Made by a program: the position numbers and the translations under genes. This document shows positions 1 through 40,315 of a stretch of 40,315 nucleotides of DNA, in pieces. The DNA is from Granulicella sp. Its GTDB lineage: Bacteria > Acidobacteriota > Terriglobia > Terriglobales > Acidobacteriaceae. Position 1 is the first letter of the stretch; every line of letters begins with the position of its first letter. The stretch spans positions 1 through 40,315 of the forward strand of contig DAHWOF010000089.1 in NCBI GenBank assembly GCA_027335345.1, given 5' to 3'. The notes under the pieces are model-generated. The model made no database searches and had not been told where the DNA came from. It worked only from the letters and a program-made list of their open reading frames with translations.

Positions 1-25
1 GTTGGCGGAAAAACGCGCCTTGCTC

Positions 26-1195
26 TCAGTGGTTGAACTGGTCGGCGTTGGGCACCAGTTGCTGGTAGACGGAGTTGGGAATCTCGGTCTGCCAGTGGTG
101 GGTCAGGCGCGCCACGGCGACGAAGGTGAAGAAGATCACCGCCAGAAGCGCCACCACCGTGCGCGGCTGCAGGGTGCGCAGACGCCAGCGCGCGTTGGAG
201 GTCGCCAAGGATCTGGCCGCCGGGCTGGCATCCGTGGCCAGTGGAACCTGGGGCGCGCGCCGCGGCGGCAGAGCGTAGTTCAGGGCGTTCTCCGCCGGGC
301 AGGCGGCAATGCAGCTCAGGCAACTGCTGCACTCTAGGGAACGAATCGTGACCAGTTGCGCCACCGGCAGGTTGGAGGGGCAGGCATGGTTGCACTTGTT
401 GCAGTCGATGCAGGCCTCCGGATCGCGGCGGATCTTCACCGGGCTCAGCGCGGAGACGATCCCCATCAGCGCGCCGTAGGGGCACAGATAGCGGCACCAG
501 AAGTTCTTGATCACCAGCGAGAGCAGCGCCAGCGTCAGCAGCACGCTGATTCCCACCACCCCCATCTCGCGGAAGAAGTTCAGCATCTTCACATCGGCGA
601 TGATGCCAAACGGCGCCTCCAGAAACTGCTCCAGCCCGGCGGCGGGCAGGCTCACCACCACGTAGACAAAGAAGGCCAGCAGCAGATACTTCAGGCTGCG
701 CAGCGGGACGTCCAGCCGGCGGGGAAGGATGAGAGGACGCAGCCCCATGCGGTGCAGGCCGCGCTCGCCCAGATTCCACAGCGCCTCAGAGATCGTGCCC
801 ACCGGGCACAGCCAGGCGCAGAAGGCCTTCTTCAGCAACAGGCTGGAGAGCAGGAAGGCCACCAGCAGAAACATCGCCGCCGGATGAATGGCCGTGACGT
901 GATGGGTCACCAGAAAGTACTTCAGGTTCATCAGCCCGGCGATGGGCAGCCAGCCTTCGACCCCGGCCGGCCTGCTGACGTATGGGCTCTCTCCGTAGGT
1001 GTCGAAGTAGCGTACCCAGAGATAGAACTGGACTCCGAGCCAGGCATTCAGCGCCAGAAAGACGATCTGCACCGCGTGGCGCAGGCGCTGGGAACGGTCC
1101 TGAAGGTGACGGCGGATGAAGGGCTTCTTGCTGGATGCAGTCTGGTTGCTGGGAGCGGTCTGGGCGGTTGGGAGTGGAGCGGTCTCAGTGGGCAT
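26..1195 (-). CDS. NapH/CcoG-like 4Fe-4S polyferredoxin membrane protein
   Basis: A 389-residue membrane iron-sulfur protein. Hydrophobic segments lie near residues 42-60, 85-125, 165-185, 212-230 and 346-364. Two membrane-proximal CxxxCP motifs (C126-C130 and C234-C238) are followed by two ferredoxin-type clusters: C262, C265, C268, C272-Pro and C289, C292, C295, C299-Pro. This order is typical of the NapH/NosR/CcoG (FixG) group, which moves electrons from quinol or assists metal-enzyme assembly at the inner membrane. There is no nap, nos or cco gene beside it, so the partner is unknown. The N-terminal 30 residues are Thr/Pro/Gln rich and cytoplasmic-looking. The ATG at 1195 follows an AAGG-type ribosome site. 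The stop lies 25 bases from the window edge, so downstream neighbours are not visible. The family is confident; the precise role is not. Confidence 0.9.
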   Translation of the reverse strand: MPTETAPLPTAQTAPSNQTASSKKPFIRRHLQDRSQRLRHAVQIVFLALNAWLGVQFYLWVRYFDTYGESPYVSRPAGVEGWLPIAGLMNLKYFLVTHHVTAIHPAAMFLLVAFLLSSLLLKKAFCAWLCPVGTISEALWNLGERGLHRMGLRPLILPRRLDVPLRSLKYLLLAFFVYVVVSLPAAGLEQFLEAPFGIIADVKMLNFFREMGVVGISVLLTLALLSLVIKNFWCRYLCPYGALMGIVSALSPVKIRRDPEACIDCNKCNHACPSNLPVAQLVTIRSLECSSCLSCIAACPAENALNYALPPRRAPQVPLATDASPAARSLATSNARWRLRTLQPRTVVALLAVIFFTFVAVARLTHHWQTEIPNSVYQQLVPNADQFNH

Positions 1196-1390
1196 GGCTA
1201 CCTTCTGCCATTCACTCTAGGCCGGCAACCGTCAACTTCGGTATGACTTAGGTCACAGGCTATGGGAGCAGTTCCGGCGGCTCTGGCGCGCGTCCTCAGC
1301 CCGACGCCCTCAGCCGGACGCACCCCCCGATCCATGCGTGCATCCCCATGCCCGGCAGCCCATGCGTCCCATCGTCTGCGCGGCGGGATG

Positions 1391-1399
1391 TGGTAAAGT
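1391..1399 (+). promoter_or_regulatory. Candidate extended -10 promoter for the tRNA cluster
   Basis: TG-G-TAAAGT (TG at 1391-1392, hexamer 1394-1399) resembles an extended -10 element; no good -35 is visible. A start near 1406 would fall exactly before the first of two hairpins. Inferred by eye only. Confidence 0.3.
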
Positions 1400-1406
1400 G
1401 AAAGCT

Positions 1407-1430
1407 GCGCTCGGGCTTTTTGACGAGCGC
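1407..1430 (+). other. Perfect 7-bp hairpin in the tRNA-cluster leader
   Basis: GCGCTCG (1407-1413) pairs with CGAGCGC (1424-1430) around a 10-base loop containing five T. It lies about 60 bases before tRNA-Thr. It could be an RNA processing or antitermination element, or simply leader structure. Confidence 0.45.
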
Positions 1431-1449
1431 GGTTTGCTGTTAGCGCCCT

Positions 1450-1470
1450 GTCAGGCAGATTGCGCCTGAC
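1450..1470 (+). other. Second 7-bp hairpin in the tRNA-cluster leader
   Basis: GTCAGGC (1450-1456) pairs perfectly with GCCTGAC (1464-1470) around a 7-base loop. It ends 20 bases before tRNA-Thr(TGT). Confidence 0.45.
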
Positions 1471-1490
1471 CGGGTTCCTGGAGCGTTCAG

Positions 1491-1566
1491 GCTGGCGTAG
1501 CTCAGCTGGTAGAGCACCTGATTTGTAATCAGGCGGTCGGGGGTTCAAATCCCTTCGCCAGCTCCA
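1491..1566 (+). tRNA. tRNA-Thr (anticodon TGT)
   Basis: The 7-bp acceptor stem pairs GCTGGCG (1491-1497) with CGCCAGC (1556-1562), followed by discriminator T and an encoded CCA (1564-1566). The anticodon arm has loop TTTGTAA, giving TGT (reads ACA). The T arm contains GGTTCAAAT. First gene of the cluster; a 224-base spacer follows. Confidence 0.97.
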
Positions 1567-1790
1567 GACCTTTGCGGTAGCCGGCGGCAAGTGACAAGTT
1601 GGATGTCGTGGATGATGTAAGTGGATGTGGATACCTGCCAGTTGCTCCTCGCGCAGCGTTCGCCATCGACAACTTCGGCAAAAGGACCTCGCATCCCTGG
1701 GTGTGCGGTTGAGAGGCGCGATCGCCTCTGCCTGAGTGCGAGATGGTTTCGGGCGGTCAGGAGCACTGCCAGGTTGTTGCAGCGAAAAGG

Positions 1791-1877
1791 GCACAGGTGG
1801 CCGAGTGGTTAATGGCAGCAGACTGTAAATCTGCCACTCTTCGAGTTACGGAGGTTCGAATCCTCCCCTGTGCACCA
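1791..1877 (+). tRNA. tRNA-Tyr (anticodon GTA)
   Basis: A class II tRNA of 87 bases with a long variable arm. The acceptor stem pairs GCACAGG (1791-1797) with CCTGTGC (1867-1873), then A and an encoded CCA (1875-1877). Loop CTGTAAA gives anticodon GTA. The long variable arm with GTA fits bacterial tRNA-Tyr. Confidence 0.97.
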
Positions 1878-2024
1878 TCTTTCCAGCAGCAGAAGCTGCC
1901 GTAGTTTGAGTTTCAGCAGCGTAAGCTGGCGGCCATGCGAGCCGGCTCTGGAACGGGATCTGTGCGCGAAGACGCGGCCCTCGATCCGGAACGCTCGGCA
2001 ACCTGTCCATAGCGAGGGAGTGGG

Positions 2025-2377
<353 letters not shown>

Positions 2378-2516
2378 TAGGTTTCAACGCTGCGCGCTGC
2401 GGGAGAGAAACTCCCCACAGACGGCGCAGCGGAATCCGGAGCGATCCGGAGAGGATCGGGACGGATCTGGACGACCTGCGAAGCAGGGTCTTCCCGGACT
2501 GTGCCCGGTCGTTCGG

Positions 2517-2591
2517 GCGGGAGTAACTCAGTGGTAGAGTCACAGCCTTCCAAGCTGTTGGTCGCGGGTTCGATTCCCGTCTCCCGCTCCA
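2517..2591 (+). tRNA. tRNA-Gly (anticodon TCC)
   Basis: Acceptor stem GCGGGAG (2517-2523) pairs with CTCCCGC (2581-2587), then T and an encoded CCA (2589-2591). Loop CTTCCAA gives anticodon TCC (reads GGA). Last tRNA of the cluster, 33 bases before a hypothetical gene. Confidence 0.97.
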
Positions 2592-2624
2592 GATCTTCAC
2601 TTGCCAAGGACGGACGCTACGCAT

Positions 2625-2981
2625 ATGGCTCAGAACCAGGCTCAGAACCAGTTTCAGGTAGATCGCAGCACAGCCCTGTTTGAGCGCCCGGCGATCACCA
2701 TCGTGGACCCGGCTCGGTTTGCCCGGGTGAAACAGGCTCTTGAGGATGCCTTTGCCCCTGGCAAGGTCGAAAAGTTTCTACGCTCGGTGGAGCGCGCCGG
2801 TCTGCGCATCCGCGAGTTTGAGAAGATCCTGCAGGCAGGCAAGCTGGGCGCGGAGGCCGCTGAGTACGCCCAACTCAGCGATGCGGATCAGGGGCTGATT
2901 CGCGAGTTGTATCTGGCCCTGGTTGAAAAGGTGGAGATGCCCCTGCGCGAAAAGTACTTCAAGCTCTATGCCTACTATTAA
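2625..2981 (+). CDS. Hypothetical helical protein downstream of tRNA-Gly
   Basis: A 118-residue soluble protein of no family I recognise. It has a Gln/Asn-rich start (MAQNQAQNQFQ), then a charged, probably helical body ending in KYFKLYAYY, with no signal peptide or membrane helix. ATG 2625 is preferred over an in-frame TTG at 2601, which lies only 10 bases after the tRNA; AAGGA at 2606-2610 is the possible, rather distant, ribosome site. The codon use and amino acid composition look genuinely coding. It occupies the place where tuf follows a similar tRNA set in E. coli, but it bears no resemblance to EF-Tu. It may be read through from the tRNA promoter. Confidence 0.75.
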   Translation: MAQNQAQNQFQVDRSTALFERPAITIVDPARFARVKQALEDAFAPGKVEKFLRSVERAGLRIREFEKILQAGKLGAEAAEYAQLSDADQGLIRELYLALVEKVEMPLREKYFKLYAYY

Positions 2982-3557
2982 AGAAAGCCGCCTTCCGGGC
3001 GTCAGCTAGCACTGTCTTCCGGGCCTCACCGGTCGGAGCCGGCAGCTCTGCGGCGGCTAATTGGCGAGCAGCCGCCTTCCCCGTAGAACCAGCGCATGCC
3101 GGCAGCCACACATTGGCTCCCGGCCAACAGACTCCGCGAGCTACAAGGGCAACCGGCGCAGGGTGCGCGGCCGGCGTGCGAGCCGACCAGTCATTTTGCA
3201 GCAAGTTTTGCAGTAAAGGCAGGATTTGAAGTTCAGGAGAGAGTGAGTCCTGGACAGTACCAGGTTTTCTCTGTCTCACGCGGTGATCTCGACGCTACAG
3301 CCGTTTGGATTGCGAGGCGTTTCTCGGCTCGCAGTAGCGGCGGAGAATAGTTCTCAGTTGGCGCGGGAGCAGCGCGGCCTTGAGAAACTCCGGTAGTGTC
3401 GCGCGCAGCGCGCAAGCCACGACCAACTCCGAGGGCGGCAGCATGGGATTCATGGTGCGCAGCCAACTTTGGAATTGCCGCCGGGCGCACCGCATCTCGC
3501 TTTTTGAGATGTGGGCTCGCAGGATTCCGTTCGACCACCGTGCAGTGGTTCAATACA
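2982..3557. other. 576-bp stretch without a supported gene
   Basis: Several short overlapping open frames occur on both strands, but none has both a ribosome site and a recognisable product. A minus-strand frame near 3295-3495 has a protein-like composition and could be a repeat or gene remnant. CTTCCGGGC occurs twice near 2992 and 3017. No convincing terminator was seen. Confidence 0.5.
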
Positions 3558-4181
3558 ATGGGCGATATGCAGCAACACTGGGACAACGTCTACAACACCA
3601 AGGCGCCCAATCAGGTGAGTTGGTTTCGTCCGCATCTGGAAACCTCTCTGGCGTTCCTGGAGCGCGCCACTGGCGGAGACCGATCCGCAAGCATCCTCGA
3701 TGTTGGTGGCGGCGCCTCCACGCTTGTCGATGACCTGATCGAGCGTGGATACCGGAAGGTCGCGGTGCTCGATATCACCCAGGCTGCTCTCGACCTGGCG
3801 CAGAAGCGTCTTGGCGATGCCGCACGAACCGTGCAATGGATTCACGCCGATGTTACCCAGGCCAATCTTCCGGCAGGCTGCTTCGACGTGTGGCACGACC
3901 GGGCGGTCTTTCACTTCCTGACAACGCCACAGCAACGGCTCGCATATGCCGGCAAGGCGGCTTCAACGCTCAAACCCGGCGGTCACCTTGTCGTGAGCAC
4001 CTTTGGGCCGGAGGGTCCCACGCGATGCAGCGGGCTGGATGCGGTTCGCTACGATGCAGAGTCGCTTCATGCCGAGTTGGGTGAACGCTTCCGTCTGGTT
4101 GCAACTCTGAAAGAACTGCACCAGACGCCCTCCGGCGCAGCGCAGCAATTTCTGTACTGTCACTTCACGCTTGAGCCGTAG
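3558..4181 (+). CDS. Class I SAM-dependent methyltransferase
   Basis: A 207-residue protein with the Rossmann methyltransferase pattern. After an N-terminal WDNVYNTKAP.QVSWF block, motif I LDVGGGAST (about residues 46-54) binds S-adenosylmethionine. It is followed by VLDITQAALD with the ribose-binding Asp, and by HADVTQ...FDVWHDRAVFHFL. The size and the N-terminal block match small soluble methyltransferases of unknown substrate often annotated near thiopurine or tellurite methyltransferases; the substrate cannot be read from the sequence. ATG 3558 (or 3567) starts right at the conserved block. An in-frame extension back to 3396 looks non-coding. No strong ribosome site is visible. The next gene begins 34 bases downstream on the same strand. 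Confidence 0.88.
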   Translation: MGDMQQHWDNVYNTKAPNQVSWFRPHLETSLAFLERATGGDRSASILDVGGGASTLVDDLIERGYRKVAVLDITQAALDLAQKRLGDAARTVQWIHADVTQANLPAGCFDVWHDRAVFHFLTTPQQRLAYAGKAASTLKPGGHLVVSTFGPEGPTRCSGLDAVRYDAESLHAELGERFRLVATLKELHQTPSGAAQQFLYCHFTLEP

Positions 4182-4215
4182 CCGCCGGAATCCGCGAGGC
4201 CTCGTCGCCAGCATC

Positions 4216-5046
4216 ATGCCCGACACTCCCCAGAGTCCAATCCTGCATCATCCATGGGATGAACCGTCTGCGTTTACAGCCAGGAGCCTGATCGAGAGCG
4301 TCCGGCGAACGCGCCGGGTTCCGGAAGCCGCTGTGCCCTTGCTGTGTTTTCTGGACTTTGACGGCGACCTGACCGACTGGCTTGTGGCCCATCGTCTGGC
4401 CACGCCGTTCCCTTCCTGGCCTTGTTTCCACACCGCGATGTTCGCGATCAACGTGGAAGGCATCACCTGCGGCATCATCCCGCGCACCATCGGCGGACCC
4501 TATGCGGTGTTGGTGGCTGAACAACTGGCGGAGGCCGGTTCGGAACTGATCGTCGGCCTGACTTCCGCCGGCCGCGTCTCGCCGGAGCTGCCTCTGCCAT
4601 GCCTCGTCGTCGTGACCAGCGCCATACGCGATGAAGGCGCCTCGTTGCACTACCTGCCCGCCGCCAAGGAAGTCGTCACCCCTACGCCGGCACTCACGCC
4701 GCTCTTGCAGCGCGAGCTGCCGGTAACGGGTTGGGCGGTTCGCTCCGGGAGCGTGTGGACCACCGACGCTCCCTATCGTGAGACAAGAACGCAGCTTGAA
4801 ACATGGTCTGGCGAAGGCGTCCTTGCGGTGGAGATGCAGGCGGCATCCCTGTTTGCCTTTGGAATCGCCCGGAACGTCTCTGTCGCATCTGTGGCCATGG
4901 TCAGCAACGCAGTGGACCATGACGGCCGGCAGTTCGACACCGGTTCGCCGCAAGATGGCCTACGAATCATCGAGGCGTGCGCGCGGGCCTTCAAAGCCTG
5001 GACCAGGAGTCCGGCAGCCGCCGCTACGTCGCAGACCACAGGGTAG
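4216..5046 (+). CDS. Nucleoside phosphorylase-like protein (PNP/UDP family)
   Basis: A 276-residue cytosolic protein resembling the PNP/UDP phosphorylase fold. Gly-rich turns (ITCGIIPRTIGGPYA), a central VGLTSAGR segment and the late motif GVLAVEMQAASLFAFG (about residues 203-218) match the nucleoside-binding E-M-E region of uridine/purine phosphorylases. These enzymes cleave nucleosides with phosphate to the free base and ribose 1-phosphate. The N-terminal 60 residues are less typical, so the substrate is uncertain and a nucleosidase or futalosine-hydrolase-like role is possible. ATG 4216 is chosen because the upstream in-frame TTG overlaps the end of the methyltransferase gene. Spacing suggests co-transcription with that gene. 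Confidence 0.75.
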   Translation: MPDTPQSPILHHPWDEPSAFTARSLIESVRRTRRVPEAAVPLLCFLDFDGDLTDWLVAHRLATPFPSWPCFHTAMFAINVEGITCGIIPRTIGGPYAVLVAEQLAEAGSELIVGLTSAGRVSPELPLPCLVVVTSAIRDEGASLHYLPAAKEVVTPTPALTPLLQRELPVTGWAVRSGSVWTTDAPYRETRTQLETWSGEGVLAVEMQAASLFAFGIARNVSVASVAMVSNAVDHDGRQFDTGSPQDGLRIIEACARAFKAWTRSPAAAATSQTTG

Positions 5047-5102
5047 AATCCCGGCTGCCGCCACAAACCTGAGCGCCGCCACCCAGCGCTACCGCCGCCG
5101 GC

Positions 5103-6044
5103 TCACGCTGCCAGGTAAGCTGCCAGCCTTTCCAGATTGCCCTGCCATCCCTGCCCCATGCCGTGGAAGGTAGCCGCATAGGCTCTGTTCTGCTCTTCGT
5201 TGGCATACATCATCTGGCGGCGGAAGGTCATCAGCGTCTTGCCGCTGCGCTCCTCAAAGGTCACCGTGGACAGCGCCTCTACCGGCATATCCGCCAGGGG
5301 GCCCGGCTGGGGAATCGCGTTTCCCGCGTCATCCACGAACGTCACCACCACTACCAGGCGATCAAACGGCTTCAGCTCCCGGAAGATCCACCGCACCCAT
5401 ATCACCCTCCTGTCGGGCACGGGCACTCCATAGGTCAACTCTCCGCCGACTCTTATATCCGCCTTCTTGATCCCCAGCGCGGCGCCGCCCGGCCCGGCAA
5501 ACCACTTCACTAGCTTCTCCGGCTCCGTCCAGGCGAGATACACCAGTTCCTTGGGAGCGGCAAACTCGCGCTGGATCACGAACCCCTCGCTGCCCTTTGT
5601 GGCCAATGCCTCTTCCAGGCGCTCCAGCAGATCGCGCACGCCCTTTGCCGCGCCATGCTGCTCGCCTGCCTGACGAGCCTCGTCGTCCTGGAACTGGAGA
5701 GAGTATTCAATCTCCGTTCTGTCCGGCGCAACCTCGACAAAGTTCACCGTCGCTCGAAACCGCGGCCGGTTGAGGTGATCAAAGATGATCTGCCGAGACG
5801 CATCCACCGTTACATACCGCACTTCGTTCGGAGACTCCACGCCGTCCTCCGAGATCATGGTGTGAATCCGCAATCCTCCCGGCCGCACGTCCATCCGTTC
5901 GGTCCTGGTGGAGAACCCGCGCGGCCCCCACCACTGTGAGATGTGCTCCGCGTCGGTAAACATAGCAAAGACAACCTCCCGAGGAGCCTTGTAGATCCTG
6001 GAGTTCACAATCTGCATGGGGCTCTGCGCCTGTCTCGCCGTCAT
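5103..6044 (-). CDS. Tandem AHSA1/SRPBCC-domain protein
   Basis: A 313-residue protein built of two successive START-like AHSA1 domains, about residues 11-147 and 154-312. Each begins with the characteristic pattern: 'IYKAPREVVFAMFTDAEHISQWWGP' in the first and 'REFAAPKELVYLAWTEPEKLVKWF' in the second. Single-domain members are about 150 residues, so this is a duplication or fusion. The fold binds hydrophobic ligands; no enzyme activity can be inferred. ATG 6044 follows AAGGAG with a 9-base spacer. It lies 36 bases after the ArsR gene on the same strand, the common ArsR-AHSA1 pairing in which the repressor controls the START-like protein. Confidence 0.88.
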   Translation of the reverse strand: MTARQAQSPMQIVNSRIYKAPREVVFAMFTDAEHISQWWGPRGFSTRTERMDVRPGGLRIHTMISEDGVESPNEVRYVTVDASRQIIFDHLNRPRFRATVNFVEVAPDRTEIEYSLQFQDDEARQAGEQHGAAKGVRDLLERLEEALATKGSEGFVIQREFAAPKELVYLAWTEPEKLVKWFAGPGGAALGIKKADIRVGGELTYGVPVPDRRVIWVRWIFRELKPFDRLVVVVTFVDDAGNAIPQPGPLADMPVEALSTVTFEERSGKTLMTFRRQMMYANEEQNRAYAATFHGMGQGWQGNLERLAAYLAA

Positions 6045-6080
6045 CTTGTCTCTCTCCTTGGAGTTCCGCTATGCAAACGT

Positions 6081-6446
6081 TCAGTGTCTCTTCCGCGCCT
6101 TCTTCTTTTTCTTCTTACCCGGCTTCTCCGCTGTCTGAACCTCGGCCAGATAAGCGTCCAGACGGTCAAAACTCTCTTCCCAGCACCACCGATACTGCTC
6201 AATCCACCTGGAAACCTCCTTCATTGGAGCGGCTTCCAGCTTGCATGGCCGGAACTGCGCCTCCCGCGAACGCGAGATCAGTCCCGCGCCCTCCAGCACC
6301 TTCAAGTGCTTGGTCACCGCCGGCATCGAGATGGCGAACGGCTTGGCCAGTTCGGTCACGGACGCCTCTCCCAGGGACAACTTGGCCAGAATCGCCCGCC
6401 GTGTCGGGTCAGCCAAGGCCGCAAAGGTGGAACTCAGTCGATCCAT
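6081..6446 (-). CDS. ArsR-family winged-helix repressor
   Basis: A 121-residue protein starting with the ArsR signature (ALADPTRRAILAKLSLGEASVTEL), a recognition helix region AISMPAVTKHLKVLEGAGLI, and a lysine-rich tail (KKKKKKARKR). No CxC metal-binding motif is present in the helix used by arsenic or cadmium sensors, so it belongs to the metal-independent branch usually paired with AHSA1 proteins. It is first in a two-gene operon. No Shine-Dalgarno is seen before ATG 6446, and the predicted promoter leaves only about 9 bases of leader, so it may be nearly leaderless. A palindrome inside that promoter suggests autorepression. Confidence 0.92.
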   Translation of the reverse strand: MDRLSSTFAALADPTRRAILAKLSLGEASVTELAKPFAISMPAVTKHLKVLEGAGLISRSREAQFRPCKLEAAPMKEVSRWIEQYRWCWEESFDRLDAYLAEVQTAEKPGKKKKKKARKRH

Positions 6447-6461
6447 ATTTCACTAGATCAT

Positions 6462-6490
6462 TAAATAACCAATTAGTTAAATAACGTCAA
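6462..6490 (-). promoter_or_regulatory. ArsR promoter with embedded palindromic operator
   Basis: On the minus strand, -35 TTGACG (6490-6485), a 17-base spacer and -10 TATTTA (6467-6462). The near-palindrome TAACCAATTAGTTA (6466-6479, plus strand; 12 of 14 positions symmetric) lies in the spacer and touches the -10. TTAAATAAC also occurs twice (6461-6469, 6477-6485). Bound repressor here would block polymerase. Confidence 0.6.
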
Positions 6491-6724
6491 GCGAAAAGGA
6501 AGCGGTGGTCCTGGCTCGCTCTCTTTCTTTGCCGTGAGGCTCTCCTGAACCCCTGGCAACCGCCTGTTCCGGCGGCTCCGTCGCCCTTCGCGCGCTCGCG
6601 GAGATCCCTCCGGCCCCCGCAACTTATAATCTCCTGTATCGTGAGCGTCCGCCGGCGCTGCTCTCGCCGGATGGATGGCCAGACGCAATGGATCGCGAAA
6701 ACTCTCCATCGCCCGGGGGATGAA

Positions 6725-7153
6725 ATGAAAGCTTCACTGCAGAGTTGGTATCTGTCGGCCGGCATCGTGCCCGCGGCTGCCGCCGTCCTTTATCTCGGCG
6801 CCCTCATCCTCGCCTATCGCAAGCTGCCGCAAGAGGTTCCGGTCCACTTTGATTTCAAGGGCGTAGCCAATGGCTGGATGAACAGAAGCGCCTGGGCCGT
6901 TGTGTCGCCCATCATCGTGGGCTCGGTGGTGGCGCTGGTCTTCGCCACGCGCCCAGGTCCGTTTGACCTCACCGCCATCATGTATTGGTGTGCGTGCGGC
7001 CTGGTGATTGGAGCCTTCTTCCAGATCAACCGGGCGGCCCAGGCGCAGAGGCCATTCCACTTCCTGCCGGTTCTGGCCTGGCTTCTTCTGGCGCCTGTCT
7101 GCCAGTTCATCGCCTCTGGCGCGTTCGCGCACTGGTGGAAGAGCATCAAGTAG
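6725..7153 (+). CDS. DUF1648-like integral membrane protein
   Basis: A 142-residue membrane protein with four hydrophobic segments (about residues 10-30, 58-75, 84-102, 116-135). The segment LPQEVPVHFDFKGVANGWMNRS after the first helix matches the DUF1648 signature (P..V..H.......G). Such domains occur in SdpI-like immunity proteins and in stand-alone membrane proteins of unknown role. ATG 6725 follows a strong GGGGGA site; an in-frame ATG at 6671 is possible but less well placed. It is divergent from the ArsR gene with about 280 bases between them, and monocistronic by eye. Confidence 0.75.
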   Translation: MKASLQSWYLSAGIVPAAAAVLYLGALILAYRKLPQEVPVHFDFKGVANGWMNRSAWAVVSPIIVGSVVALVFATRPGPFDLTAIMYWCACGLVIGAFFQINRAAQAQRPFHFLPVLAWLLLAPVCQFIASGAFAHWWKSIK

Positions 7154-7533
7154 CCGCGGAGAGCGTTGCGGCGCCACCATCTGTCGCAGAGACCGGGCGG
7201 CGCCGCCCATCCGTCCGCTGGATATCGCCAGGCAGCATGGAAGGCTGGACCGCGATTGCCGTCAGGGAAGGTGAGGCAGCCATGCGGAAGCAGCGGCGTA
7301 TACGCTTGTAAGTACAAGACTTGCTTCGCAACTTGACGCCGTCGCGCGGATGGACTCTTGCACCTCAAGTCGAGCCTGAATCTGTCTCGCGGAAGGGATC
7401 CGCTTCTCGCTCCCATCGAGCCTTGGTCTCCCGGGGGCGAAGGGCCGGAAACTCAGAAGGCCGCATCAATGGCGCCCTTTTCCTTTCTCGACAAGAGCCG
7501 ATAGTAAAAGAAGAATAGACTCTATTACATTGG
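7154..7533. other. Gene-free leader region before the phosphoesterase
   Basis: No supported gene. The segment becomes AT-richer from about 7495 toward the promoter of the next gene. Confidence 0.5.
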
Positions 7534-7561
7534 TTGACGAGATGTTGTCCTGATTCATAAG
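7534..7561 (+). promoter_or_regulatory. Candidate sigma-70 type promoter of the phosphoesterase gene
   Basis: TTGACG (7534-7539), 16 bases, CATAAG (7556-7561). A start near 7568 would leave a 33-base leader containing GGAGG before ATG 7601. Confidence 0.45.
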
Positions 7562-7600
7562 ACATGCAACCGAGTTCCCGTCTCCACGGAGGATACAAAG

Positions 7601-9097
7601 ATGCAAATGGAAGCTAACAGGTTGGATTGGCGCTTCAGAATCACAGCAAGCTCTGTACTCGTCGCGTGCGTTTTGACGGTATTGACCGCATCGGCTCAAG
7701 CCGCCGGCAAGAAGCGGCCAGCATCGGCGGAAACAAACATCCCGATCAAACATATCATCATCATTTTTGAGGAGAATCGCACCTTTGACGAGTACTTTGG
7801 AACGTATCCGGGGGCGGATGGGATTCCGATGCGGAATGGAGTTCCGACGGTGTGTGTGCCCGATCCTGCTACAGGCAAGTGTGTGAGGCCCTACCACACG
7901 GATACAGACATAACCTGCGGAGGACCCCACGAGGCAGAAGCTTCCATGGTGGATGTGGCGGATGGAAAAATGAATGGGTTTATTGCCGATATCGAAGCGG
8001 CCAGGAACTATGGGCTTTATCCGCTGGTCTCGGCGCGTCAGTATTGCAGAAACCCACAAGATCCCAGAGAAGCTGATTCCGTGTTGGGCTACTTCAATGG
8101 AACAGATCTTCCCAATTACTGGGCATATGCAAAGCATTTTGTTCTTCAGGATCATATGTTCGAAGCGCTCCACTCGTGGAGTTTCCCTTCGCATCTGTGG
8201 CTTGTATCCGCATGGTCAGCGAATTGCGCGAGTTCGAACGATCCCAAGACTTGTGTGAGCAATCTGATGCCGAGAGACAGGACAGTTGCGAATCCAACGC
8301 CCTTCGCCTGGACTGAGATCACATGGCTACTGCACAAGGCAAATGTAAGTTGGACGTATTACCTTGACCACGGAGCGGAGCAGCCACGGCCGAATCGTGG
8401 GGCGGACAACGGGAAATTCCGCATGCCGACGGGGCACACTGCGCAGTCCGGCGTGCCTATCATCTGGAATGTGTTGCCTGGATTTACGGATGTGCACGAC
8501 GATCACCAGCTCGACAACATTCAGGATCTGAGCCAGTATTTTGTAGCGGCTCAAGAAGGAAAACTGCCTTCAGTCGTCTGGATCTCTCCGAACGGTTTTG
8601 ACAGTGATCATCCTCCGGCAAAGGTGAGCGATGCGCAATCTTACGTAACAAAGATCATCAATGCGGCGATGACAGGCCCGGATTGGAATAGCACGGCGAT
8701 CTTCCTTACGTGGGATGACTGGGGAGGGTTCTACGATCACATGACGCCTCCACGCCTGGACTCCATGGGACTTGGAATTCGCGTTCCGGGTATTCTGATT
8801 AGCCCGTACGCGAAACCGGGGTATATCGACCATCAGACGCTGAGCCCGGATGCGTACCTGAAGTTCATCGAAGATGTCTTTCTGCATGGGCAGAGGCTGG
8901 ATCCCAAGACGGACGGCCGGCCGGACTTGAGGCCAGAGGTTCGAGAGAACGATCCTTCGATAGGAGATCTGATGAACGATTTTGATTTTTCACAGCGTCC
9001 TCAAAAGCCGCTGGTGCTGCCAATCCATCCCAAGACGGCCCTGGTGGAAAATGCACCCCTGAGCCCGCCTGATGCGGACATGGGCAGCCCAAAATGA
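7601..9097 (+). CDS. Secreted phospholipase C/acid phosphatase-like phosphoesterase
   Basis: A 498-residue exported enzyme. A signal peptide (about residues 11-35, cleavage near SAQA-A) precedes [17 protein letters not shown] (residues 51-67), the hallmark of the phosphoesterase family that includes bacterial phospholipase C and AcpA acid phosphatase. Further motifs are [26 protein letters not shown] and [17 protein letters not shown] near residue 368, which carries metal-binding Asp and His. Family members hydrolyse phosphate mono- or diesters in the periplasm or outside the cell. The gene is more AT-rich in third positions than its neighbours and stands alone with its own promoter, so recent acquisition or separate control for phosphate scavenging is possible. 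GGAGG precedes the ATG by about 8 bases. Confidence 0.9.
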
Positions 9098-9269
9098 TGG
9101 GCCAAGTGCGGATGGCCAAGAGCGATAGAGCCTCCGTGACAGAGGTGTCCTGAGTTCGTCACGCGCGGCGACAACCCAAGGCGCTGGTGGTTGAGCGCTG
9201 CGCCGACGATGCTACGCTCGATCTTTTGGCTCGCCATCGACGCACACGCCTCCTCACGCTGCCCTCTGC

Positions 9270-11630
9270 CTACGGCTTGGCGTCGCTCAGCGACGGCGGC
9301 GCATCGGCCGGCGCGGAGCCCCAGGCATGGTTCGGCGTCGTTCCCAGGTCGAAGCGCAAGTTGCCTCCTGCGGAGATCGCCTTGAACGAGATCCAGTTCT
9401 GCGCGTGCGCCTGGCCGTTCAGATCCGTCTTCTGAATATAGGCCGCCTTCGGCGCAGCGCCACTGGCTTCAATGGTGAACGACTTGCCCGTATACGGCTG
9501 GCGCAGGTGAATGACGGTCTTTGGAAACACCGGACCCACCAGCTCATAGGCCAGGCTCGCCGGGTCCACGCTGTAGATGCCCATCATGCTAAGAACCGCC
9601 CAGGAGGACATCTCGCCGCAGTCATCATTGCCGGGGATGCCGTTGGGGTCATCCGTGTAGTTTTCATCGAGCACACGGCGGACAACCCGCTGCGTCTCCC
9701 ACGGCCGACCGGAGAAGTTGAACAGGAACGGCGCTTCAAGATCCGTCTCGTTGTAAGGGTTGTAGTACTTGCCGTACCAGTTCGGGACCGGATAGTTGAA
9801 GAACTCCTTCAGACGCTGGTTGAACTGGTCGGCGCCCATGGCCTTCACCACCCAGGCCACATCGGCGGGCTCCAGCCACTGATAGTGCCAGCCGCTGCCT
9901 TCGATGAAGCCGTGACCATCCTGCGCGGGATCGAAAGGCTCAACCCAGTCGCCATCGGCCTTGCGCGGACGGAAGAAGCCATCCGCGCTATCGAAGACGT
10001 TGCGGTAGTACAGCGCGCGATCGTAGAGCGTTTTGGCGTCAGCGGTTTTGCCAAGATCTTCAGCCAAATGGTAGAGCGAGGCGTAGGCGATGGCGTCCTC
10101 TTGAAGCTGCGAGACCGAGCCGTAACCCACCTTGTCATCCGGCACGTAGTGAATCTTGTTGATCCAGTCGATGCCCGCCTCGCCGGCGTACGGATGGCCG
10201 GGTCCCGGAGCCTCGGTGGCGTCTTTGAACATGCCTTCCCAGCCCGCCTTCATGTCGAAGCCGTGCAGGCCATCCAGCCAGGCAGTGGCCAGCGCCACAC
10301 TCAACGGACTGCCCGCCATCACGTTGGTATACAGGTTGGCTTGCGGCCAGCGGCCCACCCAGCCGCCCTGCTGGTACATCAGCACCACGGACTGCGCCAT
10401 GTCTTCCATGCGCTGCGGCTCGATCATCGCCAGCAGCGGAATCTCGCTGCGGTAGATGTCCCAGCCCGAGTAGTTGGCATAGACAGCATGTCCCGGAGGC
10501 GCTGTGTGGATCTTGCCGTCGAAGCCCAGGTAGCGGCCATCCGCGTCGCTGAACAGACTGGGCATCAGCAGGGAGTGGTAGAGCGCCGTATAGAACACCG
10601 TGCGTTGCGCCGGGGTTCCTCCAGAGACGTCAATTGTCCCCAGCTCGCGGTTCCACGCCGTGTTGGCCTCGCTGCGAATCGTTGCGAAGTCCTTGCCCGC
10701 CGCCTCAGTCTTCATGTTGTTCTCCGCGCCGGCGGGGTCAACATAGGAGATGGCAATCTTCACCGTGACCGTCTGCGCGTGGGGCGCGGCAGGCCAGCTT
10801 GTGTAAGCCCCGATCCATCCTTGATGCTCAGACTGCTCCGCCGTGCGGCTACCCGCGGCGATGCTTCCCGGCCGGCCGTACTTCGCCCCAGTCCAGGTGC
10901 CGTAGGATGCAAACGGCTTGCTGAAGGTCATGACGAAGTAGACCTTGTAGCTCTGCCGGTTGCCGCAAAACGCTCGGTCTTCTACGTAACCCTCCATCTG
11001 CCTGTCGCCCACAATCTGGACAGAAGCTCCCGTCACGTGGTTCTCCGTGTGGCTGATGGGCAACAGAATGTTTGCCGGCTGGTTGGCAGGGAAGGTGAAT
11101 CGAGCGATGCCGGTGTGATCCGTGGCGCTCAGCTCGGCATTGATGTTCCACTCCAGCAAGCGCACCTGGTAGTAGCCCGGCTTGGCGCTCTCCATCGAGT
11201 GCGAGTACGGCGACGAAACATCGTCTTGCGTGGTGTGAATCGGCCCAGTGGTTGCCGTAAAGAAGACGTCGCCCTCATTCGGGCATCCCACGCCACTCAT
11301 GTGGGTCATGCTGAATCCGCCGATAAAAGGGTCAGCATAGTGGTAACCATAACCATGTTCTTCGGTATCCGGGCTGAGCTGCACCATGCCAAAGGGCGTG
11401 GTGGCGCCGGGAAACAGATTGATGCCCCCTCCAGGGCCAGCTCCAGTGCCAAGGATCGGATCCACGCTGGCAGCGGGGCCGGAAGAAGATGCGGTTCCTG
11501 ACGAAGAATCCTGCGCCCAGGCGAAGGAGATGAGCGCCCCAAGAACGATGAGCGCAGTGATGGATTCTTTGGAGCGAGACAAGAGGGTCGTGAAAAGGCT
11601 TGCAGTGGAACGGGAAGACGTCTTCATCAT
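9270..11630 (-). CDS. GH92 alpha-mannosidase, secreted
   Basis: A 786-residue protein of glycoside hydrolase family 92, calcium-dependent exo-alpha-mannosidases acting mainly on alpha-1,2-linked mannose. A signal peptide (hydrophobic ALIVLGALISFAWA, about residues 24-37) is followed by a Ser-rich linker. The N-terminal domain has the family block GPGGGINLFPGATTPFGMVQLSPDT, and the catalytic part has GWDIYRSEIPLLAMIEPQR, GSGWHYQWLEPADVAWV and GNDDCGEMSSWAVLSMMGIY with the acidic residues expected. ATG 11630 follows AGGAG by 7 bases; the open frame extends further upstream but is not coding-like. A 12-bp palindrome sits just before the ribosome site. No SusC/D-type genes are nearby; it probably trims mannan or glycoproteins outside the cytoplasm. 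Confidence 0.95.
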   Translation of the reverse strand: MMKTSSRSTASLFTTLLSRSKESITALIVLGALISFAWAQDSSSGTASSSGPAASVDPILGTGAGPGGGINLFPGATTPFGMVQLSPDTEEHGYGYHYADPFIGGFSMTHMSGVGCPNEGDVFFTATTGPIHTTQDDVSSPYSHSMESAKPGYYQVRLLEWNINAELSATDHTGIARFTFPANQPANILLPISHTENHVTGASVQIVGDRQMEGYVEDRAFCGNRQSYKVYFVMTFSKPFASYGTWTGAKYGRPGSIAAGSRTAEQSEHQGWIGAYTSWPAAPHAQTVTVKIAISYVDPAGAENNMKTEAAGKDFATIRSEANTAWNRELGTIDVSGGTPAQRTVFYTALYHSLLMPSLFSDADGRYLGFDGKIHTAPPGHAVYANYSGWDIYRSEIPLLAMIEPQRMEDMAQSVVLMYQQGGWVGRWPQANLYTNVMAGSPLSVALATAWLDGLHGFDMKAGWEGMFKDATEAPGPGHPYAGEAGIDWINKIHYVPDDKVGYGSVSQLQEDAIAYASLYHLAEDLGKTADAKTLYDRALYYRNVFDSADGFFRPRKADGDWVEPFDPAQDGHGFIEGSGWHYQWLEPADVAWVVKAMGADQFNQRLKEFFNYPVPNWYGKYYNPYNETDLEAPFLFNFSGRPWETQRVVRRVLDENYTDDPNGIPGNDDCGEMSSWAVLSMMGIYSVDPASLAYELVGPVFPKTVIHLRQPYTGKSFTIEASGAAPKAAYIQKTDLNGQAHAQNWISFKAISAGGNLRFDLGTTPNHAWGSAPADAPPSLSDAKP

Positions 11631-11652
11631 GTAGCTTCTCCTGGAGTGGACT

Positions 11653-11664
11653 CCTCGATCGAGG
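11653..11664. promoter_or_regulatory. 12-bp perfect palindrome in the GH92 leader
   Basis: CCTCGATCGAGG is perfectly symmetric and is framed by GTGGA (11646-11650) and TCCAC (11666-11670). It lies 23 bases upstream of the GH92 ATG, next to the ribosome site. It could be an operator or an mRNA hairpin affecting translation. Confidence 0.5.
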
Positions 11665-11670
11665 ATCCAC

Positions 11671-11958
11671 TGCAAGAATACTCCAGCCGGAGCGCTCGCT
11701 CGCCTGAACCGGCCGGAGCGTTCTTCTCTGGTCCTCTCCTCGTACGGAATATCCTGCGTCAATAGGCAGAAGAGCAAAGCTTGTGGGCTCAAGCTGCCCA
11801 TGACTTGCCGGAGCCAGATCGCTCCTGTCCTGGCGGCGCCGAACAGAAGACCTCCGGGCGCGAAAAGATCCTCCAGAGGAGCAGCTACAGAAGGATGAGC
11901 CTCGAACCCTGGCCTCACGCGCCCTGCGGCGAAGCTCGAAGATCGATCTCGTTTGCGC
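11671..11958. other. Rest of the gap between otsB and the GH92 gene
   Basis: No supported gene. The region should hold the GH92 promoter and the end of the otsAB transcript. I see no clear -35/-10 pair or T-rich terminator. Confidence 0.4.
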
Positions 11959-12705
11959 CTATCCCGCCGTTTCCATCTCGCGCAGATGCTTCAACCAGGT
12001 CAGAAGCTGATCAATCTCCATCTGCGAGCGCAGATAGTAGCTGGCCTTGGTCTGCTTCTTCTTGCCGATGCGGACCGCGACCACCTCTCCTTCCAGACCA
12101 AAGGCGTCTTCGTCGTTCTCATCGTCGCCCAGATACAAGACCCGGTTGCAGCCCAGGCGGTCCCACTCGGCGGCCACAGCGTCGGCTTTGTTGGGAGCGC
12201 CATCGGCCACAAGATTCACCACCTTCTTGCCGCCGAAGGCCCGAACCTGATTCAACTTGGCCACGGCGGAGGCAATCCGGCGCAGCGACTGCGCGGGCCG
12301 CGAAGACTGGCGATAGTGGACCGCCAGGGACGTTCCCTTGTCCTCCACCCAGACGCCGGGAAGGTCTCCAATCTCGGCTTCCAGCATCTTCTTCCAGTGC
12401 CTTATGCGGTGGTCTTCATGCTTCCTGCCGTCCGCCTGAGCCCCGTGGTTGCCAAAGATGCCGGCCAGGGGAATGCCCTTCAGCCGCTGAAGAACATCTT
12501 CTCGCTTCCTGCCCGAGACCACAATGCACGGATAGAGCGACGCCACGCGCCTGAGCAGTCTTCGCGTGGAGCCGCGCATCCGGGCCATGCGGGGGTTATC
12601 CACAATGGGAGCCAGCGTGCCGTCGAAATCAAAGGCGCACAGGGTACGGTCCTGGGCCAAACTCTTCACAACAGGTATGGATGTCTTGGATAGGAGATAC
12701 TTCAT
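11959..12705 (-). CDS. otsB: Trehalose-6-phosphate phosphatase
   Basis: A 248-residue HAD-superfamily phosphatase that removes phosphate from trehalose 6-phosphate. HAD motif I is DFDGTLAPI (nucleophile D26, second D28), motif II is VVSGRKRED, and motif IV is GDDENDEDAF near residue 195. FGNHGAQ matches the trehalose-phosphatase cap region. ATG 12705 lies 2 bases after the otsA stop, so the two are translationally coupled. An in-frame extension to 12807 lies wholly inside otsA and is not used. Two-gene order otsA-otsB gives the complete OtsAB route from UDP-glucose and glucose 6-phosphate to trehalose. Confidence 0.95.
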   Translation of the reverse strand: MKYLLSKTSIPVVKSLAQDRTLCAFDFDGTLAPIVDNPRMARMRGSTRRLLRRVASLYPCIVVSGRKREDVLQRLKGIPLAGIFGNHGAQADGRKHEDHRIRHWKKMLEAEIGDLPGVWVEDKGTSLAVHYRQSSRPAQSLRRIASAVAKLNQVRAFGGKKVVNLVADGAPNKADAVAAEWDRLGCNRVLYLGDDENDEDAFGLEGEVVAVRIGKKKQTKASYYLRSQMEIDQLLTWLKHLREMETAG

Positions 12706-12707
12706 GG

Positions 12708-14957
12708 TCAAAGGTTGGTACCCACGGGAATACGTTCCGCCAGGCGCCCGGAGAGCCGCTCCTGACTGCGCAGGTGCGCGGCATCCACAAGCATCTTTCC
12801 CGCCCACCGATAAACATTGAAACGGCCAATCATGGAGCGCATCGCCTGCATGCGGTCTAGCTGCTCTTCCTCAGGCATGGAAAGCGCAGCGGCCAGGGCG
12901 TCACTGCTCTTTACCAGATCGTATGGATTCACAATCAACGCTTCGGTCAGCTCCTGCGCCGCTCCCGTAAACTCACTCAGAATCAGAACGCCGCGCAGAT
13001 CGGTGCGCGCGGCCACAAACTCCTTGGCTACAAGATTCATGCCGTCGTGCAAGCTGCTTACATAGCAAAGATCCGCGGCGCGATAGTAGCGGAAGACCTC
13101 AGGCGGCTCATGATGAGAACGCAGCAGGACGACGGGGCGATAGTCTTCCGCGCCGAATCGATCGTTGATGCGCTCGGCCAGCAGTTCAACCGCCTCATTC
13201 AGATCCTTGTACCGGGTGATCTTGGTGCGGCTGGGTTCTGCAAGCTGAACAAAGGTAAAGCGTCCACGAAACTTCGGATAGCGCTCCAGCAGCATCTCCA
13301 CCGCCGCCAGCCGCTCTTCAATGCCTTTGGTGTAGTCCAGGCGGTCAACGCCAAGACCCAGCAGGGCATCCGGCTTCAAGCCAAGCTCCTGGAACACTCT
13401 TGCTCGGCACTCTTCAGGCGCCGGCGACATCTCCACCCAATGCACGGGCCACTCCAGGGAGATGGGATACGGCCGGACCAGCGTCCTTTGCCCGTGCATG
13501 ATCACCGCATTCTGTTCTCTGTCGCGTCTGGTCTCCAGATAGCGGTCCACCGAGTCCAGAAAGTTGTTGCAGTGGAGCTGGGTGTGGAAGCCAACGATGC
13601 TGCTGCCCAGCAGCCCCTCCAGGATTTCGTTGTGCCAGGGGCAGATGCCCATTCGCTCCGCGTTCGGCCATGGAATGTGCCAGAAGGCGATGATGGTCGC
13701 CGCCGGCATGCGCTTCCGAATCATGGCCGGCGCCAGCGCAAAGTGGTAGTCCTCCACCATGATGATGGGGTCTTCGGAGTCCACTTCCTCGCACACCGCG
13801 TCAGAAAACTTCTGATTCACCTGCTTGTAGTACTCCCAATCTTCCGCGCGAAAGGTGGGACGCGTGTGGGCGATGTGACATAGCGGCCAAAGCCCCTCAT
13901 TGGAGAAGCCGTAATAATGTCCCTGCTGCTCCTCTTCGCTGAGCCAGATGCGGCGTATGTGGTAAGACTCCTCCTCCGGTGGAACCCGCACGTGATCGCT
14001 GCGATCCACCGTCTCTCGATCGGCGTTGCCACTGCCGTGGGCCACCCATACGCCGGAGCAGGCGCGCATGATCGGCTCCAGCGCCGTCACCAGACCGCTG
14101 GCCGGATGCTGTACTTCGATCCCGCCATCTTCTCCTCGAATATGGCTATAGGGTTCGCGATTGGCAAGAATCACAATCTTCTCGCCGTGCAGATTGCGAT
14201 TCAGAATCTGCCTCAGCCGGTCCGCCGTCCACTGTCCGGGCAGGTCCTCGCGCTCGTCGGCCATGCGCGCAATCAGCTCGCGCACATCGCTCAGGATGGG
14301 CTGAAACTCACGCGGCTGTTTCTTGGCCCCGCCGTGCAGCAGCTTGCGTACCTCCGTGCTCCAGTCGTCGCGGACCCGCCGGGCAACCAGCAGCGGAACG
14401 CCGAAGGCCAGCACCGCAAGAAAACCAAAGACAATCAGCAGAAAGGTCTGCGCTCTCGCCTCGCGACGCTGAATGTAGCTGAGGTCATGGGCAAGGATCA
14501 CAAAGCCCAGAATCTGCCCCTGCATGATCACCGGCATGGCCGCAACGTACACCCGCCCGGTCGGCAGCGTGGCGATGGTGCTCCACTGCTGCAGCTTCGG
14601 ATTCGTGTCGCCCGCAGCCGTGCCCGCGGCGCGCACCCAGGCTCCCAACGCCTGGCAACGAAAGACCTCCGGAAGGTCCGGCGTCATGGACCGGGTTGTC
14701 AAATCAACATTGCAGGCCGCAACTCCAATCACGTGCTGGTTGCGATCAATGGCTATCAACCGATTCTTCAGGCCATCGGGATCGTACCAGGCATCGGCCA
14801 GCGACCGCGTCGCGCTCACCATCGCAAGCCGAGCATGCTCACTGACGTCTCGCTCAAACCATTCGCGCGTTGTGGTCTGCACCACTCCGGACACTGTCCA
14901 GGTCAACAACGCAAGGGCTACCAGCAGGCCGAGGATGAACCTCGCCAATCGCGTCAT
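12708..14957 (-). CDS. otsA: Membrane-anchored trehalose-6-phosphate synthase with periplasmic domain
   Basis: A 749-residue protein, against about 470 for plain OtsA. Helix 1 (about 5-27), a 140-residue extracytoplasmic region (28-170) with two Cys (C82, C101), and helix 2 (171-193) precede a charged linker and a GT20 catalytic domain (about 258-740). The stretch GQILGFVILAHDLSYI before helix 2 resembles the end of Cache-type sensor domains. Catalytic features look intact: ILANREP, EDYHFALAP, IPWPNAE, GVDRLDYTKGIEERL (Arg and Lys for the donor phosphates) and HDGMNLVAKEF. It should make trehalose 6-phosphate at the inner membrane face. A glucosylglycerol-phosphate synthase is less likely given the adjacent otsB. 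No Shine-Dalgarno precedes ATG 14957, and a perfect TATAAT ends 7 bases before it, so the transcript may be leaderless. Confidence 0.93.
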   Translation of the reverse strand: MTRLARFILGLLVALALLTWTVSGVVQTTTREWFERDVSEHARLAMVSATRSLADAWYDPDGLKNRLIAIDRNQHVIGVAACNVDLTTRSMTPDLPEVFRCQALGAWVRAAGTAAGDTNPKLQQWSTIATLPTGRVYVAAMPVIMQGQILGFVILAHDLSYIQRREARAQTFLLIVFGFLAVLAFGVPLLVARRVRDDWSTEVRKLLHGGAKKQPREFQPILSDVRELIARMADEREDLPGQWTADRLRQILNRNLHGEKIVILANREPYSHIRGEDGGIEVQHPASGLVTALEPIMRACSGVWVAHGSGNADRETVDRSDHVRVPPEEESYHIRRIWLSEEEQQGHYYGFSNEGLWPLCHIAHTRPTFRAEDWEYYKQVNQKFSDAVCEEVDSEDPIIMVEDYHFALAPAMIRKRMPAATIIAFWHIPWPNAERMGICPWHNEILEGLLGSSIVGFHTQLHCNNFLDSVDRYLETRRDREQNAVIMHGQRTLVRPYPISLEWPVHWVEMSPAPEECRARVFQELGLKPDALLGLGVDRLDYTKGIEERLAAVEMLLERYPKFRGRFTFVQLAEPSRTKITRYKDLNEAVELLAERINDRFGAEDYRPVVLLRSHHEPPEVFRYYRAADLCYVSSLHDGMNLVAKEFVAARTDLRGVLILSEFTGAAQELTEALIVNPYDLVKSSDALAAALSMPEEEQLDRMQAMRSMIGRFNVYRWAGKMLVDAAHLRSQERLSGRLAERIPVGTNL

Positions 14958-14962
14958 GTTTC

Positions 14963-14971
14963 TATTATATA
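14963..14971. promoter_or_regulatory. Overlapping divergent -10 elements between otsA and GH15
   Basis: The entire gap between the two start codons is 15 bases. On the minus strand TATAAT (14969-14964) is a perfect -10; on the plus strand TATTAT (14963-14968) or TATATA (14966-14971) could serve GH15. No good -35 is visible on either side. Both predicted starts fall at or next to the start codons. Confidence 0.55.
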
Positions 14972-14972
14972 A

Positions 14973-16766
14973 ATGGGACTGATGAGCCTGCCCGGGAAAA
15001 TGCGAATTGAAGACCTAGGACTGATCGGAAACTGCCAGTTCTCTGCGTTGATCCACAAAAGCGGCGAAATTGTCTGGTGCTGTCTCCCTCGCTTCGACTC
15101 CGAACCGATCTTCTCGACTCTGTTGGATCAGGAAGAGGGCGGCTGCTTTCGCATCGGGCCGGCGAACGGAGAGATGGGCACACAAGCCTATGTGCCCAAT
15201 ACCAACATTCTGGAAACCACCTTCCATACGGACACGGGGTCCTTCAAAATCATCGACTTCGCTCCCCGTTTCCTGCACTACGATCGCACCTTCCGGCCCA
15301 AGCAGTTGTACCGGATCCTGGAGCCGATCTCCGGCGCGCCGCGTATCGAGATCGTCTGCGCGCCAAAACTGGGCTGGTCCAAGGCTCAGCCGAAGACCGT
15401 CGAAGGCTCCCACCATCTGCGCTTTCAAGGATTCGACACCGAACTGCGGCTGACCACAGACATCTCTCTCTCTTACTTGAACGGCAGGCCCTTCACGCTC
15501 ACCGGCCGCCAGCACATGATCCTGGCCTGGGGAGCGCCCATTGAAGAACCCGTCGCCCCACTGTGCGAACGGTTCCTGAATGAGACCACCCGCTACTGGC
15601 AACGCTGGGTAAAACAGTGCGAGATTCCGCCCATGTTCCAGAAAGAGGTAATCCGCTCAGCCCTGGCGCTGAAGCTGCATTGCTTTGAGGATACCGGAGC
15701 CATCATCGCCGCCATGACCACCTCCATCCCGGAGTCGCCCGAGGGCGGCCGCACCTGGGACTATCGCTACTGCTGGCTGCGCGACTCCTACTATGTGCTC
15801 AGCGCCTTCGGGTTGCTCGGCCAGTTTGAGGAACGCGAGCAGTTCGTCCAGTACCTGCTGAATGTGGCCGGAGGCGCTCCGGACCTGAACCTTGCTCCTC
15901 TTTATCGAGTCGATGGCACCAGCAACCTCGACGAATCCATCCTTGAACATTGGGCCGGCTACAACGGCATCAAGCCGGTGCGCATCGGAAACGGCGCCGC
16001 GCTGCACTCTCAGAACGACATCTTTGGAGAGATGGTCATGGCCTTGGCGCCGGTCTTTCTGGATGAGCGCATGAGTGCGGAGCGCTCACCCGCAGCCCTG
16101 CGTCTGATGGAAGGATTGGCGCGCAAGGCCATCTCCGTCTCCGGCAAGCCCGATGCAGGCATCTGGGAGTATCGCACCGAGTGGCAGCCGCAGACCTTCT
16201 CCAATCTGATGTGCTGGGCCGCGGCGGACCGCATGGGCAAGATCGCCGATCTGCATGCGCCGGAGCATGCCGCCGAGTTTCACGCCGCCGCCGATCGCAT
16301 TCATGCTGAGGTACTGGCCAACTCATGGAACGCAAAGCTCAACAGCTTTGTCGGCCACTACGGCGGCGAGGACCTGGATGCTTCGCTGCTGCAGATGGTT
16401 CAGTTGCGCTTTCTTCCTCCCGGCGATCCAAGGATTGTCAGCACCATCGAGAAGATCCATAAAGACCTGGCGCTCGGCGATTGGCTGCAACGCTACAGCT
16501 TGAACGACGGATTCGGCAAACCCTCCGTCGCCTTTGTCATCTGCGCCTTCTGGCTGATTGAGGCGCTGGCCACCATCGGTCGGCAGGCAGACGCCAGAGC
16601 GGTCTTCCAGCGAATCTATGCCACCCTGTCGCCCCTCGGCCTTCTGGCCGAGGACTACGATCCCAGAGAGAAGCGCATGTGGGGCAACTTCCCCCAGACC
16701 TACTCTCACGTCGGTCTGATTCACGCCGCCTTCGCCGCCTCACCCCGTTGGGCGGAGGTGCTGTAG
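14973..16766 (+). CDS. GH15 glucoamylase/trehalase-like glycoside hydrolase
   Basis: A 597-residue cytosolic (no signal peptide) GH15 enzyme. The N-terminal beta-domain begins RIEDLGLIGNCQFSALI...FDSEPIFSTLLD. The catalytic (alpha/alpha)6 barrel carries WDYRYCWLRDSYY, then GIWEYR (about residues 396-401, general acid Glu) and LLAEDYDP...GNFPQTYSHVGLIHAA (about 556 on, candidate base Glu). GH15 members cleave alpha-glucosidic bonds in maltodextrin or, in several actinobacteria and archaea, in trehalose. Being divergent from otsAB across 15 bases makes a trehalase role attractive, but this is inference. The start is uncertain: ATG 14973, 14982 or 15000 are all in frame, and none has a clear ribosome site. 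Confidence 0.9.
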   Translation: MGLMSLPGKMRIEDLGLIGNCQFSALIHKSGEIVWCCLPRFDSEPIFSTLLDQEEGGCFRIGPANGEMGTQAYVPNTNILETTFHTDTGSFKIIDFAPRFLHYDRTFRPKQLYRILEPISGAPRIEIVCAPKLGWSKAQPKTVEGSHHLRFQGFDTELRLTTDISLSYLNGRPFTLTGRQHMILAWGAPIEEPVAPLCERFLNETTRYWQRWVKQCEIPPMFQKEVIRSALALKLHCFEDTGAIIAAMTTSIPESPEGGRTWDYRYCWLRDSYYVLSAFGLLGQFEEREQFVQYLLNVAGGAPDLNLAPLYRVDGTSNLDESILEHWAGYNGIKPVRIGNGAALHSQNDIFGEMVMALAPVFLDERMSAERSPAALRLMEGLARKAISVSGKPDAGIWEYRTEWQPQTFSNLMCWAAADRMGKIADLHAPEHAAEFHAAADRIHAEVLANSWNAKLNSFVGHYGGEDLDASLLQMVQLRFLPPGDPRIVSTIEKIHKDLALGDWLQRYSLNDGFGKPSVAFVICAFWLIEALATIGRQADARAVFQRIYATLSPLGLLAEDYDPREKRMWGNFPQTYSHVGLIHAAFAASPRWAEVL

Positions 16767-17289
16767 AGATTTTTGCGTGCGAATCGAACCCGGCGCAGCC
16801 GCGTCGAGGCCGGTTGCCGGCAGAGGCGAACTGCCCAACCGGCCCCCGGGCCGCTGAAGCAGCTTCAGCCCGCGTGGCCGACCGAAGTTGAGATCGCAAC
16901 CGCCATCCCTTTGTAGCACCTGCGCCTTGCGAATCTCTCCCCTTCCTGGATGCGGGTGTGAACGAGCCATGCGCAGCCGTCTGCGGCCGATGCATGAAGA
17001 TGGCGCATATTGCGGACGAGCCAGGGCCTGCGATTGAGCCCAGAGCGAGCCGGAAGCGCCGTCCAGGGCCTGAGCAAGAAATGCGGTGCGGTCACCAGAC
17101 GACCCGGCGGTTTTTCAACGCCCAAAGGCTTCAAGCCATTGTTTTATCAAGCACTTAAGCAGCGGCCAGCAGTGGAGCCCGCCCACAAATTCTGCTCAGC
17201 AGGTGGAGTTCGAAGTGTGCGAAAAGCAGACTGCGCTATTCTCCTGATGCATTCTTCCGATACTCAGCTATGTCCCGTGGAGCGCGCGA
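16767..17289. other. 523-bp gap with one hairpin
   Basis: No supported gene. GCTGAAG (16853-16859) and CTTCAGC (16863-16869) form a perfect 7-bp hairpin with a 3-base loop, about 90 bases after the GH15 stop. There is no T run, so it is at best a weak terminator. Confidence 0.45.
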
Positions 17290-18822
17290 GTGTCAGGAAT
17301 ATATTGTCAAGATCTGGTATTCGAGCCGGCTTCTGCTGAAAACGGCTCGCCTTCGCTGGCTGAGGTGATCTCGGCCTTATCCTTTGCTCTGGATCTGACC
17401 GAAGGCGCCGTGCCGGGGCATGCTCTGCGCAGTTGTCTGCTCGGTATGCGGTTGGGGCTGGAAATCGGCTTATCCGATGTCGAACTGGCCGACCTCTATC
17501 ACGCCCTCCTGCTGAAAGATGTCGGCTGCAGCAGCAACGCTGCGCGCATGTGCCAGATCATCGGCGGCGGTGACGATCGTGCGGTGAAGGCCGGCGTAAA
17601 GCTCGAAGACTGGACGCGGCCTTATCAGCCGCGCCTTTCCGCGCTGCGTCTGCTGTGGAGCAACGTGTTGCCGGATGCGAACCCGGCGCGCCGGGCGGCG
17701 CGCATCGTGCAGATTGGACTCGCGCAGCACCGTAACAACGAAGAGATGATTCAGTTGCGTTGCGACCGTGGTGCGAGCATCGTTCGCAAAATCGGCATGA
17801 GCGAACAAACGGCGCTGGCTGTGCGCAGTCTTGACGAGCACTGGGACGGCAGCGGCTATCCGCAACGGCTGCGGGGAACAGCGATATCTCCGCTCGCGCG
17901 TGTCATGGCCGCAGCGCAGCACCTGGATGTCTTCGCGAGCGAGCGCGGCCCTGAACAGGCCATGTTGGTTCTGCGAGAGCGCGACGGGCGTTGGTTCGAT
18001 CCCGAGGTGGTGAAGGCCGCCGAATCCCTGCGCCGGCGGGGCGCCCTGTGGCCGCAGTGTCTACCCCAGGAAGCACAAACCGCCGCAGAGGCGGAACAAT
18101 GTGCACGGTCCGCTGTGATCGATCTTTCTCCCGGTGAGGCGCGGCGAATCTCCGCAGCGCACATCGACTCAATCTGTGAGGCATTTGCCGAGGTAGTGGA
18201 CGCCAAGTCTTCTTATACGTTTCGGCACTCCGTTGGCGTTACGGATGTGGCTTCCCTCATCGCGAATGCCATCGGATTCAACCCAGAGCGGAAGCGTCTG
18301 GTCTATCGTGCAGCTTTGCTGCATGATTTGGGCAAACTCTCTGTTTCCAATCGCATTCTCGACAAGCCCGGAAAACTGGACGATGCGGAATGGTTTGTCA
18401 TGCGGGAGCATCCCAGGCTCACTCGCGTGATTCTCGGTCACGTAGAACAGTTTCGAGAATTGGCGTATATCGCGGGCGCTCATCACGAAAAGCTGGATGG
18501 CACGGGGTATCCCGACCGTCTGAGCGCCGAAGATCTCTCCCTTGAGGCGCGTCTCATAGGCGTTGCGGATGTGTACGGCGCGCTGACCGAGGATCGTCCC
18601 TACCGCCGTGGATTAAGCGCCCATGAGGCACTCAAGATCATGGAGCGCGATGTACCCGCCAAACTGGACAGGAACTGCTTTGAGGCACTGGCTTCCCTTG
18701 TGCAGGGCGACGCTGAGAACGAGCCGCTCGTGAAGTCGGAGAGCATGGCGCAGACGCGTCAGATGGACGCGGCGCCGGTCGCTGTACTGGCCGAGGCCCG
18801 GCTGCCGGCACAAGTGGCTTGA
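17290..18822 (+). CDS. Tandem HD-GYP-type protein with degenerate first half
   Basis: A 510-residue soluble protein. The C-terminal half is a full HD-GYP module: HDLGKLSVSNRILDKPGKL (HD at residues 345-346), HH at 398-399 and EKLDGTGYPDRL (GYP near 406). Such domains usually hydrolyse cyclic di-GMP. The N-terminal half repeats the plan in decayed form: LLLKDVGCSS has Lys76-Asp77 where HD should be, and DEHWDGSGYPQRLRG near 185-193 retains a GYP-like loop. It may be a non-catalytic, dimerising or sensing copy. The start is GTG 17290 with GGAG seven bases upstream. No receiver or membrane segment is present, and no cyclase lies nearby. Confidence 0.88.
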   Translation: MSGIYCQDLVFEPASAENGSPSLAEVISALSFALDLTEGAVPGHALRSCLLGMRLGLEIGLSDVELADLYHALLLKDVGCSSNAARMCQIIGGGDDRAVKAGVKLEDWTRPYQPRLSALRLLWSNVLPDANPARRAARIVQIGLAQHRNNEEMIQLRCDRGASIVRKIGMSEQTALAVRSLDEHWDGSGYPQRLRGTAISPLARVMAAAQHLDVFASERGPEQAMLVLRERDGRWFDPEVVKAAESLRRRGALWPQCLPQEAQTAAEAEQCARSAVIDLSPGEARRISAAHIDSICEAFAEVVDAKSSYTFRHSVGVTDVASLIANAIGFNPERKRLVYRAALLHDLGKLSVSNRILDKPGKLDDAEWFVMREHPRLTRVILGHVEQFRELAYIAGAHHEKLDGTGYPDRLSAEDLSLEARLIGVADVYGALTEDRPYRRGLSAHEALKIMERDVPAKLDRNCFEALASLVQGDAENEPLVKSESMAQTRQMDAAPVAVLAEARLPAQVA

Positions 18823-19076
18823 TCATCCATCTCTTTCTTCCACAGGGCCCCGTCGCCAGGCTCGGATCGTTGGGGTGATCGCCGCACACTGCTTGCCCGC
18901 CACTACCATCGATCGTCAACGCTTTGAGAGAGACCCCTTATGCTGAAGGCTGAACGGCTGCCTGGTTGAAGAACAGGTGACGCAGAAGCGCAGGTGCGGC
19001 CCAAGTGGCTCAGGTTGATCGCGCAGCCACTGCGCCGCGCCTCTTGCCTTCAGCCTCGCGTTCCGTACAAAAACCC

Positions 19077-20909
19077 TTACTCGCCGGCCACTGCCTCCTG
19101 TGCCGATGCCCCTTCAAAGTACTGTTCAATCTCCTCCAGCGTCTTTCCTTTGGTCTCCGGAAGGAAGAACAGCGCTGTGACAAAATAGACCACTCCAAAG
19201 CCGGCAAAGAGCAGGAACATGGAAGAGTAGCCGTGCTGGCTCACCACGGGCAGAAAGATCACCGCCAGCGTGGTTGAAACCATCTGGTTGATCACCAGGG
19301 CAAAGCTCATTCCCATGGAGCGGATTCTGGTCGGCATCAGCTCGGAGAGCGCCAGCCACACGCACACTCCGGGGCCAAGCGCGTAGAACCCGATAAAGCT
19401 GAACAGCGCCAGCGCCACCGCCTCGCCATATTGCGTACTGGGTATCTGGCCGATCCGCGCTCGCTCTATCTTCAGCGGAGCAGTCTGCGCGGCCTTCACA
19501 TCGGCAAATGGATTCTTGAAGAACGCATCCACGGAGTTCGCCGGCACCGTCCCCGCGCGCGTAATGTGGATCGGCGCCGCTCCCTTGTCATCCGAACGCA
19601 CATAGGTGGTCTCGCCGGTAAACCCGCCATAGGAATAAATCACCGCCAGCGAAGCATGCTGGGCAAGCGCTTCGCTGCTGGTGAATCCACTCTGGGCCAG
19701 CAGCTTTGCCGCCATCGCTGGATCAAAGCGCAGCGTCAGCTCCTGCCCTGGTTCCACCATGGACTGCACCGCGCTTCTGCACTCCATCTCGGACCGCTCC
19801 GTATGCCAGAACATGCCGGCCACCACCAGCATGGAGAGCGTCACGCCCGTGGTTCCCAGAATCAGCAGAAACCTGCGGCCTTTCTTGTCCACCAGCAGGA
19901 TGCCGACCACCGTCATCAAAAAGTTCACCGTCGTGAAGAGCACATAGCCCCAATGCGAGGCCAGGTCGGAGAGACCGCTCTGCAGCAGGATGCTGGTGTT
20001 GAACCCGATGATCGAGTTCACTCCGGTGGCCGTGTTGCAGAACAGGATCACGCAGGCCAGCAGAAATGGAACCACATACTTCCGCCGCAGCAGCGAGCCC
20101 TCTGCGTGCTTGTTCGCGTCCCGCTCGTTGGCGATGGCCTGCATCTCGGCAAACTCAAGCTCCGCTCCTGCGGCTGAACGCGAGCGCAGCAGTGAGTTCA
20201 TCGCCCGCTCCAGCCGACCCTTGCGGAACAGCCAGCGCGGGCTCTCGCCCACAAACAGGCTGCCCAGCACAAACAGCACCCCAGGTGGCAATGAGATCCA
20301 GAAGATCCGCCGCCAGGCCTGATCCTCCACATGGAACAGCGTGGCCGCGCTGGCATGCGCCGCTACCGCCTGCACGTGATAGCTGTAGTAGATGCCGATC
20401 AGCGCCGCCGCCACAATGCCAAAGGTGCACAGCCACTGGAAGATCCCCGTCCCTTTGCCGCGCGAGGAAGAGGTCAGGCACTCGGCAAGGTAAAGCGGCA
20501 CCACCACGCCCACAAACCCCGCGCTGGAGCCCTGCAGCAGACGCCCCAGAAACAACGGCCCGTAGCCGTGCGAGAGCGCAATCATCGGAATGCTGATTAC
20601 GAACACCAGGCCGCTCAGCGCCATCAGCGGCTTGCGCCCCATCCAGTCCGCCAGCAGACCCGCAAAGATCGTGGAGAGCACGCTGCCCAGCAGCACCGCC
20701 GCCACAATCACCGAGAGTTGCGCCGCACTCAGCCCAGAGGTCGCCTCCAGATACGGTAGCGCCCCACCGATGATGCCTACATCCACGCCGTACAGCAGTC
20801 CGCCCAGCCCCGCCACGGAGAGCAACAGCAGGTTATAGGCCCTCCGGCTGCTGTCCTGCTCCTCACTACCCCTTGGCCCCGTCGGTACAGCGCAAGATCC
20901 ATGGCTCAT
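19077..20909 (-). CDS. MFS sugar porter with a long periplasmic insertion
   Basis: A 610-residue transporter of the sugar-porter branch of the major facilitator superfamily. Diagnostic motifs are DWMGRKPLM (loop 2-3), the RLLQGSSAGFVGVVVPLYLAE helix-4 block, ESPRWLF in the central loop, DKKGRRFLL (loop 8-9) and PETKGKTLEEIEQYF at the end. Typical members are about 460-500 residues. Here about 115 extra residues (roughly 370-487) sit between predicted helices 9 and 10, on the periplasmic side, with no recognised motif. Substrate is probably a monosaccharide or polyol taken up with protons. ATG 20909 has AGGAG about 13 bases upstream, rather distant. It lies 106 bases downstream of the amidohydrolase on the same strand. 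Confidence 0.9.
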   Translation of the reverse strand: MSHGSCAVPTGPRGSEEQDSSRRAYNLLLLSVAGLGGLLYGVDVGIIGGALPYLEATSGLSAAQLSVIVAAVLLGSVLSTIFAGLLADWMGRKPLMALSGLVFVISIPMIALSHGYGPLFLGRLLQGSSAGFVGVVVPLYLAECLTSSSRGKGTGIFQWLCTFGIVAAALIGIYYSYHVQAVAAHASAATLFHVEDQAWRRIFWISLPPGVLFVLGSLFVGESPRWLFRKGRLERAMNSLLRSRSAAGAELEFAEMQAIANERDANKHAEGSLLRRKYVVPFLLACVILFCNTATGVNSIIGFNTSILLQSGLSDLASHWGYVLFTTVNFLMTVVGILLVDKKGRRFLLILGTTGVTLSMLVVAGMFWHTERSEMECRSAVQSMVEPGQELTLRFDPAMAAKLLAQSGFTSSEALAQHASLAVIYSYGGFTGETTYVRSDDKGAAPIHITRAGTVPANSVDAFFKNPFADVKAAQTAPLKIERARIGQIPSTQYGEAVALALFSFIGFYALGPGVCVWLALSELMPTRIRSMGMSFALVINQMVSTTLAVIFLPVVSQHGYSSMFLLFAGFGVVYFVTALFFLPETKGKTLEEIEQYFEGASAQEAVAGE

Positions 20910-21015
20910 CGTCTATGGTTTCTCCTGAAAAGTTGAGTGGTCTTTCTACCGTCAAACGCATCCCCAGTCGCTACTATCCCCAGCCATTATTGTCCCAGGC
21001 TATGGCTATCCCGAG

Positions 21016-22101
21016 TCAGCGCCGCGGATGCGGCAAAAGCCGCAGCGCGTTCTCCCTGTATACCTTGCGCAGCACATCCTCCGGCAGATCCAGCCCGTAG
21101 ATGCACCAACGTCCCTGTCCGGAAGCATGTGTAGGATACGCAAAGTACTCATCGGCCGTCTCCAGAAACCTGTAATAGAGCCGGTACATCCGCTCTTCCG
21201 GCGTCAAATCCGTACCAAACAGAATCCGATCCGCAAAACGCAAAAAGAACCTTCGCGCCGAGTAAGGCTGCCGGCCCAACTCGGAGGCCCGGGCGCTGAT
21301 GTCCACCAGGACATTCGGGCAGGCCTCCAGCATCCTGGACACTCGCTCCAGATCCTCGCTGTTCTCCGCGATGTGCGCTCCCACAAAGGTGGTTCGCGGA
21401 TGCCGCCGGAACACTCGATCCCTCTGCTCCAGAAGATCGTTTTTGCCGTACTGGCTACCATAAAAGCTCCAATCCGGATGCGCCGCCAGCTCCTCATAGC
21501 GCTCATTGTCGCCATCGATAGGCAGAAAAAAGGCCTCCGGATCCCCGATATGCACCATCACCGGAACGCCTAGCTCGCCGGCCCGGTCAAAGATCGGCGC
21601 CAGCCGCTCGTCGTCCACGCGCACCAGCTCGCCACTGGCGTCGCGGACCGTCAGGCCCAGATCCTTCCATATCTTGAAGCCCACCGCTCCAGCCTCCACC
21701 AGCCGCTCCAGCCGCTCCAGGCTGCGAGCCACAAAGGCCTTGAAGTCTCCCTCCACTCCGTCCCAGTCCATCCATCCAATCGTTGAAAAGCGGCGCGCAT
21801 CCGCCTTGCGATAGCGCTCCATCATCGCCAGCGCCTCCTCGCCCACCTTCATCGTGATGTTCACCATGTGCTCGATCCCACATGCATCCATCACCTGCAG
21901 CACCTGCGCCGGATCCTGCGCATCCAGATGATTGTGATAGTCGATCACCGGAAACCGCGGCAGCCTTACCTCATGCTGCGCTGTCTTCAACATGCTGCGC
22001 GGATGAAACTCGCTCAGGGGCAACGTCACCTGCGCTTTGGCCTGCACCATGGCCACGAACTTGTCCTCTACCTCTTTCACCTTCCCGCCAGCTTCCCGCA
22101 T
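21016..22101 (-). CDS. Amidohydrolase-family (Amidohydrolase_2) TIM-barrel enzyme
   Basis: A 361-residue metal-dependent hydrolase or decarboxylase-like protein. YHNHLD (H56, H58) is the HxH motif at the first barrel strand. Later conserved positions are MVHIGDPEAFF, TTFVGAHIAENSEDL and ILFGTDLTPEE (metal-binding Asp). The C-terminal block WCIYGLDLPEDVLRKVYRENALRLL is common in uncharacterised sugar- or aromatic-degrading members. ATG 22101 is chosen because GGAGAGAG lies directly upstream; in-frame ATGs at 22128 and 22167 are possible. Its position beside an MFS sugar porter and a divergent PfkB kinase suggests a carbohydrate or cyclitol pathway, but the substrate is unknown. Confidence 0.85.
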   Translation of the reverse strand: MREAGGKVKEVEDKFVAMVQAKAQVTLPLSEFHPRSMLKTAQHEVRLPRFPVIDYHNHLDAQDPAQVLQVMDACGIEHMVNITMKVGEEALAMMERYRKADARRFSTIGWMDWDGVEGDFKAFVARSLERLERLVEAGAVGFKIWKDLGLTVRDASGELVRVDDERLAPIFDRAGELGVPVMVHIGDPEAFFLPIDGDNERYEELAAHPDWSFYGSQYGKNDLLEQRDRVFRRHPRTTFVGAHIAENSEDLERVSRMLEACPNVLVDISARASELGRQPYSARRFFLRFADRILFGTDLTPEERMYRLYYRFLETADEYFAYPTHASGQGRWCIYGLDLPEDVLRKVYRENALRLLPHPRR

Positions 22102-22541
22102 CACTCTCTCCGTGCCGCCGAACGCCATCTTCCGCCCCACTCCCGTCCGCGTTCGCCCGCAGTCCACGTCCGTGCAGCCGCGCCAAGAATCCTATGTTAC
22201 CAGCGCGGAGAACGGCATCTGTGCCCTGAATCCGTCCTCGCCGCCGCCGCGGAAGCAGCGCCTCGCTTTCACCACCGCCCGGAGAGAGGCTAAAATCGCG
22301 CTGAGTACTTGTTTTCGCCTCATCCGCATCGTTGCAGGGCGTCCCGAGTTGACAGAACTCCCCAAACCAGCGCCGGCGGAGCCTGCGCTTCCACGTGCTT
22401 GGCCATCCTTCCCTGACCGCCCACGCATCGTGAGGCTTTGCACGGAACCGAGGATCCCTGCTCGTCTCCTTGACTGGAGCGGAGCAGCCTCCTCATACAC
22501 CGGCTGAAGCTTCATCGGCATCAATCACCCGAAGGATTTGC
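22102..22541. other. Divergent regulatory gap, amidohydrolase/PfkB kinase
   Basis: No gene supported. The 440 bases must hold promoters for both flanking genes. TAAAAT near 22290 could be a -10 and TTGACA near 22349 a -35, but they do not pair with good partners. Confidence 0.4.
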
Positions 22542-23522
22542 ATGACCACCTCCGCCGCTAAACCGCTCGACGTTGTCATCGCCGGTGAAACCAATCTTGA
22601 TCTCATCCTTCCGGGCCTTCCGGAAGAACTCCCGATGGAAGTAGAGCTCCTGGCCTCCGACTTCCACATGACCCTGGGCGGATCCTCTTCGATCCTCGCC
22701 CATAACCTCTCGCTTCTGGGCGCCCGCGTCGGATTCGCATCTCTGCTGGGCGACGACGTTATGGGAGAGATCGCCCTCAAGCATCTGGCCGCGTCCGGCC
22801 TCGATACCGCTCACATCGTTCGCCGCGCCAACACCAGGACCGGGGTCACCGTCGTGTTGCCGCACGGCTTGCGGCGTCACATGCTCACATACCCCGGCGT
22901 CACAGAGCAGATCACAGTCTCCGATCTTGACCCCGCGCTGCTCGTCTCCGCCCGCCACTTCCATCTCTCCTCGCTCTTCCTTCAGACCGGCCTCCACGCC
23001 GGCCTTCCCCAACTCTTTGACCACCTCCGCGCGGCTGGCCTCACCCTTTCGCTGGACACCAACGACGACCCCACCGGCCTTTGGAGCGGAGTCCTCCCCA
23101 CGTTGCTGGACAAGATCGATCTCCTCCTGCCCAATGAAGACGAGGTTCAAAAGATCGCCGGCCAGCCCTCGTTGGAAGCAGCGCTGGACGCCCTCGCTCC
23201 GCGCGTTCCGCTCATCGTGGTCAAATGCGGAGCGCGCGGAGCCCTGGTCCAGCGCGGCTCGCGGCGCCAATGGGTTGCCCCCATCCCCATCAATCCCAGG
23301 GACGTCGTCGATACCCTCGGCGCGGGCGACAGCTTCAACGCCGGCTTCCTTCGCGCCTGGCTCGACGGCCTGGACCCCTTGCGCGCGGCAGCCTTCGGCA
23401 ACCTCACCGGCGCTCTCTCCACGTTGCGCCCCGGCGGCGTGGAAGCCTTTCGCGACGTGGCCCTGCGCAGCGCCTTCCTCTCTCGCCACCGGACCGACGC
23501 GCCGCCCGGCTACTTCAGGTAG
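22542..23522 (+). CDS. PfkB-family carbohydrate kinase
   Basis: A 326-residue ribokinase-fold kinase that phosphorylates a sugar or nucleoside with ATP. It opens VVIAGETNLDLILPG, has the GGSSSILAHNLSLLGARVGFASLLGDDVMG substrate block, and ends with the PfkB signature DTLGAGDSFNAGF (about residues 257-269; Asp of GAGD is the catalytic base). LLLPNEDEVQKI is the usual N-E-x-E-like metal site. ATG 22542 follows AAGGA by 8 bases. It is divergent from the amidohydrolase/MFS pair, so a shared sugar route is plausible. Its 3' end overlaps the convergent FrmR-like gene by 13 bases. Confidence 0.92.
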   Translation: MTTSAAKPLDVVIAGETNLDLILPGLPEELPMEVELLASDFHMTLGGSSSILAHNLSLLGARVGFASLLGDDVMGEIALKHLAASGLDTAHIVRRANTRTGVTVVLPHGLRRHMLTYPGVTEQITVSDLDPALLVSARHFHLSSLFLQTGLHAGLPQLFDHLRAAGLTLSLDTNDDPTGLWSGVLPTLLDKIDLLLPNEDEVQKIAGQPSLEAALDALAPRVPLIVVKCGARGALVQRGSRRQWVAPIPINPRDVVDTLGAGDSFNAGFLRAWLDGLDPLRAAAFGNLTGALSTLRPGGVEAFRDVALRSAFLSRHRTDAPPGYFR

Positions 23523-23800
23523 GCTCGCACCAGATCGATCAGGTCCTCGGCCAGTTCGGTCGAGGCCACCGGGTTCTTCCCCGGCGACACCATGTGCAGG
23601 CGAATATGGTCTTCCAGCACCTCAGCCATCAGGCTGTTGATGCCTCCGCGCACATTGGCCAGCAACATCAGCGTGTCAGCACAGTGCTCCTTCTCGGTCA
23701 GCGAGCGCTCGATGGCGTCCACCTGGCCGCGGATCCTGCGAATGCGGGCGATCAGCTTCTGCTGCTCCCGGTTCTGCTCCTCTTTGGACTCGACCGCCAT
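23510..23800 (-). CDS. FrmR/RcnR-like (CsoR superfamily) transcriptional regulator
   Basis: A 96-residue all-helical repressor of the DUF156 family. IARIRRIRGQVDAIERSLTEKEHCADTL contains the key Cys of the fingerprint, and NSLMAEVLEDHIRLHM has two His spaced H-x3-H. CsoR copper sensors have Cys at the second of these positions, FrmR formaldehyde sensors lack it, and RcnR nickel/cobalt sensors have His. This protein therefore combines an FrmR-like body, including the DLIDLVRAYLK ending, with the RcnR-like second His. Start ATG 23800 has GGAGGG about 9 bases upstream; longer in-frame starts reach 23896. No adjacent frmA, metal exporter or chaperone gene is seen, so the target is unknown. Confidence 0.88.
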   Translation of the reverse strand: MAVESKEEQNREQQKLIARIRRIRGQVDAIERSLTEKEHCADTLMLLANVRGGINSLMAEVLEDHIRLHMVSPGKNPVASTELAEDLIDLVRAYLK

Positions 23801-24293
23801 CGCAACCATCCCTCCGCGCATCTTCCGGCGAAACTCCTGCCTGGCAGGCTCCATGCCTTCCTGCGCTCCTGGCGGATATTCCGCAGAGACCAGCATAGAA
23901 CACTCTCGTGCCTGTCAGGTCTTTCCGGCGTCGGCCGGATTCGGAAAGAGCCAGGGCAGCATCCGTGCGCCCTTTGGCGAATGGGGCCTCCACCGCGGGC
24001 TGCCCCAGCCTCGGCTGAAGCTCAGCGTGTGTAAATTGGTCTTGCCGGCCAACACTCTCCCAGCGAACGGCCTACGGCCGCTCACATGCGCCTGTTCGCT
24101 GTTAACCAGCGGGCTGGCCAGCTCTTGCTTCCTAGCCTTTCCTTTGCCGGCGGTGGTACGGTAAGCTCGTTTCACCACGGTTCTCCCCATAACTTTTACC
24201 GCGGCTCTCCTTGCAAAATGGTTGACAACCGAATTGTTCCAGGACCGGGCCGAACTGCCTCTCAACTTTCAACGATGGATGGGACATCCTCGA
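23801..24293. other. Divergent gap between the FrmR-like gene and the GH16 gene
   Basis: No supported gene in about 490 bases. It should contain the promoters of both genes and the FrmR-like operator. I could not pick out a convincing GC-tract palindrome of the type used by this family. Confidence 0.4.
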
Positions 24294-25448
24294 ATGACTC
24301 CAGCAACGAACACGCCGCAGACGGTCCGGGCAGTTTTCCGTCAGTGCCTGAAGGCTGCGGGAATCTGTCTTTTGATCGGCTGCAGCTCCACCGGCAGCGC
24401 GACATCCACCAGCGGCTCCAACACTCAGGCTGCTGCAACGCCCACCCTGACCACCAGCGCCGCGCTCAACGGCGCACAGGTGGTCACGCTCTCGTCTCAG
24501 ACTTCGGGCGCCACCATCTACTACACCACTGACGGCTCGTCCCCAACCACTGCCTCGCCGGTCTACGAAGCGCCGTTTCTGGTGGACTCAAACCTTACGG
24601 TCAACGCGATGGCTGTGGCCCCTGGCTACTCGAACAGTGCTGTCTCCAGCCAGAGCTTTGCGCCGAACATCCCCTCCGGAACGCTGGTGTGGAGCACCGA
24701 CTTTTCCAACGCAACCAGCGCCAATGGTCAGCCGAATCCGTCTGTCTGGACCTATGACACGGGTGCGGGCGGTTGGGGTAACAACGAGCTGGAAGATTAC
24801 TGCGCATGGAACTCGTCCGCAGCGCCCTGCTCATCTTCCGCTCCCAATGTCTACGTCGGCGCCGACGGGTATCTGCATATCGTCGCCGAGCAACCATCGG
24901 CAGGCAGTTATACCTCGGCCAGGATCAAGACCCAAGGGCTGTTCAGCTTCCAGTACGGTCGCATCGAATTTCGTGCCGAGGTCCCGGAAGGGCAAGGCCT
25001 TTGGCCAGCAGCCTGGCTGCTCGGCAACAGCGTCGCCACGGTGAATTGGCCGGCCTGCGGTGAGATGGATGTGCTGGAGCGCGTGAACGCGGCAACTTCG
25101 CCAGACTGGAACAAGGGCTCGATTCATGGCGCAGGATTTACCGGCAATAGCATCGGCACGGTATACGACTTTCCTGCCGGTCAGACTGCGGCTACGTGGC
25201 ACACCTACGGCATGATCTGGAGCAAGAGCGCTGTCTCCTATTACATTGACAACCCTACGAACACCTATGCCACCTTCACGCCATCCAGCCTGAGCGGCCT
25301 GAGCGGCGCAGTCTGGCCCTTCGATAGCGGACCGGCCTTCATCCTCCTCAATCTGGCCGTCGGTGGCCAATGGCCAGGAGCGCCCAATAGCAGCACCGCA
25401 TTTCCGGCGCAGATGCTGGTGGACTACGTGCACATTTACACCAATTGA
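24294..25448 (+). CDS. GH16 beta-glucanase-like lipoprotein with CHB_HEX_C domain
   Basis: A 384-residue lipoprotein. LLIGC (Cys30) is a lipobox, followed by a Ser/Thr-rich linker. Residues about 50-125 form a chitobiase C-terminal-like beta module (SGATIYYTTDGSSPTTASPVYEAP...VNAMAVAPGYSNS). Residues about 135-384 are a GH16 domain: W-YDTGAGGWGNNELEDY, FSFQYGRIEFRAEVPEGQGLWPAAWLLG, then GEMDVLE (about 257-263), with the catalytic ExDxxE arrangement, and WHTYGMIWS. The likely substrate is laminarin or another beta-1,3(-1,4)-glucan at the cell surface. The ATG at 24294 has a GGATGGGA site; alternatives at 24279 and 24222 do not change the mature protein. Confidence 0.93.
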   Translation: MTPATNTPQTVRAVFRQCLKAAGICLLIGCSSTGSATSTSGSNTQAAATPTLTTSAALNGAQVVTLSSQTSGATIYYTTDGSSPTTASPVYEAPFLVDSNLTVNAMAVAPGYSNSAVSSQSFAPNIPSGTLVWSTDFSNATSANGQPNPSVWTYDTGAGGWGNNELEDYCAWNSSAAPCSSSAPNVYVGADGYLHIVAEQPSAGSYTSARIKTQGLFSFQYGRIEFRAEVPEGQGLWPAAWLLGNSVATVNWPACGEMDVLERVNAATSPDWNKGSIHGAGFTGNSIGTVYDFPAGQTAATWHTYGMIWSKSAVSYYIDNPTNTYATFTPSSLSGLSGAVWPFDSGPAFILLNLAVGGQWPGAPNSSTAFPAQMLVDYVHIYTN

Positions 25449-25719
25449 AAGATTCCGCCGGCCTGGCAACAGGCGGCAGAAGCTAAGCCAGAATCAGCAG
25501 TCCCAAAACTTCCGGCCATGGCCACCTCGCGAGTCTGCTTGGCGACCGCATCGAGCGCACCTATCCGCATGAGCGTGTTGTTGGTAGACGCCACATGCGA
25601 GGCCCGCGCCCGCCCGGCCATCAACTCGTAGAGCGGCTCACGAATCCGCTTGGCCATCTTCGCCGCGCTCATCCTGCCGGCCTCCGGCCGGAACAGGCCT
25701 GACAGTCCGTCACAACAGC
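25449..25719. other. Gap between convergent GH16 and sulfatase-like genes
   Basis: A minus-strand open frame (25436-25672, 78 codons) spans most of it, overlaps the GH16 end and has no ribosome site I trust. It may be a remnant or chance frame. Nothing else is seen. Confidence 0.35.
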
Positions 25720-25737
25720 CACCGCCCTCAGGCGGTG
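25720..25737. terminator. Hairpin between convergent genes, possible terminator
   Basis: CACCGCC (25720-25726), loop CTCA, GGCGGTG (25731-25737): a perfect 7-bp GC-rich stem. It sits 5 bases past the sulfatase-like stop. There is no strong T tract on either strand, so termination may be weak or bidirectional. Confidence 0.5.
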
Positions 25738-25741
25738 ACCT

Positions 25742-27367
25742 TTACTTCGAATACAGCCCTCCACTTGTGTTCAGGCTTGGCTTCGCGTTGAAGCTGCCGA
25801 AGGTCTGGCCCTCGCCGGAAGCAATGTATTCCTTCATTCTGGCGGACATCTGCCGTGCAATGTCCGGATGATGCTCCACCACGTTGGTCAGCTCCTGCGG
25901 ATCTTTCGCAAGGTTGTAAAGCTGCGGCCTGTAAGTGCTAAGCGGCGCTCCGGGAAACACGTGATACTGATCCTGCTGCGCCTCCGGCTTCCAGATCTCG
26001 GAGTAGCTCCATTCTTTGGTGCGTACCGCTCCCACCCAGCCGTAGGTTTGCACCACGCAGTCGCGGATGGAGCGGGTCTCGCCCGTCACCAGGGGCCAAA
26101 CGTTGGCTCCGGTCACGCGCGACGGCGGTTTCAACCCCAGCAGATGAAGCAGCGTGGGCATCACATCGGGAATCTGTACGAAGCCGTCCACCTTCTTGCC
26201 CGAGCCTTCGCTTCCCGGAACTCGGATCATGAGCGGAACATGCGTAACCTGTCCGCGCAGCTTGTCCGGCCCCTTCAGAAACTGGCCGTGCTCGCCCAGC
26301 ATGGCGCCATGGTCGGACAGGAACACCACCACCGAGTTCTCAAACAATCCCAACTGCTCGATCGTGTCCAGCACCTTGCCCACCCAGTAGTCGACGTCCG
26401 TCACAGCGCCTGCGTAGTTGGCCCGGAATCTCTCCTTGATCTCGTTGGAAAGAGGAACCGTATCATACGGGGGCTCGATGAAGCTGGGGTTCTGCGCGTT
26501 CGGCATGTACTTCTCCAGGAAGTGCCGGGGCGGATCCCATGGCTCATGAGAGTTGAATGACTCCAGGTGCAGGTAGAACGGCCGCTCGCCGTGGTTTTCG
26601 TTCAGCCAGCGGATGCCCTCTTGCATGACAATCTGCGTGACCGATTCTCCGTGCCGCTTCCATTTGCTGCGGTTGGCCTTGTATTGGCTCAGTTGCGCGT
26701 GCAGCCCGGGAAACCGCGCCAGGTACTCCGCCGAAACCAGGTCGCTCACATCCAGAAGTTTGTGCGGCGAGGTGCCGTAGGAATCCCACTCCAGACCTCG
26801 CACCCACCTCCAGCTATCAAACCCGCGCTGAAAGTTCTGGCTGGGCTTGAATTCGTGATAGAGGCTACTGATGATCGTGTTGATGTAGCCGGATGCCCGC
26901 AGCGTCTCGCTCAGCGTCACATCCTCGTTGTAAAGCGCGTGCCACCCCGGCAGTTGAACGTTGGCGTGCTGGGGAAAATAGTAAAAGGGAATCACGCGCC
27001 GCCCCGTGTAGAGCGTACGCCGGATGACGATGGTAGGCATTCCCTCCGGATACGCATCGTTGAAGACCACCGCGTTCTGCGCGAAGCGGTCCAGATTGGG
27101 CGTCTCCAGCTTCTCCAGCCACTTGGGCCCGTAGCAGGCCAGATTGTCGTGGCGAAATGTGTCGCTCACAATCACGATCAGGTTCAGGTTGTTGCCTTGC
27201 TGCTGGGGAGGCGGAACGTACACGGATCCACACTCCTGGCTCGGTGCGGTGGCTTGGCTTGCGCTCGCCCATGCCTCTCCGGCTCCAGTTCCGGCTCCGG
27301 CTCCGGCCGCAATCCCAGCCGCTGCGGTCTTCAGAAAACTCCGCCGCGAATAACCTTCCTTCTTCAT
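25742..27367 (-). CDS. Tat-exported sulfatase-superfamily hydrolase lacking the formylglycine residue
   Basis: A 541-residue protein. The start MKKEGYSRRSFLKTAAAG is a twin-arginine signal followed by an Ala/Gly-rich hydrophobic region. The alkaline-phosphatase-superfamily fold is shown by LIVIVSDTFRHDNLACYG (metal Asp), VVVFLSDHGAMLGEHGQFLKG (metal Asp-His) and PLMIRVPG. The usual C/S-x-P-x-R activation motif is replaced by EGMPTIVIRRTLYTGRR. The Cys/Ser position is Gly and three residues separate the Pro from its normal spacing to the TG, leaving Thr as a possible nucleophile, as in related phosphoesterases. It may be a sulfatase-like enzyme of another specificity. ATG 27367 has a GGGGGAG site; the upstream open frame is not needed. 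Confidence 0.88.
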   Translation of the reverse strand: MKKEGYSRRSFLKTAAAGIAAGAGAGTGAGEAWASASQATAPSQECGSVYVPPPQQQGNNLNLIVIVSDTFRHDNLACYGPKWLEKLETPNLDRFAQNAVVFNDAYPEGMPTIVIRRTLYTGRRVIPFYYFPQHANVQLPGWHALYNEDVTLSETLRASGYINTIISSLYHEFKPSQNFQRGFDSWRWVRGLEWDSYGTSPHKLLDVSDLVSAEYLARFPGLHAQLSQYKANRSKWKRHGESVTQIVMQEGIRWLNENHGERPFYLHLESFNSHEPWDPPRHFLEKYMPNAQNPSFIEPPYDTVPLSNEIKERFRANYAGAVTDVDYWVGKVLDTIEQLGLFENSVVVFLSDHGAMLGEHGQFLKGPDKLRGQVTHVPLMIRVPGSEGSGKKVDGFVQIPDVMPTLLHLLGLKPPSRVTGANVWPLVTGETRSIRDCVVQTYGWVGAVRTKEWSYSEIWKPEAQQDQYHVFPGAPLSTYRPQLYNLAKDPQELTNVVEHHPDIARQMSARMKEYIASGEGQTFGSFNAKPSLNTSGGLYSK

Positions 27368-28053
27368 CGCTCCCCCTCTCCTTGGATCACTTCGTCTGGC
27401 TGCCCCGAGCGTTCCGATATCAGCTCGCCTTTCGCCAGTGCTACCCGCGGTCGGTTGAAGCCATTGGTGATGATGGTAGACGAGTTTTCCTTGACACGCC
27501 GAACTTTCCTCCAACGCGGCCTGTTCGTTTTACTGGATGAGCTATCGCCGAGCCTCAAACGAGTCGCAACTCCTAATCTCAGGTTGAACGCAAAACCGCC
27601 ACTCACTGGCAGCTTTCACTCATCTGTTGCAACTCGCTCGCTGGGTCGGCTTACCCGAGTCTGCCTCGTCATCTCTGGATCTATTCCACCGCTGCCGCCG
27701 ATGTCAGACGCCCTTCCCGGCAAACGCGGCGGGCAGACCTTACGGGAACAGAGCGTCGATCGAAACCCGCGCACCACCCGCATCATGCGATCCCCAAAGA
27801 GCGAACAATCTTCTGCTCAGCCTGCGCTCGTTCCAGGTTCTCCCGGCCGCAGCCTTCGCTCCGTGATCTTTCTGGAAGAGGTCAAGCCCCTGGGAGACGA
27901 TCTTTCCAACCTCCTTGCTCAGCCTGCGGCCATCTTCGGAGCCGATCGCGGCTTTGATCTTCGGACAATCCTTGTTAACCCCCTTTCCACAGCATCAGGG
28001 CTCTACTCTCTGGCTTTCCTCAGCGGTCGCTGCGGCGTGAATCCCCATCGCGC
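27368..28053. other. 686-bp gap without a supported gene
   Basis: A plus-strand open frame continues through this gap to 28144, but it starts as antisense of the sulfatase-like gene and ends as antisense of the histidine kinase gene. A possible start near 27469 lacks a ribosome site. I treat the gap as non-coding; it should hold the sulfatase-like promoter. Confidence 0.4.
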
Positions 28054-29403
28054 TCATGCTCTTCGCGAGAGAGCCGGTAGCCGGACGGTCGCTCGAGCGC
28101 CGTCCGCATCCTCTCGGTTGACCAGAGAGACCTCTCCGCCGTGAGCGCGGGCAATCTGCTGGGCCAGAACAAGGCCAATGCCGCTACCGACCGGTTTGGT
28201 CGTGTAAAAGGGCACGAACAGGTTCTCCGGGTTGGCAATGCCCAAGCCGCAGTCCTCGATCACAACTTGCACCGCCGTTCCTTCCAGAGCCCAGGCGACG
28301 CGCACGGGTTCACGCCGATGGGCAAGCGAGGCGTCCACAGCGTTGGTCAGCAGATTGATGAGCATCTGCTCAAGTTGGTCGGGATCGGCCTCCAGAACGA
28401 CGGCGGAGCCGGCCTCGACTTGAATCGAAAGCCGCTGTTCCAGCAACGCCACCCGTTCGATCAAGGACGCAAGCGCCACGTGCTGAAGGCGCGGCGCCGG
28501 CAACTGCGCCAATCGCCGGTAAGACTCGACAAAGCGATGCAGGGCGTCGGCGCGGCTCTCGATGACGCCAAGGCCCCGGCGCAGGTCGTCGCGAACCTCA
28601 TTCTCACCACTCCCCTCGCCAACCCTCGCCCGCAGGCTGCCCGCAATGGACTTGATCGGCGCAAGGGAGTTCGCCAGCTCGTGGCCAAGCACGCGAATCA
28701 GCCGCTTCCAGGCCGTACGCTCCTCTTCCTGAAGCGGTCCGCTAACATCAGCCAGCACTAGCAGCGTATGCGGCGATCCTTCCTGCCGGAACACCCGCTT
28801 GTGTACCAGCCAGCGCGCCGGTGCAGAGCCGTAGGAGAGGATCGCCTGGTCCGGTGCGGCCAGCAGGCTGTCGAGATGAAGTTCAGCCGCAGCACAGCCA
28901 AGGCACTGTGCGCTGGGACGGCCAACCAGCTTTATACCGGCGTCGTTCAGCAGTTGCAGCCGATTCTCGCGATCGAAGGCGAAGAGCGGCGTGCGCATCA
29001 CCTCCAGAACTCGCGCCAGCAGCGCGGCGGCCTCGAGCGATTGAATGCGCTGTCTTTGGAACAGATCGGAAAGTCCATTGATCTCGGCAGCGAGTTCACC
29101 CAGCGCATCGCCGGCCGTAGCCCCGCGCGCCCGAAAAGAGTAGTCCCCCTCCCGCAGCGACAGCACCACATTCGAGAGGGTCTGCAGTGGGCGAACGAAG
29201 CTCTGGACTAGCGTAGAGGCGACAAGGATGAGGTAGAACAACAGGCAGATGCCGGCAAGCGATGCCAAACCCGCGTCCAGGCGGAGAGCGAAGGCGAGAA
29301 CCCCGAGCAAGAGAACCGCCGGTAGTGAGAGAAGCGCACAGAGAAGCCATGCCCGGCGAATTACTCGCCGCGCGCGCGGGCCAGATTTGGCCTCATAAGC
29401 CAT
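28054..29403 (-). CDS. Membrane sensor histidine kinase, NtrY/NtrB-like
   Basis: A 449-residue kinase. Two adjacent helices (about 18-38 and 45-67) with almost no periplasmic loop suggest sensing within the membrane or cytoplasm. A HAMP-like segment (about 68-120) and a PAS-like region (125-225, FAFDRENRLQLLNDAG) follow. The H-box RVLGHELANSLAPIKS carries the phospho-accepting His. ATPase motifs are N (INLLTNAVDA), G1 (EDCGLGIA), F (FVPFYTTK) and G2 (GSGIGLVLAQQ). Its ATG overlaps the end of the response regulator by 11 bases, so the two are co-translated. It probably phosphorylates that NtrC-type regulator in response to a signal relevant to the adjacent exporter. Confidence 0.93.
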   Translation of the reverse strand: MAYEAKSGPRARRVIRRAWLLCALLSLPAVLLLGVLAFALRLDAGLASLAGICLLFYLILVASTLVQSFVRPLQTLSNVVLSLREGDYSFRARGATAGDALGELAAEINGLSDLFQRQRIQSLEAAALLARVLEVMRTPLFAFDRENRLQLLNDAGIKLVGRPSAQCLGCAAAELHLDSLLAAPDQAILSYGSAPARWLVHKRVFRQEGSPHTLLVLADVSGPLQEEERTAWKRLIRVLGHELANSLAPIKSIAGSLRARVGEGSGENEVRDDLRRGLGVIESRADALHRFVESYRRLAQLPAPRLQHVALASLIERVALLEQRLSIQVEAGSAVVLEADPDQLEQMLINLLTNAVDASLAHRREPVRVAWALEGTAVQVVIEDCGLGIANPENLFVPFYTTKPVGSGIGLVLAQQIARAHGGEVSLVNREDADGARATVRLPALSRRA

Positions 29404-30757
29404 ACTTTTCCATGCGCCTGTAGAGCGCTGCGCGGCTCAATCCCAGAGACTCCGCTGCCTGACTGATGTTGTTGTCGCAGCGCCGCAGCGTCTTGCGGAT
29501 CAGCCCAGCCTCCATCTCCTCGATGCTCATGCTATCGAACGAGAGCGTATCCCGGGCCGCAGCGCCGATGGAGAGATTCTCCTGCTGAATCTCCGCTCCC
29601 GTTGCAAGAAGCAACGCTCGCTCGACGGCGTGTTCCAGCTCCCTCACATTGCCCGGCCACGCATACTGCATCATCCACTGCATCGCATCCGCAGAGAAGC
29701 CGGTTACCTCCTTGCGATAGCGGGCGCGGAACCGGGAGAGAAAATGTCCCGAGAGCAGCGGGACGTCTTCGCGGCGGTCGCGTAGCGCAGGCAGACGAAT
29801 CTCCACCGTGTTGATGCGAAACAGCAGATCCTCGCGGAAGTTGCCGGCTTTCACCTCTTCCGGCAGTTGAGCATTGGTGGCGCTCAGCAGACGCACATCC
29901 ACGCGCCGCGTCTGCGATGACCCGACGCGTTCCAACTCGCCCGTCTCCAGCACGCGCAGCAGCTTCGCCTGCTGGCGCAGCGGCACATTGGCAATCTCGT
30001 CCAGGAACAGCGTGCCGCCGCCAGCCATCTCAAACCGGCCTACGCGGTCCGAGCGTGCGTCGGTAAAGGCGCCCTTCACATGGCCAAAGATCTCGCTTTC
30101 AAAGGTGCCTTCGGGCAACCCGCCTGCATTCACCGTCACCAGCGGCATGCTGGCTCGCGGCGAGGCGGCGTGGAGCAGGCGCGCCACAATCTCCTTACCC
30201 GTGCCGTGCTCTCCGGTGATCAGCACGTTGGCTTCAGAGGGTCCAATCCGCGCAATCAGGTCAAGCACCGGCTGCATCGACGCGGCGGAGGCGATAAACT
30301 CCGGTACGCCTTCACCGCGCAGGATGCGATTCTCCATCTCGAGCTGCCGAGTGCGGCGCAGCGCCCTCCGTAGTTCAGCATGAACCCGGATCATCGAGAC
30401 CAGCCGCTCGTTCTCCCACGGCTTTTGAAGAAAGTCGCGCGCGCCGCGCTTGATGCACTCCACCGCCAGCTCGACGTTGCCCCAGGCCGTCATCACGATC
30501 ACAGGGAGCCGCGCGTCAAACTCTCGGATTCGCGCCAGCAGATCCAGCCCCTCCGTGCCGGAAGTGGTATCGCGGGTGTAGTTCAGGTCGATCAGCACAA
30601 CGTCATAGTCGCTCTCGCTCACCATCTCCATGAACAACCTTGGCGAACGCGCGCCGTCAACGTCGATCCCTTGCGGCATCAGCAAAAGATCCAGAGCCTC
30701 CAGAATGGACGGCTGATCGTCGCCGGCCAGAACCCGGATCCTGTCCTGCCTGTTCAA
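29393..30757 (-). CDS. Sigma-54-dependent NtrC-family response regulator
   Basis: A 454-residue activator. The receiver domain (about 7-125) has the phospho-acceptor Asp in VLIDLNYTRD. The AAA+ domain (about 153-385) has Walker A GEHGTGKE, the sigma-54 contact loop GAFTDA in place of the usual GAFTGA, Walker B GTLFLDEI, and the sensor/R-finger block NFREDLLFRINTVEIRLPALRDR. The C-terminal Fis-type helix-turn-helix ends NISQAAESLGLSRAALYRRMEKYGL. It starts with TTG at 30757, supported by AGGAGG nine bases upstream. It follows the TolC-like gene by 188 bases on the same strand and likely activates a sigma-54 promoter of the exporter operon. Confidence 0.95.
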   Translation of the reverse strand: MNRQDRIRVLAGDDQPSILEALDLLLMPQGIDVDGARSPRLFMEMVSESDYDVVLIDLNYTRDTTSGTEGLDLLARIREFDARLPVIVMTAWGNVELAVECIKRGARDFLQKPWENERLVSMIRVHAELRRALRRTRQLEMENRILRGEGVPEFIASAASMQPVLDLIARIGPSEANVLITGEHGTGKEIVARLLHAASPRASMPLVTVNAGGLPEGTFESEIFGHVKGAFTDARSDRVGRFEMAGGGTLFLDEIANVPLRQQAKLLRVLETGELERVGSSQTRRVDVRLLSATNAQLPEEVKAGNFREDLLFRINTVEIRLPALRDRREDVPLLSGHFLSRFRARYRKEVTGFSADAMQWMMQYAWPGNVRELEHAVERALLLATGAEIQQENLSIGAAARDTLSFDSMSIEEMEAGLIRKTLRRCDNNISQAAESLGLSRAALYRRMEKYGL

Positions 30758-30945
30758 AAAGACGCGCCTCCTTCTCAGTTGCAGGGCCGAGCTTCCGGCT
30801 GCATCGCTTTATCCGGCTGCACCGCCTTGTGCGCAGGCGCCGCTCTGGGCTGTGCCTGGCTCTGCTCGGACGGCATTCCCCTTTATCCTAGCCGATGCCA
30901 CCGCAACTTCGGCAGTCGCTGTGCAAGACGATGTGTGGGCGCCGA

Positions 30946-33006
30946 TTACGGAGCGTGCGACACTACGCCGGATTTTGCATCGTCAATTGAGACTCCGGTC
31001 TGCTGCAACGTCTCTCCGGTAGCCCGGTCGATATCTACTTTGGCCTTTTCATAGGCGGTCTGTGCGTCGACGAACGCGGACTGGGCTACGGCGAGGTTGT
31101 GTTGCGCCACCAGGGTGTCATAGGCGGATTTGGCGCCAAGTTTCCGCTCCTCCTCCGTGATGTCAAAAGTGCGCTGCAACAGGTCGCGCGCCTTTTGCGA
31201 TGCGTCCACACGCGCCTGCGCCTGCTGCAGCGCGAACAGCGCATTGCGCACGTCAAAACGGATGCTCTTCTGCTGCTCCTCCGAGGTGATCTGGCTCTGG
31301 CGGTACTGTAGAACAGCGCGGAACTGGTCGGCTTTGGCGACGCGGTTACGGAGATTGATCTGCAAGGTGAGCCCGGCCTGATATTCCGGCGAGGAGTAGT
31401 TGAAGATGTCCTCGAACATGCCGGGAAAGCCGGTGGGGAGCACGGTGCTGCACAGGTCGGCGCCAAGGTTGCAATATTTGTTGACAGGGCCCGCCGTGCC
31501 GGCGCCGGCGTACAAGCCGTATACGTTGAGCTTGGGCAGGAGCTCGCTGTTGATGTCTTTCAATGCTTGCCGCTGTACCTCAGCCTGCATCTTGTAGATG
31601 CCGACCTCAGGCCGGTTCTTTTCCGCCTCGGCGATGAGATCGTCGATCGGCTTCGAGGCGTTGGGGTCAGGGGCTCCGACACGATCTATTGGAACTACCG
31701 GCATCTCATCGATCAACGGATCGTCGCTTCTGGTGATGGCGTTTTTGAGCAGGAGTTCGTTGCGGCGGAGATTGGCGCGCGAGACGGTAAGGTCGCCTTC
31801 GCTGTTGGCGACATCCGACTCATCGGTCAGGATCTGCAGGGCCGGAATGGCCCGCAGTTGGAGCTGCTTCTGGTCTATGGCGAGAGTCCGCTGGGCGAAG
31901 GCCAGCGCGTGCTGCTTGATCTGCTCATCCTGATAGGCGCTTACCAGATCCCAGTAGATATTTTCGATTTGGGTGACGGTGGCGGTGACCTGCGCCCTAA
32001 AGGCGAGGTTCGTGATCTGGTTGTTGCGCTTGGCGATGCGGATGAAGCGCTCGTTGGTGGAGAGGCCAAAGCCAGCCAGCAGGTGTTGGGTGATCACGAT
32101 TTCGAAGTTGGAGTACAGCTCAGGGTTGATGGCGTTGTACGGCGAGTTGCTGGCGATACGCTGCCCGAGGTATTGCGCGGAGACGTTGGTTCCCAGCGGG
32201 AAGGACTGGCTGAAGTTCGCCAAGCCTTGAATGGTGTTGTTCTTGAGGATTGGCGTACCCACCAGAGCCTCGTTGCTCTCTTGGACGACGGTGTGGTCAT
32301 CGTAACCTCGGAAGGTGAGGTAGGGATCAAAGGAGGAAACGGCGGTTCCGGCGCCCAGGGTTGAGGTTACGATGCCGCCGTTGCCGGCAGAGAATCCGGC
32401 TGACCCTCCACCCCCCGAGGAAGTCGCAAAGCCGCCCTGCGTGGAGGACTGCACGATGGCGGTATCGACGCCATTGGCCGCCCCGCCCGCCCTGGTGCGC
32501 AGGATATCGGTCTTGGCGATGGGAAAGTTGTAGCGGAAGTACGCCAGATCGAGATTGTTCTCGATTGCCAGAGCGATGGCGTCGTGCAGCGAGATATAGA
32601 GCTTTCCGTTGATTATGAGGCGATCGAGGCGCGGCGAGTTTGTAAGATTGAGCGGAGGAGCGGTGCTGGGCATGTAGGGTGAAAGCGGATTCCGCGAATG
32701 TGGCAGTTCTACATGAAAGGGCTGCTGGGGCTCCAGCGCGCCCTGCAGTGCCTGCTGCATCTGCTGCGCCAGCGTGGGTGGCGGCGCAGCGGCTTCGTTG
32801 GGGGCTGGCGCTGGAGCCTCAGGGGTGGATGGTGCGGTTGGCGAGTTTGCAGCCGCAGATTGCATCTGCGCCTGTCCGGCGGCAAGGGCCAAGGTTACGG
32901 GCAAGAGCAGAAGCGCCGCCCATGCTTGACGACAGAAACGATTTGCTTTGGAAAGACGAAGAATCACGCGTGGTCTCACTGGAGATTGGGAAGGGATGCC
33001 GATCAC
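30946..33006 (-). CDS. TolC-family outer membrane efflux protein
   Basis: A 686-residue protein. A signal peptide (hydrophobic AWAALLLLPVTLALAAG, about 28-44) precedes a Pro/Ala-rich spacer (to about 110). The outer membrane efflux domain follows, with ISLHDAIALAIENNLDLAY, Gly/Ser-rich insertions, and repeated coiled-coil heptads (for example ENIYWDLVSAYQDEQIKQHALAFAQ and FALQQAQARVDASQKARDLLQ). It is longer than E. coli TolC (about 490 residues) because of the N-terminal spacer and the insertions. Start GTG 33006 overlaps the ATPase stop in GTGA, with AGGAG five bases upstream, so it is translationally coupled. It would supply the outer membrane duct for the adaptor and permease encoded upstream. 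Confidence 0.93.
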   Translation of the reverse strand: MIGIPSQSPVRPRVILRLSKANRFCRQAWAALLLLPVTLALAAGQAQMQSAAANSPTAPSTPEAPAPAPNEAAAPPPTLAQQMQQALQGALEPQQPFHVELPHSRNPLSPYMPSTAPPLNLTNSPRLDRLIINGKLYISLHDAIALAIENNLDLAYFRYNFPIAKTDILRTRAGGAANGVDTAIVQSSTQGGFATSSGGGGSAGFSAGNGGIVTSTLGAGTAVSSFDPYLTFRGYDDHTVVQESNEALVGTPILKNNTIQGLANFSQSFPLGTNVSAQYLGQRIASNSPYNAINPELYSNFEIVITQHLLAGFGLSTNERFIRIAKRNNQITNLAFRAQVTATVTQIENIYWDLVSAYQDEQIKQHALAFAQRTLAIDQKQLQLRAIPALQILTDESDVANSEGDLTVSRANLRRNELLLKNAITRSDDPLIDEMPVVPIDRVGAPDPNASKPIDDLIAEAEKNRPEVGIYKMQAEVQRQALKDINSELLPKLNVYGLYAGAGTAGPVNKYCNLGADLCSTVLPTGFPGMFEDIFNYSSPEYQAGLTLQINLRNRVAKADQFRAVLQYRQSQITSEEQQKSIRFDVRNALFALQQAQARVDASQKARDLLQRTFDITEEERKLGAKSAYDTLVAQHNLAVAQSAFVDAQTAYEKAKVDIDRATGETLQQTGVSIDDAKSGVVSHAP

Positions 33007-33701
33007 CGGGTCTCCTTTGTCGCGGTGTGCAGGGTTTCATCGCGCTCCATCCAGCCGTCGCGCAGCTCCACGAGGCGCTTGCCGTAGCGCGCGTTGTCGT
33101 CGCAGTGCGTGACCTGCGCGATGGTGGTCCTCTGGCGGTTGGTCTTACGGAAGAGTTGCATGATCTCCCGGCCTTGCTCTGAGTGCAGGTTGCCGGTGGG
33201 TTCGTCGGCCAGGAGCAGCGCCGGCGCATGGACCACCGCTCGCGCAATGCCGACCAACTGCTGCTGTCCGCCGGAGAGCGGCGAAGGGAAGATGTCTTTC
33301 TTGGCCACGATCTGAGAGCGGTCCGGGACTTCGGCCACCATGCCGGCTCGATCTCTCGCCGCTAGGTTCTTGTGCGAGAGCGGTAGCTCGATATTCTCAG
33401 CGACGGTCAGGTTGTCGAGCAGGTGATAGCTCTGGAAGACCATGCCGATGCGCTGCCGGGCCAGGTCGGCGCGTTGCCTTCGGTTCAGCGCATGCACTGC
33501 CGTCTCGCCCGACCAGTACTCTCCTAGCCATCCGTCGTCGAGCATAGCCGGAATGTTGAACAGCGACGACCTTCCCGCGCCCGACGGCCCCATCACGGTG
33601 ACGAACTCGCCCTCATGAATCGTAAGATCGATGCGGCGTAGCACCCACTCCTCGGTGTGCCCGCTCTTGTAGCTTCGTTCCACGTTCTTCAGTTCAATCA
33701 T
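33003..33701 (-). CDS. ABC ATPase (LolD/MacB-type) with altered Walker A
   Basis: A 232-residue ABC subunit. Q-loop IGMVFQSYHLLDNLTV, signature PLSGGQQQ, Walker B LLLADEP and the H-loop QVTH are all present. Walker A reads GPSGAGRSS (residues 38-46): Arg44 replaces the invariant Lys. The codon is AGG where AAG would give Lys, a single-base difference (plus-strand position 33571). The stretch after it, NIPAMLDD, also departs from the usual NxLGxLD. Family members with GNLHSEQG in place of GNLDS and with QQQL are, as far as I recall, normal for this branch. It is preceded by AAGGA and lies 19 bases after the permease gene. ATP hydrolysis may be reduced. Confidence 0.9.
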   Translation of the reverse strand: MIELKNVERSYKSGHTEEWVLRRIDLTIHEGEFVTVMGPSGAGRSSLFNIPAMLDDGWLGEYWSGETAVHALNRRQRADLARQRIGMVFQSYHLLDNLTVAENIELPLSHKNLAARDRAGMVAEVPDRSQIVAKKDIFPSPLSGGQQQLVGIARAVVHAPALLLADEPTGNLHSEQGREIMQLFRKTNRQRTTIAQVTHCDDNARYGKRLVELRDGWMERDETLHTATKETR

Positions 33702-33720
33702 GCTCTGTTTCCTTCAAACA

Positions 33721-36168
33721 CTACTCATTGCGCAGAGCCTGCATGGGATCGATGGAAGCTCCATGTCGGGCAGGTAGCACGCAACCCAAAGTTCCCACAA
33801 GCAAAAGCACGGCGACCGCGCCGATCGCTATCCCCGGGTTGTACGGACTCACCGCGAAGAGTTGGCTGCTAATCAGACGCACGGACACAAAGGCCACGGC
33901 CACGCCTACAGCCGCCCCTGCCAGAACTGGCTGAAGTCCCTCGCCGATCACCAGACGGTAGATCCCTGAGCGCTGCGCACCCAGCGCCAGCCGCAAACCG
34001 ATCTCCTGCTGGCGCTGGGCGACCGAATAAGCGACCACGCCATAGATACCCAGACCGGCCAACAGCAACGCGCTCGTCGCAAACAGCAGGAGCAGGTCCA
34101 TCTCGAAGCGGCGGGTGGCCACCGAATCGGCGGCGATCCCGCCCAGCGTCCGCACCACGGGCACAGAGACCTCCGCGTCTACGCTCCAAATCGCGCTTCG
34201 CAGCTCTTCGGCCATCGCATCAGGATCCTGGCGAGTACGCAAAGCGATGCTGCTCATGCCATCGCATCGCACCCAGTAAGGTACGTACACCATCATGGGA
34301 TCTGGATGTGCCAGAGAGATCGTGCGAGCATTGCGGACAACGCCGATCACCGTAAAGTCTTGCTCAAAGGCGCCAAGATGAAACTGCCTGCCGACGGGGT
34401 CGACTCCAGGCCAGAGCGTGCGCGCCGTCAGCTCCGAGACCAGCGCGTAGTTCTTGCCCTCGTCTGACAAGGTCAGATCGCGTCCGGCGACAACCGGCAG
34501 ATGAACGACATCGAGATAGCCGGGGCTTACCCAGCGGAAGTGTTCCTTGCGGAGCTGAGACCATGGCCGCGCGTCACCTGCGACGCGAACCATGTCGATC
34601 CAGATGTCGCCGCCAAGCGGCGGTACGCTGACCAGGCCCGCTTGAGACACACCCGGAAGCCGGCGCAAGCGCCCCAGAACCCGCCGGTAAAACCCCTCGA
34701 CGGCTTGCGTACTGGCGTACGGCTTGCCGGGCAGATCGATCTCGGCGGTAATTACGTGATCGGCGACGAAGCCGCGATCGTTGCTCATCAGCCGCGTCAG
34801 GCTCGTGACGAGCAGTCCGGTGAACAGCACCAGCGCCACGCTGATGGCCGCTTCCGCCGCGACGAGCGAGCGGCGTAGGTGCTTGCTGCGGCGCGATTCC
34901 CCTGTCTGCCGCGAGTCCTTGCGCAATACGTCGGCCGGATTTGCTCGCGCGCCGATCCATGCGGGGATGCCGCCAGCCAGAAGCGTCGCCGCAACAGCAA
35001 GCGAGACTGCGCAGGCGGCTCCGGCCCAGTCCAGATGCAGCGCTCCCCGAAAGTCAAGCGCGGGCGGTAGATAGCGCTGCATCCATGGCACGAGCGTGGA
35101 TGCCAGCAATACTCCGGCCACTCCGCCCAGGCTGGCCAGCGCCGCTGACTCGCACAGGGACGAGCGCAGCATCTCGGCGAAGCTTGCGCCTAGAGCGGCG
35201 GCGATAGACATCCGACGCTGCCGGGCGATCGACCTCGACAGCAGCAGATTGGCGATGTTGATGCACCCAACCAGGAGCAAGCCTGCTACGGCAGCCAGCA
35301 AGAGGAGCAGGGACCTGCGATTGTTGCCGACCAGCGCTTGCTGAAGTGGCGTCAACGTCGCGGAGAGCGCGCTACCTTCGTCAGCAGGAAGCGCCACTGA
35401 AATCCTGTGCTGCAGGGCGTTGATCTCTGCGCTGGCCTGTGCCAGGGAGACGCCAGGCTTGAGCCGCGCCAGCCCGAAGTAGTTGAAGTCGTCCATTGCT
35501 TCCGCGAGTTGTTTGTCGGTGAATGCAAGCGGGATCAGCGCCTCCGCTGGATGGGCGGCATCAGCGTTCGGAACCGCGATGGTGGTCACACGCGGCAGAT
35601 GGAACGAAGCAGGCATCACACCGATGATTGTGTATGGAAAGCCGTTCAGTGTGACCATTTTCCCCACAACATGTGGATCGCTCCCGAACTGCGTCCGCCA
35701 GAGATCGTTCAGCAGGACGATCTCACGGTCGTGTCCAGGTTTCGCCTCCTGTTCAGTAAATGCGCGGCCGAGCTGCGGCAGCACGCCAAGGACTGGGAAG
35801 ATCCCTGGCGTGGCGCTGACCACCTCCACCTTCATCGGATGGCTACCCAGACCCAACGGCTCCGAATCCTCCTCCATCACCGCGAATGACTGAAAGCTGT
35901 GCGCATTTCGCTTCCACACGGCAAAGTGGTTGGCATTTATCGGCAACGTGGGATAGATGTCCCGGAACTCTGCAACCTGCTCTTCAGCCACCACGAGCCG
36001 CCTCGGGTGCGGATACGGCAGCGGCTTGAGCAACACGTCATAGACCAGCGTAAAGATGGCCGTCGTCGCCCCAATGCCTAACGCCAGCGTGAGCACCGCG
36101 GTCAAGGCAAACCCCGGCGCGCGGCGCAGTTGCCGCGACGCATAGCGCAGATCGCTGAGCAGCGTCAT
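33721..36168 (-). CDS. MacB/FtsX-type ABC permease, duplicated (ADOP family)
   Basis: An 815-residue permease starting LLSDLRYASRQLRRAPGFALTAVLTLALGIGATTAIF, the hallmark of the acidobacterial duplicated orphan permease family. It has two MacB-periplasmic-core plus FtsX units: helices near 20-42, then a periplasmic domain, a cluster of helices about 285-395, a further helix near 440-462, a second periplasmic domain, and three helices near the C-terminus (about 685-805). The family is called orphan because members usually lack adjacent ATPases. Here ATPases flank it on both sides, and its ATG overlaps the upstream ATPase stop in ATGA. It probably acts as a mechanotransmission-type exporter (MacB-like) with the adaptor and TolC-like protein; the substrate is unknown. 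Confidence 0.93.
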   Translation of the reverse strand: MTLLSDLRYASRQLRRAPGFALTAVLTLALGIGATTAIFTLVYDVLLKPLPYPHPRRLVVAEEQVAEFRDIYPTLPINANHFAVWKRNAHSFQSFAVMEEDSEPLGLGSHPMKVEVVSATPGIFPVLGVLPQLGRAFTEQEAKPGHDREIVLLNDLWRTQFGSDPHVVGKMVTLNGFPYTIIGVMPASFHLPRVTTIAVPNADAAHPAEALIPLAFTDKQLAEAMDDFNYFGLARLKPGVSLAQASAEINALQHRISVALPADEGSALSATLTPLQQALVGNNRRSLLLLLAAVAGLLLVGCINIANLLLSRSIARQRRMSIAAALGASFAEMLRSSLCESAALASLGGVAGVLLASTLVPWMQRYLPPALDFRGALHLDWAGAACAVSLAVAATLLAGGIPAWIGARANPADVLRKDSRQTGESRRSKHLRRSLVAAEAAISVALVLFTGLLVTSLTRLMSNDRGFVADHVITAEIDLPGKPYASTQAVEGFYRRVLGRLRRLPGVSQAGLVSVPPLGGDIWIDMVRVAGDARPWSQLRKEHFRWVSPGYLDVVHLPVVAGRDLTLSDEGKNYALVSELTARTLWPGVDPVGRQFHLGAFEQDFTVIGVVRNARTISLAHPDPMMVYVPYWVRCDGMSSIALRTRQDPDAMAEELRSAIWSVDAEVSVPVVRTLGGIAADSVATRRFEMDLLLLFATSALLLAGLGIYGVVAYSVAQRQQEIGLRLALGAQRSGIYRLVIGEGLQPVLAGAAVGVAVAFVSVRLISSQLFAVSPYNPGIAIGAVAVLLLVGTLGCVLPARHGASIDPMQALRNE

Positions 36169-36911
36169 GCTTCGGCCCCCGCTTCGGCCTCCGCCTCGGC
36201 TTCCTGCTCCAGCCTCTTCATCTCGCTTTCGCTGACGATCTTGCCGTCAAACAAGTGCAACTCGCGCTGGGCGTGGCGGGCGAAGCGCGGATCGTGCGTC
36301 ACCATGCAGATGGTTGCGCCGTCGCGATGCAGATCGCCCAGCAGGCGCATCACCGCCTCGCCGTTCTTTGAGTCCAGATTGCCCGTAGGCTCGTCGGCAA
36401 GCAGGATCGAGGGTGAGCCGGCGAGAGCGCGAGCGACGGCCACGCGCTGCTGCTGGCCTCCGGAGAGCTGGGCCGGATAGTGCCTCATGCGATGCGCCAT
36501 GTTTACGCGTTCGAGCGCCTCTTTCACGCGCTTTTTCCGCTCCGCCGAAGGCATCCCGGCGCGATAGGTCAGCGGCAGCTCGACGTTCTCCTCCGCCGTC
36601 AGATCGCCGATCAGATTGAAGCTCTGAAAGATGAAGCCGATCTCCTGGTTGCGAATGCGGGATCGTTCACTAAAGCTCAGGCTCTCCACCGGCCTGCCGT
36701 TGAGCAGATAGCGGCCGCTGCTCGGGGTGTCCAGCAGGCCCAGAATCGACAGCAGCGTGGACTTGCCACAGCCCGAAGGGCCGCTCATGGCCACGTTCTC
36801 GCCGCGCGCAATGGCAAGATGAACGCCGGAGAGCGCGTGCGTCTCCACCTCATCCGTGTAGAAGACTTTGGTCAGGTCCTCAACCTCGATCAGCGTTCCG
36901 TTCGTCGCCAT
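36165..36911 (-). CDS. ABC ATPase, LolD/MacB-type, intact motifs
   Basis: A 248-residue ATPase with complete motifs: Walker A GPSGCGKST, Q-loop IGFIFQSFNLIGDLTAEEN, signature LSGGQQQRVAVARAL, Walker B ILLADEP, D-loop GNLDS, and H-loop MVTHDP. This is the LolD/MacB class that works with FtsX-type permeases. The C-terminus carries an alternating Glu-Ala tail (EQEAEAEAEAGAEA), encoded by a GC-rich simple repeat that could vary in length. ATG 36911 has AGGAG upstream; a longer frame to 36947 is possible. It lies 69 bases after the adaptor gene and overlaps the permease start by 4 bases. Confidence 0.94.
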   Translation of the reverse strand: MATNGTLIEVEDLTKVFYTDEVETHALSGVHLAIARGENVAMSGPSGCGKSTLLSILGLLDTPSSGRYLLNGRPVESLSFSERSRIRNQEIGFIFQSFNLIGDLTAEENVELPLTYRAGMPSAERKKRVKEALERVNMAHRMRHYPAQLSGGQQQRVAVARALAGSPSILLADEPTGNLDSKNGEAVMRLLGDLHRDGATICMVTHDPRFARHAQRELHLFDGKIVSESEMKRLEQEAEAEAEAGAEA

Positions 36912-36980
36912 TCTGTTCTCCTTTGCTCGGTGCTCCCTTGTCGGCAAGCCATTCGTCTTCGCACCCTCGCCGCTCCTGCG

Positions 36981-38249
36981 TCACTCCAGCCGGATATGGT
37001 CCACGTTGTCCCAGCGCGACATGTCGGAAAGAATCACCCTATCCCCCTCCTTCAAGCCGGAGATCACCTGAATCTCATTGACCGAGGCGCTGCCCACCTT
37101 GACCAGGACGCGCGTCGCGCCCTTGCCGTCGGGATCCACTTTGAACAAACTCAGCGTGGAGTTCTCGTTACCCAACGCCGGCCGGCCCACGTACAGCACG
37201 TCCTTCATCTTCTCCAGGTCGATGGTTCCATCAACGCTCAACTCCGGCACTGCACCCGGCGGCAACGGCCCATCCAGTTGTACATCCACGGTGCGCGTTC
37301 CGTTCACCACGGCGGGGTCGATGCGCGTCACGTGACCGGGAATCACGCCGTTGTGCGTGTCGATCGAGGCTAGCTGGCCAATCTGGATGTCGCGCGCCTG
37401 GGTCTCGGCAATCTGCAGGGCGGCCTTGAGCTTCCCACTCTGAATCACCTCCGCCACGCTGGTTCCCGCCGTCACGTACTGGCCCACCTGCACCGGCCGG
37501 GCCAGCGGCGCCAGCGTGCCGGAGATCGTCGCGCGCACATCGAGCGCCTGCTCCTGCTTCTCGTAGAGCGCCACCAGCGCCTGCTCCTGATCGATCTTTA
37601 TCTGCTGCGAAGCAAGCTGCACGGCGATCGCCCTCCGATTCACCTCGATCTGCTGCTGGCTGATCTGGTGCTGCGCGGTCAACTGGTCGGCCGTGCTCTT
37701 CGACTTCTCGTAGGCCAGGCCGGAGATCACACCCAGATCGTAGAGCGCCTTGTCGGTCTGTGCCTGCAGCTTGTCCTGCGTGTAGTCGGCATTCACCTGT
37801 GCCGCGGCTGCCCTTTTGTCCATCAGCGTACTCTCCAACCGTGCCCGCAGGCTCTCGTAGTCGGCTCGGGCCGCCTGCAGCGCCAACCGCGCGTTGAGCA
37901 GTTGCTGCTCAACCTGCGGATCGGAGAGATTCATAATCACGGTGTCCGGCGTCACCCGGGCGCCCGGAAGGATGTGGATACGCACCACAGTCGCATCCGT
38001 CTGGGCCGGAATCAGCTCGATCGAATCTTCGCGCTGAGCCAGCACCCCGGTCAACGAACGCACCTGGCGCACCAGCGATCCTCGCTTCACGGTGTCGGTC
38101 CAAATCGTCGAGCGATCCACCTCGGGAGCAGCGGGCTTCAGTCTCAGAACCATGACGGTCAGGGCCGCGACCGCAACCGCCACAACGCCACCCCAAAGCA
38201 GCGTCTGGCGTCTCTTCCTTTGCTTGATGTCAGGCCGTGCTATATCCAT
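36981..38249 (-). CDS. HlyD/MacA-type periplasmic adaptor protein
   Basis: A 422-residue membrane-fusion protein. After a basic start (IKQRKRRQ) a single helix (about 17-37) anchors it in the inner membrane. A long coiled-coil hairpin (about 110-225, for example LEQEAL-type heptads, QQIEVNRRAIAVQLASQQIKIDQ) sits between two lipoyl-like halves (VVRIHILPGARVTPDTVIMNLSD and ISGTLAPLARPVQVGQYVTAGTSVAEVI). A beta-barrel and membrane-proximal domain follow. It would bridge the FtsX-type permease to the TolC-like duct. It is the first gene of the operon. ATG 38249 is set by the anchor helix; no clear ribosome site precedes it. An open frame continues upstream to 38573 but looks non-coding. Confidence 0.92.
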   Translation of the reverse strand: MDIARPDIKQRKRRQTLLWGGVVAVAVAALTVMVLRLKPAAPEVDRSTIWTDTVKRGSLVRQVRSLTGVLAQREDSIELIPAQTDATVVRIHILPGARVTPDTVIMNLSDPQVEQQLLNARLALQAARADYESLRARLESTLMDKRAAAAQVNADYTQDKLQAQTDKALYDLGVISGLAYEKSKSTADQLTAQHQISQQQIEVNRRAIAVQLASQQIKIDQEQALVALYEKQEQALDVRATISGTLAPLARPVQVGQYVTAGTSVAEVIQSGKLKAALQIAETQARDIQIGQLASIDTHNGVIPGHVTRIDPAVVNGTRTVDVQLDGPLPPGAVPELSVDGTIDLEKMKDVLYVGRPALGNENSTLSLFKVDPDGKGATRVLVKVGSASVNEIQVISGLKEGDRVILSDMSRWDNVDHIRLE

Positions 38250-38317
38250 CGCCAGGGAAGCTGCACCGGAGGCGCCAAACCGGATAATCCGATAGGCGAC
38301 GAAAATCAATGCTTTAC

Positions 38318-38333
38318 CGCAAACGCCCCGCCC
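38318..38333 (-). promoter_or_regulatory. Candidate sigma-54 (-24/-12) promoter of the exporter operon
   Basis: On the minus strand the 16-mer GGGCGGGGCGTTTGCG has the essential GG and GC at the correct spacing and a full TTGC box, matching 8 of 11 consensus positions. A start near 38307 would give a leader of about 57 bases to ATG 38249. A second match (TGGCGCCTCCGGTGCA, 38277-38262) has the same spacing but would leave almost no leader. Confidence 0.3.
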
Positions 38334-38791
38334 CGTCTTTGCCCCAAAGCGTCCACTTTCAACAAACGCTGTTCGATTTCGGACAGTCCGGAGCAGCCGG
38401 CAGCAGGTCTCCCGCCCTGCTTCGGCGTCAAATACAATCCCAATCTCATGGAGGGAGAATGCCACCGCCTGGAACAGGAACTCGCCAAACAGCGCTACTG
38501 CAAATGTCCATGTCTGATGCGGCACAATCATGAGACCCAGCATGAAGAGACTGCCTACCACACTGTTGGCCAAAGAGCAGAACCGCAGGGCAAGCGTCTG
38601 TCGAAGATGGGGAAGAGAAAGCGACCAATGATTGCCGGAACGAATTCACCTGCACCGCCGGCGAGAAGAAGACATTTCTATCGAGGAGAAGATGGGGACA
38701 TTTCTAATGCGCTACGACACCCACAAGGAATAAAGCTTGAATCCTCCGAACTTCGCACGTAAACTTGTGCTGCACGCGAAAATGCACGCCT
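38334..38791. other. Gene-free, scar-like region upstream of the exporter and toxin-antitoxin pair
   Basis: No supported gene. GACATTTCTA occurs twice in direct orientation (38671-38680 and 38697-38706). A 22-base repeat (38566-38587) recurs near the window end. The composition changes from GC-rich to more A-rich around 38560-38760. Together these suggest insertion-sequence debris, but no transposase frame is intact. Confidence 0.45.
38566..38587 (+). repeat. 22-bp direct repeat, copy 1
   Basis: TTGGCCAAAGAGCAGAACCGCA. Copy 2 at 40291-40312 differs at one position (C to A at base 13). The two flank the toxin-antitoxin pair at a distance of about 1.7 kb. Confidence 0.7.
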
Positions 38792-39025
38792 ATGAAGACG
38801 AACGTCACATTGAAAATTGACAAAGATCTCCTGCGGGAAGCTCGGGTCCTCGCGGCTGAGCAGGGCACATCCATCAGTGCCCTGCTCTCAACCCGGTTGG
38901 AGCAGGCCGTGCGCGAGCGCAAAGGATACCAGCAGGCGCGACGGCGCGCTGTAGCGCGTCTCCGAACAGGCTTCGACCTGCGCTGGACGCCACCTCGCTC
39001 ACGAGATGAGTTGCATGAGCGATAA
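38792..39025 (+). CDS. Antitoxin-like ribbon-helix-helix protein
   Basis: A 77-residue basic protein. MKTNVTLKIDKDLLREARVLAAEQGTSISALLSTRLEQAV is the ribbon-helix-helix pattern of DUF6364/VapB-type antitoxins: a short strand, then two helices. The Arg-rich C-terminal half (QARRRAVARLRTGFDLRW) probably wraps and inhibits the toxin. Its stop at 39025 overlaps the start of the PIN gene, as in coupled toxin-antitoxin operons. ATG 38792 has no strong ribosome site; an in-frame ATG at 38765 is possible. The pair should autoregulate by binding its own promoter. Confidence 0.87.
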   Translation: MKTNVTLKIDKDLLREARVLAAEQGTSISALLSTRLEQAVRERKGYQQARRRAVARLRTGFDLRWTPPRSRDELHER

Positions 39026-39455
39026 ATACTTTGTAGATACAAATATCCTGGTGTACGCCCATGACCGGTCGGCCGGAATCAAGCACGAGAGAGCGCAGAT
39101 GCTGGTGGAGCAACTCTGGGACTCGGGCAAAGGCGTGCTGAGCACGCAGGTTCTCCAGGAGTTGACCATCAACCTTCGCCGCAAGGTGCGCGCTCCCCTG
39201 CCAGTCGAAGAAGTCCGGTCGCTCCTGCGCGACTATGCGGCCTGGGAGGTCGTCACAAACACTCCGGAATCGGTCCTCGAAGCCCTGGACCTCGAAATGC
39301 GTTACAGGGCTTCCTTTTGGGATGCGTTGATTCTTCAAGCAGCCGAGAGCGCCGGCGCATCGATCGTTTACTCCGAAGACCTGGCAACGGGACAACACTA
39401 CGGGTCGATCTGGATTGTGAATCCACTCCTGGACCAAGCTCGCACCAGGCCGTGA
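39015..39455 (+). CDS. PIN-domain toxin (VapC-like ribonuclease)
   Basis: A 146-residue PIN-domain nuclease. YFVDTNILVYAHD carries the first metal-binding Asp, VLSTQVLQELTINL the conserved Glu, FWDALILQAAES the third acidic residue, and IVYSEDLATGQ the last Asp. All four acidic positions are intact, so the toxin should cut RNA (tRNA or rRNA in known VapC proteins) with magnesium. ATG 39015 is preferred because homologues begin right at the DTN strand; ATG 39006 is the other option. It overlaps the antitoxin gene by about 11 bases. Confidence 0.92.
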   Translation: MSDKYFVDTNILVYAHDRSAGIKHERAQMLVEQLWDSGKGVLSTQVLQELTINLRRKVRAPLPVEEVRSLLRDYAAWEVVTNTPESVLEALDLEMRYRASFWDALILQAAESAGASIVYSEDLATGQHYGSIWIVNPLLDQARTRP

Positions 39456-39650
39456 GTGCAAAGGCTTGTCGACGGTGCTGCCCGACACCTCCCCCGCCAT
39501 GAACGCCGGCGAGATTCGGATCCAGCCTATGCCAAAGCCGGGGGTGGCGAGGCACACTCAATTCCGAAGTGACGCCAGCGCTGAAACTCCAGATGCGATT
39601 GCCCTGCCGCTCTCCCAATGCGAGCGCCTGATTGAGCCGGCACGGCAGGA

Positions 39651-39947
39651 ATGCGCACCAGCCTCATGGGCGAGAGTGTTCCGCCAGGAGTGTCTTTCGA
39701 TTCGCTCAAACTGCTTCTGGATCCTGCGCAGGGCGCCAGCCGCAGTCCGCGTCTGCTCGCCTCCTCCGTTGTCGATCTTTCCAGCACGCTCTCCCAAACC
39801 GACAGCGTAACCCTCTCCACAGATCTCTTTTCGGAGAAAGGCCGCCTGGTTGCGCCCCCGGGCCGCTACAAACTGACCATCACCGCTACCACCATCAGCG
39901 GCGACCACTCGCAGCTAACCGTTCCCATCGCTGTCAAGGGTGATTGA
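39651..39947 (+). CDS. Possible small hypothetical protein or gene remnant
   Basis: A 98-codon frame whose last two thirds read like a beta-strand domain (SSVVDLSSTLSQTDSVTLSTDL, then PPGRYKLTITATTISGDHSQLTVPIAVKGD), similar in feel to Ig-like or extracellular beta modules. It has no signal peptide, and the ribosome site abuts the ATG. It may be the 3' end of a larger gene whose front was lost, in line with the scar-like surroundings. No family is assigned. Confidence 0.4.
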   Translation: MRTSLMGESVPPGVSFDSLKLLLDPAQGASRSPRLLASSVVDLSSTLSQTDSVTLSTDLFSEKGRLVAPPGRYKLTITATTISGDHSQLTVPIAVKGD

Positions 39948-40290
39948 ACCATGTCGTCCGTGCTGGTCCTGCCGCTCGAACTCCTCCCTGCGATCGGCAA
40001 GGGTGCTCTTGACTGTCTATCTCTGCTGACGGAGAAACACCGCGGCAGCACAGAAGGCTCAAGCTTTTTTCTGCCGCTGTAAACCAATGCACCGGGATTT
40101 CCAGACGGTCTCCCCAGAGGCCTGGATCCCATCAGGCTCGCCTGCCGGATTGGAATGAAAACGCCCCGGCAAGCCCGCTCCGGGCTACGCCCTCCGCAAG
40201 CCGGCACCGCCCAACCAACAAGAACAGAAACCAACAACCCCGCGAGCTGGGATTCTACAGAAAACTTCGGACTTGACTCCTGCCAAACCG
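39948..40290. other. Gene-free window end
   Basis: No supported gene. AGCCCG-CTC-CGGGCT (40172-40186) is a small 6-bp hairpin, and GCGGCAG/CTGCCGC (near 40043 and 40071) can pair around a loop with a T run. Neither is a clear terminator. Confidence 0.4.
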
Positions 40291-40312
40291 TTGGCCAAAG
40301 AGAAGAACCGCA
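40291..40312 (+). repeat. 22-bp direct repeat, copy 2
   Basis: TTGGCCAAAGAGAAGAACCGCA, 21 of 22 identical to 38566-38587, in the same orientation. It runs to within 3 bases of the window end, so the repeat may be longer. Confidence 0.7.
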
Positions 40313-40315
40313 AGC

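Follow-up and report, generated by a model that had tools for sequence, protein, structure and literature searches.

A receptor-type GT20 protein from Granulicella sp., a probable trehalose-6-phosphate synthase carrying a putative Cache sensor outside the membrane

The 40,315-nucleotide stretch of Granulicella sp. DNA analyzed here (the window) encodes a protein whose best reading is a receptor-type trehalose-6-phosphate synthase (TPS), both its product and its control by a sensor being putative. The open reading frame occupies positions 12708-14957 of the minus strand, starts with ATG and encodes 749 amino acids with no internal stop; the ORF reading, Pfam and the relatives all point to a receptor-like GT20 protein and probable TPS. 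The layout given in the preliminary description, namely a helix, an extracytoplasmic domain of about 140 residues with two cysteines, a second helix and a linker, was confirmed. All of its parts lie on the minus strand. Hydropathy places TM1 at residues 8-26 (14880-14936), where it is kept throughout the window's group of relatives (A1, below), and TM2 at residues 173-191 (14385-14441). Between them lies the probable Cache-type domain (residues 28-171, 14445-14876), and behind TM2 a cytoplasmic linker in the position of a HAMP domain (residues 192-259, 14181-14384; from alignments and hhalign) leads to the GT20 catalytic domain (residues 260-725, 12783-14180; from Pfam and aligned motifs).

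The stretch between the two helices is about 144 residues long, and Cys82 and Cys101 are the only cysteines of the ectodomain. A weaker hydropathy peak at residues 138-156, also over the threshold in the relatives L002, L003 and L008 and under it in the remaining relatives scanned, probably reflects buried strands and not a TM helix. The charges of MTRLAR ahead of TM1 and ARRVR behind TM2 fit best with both termini being cytoplasmic, in agreement with the cytoplasmic location of GT20 substrates, which leads one to expect the enzyme domain inside. Weak matches of the N-terminal part to BioY, GAF_PdtaS, Adeno_E3B and similar Pfam models stayed under their cut-offs and were set aside as chance products of hydrophobic or helical stretches.

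The source genome is 85% complete and split into 233 contigs. An assembly chimera or a chance ORF was rejected because the same layout recurs in separate MAG records and in many genomes. The closest named records are Acidobacteria MAGs, and relatives were found at 98% (L002) and 89% (L003) identity in other MAG records and at 86% (L008), 75% and 71% in other genomes. The protein matched 97 of the 150 genomes sampled from the window's Acidobacteriota family, 60 of them with E ≤ 1e-159 in an open frame of at least 598 aa (clade enzymes). Of these, four (window included) are near relatives of the window protein, with at least 71% identity, and the remainder, judged by identity, seem to be mostly of a sister type. 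Thirty loci were fetched from that family, and the N-terminal part could be read in all but L033, which is cut by a contig end. Sensor-bearing relatives from Acidobacteriota fall into two groups, A1 (the window's, 22 rows) and its sister A2 (26 rows); the alignments exclude second copies of genes already present (L001, L037, L038, L039, L054), contig-end cuts (L004, L033), L060 (no GT20) and L005/L006 (no ectodomain).

The N-terminal part alone matched 20 of 396 Acidobacteriota genomes, counting L055 and L056, which were rejected as relatives because these are chance matches in frames that overlap other genes. Among the matches whose loci were tested, a sensor-bearing GT20 protein occurred in three of 349 sampled Pseudomonadota genomes; in the order of one such genome the ectodomain profile matched 14 of 150 genomes, with GT20 in the same ORF in all 12 fetched loci. 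A plasmid search matched 359 records, none covering 80% of the query, an Aminobacter match being among them. Three clade-type matches (G007, G067 and G066) sit in short frames of 506-547 aa and may be soluble members of the clade.

The ectodomain is very probably a Cache domain, as the preliminary description had suggested by eye; this assignment runs mostly through the sister group and a weak structural model; the window's group alone matches no Cache model. Against A1 members the Cache Pfam models gave nothing convincing (sCache_3_2 in one of 22, at E 0.02), and the A1 profile found no Cache structure in the PDB. The two groups are clearly related to each other: hhalign gave a probability of 99.6 for the whole N-terminal part and of 98.8 for the ectodomain with the TM helices removed (125 columns, E 8.3e-17, a value for one pair of profiles and not database-wide). 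In A2, sCache_3_2 was found in 14 of 26 members at E up to 1 (best 3.8e-7), and the A2 ectodomain profile matched the WalK extracellular Cache domain 5is1 at E 1.2e-5; the combined A1 and A2 ectodomain profile did so at E 4.4e-4. A passage of PMC4822843 names WalK as a Cache protein. The domain call at these coordinates draws on the ectodomain-only profiles A4, A5 and A6; for the last, redundant sequences among the 48 ectodomain rows were removed by hand, which left 30.

The ectodomain profile also reached proteins with other outputs, its matches in 31 of 199 Acidobacteriota genomes including kinases and other proteins. Built from GT20 proteins only, the combined profile gave 36 matches in the 199 genomes, of which 13 were judged non-GT20, while G258:C76 (a long frame) and G154:C346 (a 237-aa frame) were left unclassed. 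The ten non-GT20 matches scanned comprise eight histidine kinases, one GGDEF-EAL protein and one sCache_3_2 protein (L126, a 285-aa frame). In six of the kinases (L116, L118, L119, L120, L123, L124) the match lies between two TM helices and is followed by HAMP. In the kinases L121 and L122 and the GGDEF-EAL protein L125 it falls in a cytoplasmic PAS region, off-target, yet fitting the kinship of PAS and Cache. The matches to L116 (5.3e-11) and L118 (2.7e-7) cover nearly the full domain; the other four kinase sensors match at 4.5e-5 to 3.9e-4 over no more than the first, largely helical portion of the profile, and this partial coverage with weak E values makes them weak support. The L116 sensor independently matches dCache_1 at E 7.2e-6, under the family cut-off, and a scan of 31 genomes with sCache_3_2 gave matches in eight.

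Structure prediction, one of the checks proposed in the preliminary description, gave a Cache-like order of elements (helix, helix, strand, helices, three strands, helix) at low confidence: with three sequences as input, each of two runs returned a mean pLDDT of 46, and pTM was 0.39. When the second of these models was submitted to Foldseek, the PDB matches at E ≤ 0.001 were three WalK ectodomains only (TM-scores 0.50-0.53); the top five matches were all WalK, followed by LuxQ, a PAS-type kinase domain, sporulation kinase D, CitA, DctB and chemoreceptor domains. The tool itself cautions that low-confidence models can give meaningless matches, and we count the WalK result as support only because it agrees with the match of the sister-group profile to WalK.

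The linker fits the receptor layout less well. A HAMP profile built from seven of the histidine kinases matched the A2 linker with an hhalign probability of 95 (E 3.7e-8, 52 columns), and Pfam HAMP was found in six of 26 A2 members at E up to 1 (best 5e-4). In the A1 linker no HAMP was detectable, the hhalign probability against the same profile being 0.4, and the two linkers aligned with each other over 22 columns at a probability of 32. The missing HAMP signature in the window linker is a point against the simplest receptor picture.

On balance, we favor a receptor-type GT20 enzyme whose activity would be directly controlled by an extracytoplasmic signal. The protein would insert with both termini in the cytoplasm and a single-Cache sensor outside, held by a probable Cys82-Cys101 disulfide. 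A ligand or an envelope condition would alter the packing of a presumed Cache dimer, and this change would be relayed by TM1, TM2 and a linker that is of HAMP type in the sister group and, in the window protein, a shorter segment at the same position. It would reach the GT20 domain, which has to bring its two lobes together around UDP-glucose and glucose-6-phosphate, and would raise or lower synthesis of the putative product, trehalose-6-phosphate. The product of the coupled otsB gene would then convert trehalose-6-phosphate to trehalose, which the trehalase-like neighbor would remove. The preliminary description had offered osmolarity as an example of the outside signal, and nothing in our analysis singles it out.

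The best-placed alternative is that the N-terminal part simply holds the enzyme at the membrane, by a transporter, a stressed membrane or a partner, with the Cache domain serving dimerization or partner binding; we regard this as rather unlikely. The anchor-only relatives speak for it. A tree was built from 80 GT20 domains; 68 of its rows make up an anchored-type clade (100/99), inside which A2 groups with five more Acidobacteriota proteins (89/81) and A1 with the sensor-bearing Pseudomonadota and anchor-only proteins (95/99). Left out of the tree are the near-copy L002, L117 because its match to GT20 is too short, L033, L060, and L062, which is the gene of L005; L077, labelled classic, is of uncertain placement inside the clade, on a long branch. 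The 12 anchor-only rows, two Mesorhizobium and one Aminobacter proteins among them, cluster as a single clade (100/99), and the three sensor-bearing Pseudomonadota rows join it (100/99); each of the 12 has exactly one TM helix and no loop of ectodomain size, and the ectodomain profile gave no match to the two anchor-only proteins L068 and L073. The most economical reading would be that the sensor was lost a single time and the anchor retained; another history may apply, as the tree was rooted at midpoint for drawing. As these relatives keep the TM helix and the enzyme in the absence of the sensor, anchoring may itself be a function.

In the window protein, conversely, the N-terminal part appears to be more than the plain anchor that the preliminary description had named as the outcome against its idea; plain-anchor proteins do exist among the relatives in Pseudomonadota. 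The ectodomain dN/dS values are 0.083 (L003), 0.123 (L008), 0.249 (L009), 0.261 (L010) and 0.166 (L040), against 0.072, 0.070, 0.109 and 0.113 for the GT20 domain of the first four (not computable for L040). The ectodomain thus evolves faster than the enzyme yet is plainly constrained, under purifying selection, and this, together with the cross-phylum cysteine pair, rules out a plain spacer as the main reading. A pure anchor would have no need of a Cache-like domain with C-x18-C kept in two phyla under purifying selection, and related domains sit on kinases, both of which argue against the anchor or scaffold.

The enzyme domain itself appears intact, as previously described. PF00982 matches residues 260-725 at 393.4 bits (cut-off 32.5, E 1.8e-117) over profile positions 2-470 of 473, and alignment with 5jij and 5huv identified NRxP, GFSN-LWPL, DYH (DYQ in 5jij), HIPWP, VDRLDYTKG and DGMNLVAKE, which we take to be the GT20 donor and acceptor motifs. 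Among the best 18 solved relatives, 17 are named TPS and one trehalose-6-phosphate phosphatase. The cut-off of the OtsA equivalog TIGR02400 was missed (413.0 against 564.85 bits), as were those of PRK14501 (465 against 634) and glucosylglycerol-phosphate synthase (310 against 569); the protein is therefore classed as a GT20 enzyme and probable TPS, not as an OtsA equivalog.

The gene neighborhood points to trehalose metabolism. An otsB-like trehalose-6-phosphate phosphatase gene (11959-12705, minus strand; TIGR00685 at 100.1 bits against a cut-off of 68.05, and PF02358) has its ATG 2 bp past the GT20 stop. On the other side a divergent gene with GH15 and TREH_N domain matches, trehalase-like, lies at 14973-16766 on the plus strand, its start being the ATG at 14973 or 14982. 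The 15-bp spacer between the divergent genes (14958-14972) holds TTATATAA (14965-14972), on its letters a -10-like element on both strands. Neighbor counts across 66 compared loci are lower bounds, since most flanks were about 1.5 kb and the queries were the window's own proteins: a GH15 gene was found in at least 12, all of the window's group (window included) and always on the strand opposite to GT20, and a phosphatase match in at least 18, nine of them among the 26 A2 loci and on the same strand. In five longer stretches, both otsB and GH15 neighbors were present in L146 and L149 (window's group), and no window-like otsB or GH15 gene adjoined GT20 in L145, in L147 (sister) or in the sensor-bearing Pseudomonadota locus L148, where the four neighbors scanned showed no tie to trehalose. 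A single GT20 gene was found in the source genome (at 85% completeness), where TreY and TreS gave matches but none over the cut-off; one TreS-like match spans 46 residues near a contig end.

The GT20 domain, the coupled otsB gene and the trehalase-like gene together favor trehalose-6-phosphate as the putative product. That the enzyme instead makes a related glycoside seems distinctly unlikely to us; this idea would leave the receptor reading standing and is compatible with the others discussed here. It would account for the scores under the OtsA, PRK14501 and glucosylglycerol-phosphate synthase cut-offs and for the company of some relatives, the sister-group gene of L145 (A2) adjoining TreT_GT1 and DUF5752 genes with a divergent phosphoketolase gene, and the anchor-only Aminobacter gene adjoining GT4, amylo-1,6-glucosidase and HAD-IIB hydrolase genes. 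It sits poorly with a next gene in the window that scores over the trehalose-6-phosphate phosphatase cut-off and starts 2 bp downstream, with the phosphatase-like, same-strand matches found in sister loci even within short flanks, and with the TPS names of nearly all the best solved relatives.

The two cysteines of the C-x18-C motif, Cys82 (14712-14714) and Cys101 (14655-14657), were followed in the A1 alignment and in the Pseudomonadota proteins. Both are present in 21 of the 22 A1 rows, neither in one and a single one in none; both are present, 19 residues apart, in all 14 different sensor-bearing Pseudomonadota proteins read, so that the motif is common to two phyla, whereas all 26 A2 ectodomains are cysteine-free. 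Being kept or lost together, with a fixed spacing across phyla, they probably form a disulfide. The same joint retention and spacing could be expected of a periplasmic redox switch in which the state of the disulfide, and not a small ligand, sets activity; we consider such a switch very unlikely, as a structural disulfide yields the same pattern and A2 retains the architecture with no cysteines at all. Slighter still is the chance, resting on analogy with receptor cyclases such as the Cache-GGDEF proteins, which make c-di-GMP in response to an outside signal, that such a signal raises trehalose-6-phosphate as a messenger as well as a trehalose precursor, the otsB product ending the signal; trehalose-6-phosphate is an intracellular messenger in plants.

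Compared with known systems, the signal-controlled GT20 enzyme would share the order TM-Cache-TM-(HAMP)-cytoplasmic enzyme with Cache-GGDEF cyclases and with WalK-type Cache-HAMP kinases, and the sensors of WalK and of some Acidobacteriota histidine kinases are those matched by the sister-group or combined ectodomain profiles. It differs from these Cache receptors in that the output is a GT20 biosynthetic glycosyltransferase and that HAMP is undetectable in the window protein. The Cache outputs described by Upadhyay et al. 2016 (PMC4822843) are known signal-transduction ones, SMP_2 apart. With OtsA, also of GT20, the protein has in common the full-length GT20 domain, the motifs and the otsB neighbor, but it adds a membrane and sensor part of about 259 residues in front. 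In the open-licence literature, searched by title and abstract start with subscription journals mostly outside its range, none of the papers listed treats a sensor-fused or membrane-anchored bacterial TPS; domain-architecture databases may list this architecture.

If the control is real, a single protein would let a surface signal set the synthesis of a stress-protective sugar without any intervening kinase, messenger or gene switch, and a biosynthetic glycosyltransferase would join the outputs of a very large superfamily of bacterial sensors. In the tree, 12 further GT20 rows from Pseudomonadota lie outside the anchored clade of 68 rows, anchor status having been read in a minority of these 12. 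The anchored clade offers a natural comparison within itself between sensor, sensor with HAMP, and anchor only; the anchor-only Pseudomonadota proteins (Mesorhizobium, Aminobacter) belong to the same GT20 clade with one TM helix and differ in the absence of the ectodomain. The window linker ends in W-T-x-x-x-L-R-x-x-L, and a similar W-S-P-x-x-L-R precedes GT20 in most of the anchor-only relatives.

The receptor-like GT20 gene, which probably encodes a trehalose-6-phosphate synthase (12708-14957, minus strand), and the trehalase-like GH15 gene lie head to head, separated by a gap of just 15 bp (or 24 bp, depending on the GH15 start codon; window 14955-14975). This spacer, which contains TTATATAA, was compared with the sequence upstream of the GT20 gene in three close relatives of the same layout, L002, L003 and L008. 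In the window, the GT20 ATG follows 6 bp past a TATAAT, and a similar element stands at the same spacing in L003 (TATAAT) and L008 (TATAGT). From its sequence, the element looks like a shared bidirectional -10 that would give leaderless mRNAs in both directions. The spacers upstream of GT20 appear longer in more distant relatives.

At L145 (2732-10621), a locus of the sister group, the receptor-like GT20 gene is followed by genes for DUF5752 and a TreT-type trehalose synthase and flanked on the opposite side by a divergent phosphoketolase gene. These neighbors perhaps point to another trehalose route or another product.

GT20 proteins with an anchor but no ectodomain occur in Pseudomonadota (L064, on an Aminobacter plasmid, and L068-L076); the Aminobacter gene adjoins GT4, amylo-1,6-glucosidase and HAD-IIB hydrolase genes. 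Three anchored-type matches from Acidobacteriota genomes of the window's family (G007:C25, G067:C70 and G066:C3; 46-47% identity) have open frames of just 506-547 aa, and a TAA interrupts one of these frames; the three are possibly soluble members of the anchored clade.

Elsewhere in the window, a gene for an HD_5 (HD-GYP-type) protein lies past the GH15 gene (17290-18822, plus strand), and within 28054-38573 the genes for a sigma-54 response regulator and for a histidine kinase that matches HAMP weakly adjoin a minus-strand efflux set of OEP, MacB/FtsX permease and HlyD.
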